From Gavia stellata (lineage: Eukaryota > Chordata > Aves > Gaviiformes > Gaviidae), in assembly GCF_030936135.1 (NCBI RefSeq), contig NC_082613.1, positions 806,001 through 870,000 on the forward strand: a stretch of 64,000 nucleotides of DNA. Reading direction: 5' to 3'. Made by a program: the position numbers and the translations under genes. Below are positions 1 through 64,000 of this stretch, in pieces (within the stretch, counting starts at the first letter, position 1; every line of letters begins with the position of its first letter). Under the pieces are notes generated by a model that was given only the letters and a program-made list of their open reading frames with translations, ran no database searches and had not been told where the DNA came from.

Positions 1-905
1 AACATGGCCGGGTCCGGTTCCCAGCACTGGGCTGTGGTTTAAGGAGCCTGAGATGAGCCCCGAGCGCAGCCTGCCGCCCCGCTCGGAAAGGCTGGCTGTG
101 CGGAGGCGGAGGAGCCGCAGCAGCCAAGGGGTTAAACTGAGCCAGACACAGGAGCATGGGGATGTGCTGGGCTCAGCAGCTCGCTGTAGGAATGCAGCGG
201 ATGGGAGGAAGGACAAACATCTGAAGATGGATAGAGTGTTTTGGTTCAGACTCATCGCTGAATTCGCCGAACTCAAAATTAGTCCTCCGAGCGTTTTCTG
301 GGAAGCGCTTTGCCGGGTGACAGCCCCCTCCCCTGCACCGCTTCCAGACCGGGGCGAGGACACGGTTCCATGCCACGTGTAAGCTGGCGGTTCTGGGTTT
401 GCTCTCCCAGCTTCGCAGGAAACATCGGCTGCGCAGACCCGGCTGGCGCCGCGGGTACACGGAGGGAAGCCATCAGACGGCCTCCGCTAAATCCCAGCTG
501 TGTTACGGGCAGCGTGGGGGTGACTACAGACATGGCTGCCAAAAGGAGCCCATCGGCGAGCGGGAAAGACGGAGACTTGTCCAACTCCCTGGGGGGTATT
601 TCTGCAGGAGAGGCTCAGATAAACAACAAACCAGGCTGGGGCTGGTGTCTGGGGGGCGGGTGGGCAAAAGGCACCTTTTCTGCTGGAAACGGTGCTGCTG
701 CGGGAGAGAAGCAGGTTTCTGCTAGGTGCAGGGTCAGGCCCAGCCTGGCTGGCTGGGGATCTGCGGCTCTGCAGCGGGACGTCTCTCCTCCTCCTCCTCC
801 TCCTCCTGCAGAGCATGGCGTGTGCCACCTCTGCCGGCCGCCAGCTACCGAGGCGACCCTAGCTCTGCCACCCGCTGCAGCCCGCGGCAAAGCCAAGGCC
901 ATCAC

Positions 906-1071
906 CTGGGGCCGGGCCCCAGATGGAACGGCGGAGGGACCCCAGGGCCGCGGGCAGCACGTGGGGAGCTGCCACAGGGATGAGCATCGTCCCGGCAGCC
1001 GGGGCCACAGCCAGGTCCCGCACCTCGGTCAGCCACAGCTCGCTGTCGTCCCCGTGCTCCTGTGCGGGCAC
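906..1071 (-). CDS. Candidate internal coding exon of an unidentified minus-strand gene
   Basis: On the minus strand a pyrimidine-rich acceptor ending CCCCAG precedes 1071, and a donor CAG/gtgatg follows 906. Between them one frame is open for 55 codons (phase 0 start, phase 1 end) with coding-like third-position bias, including the peptide ELWLTEVRDLAVAP. I do not recognise the protein. In mammals the gene directly upstream of BPI in opposite orientation is KIAA1755, so a divergent neighbour is plausible by synteny, but no similarity was confirmed. No partner exons were found at lower coordinates. It could be chance openness in GC-rich DNA. Confidence 0.3.
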
Positions 1072-1208
1072 CTGGGGAGTCAGGTGGGATTAGCTGAAGG
1101 TGGGATTAGCTGAAGGTGGGCATTAGTGTCAGGCAGCTAATCCCTGGCCTGGGAGCCCATACAGAGACAAAGTGGCCTCCGTTAATTCAGCTTAATTAGC
1201 TTTAATGC

Positions 1209-1222
1209 GCTTTAGCTAAAGC
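1209..1222. repeat. 14-bp perfect palindrome in an AT-rich patch
   Basis: GCTTTAGCTAAAGC equals its own reverse complement. It lies at the end of an AT-rich patch (about 1185-1225) with TTAATT and TTAATTAGC cores of homeodomain type, inside otherwise GC-rich sequence. It may be a regulatory element, but nothing beyond the sequence supports that. Confidence 0.4.
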
Positions 1223-2999
1223 ACTTTGCAGTCACGCTTTGGTTAATTCTTCTTGACTTTTTCTCCGTGTCTCCACACAGAGATCTCCCGCCCTTGAGCC
1301 GGGCAGGAGGAGCCACGGGGCCTGGGCAGAGCGGGAGGAGAGCAAGTCCCTTCCTGGTGCCCTGACCTGCCAGCGCATTCCCCTGCCAGGCCTTCTGCAG
1401 GCCTGCCGTCGGACCGCTGGGCTTCTCACGCTTGGTCTTACTTCGCACAGTTCCTAGGAGGAATGGGAGACCTTGCTCTGGAAAAGCCGTGCTGCGGGGT
1501 AAAGCCCGGCTCCCTGCTCCACCTTGCTCCCGCGGGGCCCCGGCGCAGCCGCCCGCTCCCAGGCACCGAGCCCGGCCGGGCGCCCACCACCTCCCTGCCT
1601 GGCACCATGGAGCTTGGCTCCTTCCCTGGCCCAGCACGGAGGTGAGGAGCCACCGCCCGTACCAGCGAAGGGGGATCCGTCCAGCTCCTAATGCTGCCGC
1701 GAGAGATGGGCCAGCGCTGCCTGCCCTGCCGGCGCTTGCCTTCGCCAGAGCCCGCTGCCCAGAGCCACCCTTGCACAGCCCCGGCACATCCCAAAACCAG
1801 CTCTTTTGAAACCGGACTAAACTCTTACTGGCCGAGCTCATGCGGTGCTGATAAAAAAGCGAAAGAAAACAGAAAGAGAAGCCAGGTCCCCTGAGACCGG
1901 GGCCGCTGGGGCTCCGCTCCGGGCAGGCTGCGTCGTGGGGTGACGAGCAGCCCCAAACCCGGCCATTCCCCGGCTCGGCCGCGCTGCCGGGGAGGGCTCT
2001 GCAGGACGGGGGGGGGCACAGACCGCAGGCGGACGGGGCCAAGGCGCACGCTTCCAGCAGCCCCACCGCACACCCACCATCTCTCGCGACACCGTCCCCC
2101 CAAGCCCCAGAGCAGCCTCCCCTGGCCGCGGCACGCGCAGCCCGGCTCCCCGGCCTTGCCCAGTCCCGCACCTTGGTGGCCGGGGAGAAACGCCCGGAGT
2201 TTGGGTAAACTGGCTGGGATAAACTTAGGGTGTCTAAGGGAGGGGACAGCCCTGCTGCAGGGGGGAAAAGGAAGATCGTCCCAACCACCACCAAAACCCC
2301 ACAGCCAAGGGATGTACCAGAGGATGGATCGAGTGAATAAACAAAGCCGCTCCCCTGTCAATGGAATAAAAACGCCCAGGACTTCATCCAGCAGCGGGGA
2401 CTGCGTGAGCCAACGTCGGGAGAGAACTACCGGCTGATGGAGGCACCAGACGCAGCCTGCGTTGTGCTGGGGAATATTTTGGCCTGGAATGACTAAAAAC
2501 GTTTTCACTGAGTGTCACAAAGCACTTCATCACTGGGGGGAGGATTTTGGGGTGACCACAGTGCAGCAGCGCTGCGTTCATGGGAGAAGCTGAGGCCAGG
2601 CCGGCCGGGGAGCTGTTCGAAATCCAAAAGCAACCAATTAGCCCACATCCCTCCGCCAGCTGCGAGGGAGCACAGAACCGAAACAAAAGGCATTAGGGAG
2701 CATAAAGAGATTCACATTTGCAAAGCTATTTCCATTTTAATAAGCCAAAGTGCTGTTAAATAGAGATTGATATTTCTCCCCAAACACCCATATTTTTTGA
2801 AGTGGTTTACACCAACAAGACGAGCTGGGCTTTGGCGATTTGGTGCTGTAAAGTTGTTTAACTCGTACCCAAAGCCACGGGGTGACTCAGCTCTGTCTCC
2901 TTTCTCCCTCCCGCTCAGGAAGGAGCGAGGTTTGAGTGCCGGGACCAGCCCTGAATAACAATTCCTCTCCCTCTCCTGCAGCTCTCGCTGTCAGCAGCT

Positions 3000-4700
3000 T
3001 TGGCAGGGCACGATGCAAACGCTAACGAACAGCCCCAGCCCGGCGGAGCGGGCGGCCAGGGCTCAGCACAGCATCGCCCCGGAGCCCAGGGCAATGGCGC
3101 GTGCCGGCTGCGGTGACAAACGAGATGGCCAGCCCAGCGATGCTCTGCCGAGCGTCCCGTACCTGCGTGCCAAGCACGGCTCACGCGGCAGCACCCGCTT
3201 GCTGCACCCCATGCCCCCGCCAGACTTTGCGGGGAAGTCGAAGCATCGCGGGCCGCGGCCCCGCACGCGCCTGCCCGAGCGGCCGACGGCCACCTCCGCC
3301 TTCGCGCCCGACCTCCGCCTTCGCGCCCGACGCCCGCCCCGTGCTCGGGAGGGCCGGGGGCCCGCAGGTGCTGGCGGGGGCCGGCAGCGAGCGGGGCCGC
3401 TCAGCGCAAGGGTAGGAAAGCAGAAGGAATTACCATGTTTACCGGGAAGTGGCAGAGGGGCCGGGGGGCCGCGGCACCAATCCCCCTTCCCTCTTCCCTC
3501 TTCCTTCCTGGGGGGCCCAGCGCTGCCCGCGGCCCCGGCTCTCCCGCCCGGCGCGGCTCCCCCGGTCCGCGGGCGGCTCTTCCCCGCCGCCGGCGCCTCC
3601 CCGGGGGGGGCGGGCAGCCCCGGCCCCGCCGGCCCCGGCCCGGCTCCCTCCGCCCGCCGCGCCGCTGCTGGGGGAAGAAAAAGGACGGAAAAAGAAAGAA
3701 AAGGCGAAGAAAGGGAGCGCGGCGGGGCGGGCCGGGGGAGGGGGCTGGCGGGGGGCGGCTCGCGGAGCGCCGGCGGGCCGGGGCCGGCCGCTGCCGTCTG
3801 CCCGCGGGGGGGCCGGGGGGAGCGCCCGCCGCCTGTTCCCGCGGCGCCTCCCGGGGACCCCCCCCCGTCCCCCCGCCGGGTGCCCCCCAGGCGCAGCGGG
3901 CGGCGGCCCCCGGGGGGGGGCGAACTCCCGCAGAAAGCAGCCCCGGGGGGGCGGCAGCCCCCGGGGGGGGGGGCAGACCCCCGGAGAAAGCAGCCCCGGG
4001 GGGGTCGGTGGCCCCCGGGGGGGCCAGACTCCCGGAGAAAGCAGCCCCGAGGGGTGGGGGTGGCCCCCGGGGGGGTGCCAGACCCCCGGAGAAAGCAGCC
4101 CCGGGGGGGGCGGCAGCCCCCGGGGGGGGGCAGACCCCCGCAGAAAGCAGCCCCGGGGGGGTCGGTGGCCCCCGGGGGGGTGCCAGACCCCCGGAGAAAG
4201 CAGCCCCGGGGGGGGCAGCAGCCCCCGGGGGGGGGCAGACCCCCGGAGAAAGCAGTTCCGGGGGGTGGGGGTGGCCCCCGGGGGGGGTACCAAACTCCCG
4301 GAGAAAGCAGCCCCGGGGGGGTCGGTGGCCCCCGGGGGGGTACCAAACCCCCGGAGAAAGCAGCTCCGGGGGGTGGGGGTGGCCCCCGGGGGGGGTACCA
4401 AACTCCCGGAGAAAGCAGCCCCGGGGGGGTCGGTGGCCCCCGGCGGGCCCTGCCCCGACCCCGCGGCACCGTACCGGGCAGGGGCGGCCCCCCCCCCCCC
4501 CCCCCCGGGGCAGCTCCCTCCCCCGGCCCGGGGACGCCTCGCAGCGCCGGGCACCGGCAAAGCCGCGTGTGTGCGCAGAGGCGGTACTCGCGGCCGCTTC
4601 CCGCGCTCTCGGTGGGCGCAGGCCGGTCTGGTACGCGCCGTCGGGAGCGGTTCGCAATCAACGCCGGGCACTCGGCACCGCTCGGGGCTCTCATTTCTGG
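3000..4700. promoter_or_regulatory. CpG-rich island-like block, no gene assigned
   Basis: This stretch is extremely GC rich with frequent CG dinucleotides. It contains a 19-bp direct repeat (cctccgccttcgcgcccga, two copies near 3293-3330), a purine tract near 3670-3720 and a C run of about 19 near 4488-4506. Such blocks in birds usually mark a promoter of a broadly expressed gene, but no first exon could be assigned. All six frames are open for hundreds of codons because stops are rare in this composition, so these frames are not evidence of coding. Confidence 0.45.
3925..4445. repeat. G/C-rich minisatellite, about 10 copies of a ~53-bp unit
   Basis: The core GAAAGCAG recurs near 3933, 3986, 4037, 4091, 4143, 4196, 4248, 4303, 4356 and 4411, a spacing of 51-55 bases. 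Between cores lie paired runs of seven to ten G (CCCCGGGGGGG) and a CAGACCCCC or CAAACTCCC segment. The unit length is not a multiple of three and varies, so the repeat is non-coding. The G runs have strong quadruplex potential on the plus strand, and copy number may be unreliable in assemblies. Confidence 0.9.
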
Positions 4701-7700
4701 ATTGGCCTACGGGCGCAGCAGGAGAAAAGTGTCTCTTACGGCTCTCTGGGATGTTTCAATGATGGAAAGTACCTACTTGAAGGCAGAGTTGTGTGATTGA
4801 GCAACCAGAAGTCATACAAAAACAATCGGCGTAAGAGCCAAAGCCACAGATTTGGTCTATCCTAGCGCAAACCACTGCTGCTCGGCACAGCTCTTCCGTC
4901 CCCGGGCACGGCACCCGGCGCTCTCGGAGCCTCTGCTCCCTGCTCGGGCTGAACTCGTTTCAGCTGTCGTGTTCGTGGGCACGGGCTCAGGGATGGTGCT
5001 GGGGCTGGGACGGGCGACAGGGTCAGGGTCGGGTGGGACGGCCAGAGCGTGGGCCGCAAGCCGCCGGGGCAGTCTCGGTAACGCACATTTGTCCAGGGAT
5101 TAGCAAGCAGCCAAAGGACACGCTGTGAAAACAAGCCGAGACGGGAGGAGGTGCAGCTGGGTTGCTGGCTTGTTCAGAGGGAGGACGGCGCCAGGGAGGG
5201 CTTTGCGTTTGCTTCCCATTTCCTTGGGAGCTAACGAGAGCCCTTTCGTCACCGGTACGTGTCATGAGTGCTGCAAGGGCTCAGGCACCAGTGGTTGTGC
5301 CGGGTGGGCAGAGGTTTGGCTGCGGGGAGCAGGGCTGGAGCACCTGGCTGCAGCCCACCACATGGCTCCAGCCCCGCAGACATTGCCACAGCTCCATGCA
5401 GACCTGGCCCTCGGCTCGAACCTGGTCCAAGCCGTCTGCCTGGGATCCCTAATAGAAACTGGGGCCCACTGGGCCAGCTCCTCCCTTCCCCACCAGTGGC
5501 CAATTGCTCCCTTAATTGCATTAGTTCACATACTCCGCTTCAGCCTTTTTATAGTTTCCCCGAGTGCAAGGGGAGTATGAGCTCATGCTCTGACCTTCTT
5601 TCATTGCCTGGTTACCTCTGAAATGAGCCCAAGAACTTGCTTTGGTTCATGCTCCTTCTGACAGGTACGGGGGCTGGGTGAGGAGGCTGCAGGTGGGGAG
5701 GAAGGAGTGCAGGTGACCGGGTCCCACACCAGCAGGTAGGATCCCTCTGTGGCACTGGCGAGCAGGAGGGGAAGGATGCAAAGCCGAGCCCAGAGGGACT
5801 CCGGCACCGTGGAGTGGCCCGAGGGCAGCAGCTCCCTGCCTGGCCCTGGGCTGCTCTTACCAGCTGTGCTCAACTGGGCCACCCTGCAAATGCACCCAGC
5901 GTGGCTGGATCCAGCCCTACATCCCCGCAGCTCCCCGTGCCTCCTGCCGCCCGGAGACAGCAAGGCTTGCCGGTGGGAGTAGGGGTGCTGGGGACCAAGC
6001 AAAAGAAAGGTCTCCTGGGGGCCTCCCGGGTGCCCCTGCCACCCTGGGGCCCCTGACCCCATGAGCTCACCCTCCTCTTTTGCTCCCTTTCTCCATGTCC
6101 TGTTTGTCCCAAGCAGCTGCTGGGACAGGCTGCATGTGGCCTCCTGCCCTGCCCCTCCGCCGGCACAGAGCCACCATTCAGATCCCCCCAGGCTCTGCCG
6201 GAGGTCACCATTCCTGCATTTTTATTTTTACTTTTCTGCAAAAATCATCCCCCTCGGCTCTCTGCGTCCCCTTTTGTCTCCCACGGGGCTCCCAGACCTC
6301 GCGTCACGAGCTGGCGTGCTGCGAGAGGAGCCTGCCTGTCTGGGGACGATGGCAGCCCTCAGCGGGTGGAGAAGACAGACGCTCTGGCTGCAGCGCTGGT
6401 CCCTGGGGGACCTCAGGAACGTCACCGGGATGTTGGGGTGGAGGGAGGGCGGGGGTGGTGAGCGCAGCATCGGGGACAGTCTCTGGGGCTGGGTTCCTGC
6501 TGGGAGCCTTGCTGCTTGTGGCCGTGTCCCTGCACCCAGGGTCCTCGTCTGCCGGGCGCAGCTGCTCGCCGTGCCCCGCAGGGCTCCTGCTCTATGAGCT
6601 CTGGGGTCCCGGGTGTTCCCGGCTGCCTGGTTTTGATGCAGCGGTCAGGGCTGGCGTCAGCAGCGACCCCGCACTGGCGGAGAGCCCTCCCGGCTCCAGG
6701 AACAGCCGGGGCCGGGTCACACCGATCCTGCAGCTGGGAAAACAACAGCGGAGGAGCCCCTGTGTGTCCCCCGGCTGTATTTATAGATGCTGCTGGATCA
6801 AAGGTTGTCAGGGACTTGCAGGTGATGGTGGGCAGCGTCAGGCTGGCAGCGATCCCGCACATGTGGGAGTGGGCAGGAGCCGCAGCCCCCCCCGCATCTC
6901 GCTGCTGACGGTATTTTGCCGAGCTCTGGGTGAAGTCCCTGCGGGTCTGGGGACAACCATGGTGGCTGCAGGTCCTGGTCAGAGCCCGGTTCTGTTGGTG
7001 GCAGTGAACTTGTACTGGCTGGAAGTGGGTAGGGGGAGGTTTTATTTCTGTCTGTGGACTTCTCTTTTCCAAGTTCCCTCCAAAACCAGCCGGGTTGCTC
7101 CCGCTTTTTTTGCTCAGTCCCCCGGGTTTTCCCCTGCATTTCCCCAGCAGAACGTTTGCCAGCCCACAGCTCTGCCCTGCAGCTGCAGGGGCGAGCCCGA
7201 TGAGCGGCAGCCGTGATGCCTCTGGCACCAGCACGCGCTGCCCGGGCCCCGGGGAATTCCCGGGGCAGTTGTGGCACCGCGGGAAACGGATGCGGCCGGA
7301 TTTCCTTGCAGAAGGCAAATGTGCCTGGGTGTCCTTGCTCGCAGCCAAGGAGCAGTAAGACCTGCCGCACTGCCCTGCATCTGCCACCGGCCGTCCCGGG
7401 GACAGCTGGGCTGCAGCGGGGGCAGCGGGCGAGGGCTCGCTGTGGCAGCGGACCCAAGCTGGCAGCTGCTGGGGATGGAGCAGAGCCACAGCCCGACCCC
7501 CGAGGTCCCCCCGGGGAGCCCCAGCACGCGATTGCAGGGTGCTTTGGGCCATTGCATCACGCAAGCGTTGCGGAAAGAGCTGTGGGTGGGATCGGGAACT
7601 GCCCGCACGGTCTGAGGAGTGTGTGGGGCCAGAGGAAGCCCTGACCTGGGGAGCAGGGTGTGGCCTGGGGACAGCAGGGAGGGGGTCCGGACCCACAGCC

Positions 7701-10004
7701 CTGGGTGGGGGGCAGCCAGCAGCACAGGAGACGGACCTCCTGCAGCTCCCTGCCCTCCCAGCCTCTTGGCTCCTGTCTGACGATGGCCCTTTCCTGCACA
7801 TACAGCCCAGCAAACCCCAGCCCAGCTCCGGCAGCCCTGGGGGGACCGGTCCTTCCCCAGCACAGCCACCTGGCAGGCGAAGCCTTTTCCCCTCCGAAGG
7901 GTCAGGTCGGGCAGGGCGGGATTTCACGCTCAATTCCCTGCTGTCATCCCTCGCTCGAAGCACTATCAGGACCAGCCCACAGTGGCGGGTGTTAGATGTG
8001 GTTTCAGCTGTTCCTTGCCAAACATGGGAGTGTTTGGTAAGGCTTCGTGCTGTTGGAAGGGTTTTTTCAGTCCAACTTTAAAATTTGCTCAAAACTGGAA
8101 GACTTTCTAGTTTTGCTTCCTCTCTGTGCTGCTCCCCATACAATTTCATTTCTCCTCATGGAAGAGGTTCTGGTTCCTCAATGCTCGTACTGAATGTCTT
8201 AAATACTGTTTCGAAACAGCCCCGCTGAGATGCGGTGTCATGGACAGGAGGGTTTGGGGAGCTTCTCCTCCACACTGAACAAGACCCAGCAAAGCACTGA
8301 TGACGGGCAGCAGCAAGGTCATGGCACTGCGGAGGCTGCAAGTGGGGATTTGGCCTTTTAACTTTCTCCTCTGCTCTTGACTTCTTCTCTCTGGGCAAAA
8401 CGTGTTCTGCCCATGGGCTCCTGGACCCCAGGCATGGATTGGGGCCAGCACTGACAGGAGGATCGCAGCCCGTGGATGCTGTCTGGGTGCCAGTGGGACA
8501 GGACTCTTCCCCAGGCTGTTCGTCCCTCTCTGGCAGGCACTGTCAGCACCAGACCTGCTGGGTTGCTGTGTCCTTGTTTTCCAGCTCTGGGTCCAAGAAC
8601 CAACGACCGCTGCAGTGCCACTCTCCAAAGCCGTAGCCATGCATGCAAGTCTGGAGGGTGTTTGCTGTGTGTCGGCCAGGCAGCCTGCAAGTGCCCCTGT
8701 CTGAAACTCCGGGGAAGAAAGGCAGAGTGGATCCAAGAGCCCTGACCTCTCCAGCCTCGATCCTCCACGTGCCAGGTTTCTCCAGCACAGACACCCCAGG
8801 CTCCGCTTGCCTCGTCCCTCGGGGTCTCTTGGGGCTGCAGTGCCGCAGGGCACGGCCATGCCGGCGGCTGTGCTTGAGCAATAGCTGCATTTCACAAGTG
8901 CATGGTTCAGGGATGTTGCCTCTGGCAACCAGGACTTCCCTGGATCCAGCATGAGATCTGCCTTCATCAGCTGCAGCGGGTTTCCTGTGCCTGGTCCTGC
9001 TGCTTTCCCAACGGGAAATGAAAGTAACTGAAATAATTTCTTCTTCCCTCACCTCTGTCCTGCAGCCTGTGGGGAGGGTCCAGCCGGCCCCGCTCTCCCC
9101 GCTGGGGTCACGGGGGTGCTGCCCCATCACCCCTGCCTGGCTGCACCCAGCTCCTGCACCCATCCTCCAGCCGTCATGAGCCCAAGAGCTGTGCTGTGTC
9201 AGGGTCACAGAAGTTTTGCATCTGTGGCTTGTTCTCGGTGCACTGGGCATCTCCTCCCATGCACGGCTACTCTGTGACGGAGCCCCGTGCCTGGGGCTGG
9301 ACGCACAGGGCACCCCACTGATTTAGTCACCCCCAGAGCCCCGCTGCGGCCACCCGGCCCAGGCAGATGCCCCTTCACCAGCCCTGCTGGGTGTGGGAGG
9401 ACTCCAGGGTCTGCTCGCACGGGGTGAGAAACCGTAACCTGCTGTCATTAGCCCTTGCTGTGCCCCAAGGCTGCTCTGTTGGTAACATTACAACCGGTGC
9501 CTTTGGCAGGTCTGTGTCATGATAGTGGCAGCTAATGCCCAGGAGCGCAGAGCAGACCAGGACCCCCCGTGGGATGGGGCGGGGGGCAGCAGGGCTGGCA
9601 GACGGCTTGGGGACATTGTGGGCTGTTCCCAGCCTTTGCTTGGCACAGGCAGGGCAGAGCACGCAGTGAGAACATAGCTCCATCGAACACAGCTGGCAGA
9701 GCTGAACACGTGCCCGCAGCAGGTCTGCTTCACTGAGCGCCTGCTTCTGCTGCAGGCAGGCTCCTGAGGGAGAGCTGGAAACTGAGCTGTTGCCGCCTGG
9801 TTTTCACTATCCCTTTCACTATTGCCTGTGAGGAGAGGCACCGGGTGTGCCGCTGGGTGCAGGAGTGCCATGCCGTAGGCGCGGGTGCCACTGGTGCAGA
9901 GCAGTGGGGTGGTGGCCAAGCAGGAAGCCCTGGGGGACGCCCCGTGCGGGCTGCGGCAGCGGCTCTGCACGCCTCCCTCGCCAGCGGTTCCCATTTTGGC
10001 ACAG

Positions 10005-10012
10005 ATATAAAG
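10005..10012 (+). promoter_or_regulatory. BPI: TATA box of BPI
   Basis: ATATAAAG lies 61 bases upstream of the BPI start codon, placing a transcription start near 10035 and giving a short 5' untranslated region. A TATA promoter fits a tissue-restricted secreted protein gene. It contrasts with the TATA-less CpG promoter of CDK5RAP1 next door. Confidence 0.7.
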
Positions 10013-10065
10013 GTGGTGTGGGCAGGGAGAGCCCGGCAACAGTGCAGCACAGCGGGGCAGCCGGG

Positions 10066-13000
10066 ATGGGAGCGCAGAGCCTGGCGGTGGCTTGCGGGGC
10101 ACTGGCTTTGTGCCTGACACTCGCTGGGGCCACCAACCCCGGCTTCGTGGTGAGGATCACCCAGGCAGGCTTGGACTATGGTGGGTTCGGCTTCTGATTT
10201 CCCTCCTTGCAGGTGTGCTGGTGGCCGAAGCGCAGAGCTGGGTGCTCGCTCGGAGGGTCTGGGGTCCTGGGGCAGGATGGGGGGAGCCTCGGCCACGGGT
10301 GCCGAATGCACCATCACCCGGGGCTTCAGGGTCATGCACCCGCCTGCCCTCACCACCACCCTGCAGAGGGGCAGGAGTGCCCGGTGCTGCGGGGGTCTCG
10401 GGGGGCTGCACCCAGGTGGTGTCGGGAGGGGTGCAGGGCGGGAGGGTCCTGCTCTCATGGCACGTGTCTGGGCAGCAGAGCCATGAGCCCTGGAGGAGTG
10501 AGCTACAGAGGGGAGGAGGTGGGGAGCTGCAGCGGGGGGCAGTGACGGAGATGGATGGGCCTCGTGCTGGTTTTATTGAGGCAGGCAGAGCCCCGGCTCA
10601 GGCGGAGCGCTGTTATGGATTGAAATACACTGTGAGAGAAACAGCTCATTTACCCAGCAGCTCTGCCAGCCGCACGGGAGAGGACGTGATCCCCTTCCCA
10701 GATGGATGCAGGGATGCAGCACTCACTCATGCCGTGCTCCATCCAGCTTTGCCCGCGGGCGCTGGACATGGACTGGCATGGTGCTCAGGACCTCCTGTAC
10801 GTCTTGCACAGTGCCCAGCCCAGAGAGCGAGAACTGGGTCCTCTCCCCCCTTTCCATGCCGCCTGGCCACCACCTTCCCTGAGGCAAGCAGGCAGACGTC
10901 AGGCAGAGCGTTGCCCATGTGCTCACAGGGCTCTGTGCACTGAGATCAGCTTTAAAGATAGCCTGGGAGGTGGAAAGCAGCCAGGCCATCGCCTGGATGT
11001 TTCCTTTAACCCTTTCGCTGTGTGCCCAGTGCATGCTCCCAGCTCCGGAGGGAAGCGCATGGCTGTGACGGTCTCCCTCTGCCCTTGCAGCCCATCAGCA
11101 GGGGATTGCGGTCCTGGAGAAGGAGCTGGCCCAGCTGAAGCTGCCGGACATCTCGGGTGACTTTCGCATCCGGTCTGTGGGCAAGGTGCACTATGAGATC
11201 TCCAGGTGAGCCCTGCCAGCACCCCGGAGCGGCTCGCTGCCCCCCAGCCCACGCGAGGGGCAGGAGGGGTGGGGGAGGACGGGGAGCCCCCGGAGCCTCG
11301 AGGACCGTCCTGTCCCTTCCACAGGTCCCTGAGAGGTTGACCCTGTCCTCAGTGCAGGCATAGATGCTCCCGCTTCGCCCTCCTGCCCAAAGGGGAAAAA
11401 GGGAAGCGGGGTGATGGCACTCTGGGTGCGGGCGGATTTTGTGCAACCGAAGCCCGGGCGGTGGAGGTGACCTTGCCCGTGGGAGCAGGGCACTGTCTTC
11501 CATGTGGAGCAGGAGACCAGCCCCTGTGGAGATCCCAGCTCCTCGCTGCCCCATTGCACCTCTCTGCTCCCACTGCGCAGAGTTTGGAGCTGCTGTTTTG
11601 GTGGCTCCAGGGACCACGTTTCCAAAGGAGATGCTTTGCTCTGCACTTTGCCGCAGCAGGACAGGACCTGGGGATGCTGCTGGCGTGGTGGCCCTGCTCC
11701 CTCCCTCCCACCCCAGCCGTGTGCCCGGGGGTGAGGCACCCCTGTAATGTGACTTTTCTCTTATTCTTTTTTTATTTATTTTTAGATTGAACCTTCGCAG
11801 TTTCCACTTGCCGTACTCGCGGATTTCCCTTGTCCCCAACGTGGGCCTGCAGGTCTCCATCTCCAACGCCTTCGCCGAGGTGGACGGGAACTGGCGGGTG
11901 AAGATACACTTCATGTGCGTGCCTGGCTCCCCCTCTCCCTGCTTGGGTGTTTTGCTCTGCCTCCCCCTCTCTGGGTCTGGACAGGTTTTTTCTCCTCTCC
12001 CTTGTATCTGGGCAGCTGTTGCTTTGCTCTCTGCAGATGTCTTTCCCGCAGCTGGGCTGCAGCCGCTGTATTCCCGATGCACGTCTGGCAGCCCCTCGCC
12101 CTGGGGGAGCCCCGCCAGGTCTCCCTCCCTGCGAGGAGCCCTGGGAGCTGGCCAGGCAGTGTTTATCCTGCTTGCAGGTGGTTGGGGAGACAACGTGAAA
12201 GCCATCGCTCCTCTTGTGGCATCTGGGGCAATAAGGGGTGGTCCCTCCCACTTGCTTGCACTGGGGAGCACCTTCCTGAGCACCCGCAGGGACAGACCTG
12301 AGCCGGGACCGGGGGTGGGCAGAGGTCACTGCCACTCGTACAGCCACCGAGATGGATAAAACAGGGTGGGAGGCAAGAACAGGGTGGATGATGGAGGAGC
12401 TGTGCATCAACTCTCCTCTTTCTCTTCCACTTGCTCTTGGTCCTCTCTATTTAAAGGTTACCTCTCCTAGTTTATGTTCCAGTGAAATTTGGTTTCCCTG
12501 AGTTTAAAAGCCTTCTTGGTCTCCTCTGGGTGCTCACTAGAAGGGAGAGGCTGAGCTAGATAGATCCGTCCCAAAGCTCTGGATGATTTGGGGTCCCTTC
12601 ACCAGGACTCGCCAGTGAGAAATGTCCCTTTCTCACCCTCCTCTCCCTGCAGCCGGAGCCATGGTTCATTTCACCTGAACGTGGAGAACGTCTATATCAA
12701 AATCATCCTGAAGCTGGGCAGTGACGCCTCTGGGAAACCCACCATTGAAACCTCTGACTGCAGCACCCGCATCTCCAAAGTCCGGGTACACTTTTCGGGC
12801 AAGTTTGGGTACGTAACTTCACTGTGCAGGTCTAGAAACGCTGCGTGTTAGCCCGTCTGCCACGGGAACGTGGCTTCCAGGCCCTGGAGCAAGGAATAAG
12901 ATGTCGTCATATCTGTAGTCCCCTCCTGCCCACAGGCTGCCTGCGCTGGCACACCGTTAGTCAGCTGTCTCCAGACTCTTGCGATATACTTCTCATTCAG

Positions 13001-16000
13001 AGATGCAACTGAATGAACTTGAATCTGGTCTGAATTTGTCCCGCTGGGGCTGCGCATTTAAGGGAGACTTAAGGCAGTCACTAGACTTGCGTGCATGTGG
13101 TTTACAAGCAGGTCTGTTTGCAAATGTAAACCCTGAGGCAAAGGTAGATGCCAAATTGGTATGGGAATGACTTTCCCCAGTGTCCCGCACCTCTAGTGTC
13201 TCCCTTTCCTGGCAAATACTTCTGCAGCAGCCTCTGAGCTAAAGAAGGACTCATCTCTGGTTTTCTCTGCAGATGGCTTTACAACCTCTTCCATAGTGCT
13301 ATTGAGTCCAGATTCCGGAAGACCTTGGAGAGCCAGGTATGTGAGCGAAGGAGGGCAGAGCTCCGGGTTTTTCTGGTGGTCTTTAGCTCTCACTTGTAGC
13401 TGATGTGCTCGAAGGATCGTAGAATTCACAGGGATTTAACCAGAGCCAGAACACACGGGCCTGTTGCCAATTTGGTGAAAACCGTGAGGAATGGGCATTG
13501 CTAACTGCAGTCTCCGTAGCATCGTGTGGCTCAGGCTGAATTTGAAACCTGCAGCTGTTGCCAAAGCCCAGCATAATTGGTTCCTAATTAACAAAGACTT
13601 TTCTTTCCATGTGGTCAGTTAATTAGATCTTATGCCTCGGCCAAACCCACTGTAACAGAGGAAACCTGATCAGAGCTGTGCTTTAAATGGCTGCACTCCT
13701 GTATGCTTTGGGGAGCCCTGGGGGAGAAATTCTCATTTCTGGATCTCGGACACTTGCTGTCTTGTTTTAACGGGGCGCATCAGGGAGGCCCTGGTACCCT
13801 CCGCCCAGTACAAAAGCCGACATGCAGGAGACCTGCAACAAGACATGGAAACAAGCTGTTAGCAGTAATTACTACACGGCTAACTGGCATGAGTTACAGC
13901 CTCCCTGGATGTGAACCTTGCTCAGGAAGGAGGCAGTTGGAGAACAGGCAAATCCCACCCCCACAGCAGATCCCGTCCTGCCCGGGCGCTATTCCCGATG
14001 CCATGTAGCGGCTTCCCCAAGGCCCCGGGAGTGGTGGCAGCAGATGGGCTGGCAGCAGGAGCGAAGCCGGGGCTCAAAGGCCTCTTCTGCTGTTTCGCCT
14101 CCTGGAAGGAGAGCAGCTCTGGGACTCCGAGGGGACCTCTGCTGCCCTGCACTCCTCCTCCAAGCCCCCTTTGCCCAGCACACGTTTCCCACTGTCTTTC
14201 TCCGTGTGTGAGATGGTGTGAGGGGCAATGGGGGGGAGAGGGCAGGGGCTGGGAGTGTGCTGCACTGGGACCCCAAGGCACAGCCCGGTCCCGACCCAGC
14301 TCCAGCCCTGGCAGCCCGTGTGTGCCTCCTGCTCTCGCTGCACACGCTTGGGCAGTCCTTGTGCCACCAGTGCCAGGGGGACCCGGTCACTGGGAGATCC
14401 CGGTCACTGGGATCAGGGCTGCGTTTGCTCGTCTGCAGCACCATCCTCCCAGGCAGCGACGGGTTGTTTCCAGACAGACAGACGAGTATCAACTGGGCAC
14501 AGGGAAGAGCAGCAACCCTCTGTCGATAAGGCTGTGCCCAAGGCTCTGTTCCTCCTCTTCCTCGCTGGCACTGCACAGCCAGCGGCTGCGTTGCTGTCAG
14601 TGTGGTGGCGGCTCCTCCGGAGCTCTGCATCTCGCTATCAGCTGCTGCAGGCCGGATGCCCGGTCAGACAGACGATGGCCTGATCCTGCCTGGCAGTTCC
14701 TGTGCCGTTATGGGGAAAGCATTGGAAGAGAACTTGTGCAGATTATCTCAGCCATCTGCAGGACTGTGCCCTGCAGTAATTTTCCTGGGCCAGTGTTTAG
14801 CCTGCAATTAAATCCCCCACTAATGCCGAGGCTTCACCCGTGGATGGCGGCGGCAGAGGGATTTGCTCTTCTGTCCCAGCAGCACAGAGCTGTAGGAACT
14901 CAGAACAGCTCTGCTTTGTCGGTGCAATTAGTGCTCCTGCCCCTGCAGGGGTGCGTTAGCTCTTTCAGTTGCTCTGCTTTGGCTAAGTCTTGGCTGCTCA
15001 GCACAATTCATTCCAGCATGGGCCACAGGAAAAGTCTCACGCGTGAGACTCCTTCCAAGGGGCTCCATGGAGCTGAACTGTGGGTGGGGAACTTGCTGTA
15101 AGCAGATGTTTGCAGGTATAAACCTGCTTGTATTTTGGACACTTAATGTGCTGCCTGATGAATAGAGACGAACATCATTGTGTGCTCTTTTATTTAAGCA
15201 GACTTTTGGAAGGAATAAAAATGGCACCGGGCAGCAAAGCAGAGAGCGCGGCTGAGGCTTTGACCGGGGGGGTGTGATCAGGCCGCCCCCGGCAGAGCTG
15301 CCCTTGCTCAGCTTTGTTGCCTTTCTTCCCGCAGGTCTGTGAGAACGTGGCCAAGTCTGTGCGCAGCGACCTCCAGCCTTACCTCCAGACCCTGCCAGGT
15401 ACCAGGCGGGGGCTGCACGGGGTTCTAGAAGCGTTTCTTCCTAGCATTTCCCGGCCACGAGGCCAGTGCTTTACCTTGTGTCCACTCATTTCCTTGTATT
15501 TCTGCACCCAAGTTGGGAGCTGGGGAACACTGTATCAGCAGAGACTTGTCACTGTGCACCCTGTCCGGCCGCCGAGGCCACTCGTCTGCACACAGCCTCC
15601 AATGAGCCATGCCCCGAAGCTGGCAGGGGCACGGGCTGCCTTAGCCAGGGGACCCAGACCGTCCCTCAGCTCCAGGAGTTAGTCCGCATGACTGAGAAAC
15701 AGGCAGGAGGGAAATGTGATTTTTTGCTTCTGAACAGAAGCAAGCACACGTGAAGCTGTTACTGAGCTGTTGCGCTGGGAAGCCCGGGCACAGCACTGCC
15801 TGCATGTTGGCAGAGGCAATCTGCTCCCAGCTTCCCCGTGCCATCTCCCTCTCACTCATCCGTCTGTCCTTTGTTTTACAGTCACAGCCAGGATAGATGC
15901 CATGGCTGGGATCGATTACTCCTTGGTGGCACCCCCAACTGCTACCGCCCAGTCCCTCGATGCGGAACTGAAGGTGAGAGGCTGCCCTGGGAAAGGTTGA

Positions 16001-19000
16001 GTTGGCTGATGCCGTCACCGCAGGCGGGTGGGGAACCAGGTTTAGGTACCTCCTGCAAATGCTGTTTTCCTGCTCAGGTCAGCGGGTGAGTCCCACCACC
16101 CTCTGCTCTCCTGCTTCACCTCTCTCCCTCCTCCCAGGGCAAATTCTTCTCCCTGGCCCACCGCTCCGCCGTCCCCTTCCCTCCGCTGGCACTGGCCTTG
16201 CCCCCGGATCACGACCGCATGGTTTACTTCGGTGCCTCCAGCTACTTCTTCAACACAGCCAGCTTTGCCTACCACGCAGCCGGGGCGCTGGTCTTCGAAA
16301 TCACAGACTCCATGGTGAGTGGTGCAGGTGGGATGGGGGCTGTGCCCATGCCTCTGGGCAGCGGGTTCAATTTGCAGAGGAGCTCCGGCGGCAGCCTGCG
16401 GTCTCGGAGGGCCCCCCCGGCTTCCCCAGCAAGCTGCCCGGAGGCTGAGAGCTGGGGGCTGCTGGGGCCGTCCAGCACGGCAGCGCGTGGGGGCAGGAGG
16501 GCTGATCTTGCCACGGGCTCGGCCGCACCGTCTCGCCCCGGTGTGACTGCTTTTCCCTGCAGATCCCAAAGGGCGTTGACTTCCACTTGAACACCTCCAC
16601 CTTCTCAGCCTTCGTTCCCCAGGTGAGCGGTCCAGCCCTGCCTCCCCAGAGCTCCTGCCACGCACAGCTGGGGGTTTGCTCTGTGCAAGGTGGTCCCCCC
16701 AGGAACAGGAGTTTGTGCCGCTCTCCCTACCCTCTCTCTGCTCCTCTGCAGCTAGAGAAGATGTACCCAGACATGCTGATGAAGTTCAGGCTGTCTGCCC
16801 CATCTGCCCCATTCCTGAACATCGGACCAGAGGGGCTCTTGCTCAAGCCTGTTGTGGATATCCAGGCTTATGCCATCCTTCCCAACTCCAGCCTGGCTCC
16901 TCTCTTCCTCCTCAGCTTGGTGAGTTCAGACACAGCCTGTGGCAGTGACTGTGGTCCTGGCTGGGCAGATCCCATCAGTGAGCTCTCTCCTGCATCTCAG
17001 TGGGGCAAAGATGGGAGTCTGAGCTGTGCACCACCCTCCTGCTGTGTTCAGCAATGCTGAGCTATCACTGCCGAGCTCCTGCCAGGAGAGGTGCCAGACA
17101 CTGTCCAAAACCAGCCCAGTCTTGGTGCAGTGGGAATGTCCCCAACAAAAAAATATCCGAGCTGACAAATACCAGGTTTAACGCTGCATGCAAACGTGCC
17201 CCTGGATGGGCAGCAGTCCCGCTGCATTTCCGCTGGTCGGAACCGTTCCCCCGAGTATCTGGTTTGGGGTGAGGTGGGGTGAGCATTGCTGGAGCACTGC
17301 ACTCTCTCCCCAGACAGGCAATGTGTCCGCCGTCATCAACGTGAAATCCGGCCACGTAGTTGGGAGCCTGAAGGTGGGCAGGTATGGAAGGGGAGCAGCG
17401 CAGGGGAGTGGCTGGGGGGATGCTTCTGGTCTGAGCTGCTGGGGACAGAGGTGAGGTGGAGAGGTCCCGGGGATGGGGACCCAGTGCGGAGGGGGTGAGC
17501 TGGGCCTGGAGGGAGCGGGAACTGCACGGCCATCAACAGGAGGCACCAAGGTGGGAACTGCTCCCTCCATTGGGCAGCCTTCACAGCACTGCTTCTGTCT
17601 CTGCGCAGGATGAGGCTCTCTCTGAAGCATTCGGATGTTGGCACTTTCCAGGTATGCTATCCTTGACCACGACCGGAGCCCCCAGCATGGAGGCAAGAGC
17701 CTGCTGGGGGCCAAGGAGAGGGCTCATTCCCCCCTGTGCCCCAACATGGGACCTGGGGCTGCACCCAGGACCCCATGCCGACCCCATAGACACCTCCTGC
17801 CTCAGCCTGCGAGACTGGGAGAGGATGCAGAGCCAGATGCCATTGCCTCTCTCACCCCTACACTTCCTACCCCACCAGTGTGGCCAAACAAAGCCGCTGG
17901 TCTCTGGCAAAGCGTGTGCCCATCCCAGCTCCTTGTCTCTTTTCCTTTTCCTAACTATCCTCCAGTGCCTGGTCACCTGCTCTCCTGCAGGCTAAAGCTC
18001 TTTTCCTTCCCCCTCTCTCCGCTCCCTAGGTGCGAACGCTGCAGTCCGTGATGAACATACTTGCTTCCAGTATCCTGCTCCCGCGTCTTAATGGTGAGAA
18101 CCTGCTGGGGCGAAAGGGGGTGCTGGGGTAGTCACTGGCCAGGTCGCTCCATCCAAGCAGGCCCAGCACGGTAATTAAATCCCTGTTGCCAAGCCTGATC
18201 CGTGGGTAAAACCTGCAGCGAGTGCAGGAGACAGCAGTAAAAGCGCCTGGCAGAGGCAGGCTGCAAGCAGCAGCGGACAGGAGCCTCTCTCGGTGCTGTG
18301 ACATGCATCCAGCAGTGAACACAATGGAAAAAATGAGCACAACACCCATCCTAATGCTTTCCAGACCCTCTCCCCTGCTCGCTGCTTCTCATGACTCCCC
18401 AGCAAATGGGGCCAGAGCAGGGCTGGTGGCTGCCAGGGGTCTGCGGGGGGGGTGGTGGCATGGCACAACATGCAGCCCCCAACCCTTCTGTGGAGCTTGG
18501 GAGGAATTTCCTCTGCCTACTCTGGGAGCAGTGGGGGCAAAGAAAGGGCAGGGGGGAGGAGGTGGCCGCCTGCTTCTGGAGGTGGCCTGGGAGCTGGGTG
18601 ACGGCCCGTGCTCCCTCTTGCTCCAGTTCCCATCCCAATGCGGCCACATGTGTTGTCTCTTCCAGCCAGGTTAGATGAGGGCTTCCCTCTGCCACTGCCG
18701 GACAGAATACAGCTCTCCAATATCCTCGTGCAGTTTCACCAGGTGAGTGAGGAGGAGCACCCAGCCCTGGCCAGAGCCCGTCCTGCTGCTGCCGAGCCCC
18801 CCGCCTGCTCGCACGGCGTGCAAAGCCACTTTCCCTGCCCATGCTGGGCAGCAGCGGGCAGGAGGGTACACTCTGCCGGGATCCCAGCAGCACAGCTGCA
18901 AACCAGAGCCCTGCTTGTCCCACTCGCACAGTGGGGGTCCGGGCTGTGTACCCCCCCGGGGCGGCACCACATCATTCTTCAGTTCTTAAACCCAGGGCCT

Positions 19001-19478
19001 GAATTTCTCAAGACGCTTTTTATAGCACACGCAGCTCTGCGGCAGCGTTCGCCCCGAGCCCCTGCCTTCCCCGGCGGGATGCTGCGTGTGAGCGCAGAGC
19101 ACTCACAGACACATCTGCCTGCGGTGGGACAGGCAGCGCCTGCCAGACTGGGTGGAAGGAGCCCTGCCGGGTGCTGGGGAGCGGAGAACGCCCCTCTTTC
19201 TTGTGGGAGCCCTTGGGGAAGCCCCAGAGGGGTGCCACTACAGAGATGCCGAATATTTATTGTGGGGCGTGGCTGTGAAATGTCTTCCGAGCCCTTCCAG
19301 GGCTAAAATTAGGCACAGGGGCTGGCGGAACCACACGTTCCAGGCCCATCCATCCTCCCTCCCCGAGGCGCGGTGGGTGCTGCCAGGGCCTGTCGCAGCC
19401 CCACACTTTCTCTCTTCCTCCCAGAATTTCCTGCTGCTGGGAGCAGACGTCCACTATCAGCCCCGGGGATGGAGATAA
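10066..19478 (+). CDS. BPI: Bactericidal/permeability-increasing protein (BPI/LBP family)
   Basis: Exons: 10066-10180, 11091-11205, 11786-11914, 12653-12808, 13273-13336, 15335-15398, 15882-15973, 16138-16314, 16563-16622, 16752-16919, 17314-17381, 17609-17651, 18030-18093, 18666-18742, 19425-19478. All introns are GT-AG and phases join to an open 481-residue protein; human BPI has 487 and LBP 481. The start codon opens a signal peptide (residues 1 to about 22) followed by NPGFVVRITQAGLDY, the family's mature N terminus. Cys156 (SDCSTR) and Cys195 (VCENV) match the pair forming the conserved disulfide. Exon 8 holds DHDRMVYFGASSYFFNTA, typical of the start of the second barrel, and the end LLLGADVHYQ matches the BPI C terminus. 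The family binds lipopolysaccharide and phospholipid; BPI kills Gram-negative bacteria. Residues such as LPNSSLAPLFL favour BPI over LBP. Confidence 0.95.
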
Positions 19479-19688
19479 GGCGACGAGAGGGACCTCGAGC
19501 ACCGAAAATGCCCCCTTCGCCCCTTGCCTCCCCCCGGCCCCGCCGCCGGCGCTGAAGACCACGGGTTCTGCCGCAGCCGTCCCCGCCGCCTGCCTCGGCC
19601 TGGACCGCGGCCGGGGGCAGAAGCACCCCCGGGGCCTGAGCCAGTGTCCCCCGGCCGGGCCTCACCCAGCGCTACCGCGAGCGGGGGG

Positions 19689-19751
19689 TCCCCTCCCCTC
19701 CCCTCCCTTCCCCTCCCTTCCCTTCCCCTCCCTCCCCTCCCCTCCCCTCCC
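19689..19751 (+). repeat. CCCCT/CCCTT polypyrimidine tract in the BPI 3' UTR
   Basis: About 63 bases consist of cccct and ccctt units with no purines. The tract lies between the BPI stop codon and its polyadenylation signal. The complementary strand is a run of G triplets and quadruplets able to form quadruplexes or triplexes. Confidence 0.85.
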
Positions 19752-19781
19752 GCCTCTGCTGCGCCCGAGGCAGCTAGCAGC

Positions 19782-19787
19782 AATAAA
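19782..19787 (+). terminator. BPI: Polyadenylation signal of BPI
   Basis: AATAAA lies about 300 bases after the BPI stop codon and is the only such hexamer seen before CDK5RAP1. Cleavage near 19800 would leave only about 440 bases to the CDK5RAP1 start codon, so the end of BPI overlaps the CpG promoter of the next gene. Confidence 0.7.
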
Positions 19788-19799
19788 GGCGGCCGGCGC

Positions 19800-20700
19800 T
19801 GGGGTCGCGGCTGTGGTGGTGCTGTCACTGCGGTACCGTCCGCGGGCCTTCCGCAGCGGGCCCGGGGGGTGCTCGGGGGGTGCGGGGAGCCGCCCCCGGG
19901 GGAGGGCGGGCGCCCGGGAAGGCCCCTTGGGGCTATTTTTATCCCTGCGGTGGTGGCAAAGCACCACGGACCATCACGCCTACGCCGTTACTTCACTCTT
20001 CCGCGGCGGGGCCGTACCCGCCCGCCCGCGGGGCCCCCGACTCCTCCCGGCAGCGGGGCGGGCCCGGCGGAACCGCGGCGGAGCGGAACGCAGCGCCGAG
20101 GGGCGGGGGCGCGGGCGGGGCCGCTTTGGCGGCGCACGGCGGGGCCGCCCCCTCCTCCTTCGCGCCCGCCCCGTCCGTCCCGCAAAGCGCTCCGCCGGCC
20201 GTCGCCGTGGCAACGCGGCCTGGCCCCGGGGCCTGGCGCGGCCATGCTGCCCTGGAGGCGAGCGCTGCGGGCGGCGGGGCTCCTCCGCTCGGCCGCCGCT
20301 GTCCCCTGCCCCGGGGCCGCCCGCCGAGCGCGCTGCGGGCCGGGCGAGCCGCCGGTGGGGCGCGGGGCCGCGCTGCCCGCGGGGCCGGACCTGCGGCACT
20401 TCCTGAGAGGGGCCGCCGCGGGGGAGCCGCGGCCTGAGCCGCGGCCGGGCTCTGCCCCCGGCACCGGGAAAGGTCTGTGGTGCCGCCGCCGCCCCTCCGC
20501 GGGCGCTGCCGACCCCTGCGCGGCGGCCCGGGTGCCGTGGCGCGGCTGGGGCCGGGGCCGGGGCCGGGGCCGGGGCTGGGCCGGCCCCCAGCGCTGGTGG
20601 GGCCGTGCCCTGCGGCCGTGGCGTGCTGCCGGGCCGAGGCCGGCCGAAAGGGCTGCGGGGGTCAGCGGTGCCCCGCAGCCGAGCGGAGGGTCGGTGCAGC
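19800..20700 (+). promoter_or_regulatory. CDK5RAP1: CpG-island promoter of CDK5RAP1
   Basis: The sequence is very GC rich with dense CG dinucleotides, spans the CDK5RAP1 start codon and first exon, and has no TATA box at the expected distance. This is the usual promoter type for a housekeeping mitochondrial enzyme. Confidence 0.7.
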
Positions 20701-23700
20701 GTGCGCGGGGGAAGCGAGTTGTTTGGGTGCTTTTGGGGCCCAGGCGGTTGTTTTGCTGTTAGGAGGAGTCCGGCCCGTTGGCCACGTGCTGAGTGCTGTG
20801 TCTCCCCTCGCCATGAAGATGCGCTGGGGAGCGGATTGCTCTGGCACCCCTCTGCAGCCCGTGTGCTGGGCTGTCAGCCGGCGCTGTGCCAGAGCTTTCA
20901 GGCTGTGATGCCCGGGGGAGGGGGGTTTCATTGCGCTAAATGTTACACCTCAGTAATAGCACAGCTTCTGCTGCTCTGCAAGCCACAGCCCAGACCTGTT
21001 GTGTGCAGTGACATGTGCTGAGGCGCTCGGGTTTCCCAGTGCCACCAGCAGAGTCTGTCTTTATTTTTGCTTTATCCTTTCTGTATGGGCTGCAAGCGAA
21101 GGAAGCTTTTGTGCTGCTTGCCTGCGTCTTTCCAGTGGTGGGACTGAAGGTTCCTTCCTATAGAAAAGGTCATAGAAACAGGTTGTAGATGAAAGCACCG
21201 AGGCAGGCTTTGGCGTCACACCGCCTTTGTTGCAGTGTACCTGGAGACGTATGGCTGCCAGATGAACGTCAATGACACGGAGATCGCCTGGGCCATCCTG
21301 CAGAAGAATGGCTACGTGAGGACAAAGGACCTGGATGAGGTAAGGCACCTTGGCAGCTCTCCTGCAGCGCAGGTCTGCGAGGGCGTCTCAGCGCTGCTGT
21401 GCCCGCGAGTCCTGGCTTTTGTCTGGAGTGCAGTCCTGCAGGATGTTGTGATTTTTGCAGTCTAAGTTCTGTGGAGTAAAGGAAGCTACTTAACAAGCGC
21501 ACTAGAAAGCTGTGGGTTGGTTTTTTTCTTTAAACCGCTGGGTTTCCTCTCAGTCGGAGAGTGATTGGACACAGCGGGATGCTCCTGAGTCATCTTTGGC
21601 TGAGTTTACTTCTACCATTTAGTGAAAGATTCTGTTCGTCTTCTGTTAGTTTCTTGTACCTTTGTTGAAACCCACCGTGTACTTGAGCAGATCTTTTTCA
21701 CTGAGTTAAATGAGTTTTATAGTCTGCCTCTTCAGGTTACCTGTGCAGGGCATGAGTACTTATCGTTTGGCTTTTACAAATTCTTTTTCCTTTTTTGTTG
21801 TTTTCAATTTAGGCAGACGTGATTCTCCTTGTCACCTGTTCCGTGAGGTAAGGAAACTTTTGTCGCTGCTGGTTTTGGACGGTTTTTAAGGAATTACCGT
21901 TCGAAAACCAAGGCAATAAATGTGTTGTGTGCAGAAAAGAGCATGCAGATATGAAACTGCCTGTTTAGTTGAGGGTAGAGCTAGCTGATGCTACAATGCA
22001 TAACATTAATTGTGCTATGAATTGCTTTTCTATACAGTGAGAAGCAGCTCTTTGGTAGCGTAAGCTCTGTCTATGGGCCGTTAGAGACCTGCACATATTT
22101 GTGCTTTAATGATTTTTAATTTTTTTTTATTCCATCTTCTCTTGAACTGAATGTCTCTCTAGTACAGAGTCTGTACTTTAAAAATTTGTGAAATACGTTT
22201 AGGGACAATTTGGGATATAAATATATAGGGAACTTTGCTTGTTTTTTCTGAATGCGGAAGATAGCAAATGCTTATTGTCACTTGCAAGGTCGCTCATATT
22301 GGCCAGCTAAAGCAGACTTTTTCTCTGCAAGAGCTTAGTCCCTGAGTTGTTTCTGCAGTGCAGATGCTCCCAAGCGAGCGAAACGATAGTAGATAAGATA
22401 GCGTCAAGACATAATCCACACACCACAAACGGCACTTTCAGGTGCCATCAGATCCATCAGGTGGATGATTCCCTGTCTTTAGCTGAATTCTCCTCTTGAA
22501 GCACTTGGGCTGCTTCATTCTGGGGGACTGTTAAAGTGCAACAATCTGAATAACCCCTGTTTTCCTGGCTTCCCAGGGAGAAGGCAGAGCAGGCTATCTG
22601 GAATCGCCTGCGGCACCTCAAGGCGCTGAAAGCCCGGCGGCAGCAGGCTTGCTTACCTCTCCGCATCGGGATTCTAGGTACCTGGTGGGATGCGCAGCAG
22701 TGGGTAGCACGCACTGTTGTGCTGCATCCCATCGTGCTGCGTTTCCTCCTCCACTCTGGCGGCATCAAACCTCTTCTGCAGGGTGAAAGCAGCTAGGGAA
22801 GGGGTACGGAGGGTGGGCGCTTCCTCACAAGGACCCTTCTCCTTTGGCGGCAGGATGCATGGCTGAGAGGCTTAAAGAGGAGATTCTGCACAGGGAGAAG
22901 CTAGTCGATATTGTGGCAGGCCCTGATGCGTATCGTGACCTTCCCCGGCTGCTGGCTGTGGCAGAGTCTGGCCAGCAAGCTGCTAATGTCCTCCTGTCAC
23001 TAGATGAGACTTATGCAGATATTCTGCCTGTCCAGACTAGCGCAGGTGGCACGACAGCGTTTGTGTAAGTATCTTTTTTTCCTGTGTATGTTTCTGTGGT
23101 TCTGGTTTGGAAATACTGCTGTGTAAAACAGACGTGTCCATGACAGCAGCTGCCCAAGAGATGCAATGCGTGGTTGCACTCGCTCCTGGCAGCCCAGAGG
23201 CATGAGTCTACCAGACTGTGTGTTTGTTGCTTCTTCGCTGTCTGACTGAACCCTGGAGAGACTGCCCTGTGCTCTGGCTGTCTGTGGGCTTCTCTTACTT
23301 TCCTTTGAGAACGTTGATTGTCTACACCTGAGGCTGCACCAAGTGATTTCTGTCCCCCTGACGCCTGTGCCTTCCTAAAGTCTGTGCCTCTCTCATCCCC
23401 TGCCTTCTGATATGTCCTGCCATAAGTTCTCCTATTTAATTCTTCTAATCGTCCATGCATTGTAACTTCTGTTAGTTTTGTTTCCATTTGTCCAGTTTTG
23501 GTAATAAGATTCCCAAACATGAAATCAGACTCTGCTCAGCGTGGCCAGAGAGTACAGAAGGACAGTATCAGCCTCTGTAGGAACAGGATGCAGAAGGATC
23601 TTTCATCACTGCCACATTGCAGTGCAAGTCGGTGCCTCATTCGTTGCTTTCCAAGTTTCTTGGAAATGTGCATGGAAAATTAGGAGGTGTTAGCTAGGGG

Positions 23701-26700
23701 CAAGCAGAAGTCATCTCCAACTGGAACAGTCTGTAAGGGGAAGCTGCAGAGCTGTGTTCAGAGCTGGTGCTGTGTGTGCTGCAGGCCAAGGGAGTTGGCT
23801 GAAGGCAGCAGTGTTGGGCCAGGTCAAAGCAGGGCAGGATGCAACATGGATGATTCTTCCGGAGCGATCCTAGTATGACCTGCACTTTACCTCTTGGCAG
23901 ATCTATAATGCGGGGCTGTGACAACATGTGTAGCTATTGCATCGTGCCCTTCACCCGTGGCCGTGAAAGGAGCCGCCCCATCGCGTCCATCCTGCAGGAA
24001 GTGAGGATGCTCTCGGATCAGGTGAGGCAGACCTTCCTTCCTACCTGCCCCAAACCGGGGGGTGGAAGGACGGTTCTCAGTGGAAGTGTTTTCAGTGATA
24101 GCTTTGACCAATGACACCGCCTTTATTTGTGGAGGTGAGGTTACCATAGGGTTCCACCAGTTGCTTTTTGATTCCCCTTGTAATACTCTGGGACAGACAG
24201 GGAAGGGAGGGCTTCCCTTGGAGACTCCTCCTTGAAGTAAGAGTAAAACCGTGTCTGCCCTTGCAGCTTAGCCGTCCTGGCAGGGTTATATTTTTTCCTC
24301 TCTGTTTATTTTTGTAGGGAGTGAAAGAAGTGACCCTTTTGGGTCAGAACGTCAACAGCTTTCGAGACATGTCTGAGGTGCACTTTCAATCAGCTGCTGC
24401 CCCAGTCCTCAGTCGTGGCTTTAGCACAGTCTACAAAGCTAAACCAGGAGGCTTGCGCTTTGCACATCTTCTAGACCAGGTTTCCAGAATTGATCCAGAA
24501 ATGAGGATCCGTTTCACCTCTCCACACCCCAAGGATTTTCCTGATGAGGCAAGTGTAAAATAAACACCTGGACCTCTGCTTGCAGGCAGCTCTCAACTGC
24601 TATCTGTGGGCTGTGCTTCCTTCCTGAAGGGAGCGTAGAATCACAGAATGGGAACAGCAGCTGCTGGGAGAGGGAATGTTTGTGCTAAAGCTGGCAGGTT
24701 TGCAGTTTGCTGGCTTATCCCCAGGGAAGACTCTTCGCCTTGGCATCCTGGTAGACTTGAGCTGTCTATGATGTTGTCTCCTGATTGTCCATCACAGGTC
24801 CTGCAGCTTATCCAGGAGCGACACAACATCTGCAAACAGCTTCACCTCCCAGCCCAGAGTGGAAGCACACGAGTCCTGGAGGCCATGCGACGAGGGTGAG
24901 TGAGCGCCATGGGGAGTCCTGTGCCCTACCTCTCTGATTCAGGGTGCTGGTTTCTCCTCACCGATGTTGCGGTTTTCTGATTAGCAAATCCATGTGTTGT
25001 TCATTGCAGATACACAAGAGAAGCCTATTTAGAGCTTGTACACCATGTGCGTGAGTGCATTCCAGGTAGGGGCTCCCTTTAGCTCCATCTGAGCTCAGCA
25101 CAGCTGTATCTTACTGTTATTTCTTGAGTGAAGTGTTAGTCTCTTCCTTGAGGGAAGTGTAAAGCTGCGTCTCTGTTACAGGAGTGAGCTTAAGCAGCGA
25201 TTTCATTGCCGGCTTCTGTGGAGAGACGGAAGAAGATCACCAGCAGACCGTGTCCTTGCTGCGGGAAGTCCGCTACAATGTAGGATTCCTGTTTGCCTAC
25301 AGCATGAGACAGGTGAGTGTAGGACCTGATGGAGAAGACTCTTATCTCTGGGTATCTCACCTAATTCCTGAATGCTGTTTCTCACAATAAGACCCTAAAA
25401 AAAGAAGCTATTGAAAATAATGCCTAAAGGCTTGGTATATTGGTAGATTTTTTGCTTGCATGCAGCACTTGTAGGGTATGTGGTTCTGCAAGGGCCATCT
25501 TTGTACCTGAAAGGCTTCCAGCTCCCTCATGTGAGCATCAGGGTTGATTACTGACTGGGTGACCTGGTTCTGCAGATGCTCCAGAGTCATCGCAGTGAAG
25601 CAGCCATGTCTGCGGAGACCTGGCTGCAGGTACAGTTTTCTTTGCTGATGAGAAATTGTGCTGATGTAGCTGGGCTGGAGCGCAGCTACAGGGACTCTGT
25701 CAATCGAGTCTGGAGAGAAGTGGTGAATTTTCAGAAGGTGTTTCCATGAGAAGAGTGGATAGCTGACAAGTCTCCATTAGAATGCTCTCCAAAGTGTAAG
25801 ATGCTGATGGGGAAGAGGACAGGAGGTTGGGAAACATAAGGAAGCAAAGGAGTATGGATCACCTTTCAGCACATGGAACTACAAGTAGTAGAACCCATTG
25901 CCTGTTCCTGTGGACAGACAGGCAACAGACACATCTTGCATAGGAGATGCAGAGCTGCTCCACACAGCCACCGATCCTCAGCGCCCTACATCAAACCTTC
26001 TACCAAAAAGGTGGTGCAGAAAGAATGTGAGGAACTCATAAAGATGTTGCTGGTGCTGAAAACGTTCCTTGAGACTGGAAATACAAACTGTAATGTGTGG
26101 AAAGCTGTTGCTTGAAGAGCAGCCAAGCTGGCTGGGGTCAGACAAGGTTCTGATCTCAGACTGTCTGTTTATCAAGGAGCCACACTTGCTTTGTCTGTTT
26201 ACAGAAAACCCGGGCATATCACCGGCTGCAAGACGATGTGCCTGCAGACATAAAAAAGAGGCGGCTGGAGGAGCTCATTACTGTCTTTCGAGAGGAGGCT
26301 GCAAGGGCAAATGAGGCAATGGTGGGCCAGTCTCAGCTAGTGCTGGTGGAGGGGGTGAGTGTGCCTGGAACAGGGTTGTCCTTCTCCCCTCTTGCTGGCC
26401 AAGAGGCTCTTAGGCTGTACACAGCAATTGTCACCTCTGCCTTCCCTTCTCACTTTCCCCACACAATCCTAGGACTCCAAGACCATGTCTGCACACTTAA
26501 GCAGACAGCCTGATTTTTCCAGAGTGCTGAGCTGGGCACAGGGGGATGGGATGGGTTAGAGACATGTCTCTGGCCAAGCACTGAATTAGTGCAGGCTTTG
26601 AAACGTTGGCTTTGGCATGTGGGTGTCAACATAGCAGCTCTGGCTATAGGACTTTGTTACATGGCGTGCGTAACAGTGTGGAATGTGGATTTTAATACTG

Positions 26701-27161
26701 CCAGTAGTGCTCAATTAATTCCTGAGGCAATAAAGCCCAGCAGTGAATCAGACCTATTGCCATGCAAGTAACGTTCCCTGTCCTCCTTTCAGCCCAGCAA
26801 GCGCTCTGCCTCGGAGTTGTGTGGGAGGAATGACGGCAACATCAAGGTGATCTTCCCTGATGCCGAGATAGAGGATGCTGCGGGCTGCAAGGCTCTGGTC
26901 AGAGCCCAGCCAGGGGACTATGTGTTGGTGAAGGTGACCTGCTTACAATACTTGTTTCCTTGGGCTCTTTTTCTTGCACAGTGCTGTTCTCTAGAGCAGC
27001 TGCTGCCAGGAGAGCCTCAAATTAGAATGGATCCTCCTCAGCCTTTCTGTTCCTGAGGACTGTTGTGCTGTTTCTTTCAGGTAACCTCTGCCAGCTCTCA
27101 GACCTTGAAGGGAGTTCTGCTCTGTCGTACTACCCTCTCCCGCTCTGCGGCTTGTCATTGA
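20244..27161 (+). CDS. CDK5RAP1: CDK5RAP1, mitochondrial tRNA methylthiotransferase
   Basis: Exons: 20244-20472, 21236-21339, 21813-21847, 22577-22677, 22854-23064, 23901-24021, 24318-24548, 24798-24895, 25010-25065, 25182-25312, 26205-26354, 26793-26933, 27081-27161; open for 562 residues (human about 590-600). It is a radical-SAM enzyme that adds the methylthio group to isopentenyladenosine 37 of mitochondrial tRNAs. The Arg/Ala-rich start [19 protein letters not shown] looks like a mitochondrial targeting sequence. The N-terminal MTTase domain has its three cluster cysteines at C84 (YGCQMN), C120 (VTCSVR) and C158 (LGCMAE). The radical-SAM CxxxCxxC is [18 protein letters not shown] (C233, C237, C240). 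The C terminus ([17 protein letters not shown]) is the TRAM domain. Intron 7 uses a GC donor (GATGAG/gcaagt). Exon 1 joins exon 2 directly, leaving a shorter linker than in human. Confidence 0.96.
20548..20571 (+). repeat. Four perfect GGGGCC units in CDK5RAP1 intron 1
   Basis: Four tandem GGGGCC hexamers are followed by one GGGGCT. They lie just inside intron 1, about 75 bases after its donor. GGGGCC arrays form stable quadruplexes; this one is short and probably only reflects island composition. Confidence 0.8.
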
Positions 27162-27283
27162 GGTAACCCTGCTGCCAGTGGACAAAAGCAGGGCATTTTC
27201 TCCAGGAAGAAACGAGGAAGTTTGGTCAGGTGGAGATGGGGTAGAAACAGGGAGATGTATGTATATTAATATATAATATTAAT

Positions 27284-27289
27284 AATAAA
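27284..27289 (+). terminator. CDK5RAP1: Likely polyadenylation signal of CDK5RAP1
   Basis: AATAAA lies about 125 bases after the stop codon, inside a TA-rich tract (about 27256-27300). It is the first canonical signal downstream, although the AT-rich context makes a chance match possible. Confidence 0.55.
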
Positions 27290-27299
27290 ATATATATAT

Positions 27300-30200
27300 T
27301 TCTGTTTTGGCAACAACCTACCCCCCATAGATCTGTGCAAGTCTGTAGGCAAAAGGGATGGAAGCTGTGTATGGACTTGCCAAACCCAAGTACTGTGTGA
27401 TCTTGTATTTTCACTTGCCCTCAGGCTTGGCCCACCCTTGCCGTGCTGCAGGTCTGTCCTCTGACTTTGATCACATCCTCTAATGCAGCCCAGCCTGAGA
27501 AATTTATGTCTGCGGAGTAGGTCATTCTTGCGAGCTCAGTTGAATTTAGGAGCTGCAAAAACTGGTAGTGCCTAGAAAATACAGCTCCAGTAACTGCTGG
27601 AGGGTGGCAGGAGTACTGCCAAAGGGGACAAAGAACTCAAAGAACGGGAGAAGATTGTGATGAATTCTTTCCAAATATTGGTAGCTTCCCTATTTGCAAA
27701 ATGCTTGGGAATGGAAGTAAGAACCTGCACCATCCCTGCATGATGGAATATGGCACTGAACTGTCACTGGAATGTGAAATGGTGTCTAACATGCACAAGT
27801 GATGCTTAATTTGTTGTATCTGTGGCTGAGGGAATGCAGCCTTGCCCTTGCACTGGGGATATTTGGATCTAGATTAGAGAGGAAGGATTTCCCTGTCTCC
27901 AGACCTAAGGGGGTGCGTGGTAAGGACTGACTGCCAGCCGAGGGTTATCTCTGGCCTGTTAAAACTTTAGGTGCAGCTTCGTAATCCAAACATCTGTGGA
28001 TGTACTTCCCTTTGCTCACTAGAGGAGAGAAATGGCCATACCAGTTTAAATGGCCAATAACTTCTTTAAGTGCATCTTACAGTTCCTTGTTTTTATCAGC
28101 CTGCAGCTAATCCTGGCTGCATCGCGTCACATTCCAGCCTGGTCTGCTGAATTCAAACAAGTACCTGTAACCTGCACTTGTAAGTAAACTCTCTCTTATG
28201 AGATGTGAGAAAGAATCACCCCTTTTAATACAGATAATCATGTTATTAAAAGAAATCATTGTAAAGGGCTCAATGCAGTGACAAATTTCGAAGGAACAGC
28301 TGATCAACTCTTAATAGTGCAGTCAATACATGAATTTGCAGATTTTTAAATAAACCTGAAAGGGTTTTGCTAGAAAGTCTTCTGCTCAGCTTTTTCTGGG
28401 ATATAATTGTATCCCTTTGAAAACAGTATGGTCTCATTAGACCTTCGTTTAAGAAACAAATACATTTTGCTTATTATCTCAGAGCTGATTCTCTTCTAGA
28501 AGTGAATCCGCACTAGTCAGCGTGGGTTCTGAGGTGCTAACAAAGACACAGTACCGTTCTGCTCTCCTGCCTCCGAATGGGAAAGTGTCTTAGGCCCAAA
28601 TTCACAAACCAGGTCAGACCTCCGCTGCCCGGTGAGTGTAAGCCTTTGGCCAGTGGGTCTTTAAGGAAGAGGCAGCGAGAATCTCTTCGGTTTGAAATAC
28701 CAAAGGGAGCAGCAGGATGCATAAGCATCATCCCTCAAAAGCGACAGGCACTGAAGCCAACGTGTGCTTACTAATTAAAACAACCGGGTAAGTGGCCCAG
28801 TTTTAACTGCCTGCAGCATCTCTTTCAGCTCATTTTTCCCATGCATCTTGAAACCGTGACCCAAGCCAGCACCCCCTGAAAAGGGCTGATGCCCACCTTT
28901 CTCTGCTCGTTTTGACCTTCTCCCCACAAGCACCTATTCCAAGTGAGAAATGCAGACTGCGGTGTGCCCTCCTTGCTCCATCCAGCTTTGAGGGCAGCTG
29001 CCGTCGTTTTACAATCATTATTTTAAGAGCAAGAGACTAATGAGGAGGAGAGCTGGGTTTTACATTTTGATGAGAAGGTGATAATGCTCGCTGCACCAAC
29101 TCCCGAGGGAGCCGTAGCGCTTACCATTTGCCTCGCCTCCTTAGTTTTTATAGGCCTCAGGAATGAAGGCTGAGGTTTTAAGGCAGTGAAGCATCCATTA
29201 GGAAGTGCTTACAGTGACCTTGGTGGCTGAGTCAGTCATTTGGCACTGCCTGAAAGCAGGAATGTGTTTTTCTCAGGGGCTAGATGGTGGGATGCAGTTT
29301 CTGTATCGCTTGTCAGAAGATTTGCTCCCGGAATTCGGCTGTTGGGAAGGCTGAACTTCTGTCTCGTGTTCATTCTGCCTCATGCTCGTTCTTGTACGTT
29401 TCTTTTCCCAGCCTGAGCAGGGACAAGAGTCCTGAACTCCACAGGACTTTAAATCTCCCACGCTGATTTATACCTGTGCCTTCGGCAATTGGAAGCCAAA
29501 GTGTTGCGGTATTTCGGCATCCCTCAGTGATGGAAGGGATTTGTTTTGCTGGGATTGCTGCTGTGAGACAGCTGTGGGTCCAAACCAAAATACTGGTTAA
29601 CGTAAACATGCACTGTATCTCTGCTCTGTAGAGAAACATGGATCCAGGAATCAGTACCCAGACTTGGTAGGAACACGACTATCTGGGATTTGTTACCAGC
29701 AAAGAGGCCTGCTAGGTTTTTATTATCTGGAGCACAGTGTTCAAAAGCCTTAATTTCAACCAAGTTTGTAAGCGTCCTCATAAGATACATTTTGTAACGA
29801 AGCTCAGTCCTCACCTCCAGTATCCCAAACTCTCGGAACAAGTTCTGGTGCGTTCCTGCGGGACTCCAGGAGACAGCAGCCTTGTTATGATTGGAGAGCT
29901 GGATCCTAGTCTTGTTCTTCAGGAAAAGAGCTGCAGTCAGCCCCTGCCAGGCTCCGCTTGCTTCTGGGCACAGGAGCAGGTGTTCCTCAGAGGCAAAGCA
30001 CTACCGGTTGGATGCTGGGTGGTATTTTGTTTTCAGGATGACTCAGGAGTCTTCCTCAGGTCAAACCCACAACTCTAAACCCCTCCTCACTGCACAGCCC
30101 CAGTGTTGTTCTGTGCGCTCAGTCTTCCTGTATCCACTCGGTTGGGTGGAAACTGCTAGTAATAACACCACCAGACCAGAAGTCACCAGCCTCAGGAAGC

Positions 30201-33200
30201 AGGAAAAGAAAAGGAAAGGGAAAAAAAATAAAGCATGTTTGGGCAATGGAAGTATTTATTCACATGGTTTGGGGGTTATCTTCTTGCTCTTTCTGCTCTT
30301 TATATTCCTACTGTTCCACATTTATATTCCCAGAATTGGGCAGGGTGGATTTCCCAACTCAAGGAGACCAACCACCTTTTAACCCTGCCCAGAACCATTC
30401 CCACCAAGTGCTGTGTTCAGGACATACCCTTGAAAAGGTACAGAAAAAGTCGCAGCAGCCATCTATGTCCAGCTCCTTCGCTGAGACTGAGTCTTTAGGT
30501 AAGAGCCAGGGGATTACGGGATGTACGTGAAATGCAGAGCATCAGCATAAAACACCTTCAGTAAGGAGCCCAAGAGCCACGCTTGGTACGTGCAAAACTA
30601 GACCGGGCTCATTAGGAGCCTGCGGCTGAGGCAGTGAACCCTCACTTGCCATCTGCAGGGCTGGGCGGCGAGGGCACCGCAGGGGAAGGTGACAGTCCAT
30701 CAGCAAACAAACCTGCTAGAAAAACATTAAATTCCACCCGCTCAGAAAAAAGGCAGGCAGCCTCCAGCCTGTGTGAGCCCCTGGGGCCTTCAGTCGGATG
30801 CATAAACGAGACATCATCCGGCCCTCGGGATGCTCCTGCTGACCTGTGCTGCGCAGGGCAGGGGCTGCAGCACCGCCTGGGAGCCCTCCGGAGCCAGGTC
30901 ACCGCTGTAGCTGTGTTGGTAAAGCCCCTGCGGACCCCGGTGCGTGATTGCAGCTCCAGCCCAGTCCAGCGTTACCGGTAAGTAGGGATAAAAATTGGGA
31001 TTTAGTGCTGCTGAGAACAGGTCTGTGCTGTCCTACGTGCCCAGGCCAGCTGGCTGCAGCGACAGTGAGCCTCGGGCGCAGGACGGTGCTGCCGGGCTCT
31101 GCAGCCCCTGCCCTGTAACTTCAGCCGCTCGGTTTGTTTCAATCTAGTTTCTGATTAAAGTGGAGTCTCATTCTGAGCACAACCTCTGCTGCCAGAGCAA
31201 AGCAGGTCTGGGGACCCGTTCTCTTTCACACCTCTCTGACTCGCCGGCTCCCTCGAGTCCCTGTTCTTTACAGCAGGATGGGGCCGGGCTTGTAGGTGAG
31301 TGTTAGATAGATCTTAGTGCTCCACAGCAACTCACAGCAACAGTAACGGCAGTGCCAGTGCTCTGCCCTGTCACGCAGCCTCTCGCACCAGCGAGGAGGC
31401 AGGTTAGTCCCTCCAGCCTGTCCCACCACCCTGAAGCATCAGGATTTCTGTGGTGTCCTGTCTCCCGCGCTCCCTGGGCTGAGCTGTGCAGGAGGACGTG
31501 TGGGGCTGTGGTTATATCGGCATCCTGAGGGCTCAGCCGGTCCTTTCGGGGCTGAGCAGAGCCCTGCCCAGCCTCGCCTCTGCAACAGCTCCATCCTTCC
31601 CAGGCAGTTGTCCCACAGTCCCTCCAGAGAACACACAAACTTTTTTTGCCTCTATCCAGCCAGTCGTGCCCCAGTTACACCCATCGGCAAACACCTAACA
31701 AGGCATTTGGCAGATCAGTTTTCCGAGCACAAACCTAAAGTGCTGGGATGACGTTTACTTTCAAGCACTACCCCTGCCCCGAGGTGTCTCCTGACACCGG
31801 GATTTGACAACGCACAGCCTGCACACTTTCCTTTTCTGCTTGCGGCATGTGTTGAGTGAGGCTGGACATCACTGTAACACACAAACAGCTTCACGTGGTA
31901 GAAAGGTCGCTGCCAGAGAGAACAAGAGCCCGTTTGCTCTCTGGACCCCATGACACAGCCCTAGAGAGTGAACCTGTTTGTGCTCAGGTCTAGGCTGTGC
32001 TTTCGGAGAGGAGGGAGAGATGGCAGCGGGCGCTCTGAGCCAGTGTTCATCTGCTCATCGCTGCCGTTTACTGGCCTAGGGACAAGCCCCAAACAACTGC
32101 CCATCGTTGCCTGCACTACCCCTGCCCAGCCTTGCTCCCTTCTCCAAGACTCTCTAAGCAGCTAAGGCAGAGCAGTTGGGTTTTTCCCAGCGCCAGAGCT
32201 GGCTGTGGTGTGTCACGTCCTTCCCCAGAAACCCCAGTGGTCTGCAATCTGTTTTCCCCCTGCATATCAATGAAGTTGGAGGGAAAGACTGACGTTTTCT
32301 CTGATGGCAGCTTGTAAGCACAGTTTGCTTTAGGTCAGCCGAAGACCTCCGCTCTGCTGAAGCGGTGGCAGGTGACGAGAGGCATTGCTTCTGAGCGACG
32401 CGCCAAGCAGCCTGCCGGGCTGCGCTGGGCGTGAAACGCTTTCCTTCCCTTTTCTCGTGGGTTTTCACTTTAGCAGACAGGCTTCATGTGCTTGCCAGCC
32501 CTTCTCCCCCAGGCCTCCTCCTCCTCCTCCTTCTACCAGTACCGCTGTGAGCTGGAGGTCCGTGGAGGTTTCCTCCGGGGGCTTTTCATCACCATTGCTG
32601 AAGCTCTTTGCGTAAAACTTAGGGATTTAATGCAACATAAAGAATTTTTTAAAACGTTTTCCATTTCTAAAAGCAGTTATATCTTTAGTTCACTCCTTTC
32701 TGGAACCGGCTGCAGTCGGGTTCCAGCAGGAAGGCTCCTCCGCTGCTGGCGGTGAACTCTCTGCCGTGCTGGAAATGCAACAGGCTCTCCATCGCAGCAG
32801 TGGGCAGCTGCCGGGCCCTGCCTGCCTCCCCCACGTCCCCGCACTGCTGTCCCCCCCAGGCCAGCCCCAAGCTGCTCTGCAGCCCTCCCAGCACCTGATC
32901 CCGCCGGCAGTGCCAGGGTTGGCGTTTCCATCTGTCCCCAGACCCTCCCCATAGCAATGCGCCTTCCTGGAGTGCTTCTGGGCCGTGAACTGAATGTCAA
33001 TGACAGAGGCGCTGATGGTGAATGGCATCTCTGATTTTTCAGGGTTTTGTGAATTCAGAGTGTATCTTACAAGTCTGTCACAGTAACTGCTGTTCCCTGG
33101 GGCTTGGGAGTCCTGTGGCTTCCCCTCCTCCCTTGTGAGCAATTTATTGCCTTTACTGACAGCTAACTATTGACTTCTCATTCTCCTGAAGATGAGATGT

Positions 33201-36200
33201 CCCGTCTCATCAAGTTTAAATTAGTTTTATCTTTAGACTTTCCTATTAATAAGCTCTCATGCTGGTGTCATTACTTGATATCTCATTTCTGATGTTTTCC
33301 ATTAATGGCTCTATATCTTCCAGATGTTTTTTTCAAGTATATTTTTCCTCTGCTGGCTGAGTTATTTAACAGTCAGGCATGGATCAGGGACGTGAAGATG
33401 GTCAGACGCCGGTCAGAGGCATGCGTGGCATGGCCAAGCACCCACTGGCCAGCTGCGTATGCAGGGAAGGGCGATGGACCGGTGATGGGGCTGGTGGGGA
33501 CGGCCACGCACTCCCTCGCTCCGTCTCTCTGCATCCCTCTATTCCCAGGCTGAGCTCTGCCACGCTGGGTGCTCTCAAGAGCGTGAGTCAATACAGTAAT
33601 TAAAGTGCCTCCTGTGAGGCAAAGGTGGTGCAATTCATTTGGACAGCTGTATTGGACTCGCTCCTGGAAAAAGAGAGAATGACTTTCTGTGTCCCCTCCC
33701 ACAGGCTCCTTCCCCCCGGCTCCCCGTGTGCCTGCTCCTGCGCCCGGGCAGCGGCTCCGGCCCTTGGGCAATAGCCCCAGGGCTAGAGGCACCTCTCAGC
33801 TCTGATTTCCCGTACAAGCCCTCCTCCCCGCTCAGAAATCTCGTCTGGGTCGTGCCCCGGGGACGTGCTGCAGGTTCAGGACACCCTCGCTGCGGTACCC
33901 TGGGAGCTCTGCGACCATGCAGGGATGCGGACCGGGCAGGGTGGCTCCGGGATGTGGGGAGAGCTGGAGCAGCAGCAAACCATGGGAAACCATGGATGGA
34001 CTCGAGCAGCGCAGCTGCCCCGTGCAGAGCCTCTGCCTCCCCAGGCCCCTTCTGCCCCCGAAACATTTGCTGTGCGGGAGATACCACAGCTTCTCTTTCG
34101 CACTTTCCCTAACAGGGAAATTCGGGATCTTGTGTTCCACTGGGCAAAAGACAACGGTGCAGTGGAAGCACAGCACTGCACGTGATAATTTGGCTGAGCC
34201 GACGTCGGCTGCTGACCTGCAGAGAGGAAATCGCAGCGTGGCCAAGGCTGATGCCCTCCGCCCCGGCAGCAGGAGCCCTAGAGCTGGGAGCCGTGCGGTG
34301 AATCCGTGCATGTGGTACAGTGTAGTGTGCCAGGGGATGGTGCAGTGCTTCATGTGCCTGGCAGGTTCTCATCCCTATTAGCAGAACTTCCTCTAGGAAA
34401 TTAGAAGTGAAAGGGAACTAGTTCACATTATTCCAAGGGAGCCCATGACCAGGGTCTCTGTTCCTGCTGGGTGGGAGCCACCTTCCCCAGCAGCTGGGCT
34501 GGCAGGAGCTGCTCCTGCCACCAGGAACATGGGGACAGCCAAGGCTGCCAGCCCGGCCAAGTGCCTTCGGCTTCAGGGATTTTCTCATTGCATCCTCAGT
34601 GGTGTGAAAAGCAAAGCTCATCGGTGTTGAAAACACCCAAATCTCCTAAGTCTCCTTAAGAGCAGGGAAATGCATTCCCTGGGTTTTGTTTCCAGGAGTC
34701 ACTTGCATGGGGCAAGGCAGGGTAGGGGTGGGAAGTGGGGCCGGGTCGGCCACGGGGGGAGAGGATTAATGCAAGAACGAACCTCGTTTCCTTATGTATA
34801 CTTCTTGCATTAATGAGGAGGAGAAGGGTGCCCGGTTCCTTGACTGGAAACCCTGGTATGACAATAGCCTGATGTACGGTGGCATTTCTAATAGAGCTAT
34901 CAGGGTGCTTTGGGGACACTCCTGCTCACTGTGTGTCTGCTATCTGCAAAGTCAGGTCACAGAGGAGAATTAGCTTGCCCAGCCCCTGCTGTTGGCTTGC
35001 ATGCAAAAATCACACAGCAAACTACGACCAACTGCAGAACGGGTAATTTGCAGCAGTGCCTACAGCACTGGGTTTAGGCTGATTAATATTCAGCGCACTG
35101 CTGTGAAAATGAAAAGCCAGACAGAATTGTCCTCCTCCCCTCTCTGCATCCATGACGATGCCAAGGGTAATGGTTGAAGCACAGAAACAAAAACAAGATT
35201 CACTTTCAGGCAAGCTGATACAGGGTTTTTGAGCCTAAACAAGATGTTCCATTCTCTTTGGGTTATTTAGCCTCATCTTTTAATGTGTGTGTTTTTTTTT
35301 TTTTTAATGTTATCTTTCTGTCATTTAATTACAGGAAGTTTAAAAAAGAATAGTAGGAGGCTTTCTTTGAAGCTGTCAGAACAAAACAGCAGGCATTTCA
35401 AAAAAACAGTTTCTCTTTAAAAAGGGAAACGTTCTGACATTTTAGAAAAAAATTCTTTCCATGATTTCTTATCAAAACTCCATTTTGAAAAGACATCTTA
35501 CAGTTGGTGGGAAAACTTTCCCCATCCCGTGCTCAGAAGAAAGCATGGCACAGGCCTGCCGGGAGAAGCGGTACCCGCCGGCAGAGACCGGGATCCTCTG
35601 GGCAGCGGGAAGATGCCCTGGGGCTCGGGGGACAAACCAGCTCCCGTGTCTGGCAGTCTCGGTGCTCGTCCTCCCCAGCTGCTTCCCCTCCCCAGGCACC
35701 TTTCCCTGTCCCGGCCGCGGGTGATGGCTTTCTCTCCGTCCTCCCACGGCTCTTTCCCCCCCTTGTTGGGCAGAACAGCCTGGGAGATGCTCAAACCTGC
35801 CGGTCCTGCCATCCCACCCGTGTGGGGCTGAGGTAGGGCTGGGTGCTCTTGTACAACACAGCAGCTTACGAAAGAGGAAAGCAGAGCCCTGGCAAAAGCC
35901 GAGGCTGCTGTTTGCCTTCAGGGCTTTGGTTTTGCTTTTACATGGGCCAAAGTAAACCCTCACCCGGCCGTCCCAGACCTCCTGTTTTCCTGTTGTGCAA
36001 ACAGAAGCCGGATGAGAGCGGGATGGCGTGCTGTGAGAGCAAACACAGGTCGAGGTGCTGCCGAGCAGGAGGAGCTGGCACCGCTCAGAGCTGTGCTCTG
36101 CCAGGCACCGCCGACCCGGGGCCAGGCTCCGGCCGAGGGGTCCGCACTGCGTCCCTTCCTGCCAGCAGCCACCGCAAAGGACCAGCCACGTGTCCCAGCC

Positions 36201-39200
36201 ACCACGGGTGGAACCAGCGGGGTGAGAGGAGCCCCCGACCCCTCCGTGACGCCCCTGGGCACTGGCTGCGGCAATCCTGCACAAAACCGTGTTGTGTCCT
36301 TGCAGACGGGGCTCGCAGGGGTCTGAGCTGTCCCAGAGTCACCCACCCTCACACACCACGGCCAGGCGGTGCCAGCGGCAGGGACGTCCCCTGTGGCACC
36401 ATTTTACATTAGTATTTGTGCACCAAACCAGTGCAAAATTCTGTCTCTTCCCTTCTATCAATTCCACTCGCCTTCTGTGGCTGCTCCGCAAGGTGCCCGT
36501 CCCCGGCGTAGGCTGGCGAGGCAGGTGCTGCTGCCGGCTCCGCAGGGCTCATGGTAGCCGGTGGCCCATTGCTCTGCGGGAGCGGAGGTGGGAACCTCCC
36601 CCATGGCACCATGCCACCTGGAAGGATTTGCTTTTTGGCATTTTGGTTCTAGGATTACTGAGGAAACCTTTAGACCTGTCTTTGCAATTATTCACAGCCA
36701 GTGAGCCTGAGCTGGGACTTGGCACTTTCTTTCATCCTGCTCCTCCTGTTTCTTTAGGAATTGGAAACCGAATGTGCCCAGCGAGGCGTTAGGTATTAGA
36801 CAGCTTGGGCCAAGGCAAGGCGATCCGACCCTGTCCTTCCCCTCGCAGCTCTGCCACTGCCATCGAAGGACACACGGCCTTCTGCTCTTCACCTTCGTGC
36901 TCTGAGCACACGCAGCTCATTGGCATGAGGCTCAATTTCCCGGAGCCCCCAGCGCATCGGCGTTCATTGCGGCTGGCGGAGAGGCAGGAGGGATGTGCCA
37001 GCTGCAGCCCAGCAGTGCCTAATGACCATGTCTCGACAGCATCGTTACCTCTGTGTTTAATTGGCAGGGTGGGGGTGGCATCCTGCTCCCCACCAAGGAC
37101 GTGCTGCTCGGGGCATCGCTCGCTCCTGCCTCAGGCTGCCACGGACAGGTAAAGGAGCGAGGAGCAGCAGGAGAGGCTCGGCTGGAGTCCCTGGGCATTG
37201 GGGGCACCTCGGTCACCCCATCGACTTCTGAAAAGGGCAGCAGGAAACTCCAAGGTGTTTAGAGAAACATTTAGACTCCTGAACGCTCAGCCATGGCGTG
37301 CAGGAGCTGCAGGATAGGCTACAGGCAAATGGTCTGTCCCTAATGAAAATTTTCATGAAAAAAAAAGAAAACTGAAAGCTTCTGCCCACAAATCAAATAA
37401 TTCTATGGGGAACTTGAGCTGAAATACTTGATTTTTGGATCAGCTGCAAGGGACCAGCCGTCCCCACCATCTCATAACAACTCCTCCAGTTGAACCTTTC
37501 CTCCCCAGAGCCACTGCTGCTTGGCAGAGCCGTGGTTTCTGCGCAGAGCCGATTTAATTTCAAAAAACACTTTCTGTCAAAACTGGTTCAGGTGTGAAGT
37601 TTCAGAGCAGTGTTAGTGCCGGCTGTGGGGTAGGGGCTGTGCTCCAGATCGCATGGGATCAGATCGGTGCATGGGATCAGATCGGGACGAGGAGACAGCA
37701 CAGGGTCCAGGTGGGGAGGGCGATGGTGGGGGACGAGCCACAGCCCAGGAACGGCGGTGTGGGCCGGGGTCTGCGCTGGAAATGCTCACCCTGAGCTGGC
37801 ACCACAGCTCCCGGCTGTGCATGCTGCTCTTTCTGGCTACCAGCCGCTGGCAACTGCCATTTCCCACTTCCCAACATCTTCAGCCGTTCTGCTTCTCTTC
37901 ACCTTTTTTTTAAAACAATTCATTAGGAAAAGGTGACACCCGCAGCCGGGGCTGGGGCAGGTGGCGGCTCAGCAGCACGTGCACGGTGGAAGGCTGCCGA
38001 CAGCAGACACGTTACCGGCTGGCATGGCAAACTGCAAAGTGGAGTGTAAATGTCAGGTGAGAAGCAGGTCCCATCCTCTGGCCGAGGCACCGAGACGTGA
38101 GCAGGAGCCCTGGCCCGGGGAGCGGGGGCACTGGGAAAGATGCTGTCTGCAAACCCACGGCTCATGGGACCAGGTCTCCGCTGCGCCCGCGGGACGGGGC
38201 TCTGGGCAGGAGCAGAGGGACCCGTGATGGGCCGAGGTAGAGGAGGGTGTTGGTGCATCCCAGCAGGGATGCCCAGCAGAGCCAACACGGGTGCTGGGAA
38301 GCGGCTGGTGGCACACAGTGCCTTGCCGGTGGCTCTGCAGGCTGCAGAGCTCGGGGATCCGGCACCGGCCCCAGCAGCTCTCACCGTGCAGCCGTTCTGC
38401 GCAGGGGCTGTGGCACAGCTGACCCCAGGACGCATTTTGATGTGGGGAGCAGCCAGCAAGCCACTGCAGCCGGGAGTGAGCTCCTCCTGCACCCGAGAGC
38501 TCGCCGGCCATCGCCACCCGCTCACCCCCGGGGTCCCGGGGGTCCCGGCCCCAGCCCGGGGGCTGCTGCCCCGGCAGGGCACCAGGGACGTGTTTCTTCA
38601 TGTCAAACAGCTCCCAGCTCGCTGGCAACAAGCAGGGAGCAGGAACAGAGAATAAAAGAACCAGCAGCTCAGGGACAAGGGCAGAATAAATCTGCATAAA
38701 TACAAATGAGGAGAATGTTTATTTCTCACATTGACCACATTTCTGTAGCTACTTTAAATGGCGAGAGAGGCATGGGTCCATCAGAGCTGGGCAGGGCTCA
38801 GACTCGGCTCCGGGGCTGCAGCTCGTCGTGGTTCCCCACCTTTCCAGCAGACTTACCTATTAAATATTCTTTGCATGCGAGTTACTCCTGTAGCTGATAG
38901 GAGAGATAAATAACAAAACCCTTGCAAATGCAAAAATCCTTTGGCAGTTTGGAAAGAAACCAAATCACGTGCAGAATGCAGATGAAGAAAAATCCTTTTT
39001 ATTGTAAGGAGTAACAGAAGGGATGTGAATCCGCCTCACCCACAATGCAACATATCCAAATCCACTTGGAGATTACAAGACAGGATAGCATTTACTCTGA
39101 TCAGTTCAAAGCATGACTGTTAGGGAACAAATTGGCTAAGTACACATCTGGATTAGACTGTAGGCCTTTTTTGCCTTCTTTTTAACAGTATGAAATCACT

Positions 39201-41018
39201 GGAAACAGCAAAATTTCTTTTTGAAATGGTAAACTAATCAAGAAGCAGAAGGAGAGCAAAGACAAAGCAGTTACATTTCATCAGCATTTGTCCCTTTTCT
39301 CTCTTCCCTTCCTGGGAATTTGGTGCAGTTGGTGCAAATTCACAGATTTCCTGTGGGGCGGCTGCATGGGGACCAAATCGCAGCCGCCAGCCGGGCTGTC
39401 TTGGTCCAGCACCGGGAAAGTCTCCTCTGTGCCAAGCAGTTGCATGGCCGAAACCACAGCCCCGGTCCAGGCGGAACTCGGGTGTGTGTGAGGAAGGACA
39501 GGAGGCCCAGGGCCGCATCTTTGTCAGTGATTGCCGTAACGAGTGGCTTATGGCCGTGACAGCTGGGAGGGCATGTGGGCATGACCCGGGGCTCCTGCCT
39601 CTGGATCCACTGCTAGCAGCGCCATTGGCACCACTAGCCATTGGCATGGCCAGCCATCAGCATGGCTAACCATCAGCATGGCTAACCATCGGCACTGCTA
39701 ACCATCAGCACAGCTAACCATCAGCATGGCTAACCATTGGCACGGCTAACCATTGGCACAGCTAGGCATTGGCACAGATAACCATTGGCACAGATAACTA
39801 TCGGCAAGGCTAACCATCCCCATGGTTAACCATTGACACGGCTAACCGTTGGCATTGCTAACCATTGGCATGTCTAACCATTGACATGGCTAACCATTGG
39901 CACGTCTAACCATCGGCACAGCTAACCATTGGCACAGCTAACCCTGGGCTGGACAGAGGCACCGAAGTCTGATAAGGCTGAAATGTCACGCAGAAGAAAT
40001 AGTGTATTTTCTTGGTTGGGTTTCTCCATTTTCACATCTATTCTCCATGTATTGAGTCATCTTCCTCCCTTCCCTCCTCCTCCTCGGGGCAGAGCGGTGG
40101 GAATCGCCCCTGGGGGCACCTGGGGGGATGCTGGAGCTGAGGTTTTGGGCAGCGCAGGAGCTTGGAGTGGCAGCCCCGTAACTCCCCTGTCACCTCCCGC
40201 TACCAGGCGGCAGGGTCAGCCCTGGTGGGCTCATCTCACCCAGCCCAGGCACTGCCACCGGCACCGGCACGTCGGGCAGCAGAGCCTCTGAGCCAGGTCC
40301 CCAGGCAGCAAATCGTCCTTACCCCACAGCGCTGCTGGCCCCGCGGCTACGGGATGCTCCCGGGATTGACGCCTGTGGCTGGGGGAGAGGGACCCAGGTC
40401 AGTGCTCTCTGCCCCCCCCCCGCCCGGCCCCCTGCACCCCGGCAGCCCCCACCCGCGGGGCCGGGCTCCGTGGTGCCCCATGCGCCGGTGGCCTGAGAGC
40501 CCCTGGCTTTATGGGCAGAGATGATTTAGTGCCCTGAGGAATACGCCTCTGGGGAAGCTGGGATGGCTTCCAACTCTTCCTTCCCTCCTCTATATATTAA
40601 CTTCACATGCATATGAAGCTGAAAGCTCTTCCAATCACCTCTGCAAATATTAATTAATCTTCACAGCATCCTAAGGACCATTATTCACTCCTATTAAGTA
40701 AATATTATTAAATCCTTTTATGAGAGGTGAAGTGACTTTTCCAGGGCTGTGCAGGGCATAAGTAGGACTGCACAGACTCTGTCTCGTGACCATACTCCCG
40801 GAGCCACTGAGTGCGGCGAAGCAGCTGCTGCTCAGGGGTGAACCTGCCTGTGCCTGAGCCGGGGGATGTCTCTGAGGACCAGGGACCTCGATCGCCCCAC
40901 AGCGCAGCTGCGCCGTGTGGGGTGGAAGCATTTTGTGGGACCACCCCGAGATGCATCAGCACCCTGTGGCTTTGGCTGCACCCCATGGCCATGGGGACCC
41001 GCTCCCCGCTCTTGGCCA
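27300..41018. other. Intergenic region between CDK5RAP1 and the BPI-fold cluster
   Basis: About 13.7 kb without a recognisable exon on either strand. I searched both strands for BPI-fold signatures (LCPxVD, GVPLPxxLN, VTGQFLELDL) and found none. In mammals BPIFB1 and the BPIFA genes lie between BPIFB4 and CDK5RAP1, so this is where their counterparts would be expected. The stretch contains a 16-bp minisatellite at 39.6-39.9 kb, a T run near 35291-35305 and CTC runs near 32510-32535. The GC content drops in 28-29 kb and 34.9-35.5 kb. I see nothing else that I can support. Confidence 0.6.
39621..39943. repeat. 16-bp minisatellite, about 20 copies
   Basis: The unit is close to GCTAACCATTGGCACA with frequent substitutions (CATCAGCATG, CATCGGCACT). 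The period of 16 bases holds for about 320 bases. About half the units carry ATTGG, which is CCAAT on the other strand. The unit length shifts frame each copy, so it is non-coding. Confidence 0.92.
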
Positions 41019-44000
41019 CTACCCCGCGCCAGGGCTGTGTCCCTGCTGTGCGTCCCTGCTGCTGTGGCTGCCCCTCTCTGGGTCACAGACACCAGTGGGG
41101 ATCCCCATCGCGGCGTCGAGGCCAGACTTACTCTGAAGGAGCCAGTCGATGAAGGCGCTTGGGAACGGGGAATTCTGCAAAAACCCAGGAGGCATTAAAG
41201 CGCATGACTGCGGAGGCTGCGGCAGGCAGGAGGGCAGGCAGCGCAGGGGGGCCAGGGACGGGACACGGCTGTACCTGCAAATCCAGCTCCACGAACTGCC
41301 CGGATGTCACCGGCAAATTGGAGAGGGCAGAGTGGATTTTCCCCAGGAGCCCAAAGGAGATGACACCTGCGGAGAGGGAGAGGCCGTCAGGGCTGGGCAG
41401 AGCCGGCTGCCCGTTCAGGAGCCTGCCGGAGTGCTCTGCCTGCCTGGAGCCGCGCTGGCAAGCGGAGCATCGGGCAGAGGCTGGGAGAGGAAGGTCCCCA
41501 GCACCACAGGAGGAAAAAGTCTCGTCTCTCCTGCGGGTCTCAAACCTCCCGGGCTTCAAAGGCTCCCATGAAAGCCGCTGTCCTGGAGCTACCTGGTGCA
41601 TGTCTCATCACACGGGAAATGTTTTGGGTAAATGGGGACAACGCTGCCTGCAATGAAGCAGCAATTGCCTCTGTGCGGGACTCGAAGTGAACAGAGCCGG
41701 GGAGGGAAACCCCCCTGCTCTGCGGGGCTGCAAACCAGGGGGTCCCAGCAGAGCTGCCTCGCTTGCAGCAGCTCGGGTCTGGCCCCAGTTAGAAAAACAA
41801 CCGTGAGAACAGCGGGATCGTGATGCTTTCGTGATGTCGGGCAGCGGGGGGGTGAGCCAGGACTCTGCCACCCACAGCAGCTTTGCTGGTGGAGTGGAGC
41901 AGCTCCTGCTTCACACAGAGCAACTCCTCCCACGGCTCCGGCTCTCCGGAGGACGGCCACAGCCTGTGGAGATGGCTAGACACGCAAAACTCAAGTGTGG
42001 CTCTAAAAATTAATGTAGAAAAGAAAATTTAATGACTTACGGTTGAGGAATTGTAGCTTAATATTGATGATGCTGACCCAAATATTCACTAATGGGCAGA
42101 GCTGTAACGGTAACAAGTGGCACAACGTTGGTGAGAATACTGTGGGTGTAGCGACGTGTTTCCCTAACATCATTTGAGTTTCACAGGCTTTAAATCAAGG
42201 CGGAACAATCAGCTCCCAGAGCACAGTTTCCTCCGTGGAAAAAGAGCAGTATAAATTGTTCAGCTCTCCTCTCAAAGTGGCACAGATTCTATTCAACAGA
42301 ATGAAAAGATTTTCTAACAAGCACCTTTTTTCTAAGTGAGGCTGTCGCTTCTGCTTACCGCACCGTCTCGGTACCAGAAGGCGCTTCAGAAAGCAATTGG
42401 TCACAAATTATCCTGCAACATTGACTGATGGAATCTGAATTACTTCTAACAAATAAATCCTGACTGTAAGAAAGATCAAGGAAGCCTGCGGAATTCACTT
42501 ACGGGATGTGGGCATGTGCCTGTTGCATGCACACATGTGTCTGTATGTATGTGTGAATCTGCTGGACAGTTATGGCAACAGCACTAATTTCGGTTAAAGT
42601 GCAGCTTCTCACAGCAAAGGACTTTCGGGCACTCACCAGTGCAGGTACGAGGGACTGAAGAGACGAGTTCAGCAAACCGCTCACCAGATTGGTGAGGAAG
42701 CTGGAGAGGGAAAAAGACAGACAAAAATTACCAGGGAGATTGTCGAAACCCGGTGCTCCGCAGCAAGACAAATCTGAAATACTCTGCTGGTCTGCAATGC
42801 CGTGAACACCGAAGAGGAGCACGCCTTGTCTTCTCTTCTCTCGGGTCTTAAAAGATGCTGCTAGCCCACAGCTCCCCCAGGCTTTAGCAGGCATTACAGA
42901 TGCTCAGGACTTTGTTATCTGCTTATCAAAATCTGATTGTTAAGGTGTAAATCTGTGCCCGGATTTGAGACTGAAATCTTGCCCCACTGCAAACATGCAA
43001 AGAGCTGAGCCACGGCTACTCCTGCCCGTTTTTTTAGCTGTTTCCCCGTGCACATACCAATATCCCATCCCCTTGCAGGTTTCTCAAAAAAAATGCCTTT
43101 TCTATGAGAAAATCCCAGGGCTCCGCATGGCTGGATAATGGAGCTGCCATTCACTCTGCGTGCTACCCCTGAGATTTTTGCTGAATTAACCCTCTCTGCC
43201 AAGTGCTGGGTGGTCTCAAGTCTGGAAACTGGATCCCGGCTGGGCACCTTGGGGGCGAGGGAGGGAGAAACCTGCCTCCAGCGCGAAATGCAGCCCTTCG
43301 CCAGGGGCCACGGTCGAGCCCCAGGTCAGCCCGGGTGGGTCAGGCTCAGCTCCCGCGTGTGACGAGTCTGTCCTTGCAAATCACCCGGGGGCCTCTACGA
43401 GCAGCTGCTCGGTGGGTGACAGGGGCCCGGGGGGGTGAGCGCTCCCACACTCACCCCTTCCGCAGGTTGACGCTGAAGCCACCAAGCAGGTTGCTGCAAT
43501 CCTTAATCACTAACTTGAGGTCACCGGGGGTGTCTTGGGTCAGTGTCACGTGTGACGTGATGTTCGTTTCGACCGAGGATCCGCTCAGAAAGTGAAAAAT
43601 CCTGAAAAATAAGGAAGTGGCTTGGAGGATTATGGAGGAGACCGAAGCAGCCCAGAAGAGCGGTATCTGTGCCTGAATTGCAAGCTTGGGCTCGGCTGGG
43701 ACAATGTTTTAGTCTCAGGACTTCATTCAGGCTCCTGGACCTGTTAGCAGATCATTGAAGTCCCAGTGTGCAAACAGGCGTGGAGGGGTTTCCAGTACAG
43801 TTCTGACTTCGGGGGAGGAAGGACAAGTCAACATGAAGGAGCATGGAGTCTTCTTGGCACGTTGCTTCCAACACCATGTCCACAGGAGGATCTCTGCCTC
43901 TGCCCGCCGCCGCAGACTGAGACTGTGTCTTTGGAGTGAGGACAGCTGGAAATGTCCCCAGGGAGAGGCACCAGCACAGCACAGAGCTTTCCTCACCAGC

Positions 44001-45737
44001 CCCTTGCTCAGTGTTTTGGGATGTTTCTCCAGCACCCGGGAACAAGCTGTCCTCCCCAGCACCCTCAGACCCCCATGGCCCCGCTCTGCTGTCTTGCCCA
44101 CCAGCCCTGCTCACCCTGGTAAGCGCAGCACCAGCTTCGAGTACAGGTTCAGCACAAGCTCGCCCCCGCGACAGGACCTTCCATGACACTCGGACATTCT
44201 CAAGGTTCAGCACCTTCAACCTGGGGGTCAACACAAAAGCAAACCCACCTTGAGATGGCAGAATCAGCAGGGGCAGACCCTACAGTCCCATCTCATCCTG
44301 TTCATCATTTGACCTGTTAACTATGTGGATATTCCCAGTTAAATGTGTAGGCGGGGAAGGGCCAGCGCCTGCTTCAAGAAGAACCAACTTCAAAGCAGGG
44401 TCAGGTTGCTCAGGGCTGTGTCCCACTAAGTGTCAGCCATCTCCAAGGGTGGAGATTCTCCCACCTCTTTGGGGTGCCCATCACAGTGTCACATCACTCC
44501 CATGGGGAAGACTTTTCCCATCTCCGGTTGGATTTTCCCCTATCGCAGCTCCTCACATGAGTTGCGAGCCCAGGACTGGTGGTTTGCATAACAGGGAGGA
44601 TCTGGTCCCCTGGAGCACCCCTTTAGGGGAACCTCTCCTCTGAACGTTATTTGTTACCCTGCAGCAAGCACCACTGCTGTGCTTCTGCTCTGACTTACCA
44701 GGCGAAGCGTGTTGGCTTGCGAGGGACTCCACCACCCAGCAGTCCTCCTTCACCCAGCAGTCCTCCTTCACCCAGAAGACCTCCTTCACCCAGAAGGCCA
44801 TTGAGACCAAGTAGACTCCCGTTGCCTAAGAGACCTCCTTTTCCAAGCAGCCCTGTGCCAAGCAGACCTTTCTCTCCAAGAAGGCTTTTATTGCCAAGGA
44901 GGCCATTGCTGAGGAGACCATTGCCGAGGAGACTATTGCCAAGGCTTTCCCCACCAAGGATGCCTGTGCCAAGGCCTTCCCCACCAAGGACGCCTGTGCC
45001 GAGCAGACCACTGCTGCCAGGTTGTCCTCCTGCAACAGACAGACCTCCATTACTGTTCTGGTTTTCATTGGCAAGAAGCCCTCCTCTCCCAAGCGCACCC
45101 ATGCCAAGTAGACCTTCCTCACCTAGGAGGCCTGTGCCAAGGACCCCAGATCTGCTGGATTCATTTCGTGCCTCAAGGGGACCTCCACTTTCTCCTCCAC
45201 TTGGACTTCCTCTGCCAAGGAGGCCGGTACCAAGTAACCCACCTTCACCAAGAAGTCCTGTGCCAAGCAATCCACCTTTTTTGCTGATGAGACCTTCGCT
45301 GCCAAGAAGACCAGTACCAAGCAGACCTGCACCAAGGAAGTCCCACTTACTAATCAGACTTCCACTGTTGGAAAGATTTTATTGACAAGAAAGGTTGGTT
45401 CAGCTACGTTAGGTTGACCTGCTCGTGAGGTCTCACAGGGGACCCCTGAGCATCCTTGCGCAAAGTTGGGTTCCCCATGGAGCTGAGCCTGCCAGGAGGC
45501 AGGTCTCTGATGAGCAGAGGGACGCTCCATGAACCCGACATGGCACAGGACACACCGTGACTGAGGTGGGCATGTGTCCGCCTATGCCACATGCTCCCCT
45601 GGGAAACATGGAAAACCTCTGAGCTCACCGTCTTTCGGTTGTGCTGGGCTCAGCCCAAGGACACTGCCCAAGTTGAGGAGGCCCTGGGAGGGGGGCAGGA
45701 GGCCTCCAAGGAGGATAAGACACCAGAAAGGCAACAT
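41019..45737 (-). CDS. Single-domain PLUNC/BPI-fold protein with a long GLLG repeat (BPIFA-like)
   Basis: Coding exons, 5' to 3': 45737-45629, 45326-44699, 44220-44115, 43601-43455, 42700-42637, 42101-42041, 41366-41275, 41174-41019. Exon 1 encodes a signal peptide (MLPFWCLILLGGLL), similar to mammalian BPIFA2. Exon 2 is a Gly/Leu repeat of about 200 residues built on GLLGxG. The rest is one BPI barrel: ETNITSHVTLTQD, the cysteine pair in IKDCSNLLGG and LCPLVN, then SNLPVTSGQFVELDLQ. Later exons of two-domain relatives are absent. The last exon opens NSPFPSAFIDWLLQ and reads on to a stop at 41021-41019, although a good alternative donor (CAGA/gtaagt) lies at 41132. The 44220-44115 exon is 106 bases against 105 in BPIFB4; the extra base is in five C (plus strand) at 44163-44167 and breaks the frame in this assembly. 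About 453 residues if that base is an error. Likely secreted, lipid-binding or surface-active. Confidence 0.72.
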
Positions 45738-47449
45738 CTCTGGTCCCAGCACCTGTGGAGAGACCCACATCAGCCCAAGCACCAGCCCTACCGTGCGGGA
45801 TTCAGCAGCCTGGGCACTGGTCCGGCTCTCTGTCCTTCATGTGCCACCTCAGGGCAGTGGGGCAGGTCCCCCCTGGACATGCAGCCCCCAGACCCAAGGG
45901 ACCAGTCCAGACCCACAGCACCCCTTTCCCACCCAGAAAGGTCAAACTGCTTTGGGTTATCAGGGAGCAACTGGAGCACGGTGATGTGCTCCTCCAGAGT
46001 CATTGATGTCTCCATGCTCTGCTGGGCTACTCGCTGCAGAGCCGGGTGCCTGACATCACAGTGAAGCTTGGAGGGAGAAAATGCCATTTTAAAGAGAGCA
46101 AGAGGGATAGAGATGAGGCAGGAGGACCTTGTATCAAGCAAGACGGATGGCTTCCAACCACTCTGAAACGGCCCTGAAAGAAGAACACTCAAAGGGGCAC
46201 AGATGGATAAAAAATGGTGTGTGTCAAAGTCGTGTCCTTCTCCCCGGCATGAAGAATACCTTGCATTATTAAAGCTCAAAGCACAGCCAAAATCAGACTC
46301 ACTTCTCCGTGGGCAGGTTGTTTGTTTTTCTCATCTTGCTCCATTCAGGCTATGAAAAGAGTCTACTTCCCCTGTATTTGACCTGCCTCTAGTCAAAAGA
46401 GAGCACCTTCAAGGACCTCATGTTCCCGCATGAGCTGGAATCCTGGGGTTGCAACCAACGCTGTGGAGTGTTTGTTTATGCACAGAAATGCTGTTTGCAA
46501 AGAAATGAAAAGAGGCACCCGCTGAAGCGCTGCCGTAGGTCCCAGTTTAAGGGAGCACCCGCCTGCACAGCCCCCATCCCGGGCCAGACACCCTGGCTTG
46601 TCTCCTCTGAGAAAAACAATGTACAGGCTGCAGATTTGAGGTTCAGCACTGAGAAATAACTTTATTTAGGTCAGACTGAACAACTTCTTTATCTGTTCCA
46701 GATACTTTAAAAAAAATCCCTGTATGACAGTTCTTGGCACAATTAAATTAGACTTTAATTCACTAGACTGTCTTTTACATTTTCCCTTTGATCAGCATGT
46801 AATGATGCACAGCTCCTGTAGCTGTGATTATTGAACAGGAGAGAAAGATAGAGGCTTGAGCAGCTTCCATTGAAAATCGTGTCAAATAAAATCAGTGGGA
46901 TTTGTTGGAGGGTCTCTGCAAAACGTGCGTAGCATTGTAAAAGGTTGCCAAAATGGTTTTCAGGTCTTTTAGAAGAGCTCTCAGAGACAATACGTGACAG
47001 AGTAGACAACTGTCTCTGCAGTTACTAATGATATCTATCGGGTTGGTACCTTCTTGGTCACACGCATTTAAGTGAGCTGAACATCTTGTACATGCAAAAT
47101 GCATGTATGGCTTTGCAGATAAACACCTATTTTGTACCAGCTGAGATGAGATCCGATAAGCTGAAAATTGTTCTGAATTCTGGTCACCAAGATCATGAAA
47201 AAAACCCTAGTCATTTCTGCTAGCTTAGTCATTGCAACAAACTTAACAACAACAAAAATAAATGTGGAATTTGACAAGCAAGAGCTCTACTAGCTTTAAA
47301 AAGTAGTTTTCATAAATGATTACATGCTGCTACAGAAATCAAAGGCAAACATCATTAAAATTCTTGCTTTTAAAGCTGAGTTACACTTTGCTGTAGGTCG
47401 TCTAATGGGAACAAGAGCTCTGTGGCCACGGTACCTTAATGCCACTTAC

Positions 47450-47490
47450 CTGGAGCCCTTTGATGTTGCGGCGCTGCTGCCCACAGCCTC
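47450..47490 (-). other. Probable non-coding first exon of the BPIFA-like gene
   Basis: Downstream of the minus-strand TATA box, a donor CCAG/gtaagt ends an exon at 47450. The exon carries no start codon. The signal-peptide exon begins at 45752 behind the acceptor CTCCACAG. BPIFB4 has the same arrangement of TATA box, short non-coding exon and signal exon. Confidence 0.5.
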
Positions 47491-47515
47491 TCAGCGGCGG
47501 CTGGCAGGAGCAGCT

Positions 47516-47523
47516 CTTATATA
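47516..47523 (-). promoter_or_regulatory. TATA box of the BPIFA-like gene
   Basis: TATATAAG on the minus strand, identical to the octamer in front of BPIFB4. It is about 65 bases upstream of a good splice donor, the right spacing for a short non-coding first exon. It suggests regulated, tissue-specific transcription. Confidence 0.6.
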
Positions 47524-47529
47524 CCCGAA

Positions 47530-49060
47530 CTGCAGGAACAAGGAAAGTCCAGGGAAGGATGAAGCAGGAATAGTTCCTCTTTGCTGGCTGTGAAGTGTGA
47601 ACCTTGCACCAGCCTGACCCCAAATGCTCACGCAGCAGCACCGACTGTGGCCAGCAGCACCCACCAAGCCCAGCGGCTCACCCCCTTCCCTCGGGCTGGG
47701 TGCGGAGCCCACCGGCTCAGCACGCCCAGCCCCGCTGAAAGCCCCAGACCCCACCACGAGGGCAGTCACCAGACCCGTGTGTGCCACAGGTGCCCCCCAT
47801 GGCTGTGGCTGCGGCGCAGACGGTGCCGCGCTTTGCAGACAGCGGCGGGTACCAACTCACAGCTACGGCCGCAGCGGTGTCCAGCCCAGGGCAGCCCTCG
47901 CTGCCAAGGCAGAGAGGTGGAAATCTGTGATCCCTCCCTCTCCTCTCTGCATCTCCGAATTTCCATGGGACATGCAGACCCCAGACCATCCCTGAGCATC
48001 ACAGTTCCTATGGGACAACCTCAGAGCAGCCGGGCTGAAGGGGGATGCCACAGAGGGCCGGGGATGCTCCCGGGTCTCTGGCTGAGCAGAGGGTCCCACG
48101 GACGGTTTGGGGCAGCTCCTCTGCAGGGGATGCTCCATCGTATTCAGCAGGGCACAAAGGTCTGAGGACAGTGAGACGTGAGCAATTACCTCCCAACGAG
48201 CTAATTATGTACAGAAACAGCACAAAGCTGGTTTAAAAAAAGTTATCACAAACGAAAGAGTGTGTGGATTTACGGCATACCAGTGGTGCCATGAAAACTA
48301 CCTGTCACCCAGAGGTATGCAGGAGATGGCTTGTGCCTCCAAGAAAGATCTTGTCAGTTTAAAAGAGGGAAAAAAGAAAATGGGGAAATAAATACAGAGG
48401 GGAAGGGGAAAGGAGCATGAAAGATGACAGAAAAACCTGAGTCTGAGGTTTCAATTGTTTTTCAGGGTGGATCTGGACTGGACAGGGGCAAGACAGTCTC
48501 AAAGGCAGCAATATTACAGCCATCCCAGCTATTCCCTTTCACCCCAGGAGCAAGCGGTCGCTTTAGAGCCTTGAATTAGCAAAAGCTTCATTGCTTTAAC
48601 AGGCACCTGAACCACAGGAAAGAGCCTGTGCATAAATAAACTGTGCAGTTCACAGGCATCGATGAGAGAATTACCCCGGCCATGTGGCATGATCGCTCAG
48701 CCCCCTGCTCGCTCGCAGGTCAGGGGAGCTCGCCGGGCTCCCCGAGAGCTCCCGAGACAAAGTTCTGGTAAAGCCTGGGTCAGGTTATGGCATGAGGGGT
48801 CCTCAAGATAACCAAGAGACCCCACAGCTTTGGGTCCAGGCCCTGTAAAGAGGCTGACACCTCTGGGCTTGCCAGCAGACAGCTCTCTGCCCACCCTGAG
48901 CTGGGTGCTGGGTGGGCACAGCCAGGGCTGGGCAACGGGGCAGGGGGCTGCGGCACTCCCACCCACCGCGGCCGTGTCCCCAGCACAGTGGGGTCTGTCC
49001 TGAGCCCCCGGGGCTCACCAGAGCCGGCCACCCCCCCAGGCTTAAGCACCCGCTGCAGCT
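47530..49060. other. Intergenic spacer between BPIFB4 and the BPIFA-like gene
   Basis: About 1.5 kb separates the BPIFA-like promoter from the BPIFB4 polyadenylation signal. Both genes are on the minus strand in head-to-tail order. I see no exon or repeat; upstream control elements of the BPIFA-like gene would be expected here. Confidence 0.6.
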
Positions 49061-49077
49061 ACAGAGAGGGCTGGACT

Positions 49078-49083
49078 TTATTA
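49078..49083 (-). terminator. BPIFB4: Polyadenylation signal of BPIFB4
   Basis: AATAAA on the minus strand, about 280 bases after the BPIFB4 stop codon. Confidence 0.65.
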
Positions 49084-49361
49084 AACCCCAGCACGAGAAT
49101 GCAAAATACACCCACGTCCTTCCAAGCACCCACAAAAGAGTCCAAATCACAACATTTGGAGGCAAAAACCACCTGTGTTCCTTCTGTCCCAAGCAATGTA
49201 GGAGGGATGCAAAATTTGCATGGGAAAGACCAAACCGCTGTTTTGCTGTGTTAGGTACAAAGAGAAATGCGGTGCAGCATCCTTCGGGCAGGCTGGGCTC
49301 CCATCCCTCCGGGGGCAGGCGGGGAAAACCAGGGCTCCTTTCCCAGCCCGGTGTTCCCAGC

Positions 49362-52300
49362 TCACGCCGACAGCACAATGAGATCCTGGTGAAGCACACG
49401 GGTTACCTTCCCTCTGAACATCCTCCGCGCAAGCGACAGGCACTGCCTTTGCTCTGGAGCAGAGCTGAGGTGCCGGTGGGGAAACCTCAGGGCATGGCCT
49501 GAGCACTTACTTCGATGATGTCGATGTCCGCATTGGTGAAGTCGGTGTTCAGCAGCCTGGGGAGGGGAACCCCCACGCCCAGCACGCCTGTGGGTCACAA
49601 GCCAGCCCAGCTCAGTGCCATGGGAAGGGGGGTCACTGGCGAGCTTCTGCCTGGGGCTTGGTCCCCAGCCCCATCCTCCCTGTGTGCAAACCCCTCCCTC
49701 CCAGGTGCAAGGCTTTCCGGCAAGGCTTTGTGTTGGGGGACTTAGTGCATCAGCAAAACACACTGTCGTTTGCTCCTGCCAGCAAAGCAGCAGGTGGTGA
49801 GCAGCCCCACGGAGGGGGCTGCGGGATCCCCGGTTTGTGACATGCGGGTTCGCCTCCTGGAAAAACGCTGCCACCTGAAACGAGCCCCCCCTCCAGTGCA
49901 GGTCGGTCCCACTGGCTCCTGTTCTAAACGGCGAGGTAAACTACACCTGCATAAATTCCATGTCTAGGGTACGGTCTAGCACAAACAACTACGTGAACGA
50001 GGCATGAGAGCTTCCTTACTGTTCATAGCAGGCAGGAAGGCAACATCGAAAATCTGGCCAACAAGCATCTCCAGGAGCGAGACCTGCAAGAGGGAGAGGG
50101 GTTGCTTCGTGCCACCGCTGGTGCCGGTCCCGTGGCCAGCCCGGCCTCACGCTGTCCTCGGGCACGTGGGGATGCTCCGCTCACACCAGCTAAACCCAGC
50201 CTGAACCCTTGGTGCACACCCATCTAATACAAACTCCCAGTTTCACAGAAATTGGACTTCAAGCACTCTATGGTCAATTTTTAGCCCCAAAATAATGGCA
50301 TTCCACAGGCCCCTTCCCACTGGCATTAAAGCTGCCTGCAGTAACCACCGCAGGAAACCAGATGTTCTCTATCTGCAGGTATCCTGCGACGGGAGAGCCC
50401 CGGATTCCTCCTGACTTTTGCCGTCGTCCCCTTGAGGCATGGGGATGAGCCTCCCCAGGCGCATCCCAAGGAGATGTCATGGGCATATGCGGGATGTCCT
50501 GCGGTTCACTGCGGACCCAAAACCTCTCCCTCTCAGTGAGGATTTTTTCTGAAAGTTGCTCATGGATCGTCCATGAAAAGAAATCCATCTCCAGAGGTGA
50601 AAGAGAGGTGCCATTAAGAATACAACACAACCGTTATGGCATAAATGGCCCTGATTTCTCCTGAGCCAATATCTATCAGCACTATGCTTTCTGCAACCCA
50701 TTTCGCGTGTTGCTGAGGCTGCTCGTGTTCTTACATCAAAACCACCGACGGACGAAGACACCAAGGAGAGGTCAGCCCTGCAGGAGGAAGCAGAGGTGAG
50801 TAAAATCCAAGCAATTCCTCTGATGACCCAGTCCTGTCGATGCCCTCATCATCACACAGCCCAGGAGGTCCCACGTCCGTGGCCACCCCGGCCACCCCCC
50901 AGACGAAGACCAGTGTCCTACTTCTCCAGGCTGACGCTGATCTTCAGTTTGTTGTCCTTGACCGAAAACTGGGCCAACAAGGAGGCATCCTGCGGTCAAA
51001 CAGAGAGGGCAGGGCAGGGGTGGCTCCTCCAGCCCCTGCCCAAGCCCAAGCCTGCAGCCCAGCCGTGTCACATTGGGCACAGGTCCCATCTACCAGCACC
51101 CCCACACCCGCCGTGCGGGGAGGGGGAAACTGCAGGAGGAATTTCTGCATGGGTTGTTCCTTCATACATACAATATTCAGCAAGCAGAGAGAACTCCAGA
51201 CATCGTCTGGGTGGATCACCACCACCTCTGCTGTAGCCGTGAGCTGGATCACACCCTTATTTTTCTTTAAGGTCACCACAGGCGCTTCAGGGACTGCAAT
51301 TTTCAGCAGTAATTCACGTGGCTCAGGGTACGCCTCGAAAATCTGTCAACATCCAAAGAGGGAAAGTTTCTGCTGGCAGGAGCACAAACAGTGCCGACAC
51401 CGGACCAGGCAGAAGAAAGGAGTAGTGAGGAGCCAGAGAGCGGCTGCCTGCTCCGGCAGCATTTGCACAGCGCTGCTCTCAGGGGCCGGATCTGATCCTG
51501 AATTGCACCAGTCCAACAGGTCTGTATCTCAGCTGCTGAAGTGAAGTCAAGCCTGCTGTGCGCTCAGCCCTGCGGACACCCTGCGTCCCGCTGAAGGCAC
51601 CTCATCCCGGCTGGAGGAGCACAGCCAGCCCCGCATCCAGGCAGACGGGGCAGCTGCAAGGCTCGTCTCTGACCCAAGAGAGCTGCAGAGGACGGGGGTG
51701 ACAAAGCGGGCTCTGGCCCGCCGTGGTTTCCAGCTTTGGACCTAAGTCAGAGCTCATTCAAGTCCATGGGACATCTGAGACGATGCCTCTGAGGAGGAAG
51801 AGAGAGAGAGACCTCCCCTGCCTCGAACGCTGCTCCTCTGACCTTGCGGTGCAAGGGGGAACCAGGACTCACCGCAGGAACCAGGGCTCCGAGGGTCGAT
51901 GTCGTTAGCGGCGGGAGCTCGGGGAACTGTGACAGAGAAGAGAGAAATGCTGCACGTGTGTGTGGTGGTTTTCAGCAGAACCTGCTTTCACCAGCAACGT
52001 GCCTGAGGCTTTTACCACACGGTCTCTCGCTCGCATTTTTCCTCCAAGATAGCAGAGACGCTGATAAACGGTACAGAGGTGCTAAGGCATTGCACGGTGG
52101 GACCTGTTTGCACGGCTGACAACCCTGAGTCCTTCCAAACCCAGAGCTAGGCAGTGCCCCCGCTCACCATGCCGCTGGAGACGTCCAGGTCCAGGGCACC
52201 CTCCTTCTGCAGGACAGACAGCACGGAGCTGAGAAAGTTCACGGAGAGGCCCAGCTGGGAGGAGCTGGTGTCCCCCATCGGTGGCAGGGGCGGCATGGGG

Positions 52301-55300
52301 ACCCGTGGTGCTGCGGGGACAGCTTCTGGCTTTCCCAGCGGATAGTCCACCAGGCCTCCTGCCACTTGTCCAACAACAGTCTGGAGTTACAGGGGAAGGA
52401 AGCACAGGCCAAAATGTTTGCAATATTTGCCTTTACGGTTAACTTCATGTCCCTTCAGTGTGAAATGGCTGCACGCACGACCACGCCAAGTCAGGCCCTG
52501 TGACACTTCCTTCTCCAGAAGTTCGTGAAATGCAAACCCCGCTGCGCTCTCCCGTGACGGCGGCAGCAGCAAGAGCACGGCACCGAGCCGGGACCTCCCC
52601 AAGCTTTTCACAGCAACCTCGGGGCCCACTGCTCAGGTGTAGGTGGCCCCAGGGACAGCCCACAGAGACCTTCTCAAACGCAAGTGAAATAGCACAGCCC
52701 TTGTATGTAGATGGAAGGAGAGGATGCAGGACTTACATTCAAGTCTACCTCGAGGAACTGGCCGGTTACTAGGGGAAGGCTGGACACGGTGTACTGGATA
52801 CTGCCCAGCAAACCCAGGGGCACCAGTGCTGGGGGGGAGAGGAAGGGACTCAGCAATTCCCTGCTGGGCTGGGGTGCAAGTACCCCCTCCCCTGCCCGGC
52901 AGCTCTTCTTCTTCCAGAAGAGCCCTGGCTTGCAGGTGGACTCAGGGCAGCCGCTTGGCCCCAGCTCCGAGCACTCTGTGCTGTGTGGTAATGCCGCAGG
53001 AGACGTCATTTCCCTAACGAGCAGTGCGTGCCACTGCTGCAAACAGAGGGGACAGCGCACAGCCCCCTCGATGCCACCTCTATGCACCCAGGGGTCCTTC
53101 TGTCCGTGATTAGAGACAGGGAAAGGGGAGATATGGGGAGGGGAGTGCGTCCCGCAGCGTGCTGGGGCACTGCTCCCTGGCTGCTGCCCGGGGGTGACGG
53201 GGTCCGGGCAGGGAGCTGCCGGGGTCCCCGCTCCCGGCACGGGGCAGACCTGGGGTCTGCAGGGTGAAGCGGGGGGGTTTGCTCTTCCCACCTGGGGCGC
53301 AGCAGCGGAGGGGAAAGCATCACAGTCCTCGCGCGGCCAGAGCAGAGGTGACGCGAGGGGGAAGGCAGGGCGAGGCGTGGGACCCATCAGGTACTTACAG
53401 TTCACAAGACCCAGGTTGTCATTGACGAGTCCCAGGGCGATGTCAACCACCGGGCAGAGCTGCAAGAGTTGGGGAGGGACGGTGAGTAACGCGTGTTCGG
53501 AGTCAGACAAGGACACGAAGCCCAGCTCGGCTCTGCCACGCTTTCCCTGGGGACGGGAGCACCGGGTGCATGGGATGGCAGTCCCCGCTGGTGACTCCAC
53601 GGTGCTGCGGAGGCTGCACCAGCTCTGGATCTGGCCCTGGGCACCTTGCCCTTCGTCAGAGAGCAAGGTTAGGACTGGATCCCAGGAGCCCACATGGGAT
53701 GGCTGGAGAGACCCTGTGGCTTTCAGGAGGGAGGAGAGCTTCAATTAGCCCATAACACAGTCCAGAGCATCGGTAGAAACTCCCAGGCACTTGGGCAGAG
53801 CTGCACCGGGCTTGCTGACCTTGCATTTGGAAGGAGGGAGCAGCTTCTCCCAAGCAGATAGAGACGTGGCATGTGTCCCCTGCTAATCCCAAACCACTGG
53901 GCAGGTGGATGGACGCAGCAGCCCTGAGACAGTGGCCGTGCTCCCACTCTGGGACAGGAGTGATGCCACGGGGAGCTGCACTGCAGCTTTTCGGACTCAT
54001 TGCTCCTTTCCGGGGTGGAGGGTTTTTCCAACTTACTAGATTAGGAAGAAGTCTGTTTAGGACGCTTGCCAATAAATTATCAACAATTGGGAGCAGGCTG
54101 TGGAAAAATAAAGGAGCACCATGAAAAAAACCTGCTGCAGAGTAAATGGGTCTTGTTAAATAATTCCCTGTGAATAGCGCGGAGTGCAGACCTCCCAGAG
54201 CAAGGCAATTGCAGCAGCAAAATGCATCATGTATGCTTGGATTTTGCATGAGATAAGTGTAATTTGCATCCCAAAACAGCCAGTGGGAAATTTATTGCTG
54301 CCTTCTATCTACTAGTGTATAATCTCCTTAAATGAGCAGAAACAACCTCATCCAAAGTGGTTTCTATGATTTACATACCACGTGCTTATGTCTTAGAAGA
54401 CCCTGTGCAATGTCAGTGAAAATGACCCATGAATGCTGCACATGGGACAGAAACGTCCCTCCAGGACCGCTGCGGGGTCGTGCAGCCCTCTGGGACAACA
54501 TGCCTATTTGCTGTGGCTGTGCGAGGGGTACACAGGGACCACCACCACCTGCAGCCTTTTGCTCAGCCCCATGACATGGCTGGTGGGCGACTGTCACCTG
54601 CAGGGATGGCGGCTGCCGGTGTCGCAGTTGCCTGTGGGACTCAGACGTGCAATGGGAAACGCCCTCGTGCATTTGCCGTTCTGCGGGCATGGGCTGGAGG
54701 CCAGCAAAGCCTGATGGCGAGGTGGCTCCTGCCAGCAGAGGAGGACACCTCTGTCACTCACCCTCTCAGGAGTCTGACTTTAATGCCACCAAGGAGGGTA
54801 TCGCATCTTTCTGTCACCAGTTTGGGGCAGCCCGTGCCGTCCATGGTTAGCCTGACCCTTGATGTGATGTTCACTTCCACTGCGATGTCAAGCAAACCCA
54901 GGAGGCTGTGCGAGGGGAAGGGAGCGACCTTCAGCGGAGCAGCCTCTTCCCGGCGAACAGGAGCAGTTCCCCCCCCCGAGGAGACACCCCTCATGGTGGT
55001 GCTTCCGCCAGGTCCGGGGGCACGGGTGGCACTGCCACCAGCCCCACCTACCTCTTGCCATTGAGGGCCACCCGGGTGTAGAGGTTGAGGTGGATGCCGA
55101 TGCCAGGCAGGAGCCGCAGGGACACCTTGGGGAGCGTCAGCTCCACGATCCTCAGCCTGCAGGGACAGCGAGGGGAACGCCACGAGTGATGGCTCTGAGC
55201 CCAGCCCCCCACCACCCGGGCTCTGCCTCTCACACAAAGCCACTGGTCAAGGGGTGGGCGAGCCAGAGGCCATTTAGAGCAGAAATGGCAAAAGACACCA

Positions 55301-57079
55301 CGTTTTCTCAGTTATTTTCCTGGTTTAGTTTTTCTCCAGTTTTATCAGAAGCTTTGTTCTAGTTGCCTTATTATTGCTTGTGCTCGTGCTTCTGCTTGGT
55401 GCTGGGCTTCTAATAAGTGTTAAAATGGGACGGTTGCAAACAAGTGAGCATTGGTTTGGCAGCGGTGGCACCAGCTCCGCAGGGCCAACATATAGTTTGG
55501 TGCACCCTCTACGGGCAAGTGCCTTTCAGCTGCTGTGTCCTTTAAGTTCCCTTGTGTAGCTCAAGAGGCTCTTTTGCAGCCAGCAATGCAAACCTGGAGG
55601 GACTTCCAGGCAGCGTTTATCTCAAAGCATCAGCTCTAAAACAGATCTGAGCATCTACTGAAGCGTCACCATTGCCCCCCCGAAAGAGCTCTGAGATTGT
55701 CCCCCTGCAAGGAGCCCGGACGGTGCTGTCCTTACCCGGTGAGCCCCTGGACCGTGCTGAGCAAGCCACCTTCCCCGAGGACGCCGAGCAGGCCGCCGCC
55801 TCCCAGCAGCCCTCCGTTGCCCAGAAGCCCTCCTCTGCCAAGAAGGCCACCGGGGCCACCGAGGATCCCTGCCGTGCCGAGGAGACCTCCGTCACCGAGC
55901 AGACCTCCTTGTCCCAGTGCTCCTCCAGCAACCCCTGCGGGGATGCCATCCCTGGGGACATCACCACCAGCTGCCGGCCAGCCTCTGGGAGGGTTTCTGG
56001 GCCCCCCCCCATAAGCACCTCCACCACCCCCTCCACCCAGCAAGCCACCGCCAGCATCGCCCCCTCCACCAAGCAGACCACCAGTCAGCCCCCCCAGCAG
56101 CCCTCCGCCACCACCGCCCAGCAAAACACCAGTAATGCCACCAAGCAGACCACCACCACCACCACCGAGAGCTCCTCCGAGGCCACCCAACAGGTCTCCA
56201 CTTCCATCTGTGCCGGGACGTCCGCTCCCGAGCGGCACCTCTCCGAGGGCGCCTTGGAGGGTGTTGCCTTGCCTGAGCGAGCCTGTAAGAGCTGGAAACA
56301 TCACCCGCCGTCAGCCTGCGAGGCAGAGCTGCCTCCTCGGCCACCGCTGCAGCCTTCGAGCGGGGACGGGCAGGCAGCTGCCAGCCCCCTGCCCGCACCA
56401 TTACTCATTGTGTTCCTTAAGCATGGATTGTCAAGGGGTTTGTGCTCTCCATTACCATTGCTGCCCATCCCAGTCCCTAACTCTCCACTGTCAGTTTTTC
56501 CCGTATATGATGCAACAGAAAAAGGGCTTTGGGATCCAGGACAGGAGGCACCGTGTTAAGACCTGCGTAAAGCAGCTCAGGGGACTTTGTCTGCAGCTGT
56601 ACCAGTAAGACAGCAAATCACGTGGCACAGGCGCAGGGGCTGGGCACTGATAAGCCCTGAATGTGAGATAAATGAGATGCCGTGTGGCTTGCACCTCCTG
56701 AGCGGTGCAGGCTCCCGGGAGGAGCAATCCCCCACACGAGCAATATCCTTTTAGGAGCCTGGCCAGTTGAATTCTTAATTATAAAAACATGACTCTGGGT
56801 TTAGTTTGGAGGGGGCAGTTTGCACGCAAGCCTCATGCTCTTCCCTTTCCATGTGCAATTCCCCTCCCTTCCCTGGCTGATCAGGCTGTGCTGCTACCAC
56901 AGCATCAACCCCCAAGGACCACCGTTGGTTCCTCTTTCCCAGACTCCCGCTACGAGGAGGCAGAGCGACTCACCATCGCTTAAAACGTCTTTACTGAGCC
57001 TGAGGACGGCATCTTTTGGCTCGCTCAGTGACGGGGTCAGCAGGGCATACAAGAGGGCGATGCCCAGAGCCGGTGGCAT
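49362..57079 (-). CDS. BPIFB4: BPIFB4, two-domain BPI-fold (long PLUNC) protein
   Basis: Coding exons, 5' to 3': 57079-56974, 56282-55736, 55156-55052, about 54905-54763, 54097-54037, 53459-53399, 52828-52737, 52380-52168, 51926-51873, 51342-51172, 50989-50922, 50777-50735, 50083-50020, 49587-49511, 49385-49362. They join in phase for about 609 residues, close to human BPIFB4. Order: signal peptide ([14 protein letters not shown]); [20 protein letters not shown]; a Gly/Leu repeat ending [15 protein letters not shown]; first barrel ([34 protein letters not shown], cysteines in ERCDTLLGG and LCPVVD); linker [15 protein letters not shown]; second barrel ([35 protein letters not shown]) and end DLIVLSA. 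These match human BPIFB4 almost throughout. It is expected to be secreted and to bind lipids. The Gly repeat (about residues 60-215) is longer and more glycine-rich than in human. The start codon was chosen for its signal peptide; the acceptor at 57123 implies a separate 5' exon. Confidence 0.93.
55738..56230 (-). repeat. BPIFB4: Gly/Leu-coding repeat within BPIFB4 exon 2
   Basis: On the minus strand the exon encodes runs such as [27 protein letters not shown] and [13 protein letters not shown]. Units are five to seven codons (GGLLGx). The repeat is coding, and long open frames on the opposite strand are its shadow. Confidence 0.85.
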
Positions 57080-57983
57080 GGTGTCTTCTGCTCGGCTGGG
57101 AGCACTGTGGGTGCTGGCAGGACCTGGGGAAGGACAATAGGAAAAGAGTGGGAATAGGCTGGGAGACCCCCGGGAGACAAAGGGGAGTTGCATATTTTGA
57201 GCTGGGTGAAAATTTTTCAGTGAATAGAAAACACGAGCTTTAGGAGGACCAAAACTCTTCATGAGTTAGAGCCACATGCAGCAAATAGATCTGGACACAC
57301 ACAAAGGGAGGGAGAGGGAGGGCGTCCGTACGCACATCTGCAGGGAATTTTTCAAGCCAGCTTCTACAACCCCAGCACCTGTTTGCTTATTCCTGTTTAT
57401 GGGCACCCCGGGCAACCTGCTCCTTTCCATCCCTGGTCACTGTGACACAGTTTTAAAGTTACAGTATGAAATCATTACTCATAACCTATAGACTACACTG
57501 AGCTCCCCTCACTAATAAGCACCCTGTGAGTGGGCGTGCAAATTAATGCTGCAATTATACAAGCAACTCACATTTGGAATAAACCCTTTCTTTTTAAAAT
57601 GGCAAGTTTTAATCTTATAGCAATAAAAATAATAGTAACAACCTTAAGAGGATATTGCAACACAAAAAATCCCTAACGTCAGTGTCAGAGAAGGGGCTTC
57701 ATTTTACTACAGCAACCTCCTTTTCTGATTTTTTTCAGGCTGGTCACTAAATATAAACTAGAATTATTTACTTGCATTTCTACCATTACTGGTATTTCTC
57801 CCATGTTTTTTTCTTGCTCACCAGTGTATATTGTAAGGCCCGCAGGTGAGATGGTGGCTCTGTCCTCCCAAGCTTACAACACCCTGTACCACTATTTTGA
57901 CCGTATTTACCTGGTCTTATCCCAAATGTCAAAGCTGGGCTTTGGTCTTCAGTGCTCAGCTCTTGGTCAAGCGGAGACCTTAC

Positions 57984-58005
57984 AGCTCTCCGTAGGCACC
58001 TCTGC
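57984..58005 (-). other. BPIFB4: Possible non-coding first exon of BPIFB4
   Basis: A donor GAGCT/gtaagg follows about 50 bases downstream of the TATA box, giving a short leader without a start codon. The signal-peptide exon starts at 57123 behind TCCTTCCCCAG. The boundaries are inferred only. Confidence 0.4.
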
Positions 58006-58029
58006 TTTAACGTGGAGGAACAGCGGGTC

Positions 58030-58037
58030 CTTATATA
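58030..58037 (-). promoter_or_regulatory. BPIFB4: TATA box of BPIFB4
   Basis: TATATAAG on the minus strand, about 950 bases upstream of the start codon. A good donor follows at 57984. It is the same octamer as in front of the BPIFA-like gene. Confidence 0.55.
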
Positions 58038-58039
58038 GC

Positions 58040-59190
58040 GAAGCTGATGCGGAAGAAGTGGAAAGATGCCTAAACTGTAAAAGCTGGGGATAGTGGATTC
58101 AGTGTATAAAGCAGCATTTGTGGTTTTAATATATTCCAATGTAAATAAAGATCTGTAAAACAGGGAAGAGTATTGAGCAACAGGTTATTGGATGCCCAGT
58201 TATCGAGCAGTGCTGTAACCCAAGAGCCCAGAGCTAAAGCAAAGGAGAAGGAGCCCGAGACTCTGCAGGCTGCAGCACGTGAAGCTGCCGCTGACCCCAA
58301 AAGAGGCGTGCTGAAAAATCAGCTTATTCCAGACAAATCCCCTCTAACACTGGCACTCAGGCTGTCACACACAAACTACTGCGTCAGGGAAATTTTTCAA
58401 GTTTCCAGCAAGAGCGTGGGGAGGCTCCCGAAAAAGCACTGCAAGATTGTTATCTCCTTAAATGCTCAACCTGAGAAGCAGTTCCTGGGGATCATGCCAC
58501 CCATCCCCAGCAGCCAGCTGCTTCCCAGCAGATGGTATTTCCGCAGCCTCAGAAAAGCCCCTGTGCGGTGGGACACGCTGCTCCACATCAAGGGTGCTTT
58601 TGTCATGGTGTCCTCAACACTTACTACCTTTGTGAGATAAAATGTGTTGCTGACAGCCTGGTGCATCTTACAGAATAAGGGGATAATATGCTCCTAAGCA
58701 AAGCGGCGGAGGTGTAAGCTCAGTTTATCTGTGCCTGGCTCCGCGCAGAGCCTTGCACAACAAGCACCGCCGGGCTCCATGGGGGACACGCTGCAAATGC
58801 GCCCCTGGCAAGGAGCTGCTCCCCCTGCAGCGGCTGCAACAAGGGCTCCAAACACGTGGGAAATGTCAGCAGGCACTTTGCTAAATCTGCACTGTTGTCG
58901 CATTGCGAGCACCTCCTCTGCCCCCCCCCAGTCTGGCATGAGCAGGGGATGGGCTGCAGCAGGGCACCCATGTGCACCAAACCCCAGCTCCCGTGCGAGC
59001 TGCTGTTTCACACCTTGTGCCACAGGCTGAGCCTCAAAAACGCGTTCTGTAAGGGACCGGCTTCTTCGCTATAGGTACAGCCTCCTCTTCAAGCTGCGCT
59101 TCTGCGGGCCACACGGCACAGGGGCACGGTGGAGACAAATGGCTGGCAGCCAGAAACCCATATCACATAAATATTCAGAGAGAGAAATAC
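58040..59190. other. Intergenic spacer between BPIFB3-like gene and BPIFB4
   Basis: About 1.1 kb between the BPIFB3-like polyadenylation signal and the BPIFB4 TATA box. No exon is recognised. BPIFB4 control elements probably lie here. Confidence 0.6.
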
Positions 59191-59208
59191 TGAGGCAGTG
59201 AAAGATTT

Positions 59209-59214
59209 TATTGA
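59209..59214 (-). terminator. Polyadenylation signal of the BPIFB3-like gene
   Basis: AATAAA on the minus strand, about 275 bases after the stop codon chosen for the BPIFB3-like gene. Distance and position support that stop. Confidence 0.6.
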
Positions 59215-59485
59215 AAGAGCAATATGAGAGCAACCTTTATGTCTAAGAAAGAGCTCTGCTTCCCGACTACGGAGATTAAAAGTGGCCACAGAAACCCCTC
59301 CCTAACATCCACCAGCGGAGCAGCTTTCCCTGCCCCATGCCAGGCTACGCCAGGACCGGCCGACCAGAGACGGTCGCCCGTCCCCCTCGGGCCACAGCGA
59401 CAACGCAGGGCAGTGCTCAAGGGAAAATGAAGATGGAGACGGCAGAGACGCGCAGGGCTCTGGGGCTCGCGGCGCGTTGCCAGCC

Positions 59486-62400
59486 TCAGACAGCGAGCAG
59501 GGTCGAGGGTCCTCCCGAGCAGGATCTTTTTAGAGCGCTCTGATCGTCTGCCTGGGAGAAGCAGCACAAAAACTATTCAGTTTTCTCATTCAGACTTTCA
59601 CCAGCATTTCTCTATGTCCCCGGCGAGGTTTTCCTGTGCGCCCACACAGGCAGAGGGACCTCCTGGAAACCGGGAGCAGCCCATGGCAAATGGGGCTGGT
59701 CAGGGCGTCACGGGGCTTTGGGCTCCGCGGGTCCCTGCCCCGGGGTGGGCGCATCCCCCCGCTCCCCGGGGAAGGTGCGCAGTGGGCAATGCGATCCTTA
59801 CAGCAGTGACGTCAACCTTGGTGTTCCTGAGGCTGGTGTTGAGAACCTCGGGCAGAGGCACCGACACGTGCAAGGCATCTGCAAGAGCAAGTGAAAGCAC
59901 CTCGTCACGGCGGCGGGGAACCCCGAATGCAGGCAGCGAGGGAAGGGGGAGAGCCCCAAATCCGGCTGAGTTTGAGAGAAGAGGGGACCCAGACCCCGGC
60001 CGTACCGTTAATGGCCGGTACGTATGTAGCCGCAAGGACTTGCTTGAGCCATCCTGCAAGCGGGGAGACCTGCAGGGGAAGAGGAGGCGTGTCAGTGTCT
60101 GAAGAAGAGAGGAACAGTTATTGGGATGTAAACAGCGATGTCAGGCTTATCAGTTGAGTTCTGTCACTGCAGGATGCTCAGAGCTATGAAACGCAAACAC
60201 TGGGAAGCTTCCTTCAGTGAAACTCTTCCAGGCCTGAGGGCGGGGGGATACACAGGGACATGATCTTCGGGTAATTCCTTCTCGATTATTCCTCCCCCCT
60301 TCCCAGCACTCCCAGTGCGCTGCCAGCAAGTGAACATATGCATCCAACTGTCACTGCATAGGGGAGCGACAGGGCAGACAACAACTGGCTCTGCCAAGAG
60401 AAGCAGGAATGTGAAGACTGAAGAAGAACTGGCGTGTCGGTTCTTCCCTACAGAGCCTCTGGCCATCGCATTGCTCGCTGCAGCGCCTCGATCCAAAGCG
60501 GCATGCACTTACGCTGAGAGGGTTGAGTCTCAGGGGTGCCTGTGTCAGGTTGATGCTATGGAAGATAAAAACAAGGCAGAGTTGGGGTGCATTGGGTGCA
60601 GCCCTCCTCCACCTTTCCAAATGCTGCTCAGACCCTTACTTGGTCCAGAATTTTTCTTGCCCACATAAAGATACAAGGATTTTGAAAATAGGGCAACTTT
60701 TTTAAAAACTCTCTCATCACTTCAGACATGCACTTGGTCTCAGGTTGGGGCTGGGAGGAGACAGCCCGTTACATCTCTACCACCTCTACCTCGCACTCCC
60801 CGATCGCTGCCACCAGCCCCATCCTGTGGGGCTCCAGTGAGCGTCCCCAGGCAGAGCCCCCTCCCTGCCCGCAGGGACCGCAAAGCTCGGCTCTACCTGT
60901 CGAGAGCCAGGGAGGTTTGCAGTTTGCCGTCGGAGACTGACGGGATGATGTTCAGAACGATGTCCTGAAATTGGAACAAGAGAGGAAAGGAGGTTATTTC
61001 CCTGCATAGCTCCCAAGACTGGAAAGAAAACCCAGAGTATTTGTAAATAACCCATTGCAAGAAAAAGCACCTGTCTGTGCCTAGAAATCACATTTTTTTG
61101 ACAGATGGCATCGTGTATCTCTCTCCCCAGGGTTCACCCTTCCTGTCTTTATTTTACATTATTCCTTAAACATTTCACTTGCACTTGGCTACAAGCATTT
61201 TAAAAGGACTGGGCACCACCACTTTTAAGACATAATAAATTCAGAAGTACAAGAAGTACTGCACGGCTAAGAGCAGGACAAGCCCAGGGGATGCCGGAGA
61301 ACAACCAGACTCACCCCTCGCCCTGTTTTGGAGCTCTCATCCCCCAGCAGCCCACTCACCGTGTCAAGGGAGAAGAGCGGCTTGTGGGAGGACTGCAGGG
61401 GGGGGCTGAAGATGTCGATGGAGGCTTTGAGGGTGGCGGTGGCTCTTCTGCCCCTCACAGCCACCACCGGCTCGTTGGCCACCTGCACGCGCAGCTCCAG
61501 CGGCAGAGAGCTGGGGAGGATCTTGGCGAGCTGCATGGGGCAGGGGGAGGTCAGGGCAAGGGGCCCTTTGCGTGGCCGGGGCGGGCGGTGGGGTTGGAGG
61601 TCAGTGCCGATGAAGGAGGTGACTGACCTGGGGGACGAGCGGGAAAAGGGCAGCCGTGGACAGCGAGACGCTATCAGGCACCTGTGGGAACAGCACCAGC
61701 GGTGTCAGTGGCCAGGAGGGTTTGTGCAAAGCCCACGCTGGGCTCGGCTGGACCCCACAAACAAATACGAGCACGTGGTGGCGAGCACCCTTAGGTCACC
61801 CAAAAGTGACCAGGACCCCGACCTGGCCCCGGAGAGGGGTGTCGTGACCCACCATCGAGTTGGTGATGCTGAGGTTGAAGGCTCCCTGCCCCTGGACCGA
61901 CTTCAGCAGGACGCCGAGGGTGCGCTGGGAGAGGCTGAGCCGCGGCGGGTGGCCGGTGGCCAGCAGCAGGGTGGCGGCGAGTGGCAATCCCTGCGCGGAG
62001 GCCCCCACGCTGCCCTCCGTGTCCCCAACGAGGAGCTGCAGGGGACAGAGCAGGGCAGGGATGTTGGTGGGGCTTGGAGGGCTGCGGTCGCACTGGGCGC
62101 CCTGCCCACCCGCGGACCTCGCGGAGAGGCTCACAGGGGGTTCATCGGCGCTTTAATAAACATACGGCTGCTTCGGACTCTTCTAGCACAGGCGACGGCT
62201 GCATCTGCTACAGCTCTCCCTTTAAAACGCCCTCACGTCTCCCAGTCAGTAAGACACATCGCCAATATTTTTGGCCTGATTATGGTCCCTATCCATTACA
62301 TACCAAACTTTTACAAACCACTTATAAATGGAACCTGTTTGTGAACGGTGACCACTGCTCCTGTATGAAATTAAGCTTTTCTAATTAACATCTGTGAGAG

Positions 62401-63780
62401 TGCTATAATCATACTTAATTAAGCAGCGTCAAGACAATCTGGCTCATGCTACCCTCAAGGACTGGCAAGTAAAAAATAAGGTAGAGACCCAGGGGTGGCA
62501 TTAGCATGAACGTGGCTGGACTGCACTCATCAGCATCTTCCAGTGAATGCCTTCCTGAAAACAGCTGGAATAAGAGGAGCCTTCAACAAATAGCCACTAT
62601 AATCAGATGAATTACCCAAACTCACTAAGTCAAAGGGTTTTGGGGCAGGGAAGCGGTAGCACTTACGTTTAAATCCAGCTGGATAGCATCACCACTGATG
62701 ATGGAAAAGGGAGGCAGATCTCCCAGGGCCCCGAGCGGGAGCGCGGCTGTGGGAACACAGGGAGGAAAGCTTTTAAACTGCAATGAGAGGAGGATGCTCC
62801 CAAATCCCCTGCTCCCGAGAGACATCGGAACCAACAGTGGCTCTTGCTCACAGCGTTCCCAGCTGGACAAGCTGCTAGAAAGCACTATTCTGCAGCAAAA
62901 AAGTTGTTTCTAAAAGCAATGGTTCCCAAAGTGGTTTTCTGCAGGGAAAAACTGTCTGCTGGTGCCCTGGGGCAAGGGAAACTGAATGTTGTGCTTGAGC
63001 TGAGAGTTGTGTTTTGAGGAAGTTGTTAAAATATTTGTATTTACCCAATGTAAAAAAACCAAACAACCCTAAGTGTGTTGGGGGCCACACAGGTGGGGGG
63101 GGGGCACACAGGAGCAGAGGGCAGGGAGGGTGCCAGCACTTACGGGTCCTGGAGCCGAGCAGAGTGCTCACCACGTTGAGCCTGCTGTTGACGATGTCGC
63201 ACCCCTGGGGAGGCAGAGGAAGGTTGGAGCCCTGGGACCCGCAGCACCAGCAGATGTACATTGCATTAACACGACTAGCGAAAACTGGCTCTGCTGGGGT
63301 TGCACGGGGCGGGCAGGAGCCGCCGCCGGGCAGGCTTTGGCGGGATGCTCCATTACCGCAGCACTCAGCATGGGGTGGGGGCGAGCGGCCCCTCTAAGCC
63401 AGGGTGGGTTTCTCCTCCTGCGCAAGACTTGCTCGCTGCAACCACTAAACCAGCGCGTGTCTCAGAAACCTGTTTGCCAGCGGAGCCTGGCACAGGCGAT
63501 GGTGCCGGCGAGGTGCCGGTGCCCGCTGGCCAGGAGGACGGGCTGGCCAGCCCGGCTGAGCCCGCAGCTGTGCAAACAGCCACGTCCACAGGGGCAGCCT
63601 GGCCCGCTGCCTGCCCTGCCCGCGCTGCCTGCCCTGCCTGCGCTGCCTGCCCTGCCCGCGCTGCCTGCCCTGCCCAGCACCGTGCTGGGGGCTCTCATGA
63701 AGGCTTTCAGACTTACCGCCTCGCGCAGGACATCACTAAGGAGGCGTTTTAACGGCTGATCCAGAAGTGGCACTTTGGGT
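59486..63780 (-). CDS. BPIFB3: BPIFB3-like two-domain BPI-fold protein, 5' part outside the window
   Basis: Visible exons, 5' to 3': 63780-63717, 63204-63144, 62746-62667, 62035-61853, 61681-61628, 61530-61360, 60964-60897, 60555-60513, 60069-60006, 59878-59802, 59551-59486; about 310 residues in one frame. Signal peptide and most of the first barrel lie beyond the right edge. Exon lengths mirror BPIFB4 (64, 61, 171, 68, 43, 64 and 77 recur). Family marks: GCDIVNSRL at the second cysteine, LPLGALG, DAIQLDLN, QGAFNLSITNSM, VPDSVSLSTAALFPLVPQ, VSVPLPEVLNTSL. LPLGALG and VPxSVxLSTxxL resemble human BPIFB3 more than BPIFB6, and it is BPIFB4's neighbour, as BPIFB3 is in mammals. In chicken this locus is, as I recall, the eggshell-membrane protein ovocalyxin-36. 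The linker exon is four codons shorter than in BPIFB4. The C terminus (ADDQSALKRSC...) matches no relative I know, so the last exon is the least certain part. Confidence 0.8.
63607..63676. repeat. 18-bp minisatellite in a BPIFB3-like intron
   Basis: About four copies of CTGCCTGCCCTGCCCGCG with single substitutions, within the intron between 63717 and 63204. It is a simple GC-rich tandem repeat with no sign of function. Confidence 0.8.
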
Positions 63781-64000
63781 CTGGGTAACAGGAAAATAGG
63801 GAATAAAAATCGACATAGATTAATGGCTGGAAAATAAAAGTGCTTCGCACAAGAGAAATATGAGGCCTCTCTTGCGCTGTCCAGGGCCATATTCAGTGCC
63901 AAAATATTACCAAAACCAAGCCCTCTGAATCCAGCCCGGTGCTAGGTTCCCAGCACAACCCAGAAATATTCTTTCTTGAGCCCAAATTTTAAAAGACAGG

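What the first reader, a model, noticed from the sequence alone, without database searches (positions are those of the whole stretch)
41019..47523. A bird-like genome carries a single-domain, BPIFA-like PLUNC gene in the mammalian BPIFA position
Seen: signal exon resembling BPIFA2, a Gly/Leu repeat exon, exactly one BPI barrel with its cysteine pair, and no second-barrel exons down to CDK5RAP1. Known: short PLUNCs (BPIFA) are described mainly from mammals and sit between BPIFB4 and CDK5RAP1, as here. Inference: either an unrecognised sauropsid BPIFA orthologue or a BPIFB4 tandem copy that lost its second half. Exon phases, the repeat exon and the linker exon after LCPLVN favour the second, or a common origin of both.
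Basis: partly seen in the sequence, partly recalled or inferred. Interest (0 to 1): 0.8.

Follow-up and report, generated by a model that had tools for sequence, protein, structure and literature searches.

The report
Bird single-barrel PLUNC gene (chicken P10)
This looks like a bird's short, one-barrel relative of the airway and egg defence proteins, the counterpart of a chicken gene that was set aside in 2011 as a probable pseudogene; most of it still looks like a working gene, but the copy in this genome carries one extra base that breaks its reading frame.

Summary
On the minus strand, between BPIFB4 and CDK5RAP1, lies a gene with a TATA box, signal exon, Gly/Leu repeat exon, one BPI barrel with its cysteine pair, a linker exon and no detectable second-barrel exons. 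The interpretation needs three changes. (1) It is not unrecognised: position, exon sizes (61, 92, 43, about 124 bp) and a primer match point to the orthologue of chicken "P10" (ENSGALG00000006693), which Chiang et al. 2011 called a likely expressed pseudogene while finding no single-domain PLUNC in chicken. (2) It is not a BPIFA gene: a place inside human BPIFA is rejected (AU p 0.044, 0.008, 0.002), it lacks 6-7 residues that BPIFA1 has, and it ends elsewhere. It fits best near BPIFB3/BPIFB4 (weak support); a place as sister to BPIFA+BPIFB1 is not excluded. The repeat exon varies mainly at third codon positions, with shifts always multiples of three, so it evolved as protein. Best reading: an old single-domain avian gene of BPIFB3/4 type, coding until recently or still.

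The parts
47516..47523 (-). TATA box (TATATAAG) of the putative promoter
   Evidence: sequence
47450..47490 (-). putative non-coding exon 1; 5' end estimated about 30 bp after the TATA box, donor CCAG|GTAAGT
   Evidence: sequence; inferred, no transcript
45629..45752 (-). exon 2: start codon at 45737, signal peptide MLPFWCLILLGGLLPPSQG (by eye), ends in phase 1
44699..45326 (-). exon 3: 628 bp Gly/Leu repeat exon, phase 1 to 2
44115..44220 (-). exon 4: 106 bp (105 bp in the five LPLUNC-type genes of chicken); frame changes in a run of five G; chicken 'Protein 12' RT-F primer site at 44172-44191
43455..43601 (-). exon 5: 147 bp, barrel, first cysteine (DCSN)
42637..42700 (-). exon 6: 64 bp, barrel
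42041..42101 (-). exon 7: 61 bp, second cysteine (LCPLV)
   Evidence: chicken P10 61 bp, a size shared by most LPLUNCs
41275..41366 (-). exon 8: 92 bp linker exon VISFGLLGKIHSALSNLPVTSGQFVELDLQ
   Evidence: chicken P10 92 bp, a size shared by the family
41132..41174 (-). exon 9: 43 bp, NSPFPSAFIDWLLQ; donor chosen with the chicken size known
   Evidence: chicken P10 43 bp
38993..39116 (-). exon 10: about 124 bp terminal exon, three codons (IML) and stop, 3' UTR with AATAAA; located from the chicken RT-R primer site (38994-39013, 4 of 20 mismatches), 3' end set by the chicken size
   Evidence: chicken P10 124 bp
49500..57100 (-). neighbour: BPIFB4, two-barrel, with its own Gly/Leu exon (approximate span)
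21253..24866 (+). neighbour: CDK5RAP1 (span of motif hits only, motifs recalled; the gene is longer)

Best explanation
The locus is the orthologue of the chicken gene P10 (ENSGALG00000006693), a single-domain BPI-fold gene of BPIFB3/BPIFB4 type in the avian PLUNC cluster. Shown: gene anatomy, position, exon sizes shared with chicken, no detectable second barrel, coding-type variation in the repeat exon, one frameshift in this assembly. Inferred: it arose by tandem duplication of a two-barrel BPIFB gene, lost its second half before chicken and this bird split, and gained short 3' exons; the product is a secreted one-barrel lipid-binding protein carrying a hydrophobic Gly/Leu-rich N-terminal region. 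The likely way it works is that the barrel holds acyl chains of lipid or LPS while the repeat region makes it surface-active or self-associating at a mucosal or oviduct surface. In this individual the frame is broken once in exon 4, so the copy is either intact with an assembly error or a young pseudogene; both fit this statement.
For: Order in this genome: OCX36, TENP (reversed), BPIFB6, BPIFB3, BPIFB4, this gene, CDK5RAP1, BPI, the names given by place, exon sizes and matches to recalled human proteins. The chicken coordinates give the same order for the BPI-like genes, with P10 between LPLUNC4 and BPI, and the text puts CDK5RAP1 next to BPI (the figure was not seen). Exons 7-9 are 61, 92 and 43 bp in both; 61 and 92 are family sizes, 43 at this place is peculiar to P10; exon 10 fits 124 bp. 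The chicken RT-F primer for 'Protein 12', by elimination that of P10, matches exon 4 with 2 of 20 mismatches, expected 0.00 in the window. Chicken EST and RT-PCR show transcription. Repeat exon: 174 of 174 close self-matches lie at shifts that are multiples of 3; mismatch by codon position 0.144, 0.106, 0.385; BPIFB4's repeat exon behaves alike, two non-coding arrays in the window do not. Neutral simulation at 0.08 changes per site gives no stop and at most one frameshift in 0.7% (indel ratio 0.05) or 0 of 2000 runs (ratio 0.1).
Against: Chiang et al. judged P10 a likely expressed pseudogene, because neither the EST nor the prediction encodes a whole domain, and could not amplify the more PLUNC-like transcript. 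The chicken EST's other exons (189 and 329 bp) do not match mine. The RT-R primer match is weak (3 matches in the window at up to 3 mismatches over 16 bases, 0.73 expected) and guided the choice of exon 10. Exon 4 is out of frame here, while 52 of 60 exons sought in five neighbouring genes were recovered at exactly the chicken size, open and in phase, so the assembly is not generally poor. The divergence behind the simulation rests on 40 primer bases (6 differ); at d 0.03-0.05 the outcome is not always rare (0.6% to 21%). The coding pattern of the repeat exon may date from before any loss of function. No function was tested.
Confidence: 0.8

Rival explanations
1. Young pseudogene (overlaps with the best explanation): the gene worked until recently in this lineage and the extra base in exon 4 is real, so the copy makes no whole barrel.
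For: One-base excess in exon 4 with clean frames on both sides; only one copy found with a 251 bp query, so no second haplotype to compare; 52 of 60 neighbouring exons recovered in phase; chicken P10 also called a pseudogene.
Against: The excess lies in a G run, a likely place for an assembly error; the other coding exons of the model are open and their splice borders canonical.
Confidence: 0.45
2. Sauropsid counterpart of the whole mammalian BPIFA+BPIFB1 group, that is, the same ancestral gene that in mammals expanded between BPIFB4 and CDK5RAP1.
For: Same position (mammalian order recalled); AU test does not reject it (p 0.55, 0.159, 0.215); 7 of the 8 solved-structure matches are BPIFA1 chains, though no BPIFB4 chain is among the matches.
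Against: Rooted trees put it with BPIFB3/BPIFB4 (72/80, 72/78); 44.7% identity to bird BPIFB4 against 24.8% to human BPIFA1, which may only reflect the slow change of BPIFB4; BPIFB1 has two barrels, so the single-barrel state would still have arisen separately.
Confidence: 0.15
3. True orthologue of mammalian BPIFA (short PLUNC).
For: One barrel, BPIFA position, signal exon resembling BPIFA2 by eye (BPIFA2 recalled).
Against: AU rejects it inside BPIFA (p 0.044, 0.008, 0.002); lacks the 6-7 residues that BPIFA1 has in the exon 6 region; carries a full linker exon and continues 52 residues beyond the alignment with BPIFA1, against 18 in a 240-residue BPIFA1 chain.
Confidence: 0.04

Closest known systems
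Chicken P10 / 'Protein 12' (ENSGALG00000006693, EST BU136253), Chiang et al. 2011, PMC3253384
   Same: position, strand relative to BPIFB4, exons of 61, 92, 43 and about 124 bp, RT-F primer site
   Different: chicken EST has exons of 189 and 329 bp before these and does not encode a whole domain; here the barrel exons are present in LPLUNC sizes except for the extra base in exon 4
BPIFB4 / LPLUNC4
   Same: Gly/Leu repeat exon, exon phases, barrel 1 exons, linker exon; 44.7% identity over exons 4-8
   Different: BPIFB4 has the second barrel
BPIFA1 (SPLUNC1) and other mammalian BPIFA
   Same: one BPI barrel, signal peptide, position between BPIFB4 and CDK5RAP1 (mammalian order recalled)
   Different: extra residues in the exon 6 region, different end; P10 inside BPIFA rejected
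Ovocalyxin-36
   Same: avian PLUNC cluster member; 36.4% identity over barrel 1
   Different: two barrels, located at the other end of the cluster

Membership tests
BPI/LBP/PLUNC (LBP_BPI_CETP N-terminal domain) | Pfam PF01273 above its cut-off | tested here: met
   52 bits against 28.8, X at the frame break; 46.1 bits for exons 5-8 alone
BPI/LBP/PLUNC (LBP_BPI_CETP N-terminal domain) | conserved cysteine pair of barrel 1 | tested here: met
   Cys in exon 5 and exon 7, aligned with the family; bond itself not tested
BPIFA (short PLUNC) | single BPI domain | tested here: met
   no second-barrel exons found in window 30001-41274 nor by tblastn at E < 0.5 in 16923-41274
BPIFA (short PLUNC) | groups with BPIFA in a tree | tested here: not met
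BPIFA (short PLUNC) | extra residues in exon 6 region, shared in the alignment by BPIFA1-3 and BPIFB1 | tested here: not met
   exon 6 is 64 bp; gap in alignments
BPIFB4-type LPLUNC | exon phases and sizes of barrel 1, Gly/Leu exon | tested here: met
   exons 5-8 of 147, 64, 61, 92 bp within the range of chicken LPLUNCs; exon 4 one base over
BPIFB4-type LPLUNC | second BPI barrel | tested here: not met
Orthologue of chicken P10 | synteny, exons 61-92-43-124, primer site | tested here: met
   exon 10 guided by the chicken primer
Orthologue of chicken P10 | full-length sequence alignment with chicken P10 | not testable with these tools
Working gene | intact reading frame | tested here: not met
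   one extra base in exon 4 as assembled; assembly error not excluded

The most novel reading that the evidence does not exclude
P10 is the sauropsid sister of the whole mammalian BPIFA+BPIFB1 group, so the gene that gave rise to mammalian short PLUNCs already stood between BPIFB4 and CDK5RAP1 in the amniote ancestor, against the published view that this arm arose in mammals; birds made their own working single-barrel version with a Gly/Leu region.
Probability: 0.15. Interest if true: 0.65.

Novelty: new variant of a known kind. Interest (0 to 1): 0.42.

Why it matters
The survey of the chicken family that I found (Chiang et al. 2011) reports no evidence for single-domain proteins of this family in birds and files P10 as a likely expressed pseudogene. 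This window shows a second bird with what looks like the same 3' structure, a full set of barrel exons and a repeat exon that evolved under protein-level constraint. That makes a clear, cheap test possible: does a one-barrel PLUNC exist as protein in birds, and did single-barrel forms arise more than once?

Tried and rejected
Rejected: membership in BPIFA. Rejected: the gene being ovocalyxin-36; the gene at the OCX36 place lies some 50 kb away at the other end of the cluster and has second-barrel exons. By eye exon 9 looked like a piece of the ancestral exon 9; it was not among the four best matches of the exon 9 profile, so no such claim is made. The first acceptor tried for the repeat exon (AG at 45365) was out of phase with exon 2; the one before 45326 is in phase. 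Trees of 12-14 rows and about 160 columns cannot place P10 exactly; several alternatives are not rejected, and the groups were named after a first tree had been seen. Bird BPIFB3 and TENP were not put in any tree; human BPIFB2 and BPIFA3 were dropped in the second tree as long branches. Other copies: a 251 bp query round exon 4 found only itself in the 1.32 Gb genome. The Pfam search of the whole genome gave two exon hits, in BPI and BPIFB4, and missed this gene, so it is too insensitive for counts. Literature: nine searches showed, in what I saw of them (listings; 40 of 51 papers, 15 of 4,822), no report of a bird or reptile single-domain PLUNC; the library holds open-licence papers only. Papers: PMC3253384 abstract, results (section 9 part 1 of 2, section 13), discussion and figure legends with tables; PMC8144736 section 8 and passages; PMC9363672, PMC4666066 and PMC1839098 passages only; others only as listings.
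Full report
What is there. The window lies on an 18.1 Mb contig of a 1.32 Gb genome. On the minus strand a gene runs from a TATA box at 47523-47516 to an AATAAA near 39000. Exons 2-9 have AG and GT borders and exon 10 an AG acceptor; the phases are those expected for this family apart from one extra base in exon 4. The signal exon ends in phase 1; the 628 bp Gly/Leu exon runs from phase 1 to 2; the next exons are 106, 147, 64, 61, 92, 43 and about 124 bp. The predicted product, read across the break, is 419 residues: a signal peptide, about 210 residues of LLGxGLLG-like repeats, a BPI barrel with linker of 156 residues and a tail of 17. Pfam gives PF01273 at 52 bits with X at the break, 46.1 bits for exons 5-8 alone; cut-off 28.8. 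Seven of eight solved-structure matches are BPIFA1 chains, E 2e-5 to 0.006; the eighth, E 0.098, is unrelated.

The frame break. Exon 4 reads LKVLNLENVRVSWKVLSRG in one frame and GELVLNLYSKLVLRLPG in the next. The change falls in GGGGG. The five LPLUNC-type genes of chicken in Table 3 of Chiang et al. have 105 bp here, bird BPIFB4 also; this exon has 106. In five neighbouring genes 52 of 60 exons sought were recovered at exactly the chicken size, open and in phase (BPIFB4, BPIFB6, OCX36 and BPI 11 of 12 each, BPIFB3 8 of 12). I picked these by eye among the candidates listed, and the scan cannot see frameshifted exons; the other eight were not recovered and I did not show them broken or whole, except BPIFB4 exon 11, which is open. 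So the assembly looks good here, but a single error in a G run cannot be excluded. Only one copy of the region was found.

Identity. This genome has OCX36, TENP on the other strand, BPIFB6, BPIFB3, BPIFB4, this gene, CDK5RAP1 and BPI in that order; the names rest on place, exon sizes and matches to recalled human proteins and motifs. Chiang et al. give the same order of BPI-like genes for chicken chromosome 20, with 'Protein 10' between LPLUNC4 and BPI, and CDK5RAP1 next to BPI. Their P10 exons include 61, 92, 43 and 124 bp; 61 and 92 are common to the family, 43 and 124 at these places are peculiar to P10. I chose the exon 9 donor knowing the size 43, and found exon 10 from the primer site; the distance of that site from a good acceptor then fits 124 bp. 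Their primer pair 'Protein 12' is by elimination that of P10: RT-F matches exon 4 here with 2 of 20 mismatches (expected 0.00), RT-R falls at the end of my exon 10 with 4 of 20 mismatches, not significant over the whole window but in the right place and strand. They confirmed transcription from pooled cDNA and judged it a likely expressed pseudogene. They state that chicken has no SPLUNC genes.

Coding evidence in this bird alone. In exon 3, 174 of 174 close self-matches have shifts that are multiples of three, and mismatches between in-phase copies fall at codon positions 1, 2, 3 in fractions 0.144, 0.106, 0.385. The BPIFB4 repeat exon gives 36 of 36 and 0.113, 0.156, 0.488. Two non-coding arrays of the window give flat values and mixed shifts. 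Leaving out any one of ten 60-base blocks leaves position 3 the most variable. The compared stretches overlap, so these are not independent counts. Over exons 4-8 P10 and BPIFB4 differ at 79, 48 and 97 first, second and third positions of 154 codons, NG86 dN 0.60 and dS 1.82, an old duplication; this cannot tell which branch was constrained. Simulated neutral decay from an open frame gives on average 2.2 stops and 4.4 or 8.7 frameshifts at 0.08 changes per site; no stop with at most one frameshift came in 0.7% or in 0 of 2000 runs. At 0.03 it is 21% or 7%. I therefore infer constraint after the split from chicken, with the divergence poorly known (6 of 40 primer bases differ).

Relationship. 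P10 with BPIFA and BPIFB1 as one side is not rejected (0.55, 0.159, 0.215); nor is P10 with BPIFB4 (0.293, 0.228, 0.206) or with OCX36 (0.176, 0.217; already joined at 27/0 in the unrooted tree). The rooted trees place P10 with BPIFB4 and BPIFB3 at 72/80 and 72/78. Identity over exons 4-8: bird BPIFB4 44.7%, human BPIFB4 40.4%, OCX36 36.4%, human BPIFB3 34.9%, bird BPIFB6 32.2%, human BPIFA1 24.8%. P10 lacks the residues that BPIFA1 carries in the exon 6 region and keeps the whole linker exon. I infer an independent loss of the second barrel.

How it would work. Inferred from the family only: a secreted barrel that binds lipid, with a hydrophobic repeat region that would favour surfaces or self-association, at mucosa or oviduct; Chiang et al. 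found other chicken genes of the cluster expressed in the reproductive and digestive tracts, and left P10 out of that panel. I put about 0.4 on a working protein of this kind in at least some birds.

Verdict. A known but neglected avian locus, better resolved here; not an avian BPIFA. Its interest lies in reopening the statement that birds lack single-domain PLUNCs.

Noticed in passing
window 39622-39943: 20-copy array of a 16-bp unit (CCATTGGCACGGCTAA) inside the last intron of the gene model; non-coding by its flat mismatch pattern.
   Followed up: partly
window 55735-56310: Bird BPIFB4 carries its own long Gly/Leu exon, with the same third-position pattern as the P10 repeat exon.
   Followed up: partly
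contig C20 865778-870525 (window 59778 to beyond 64000): BPIFB3 of this bird: 8 of 12 exons sought were recovered at chicken size; exons 5, 8, 10 and 12 were not, so it may be divergent or eroded.
   Followed up: partly
window 3898-4447: GC-rich array with a 53 or 105 bp unit, no coding pattern.
   Followed up: partly
window 10102-18742: BPI on the plus strand beyond CDK5RAP1; 11 of 12 exons sought recovered at chicken size.
   Followed up: partly
PMC3253384 tables 1-3: The chicken gene is called Protein 10 or P10 in Tables 1 and 3, but its primers seem to be listed as 'Protein 12' in Table 2.
   Followed up: partly
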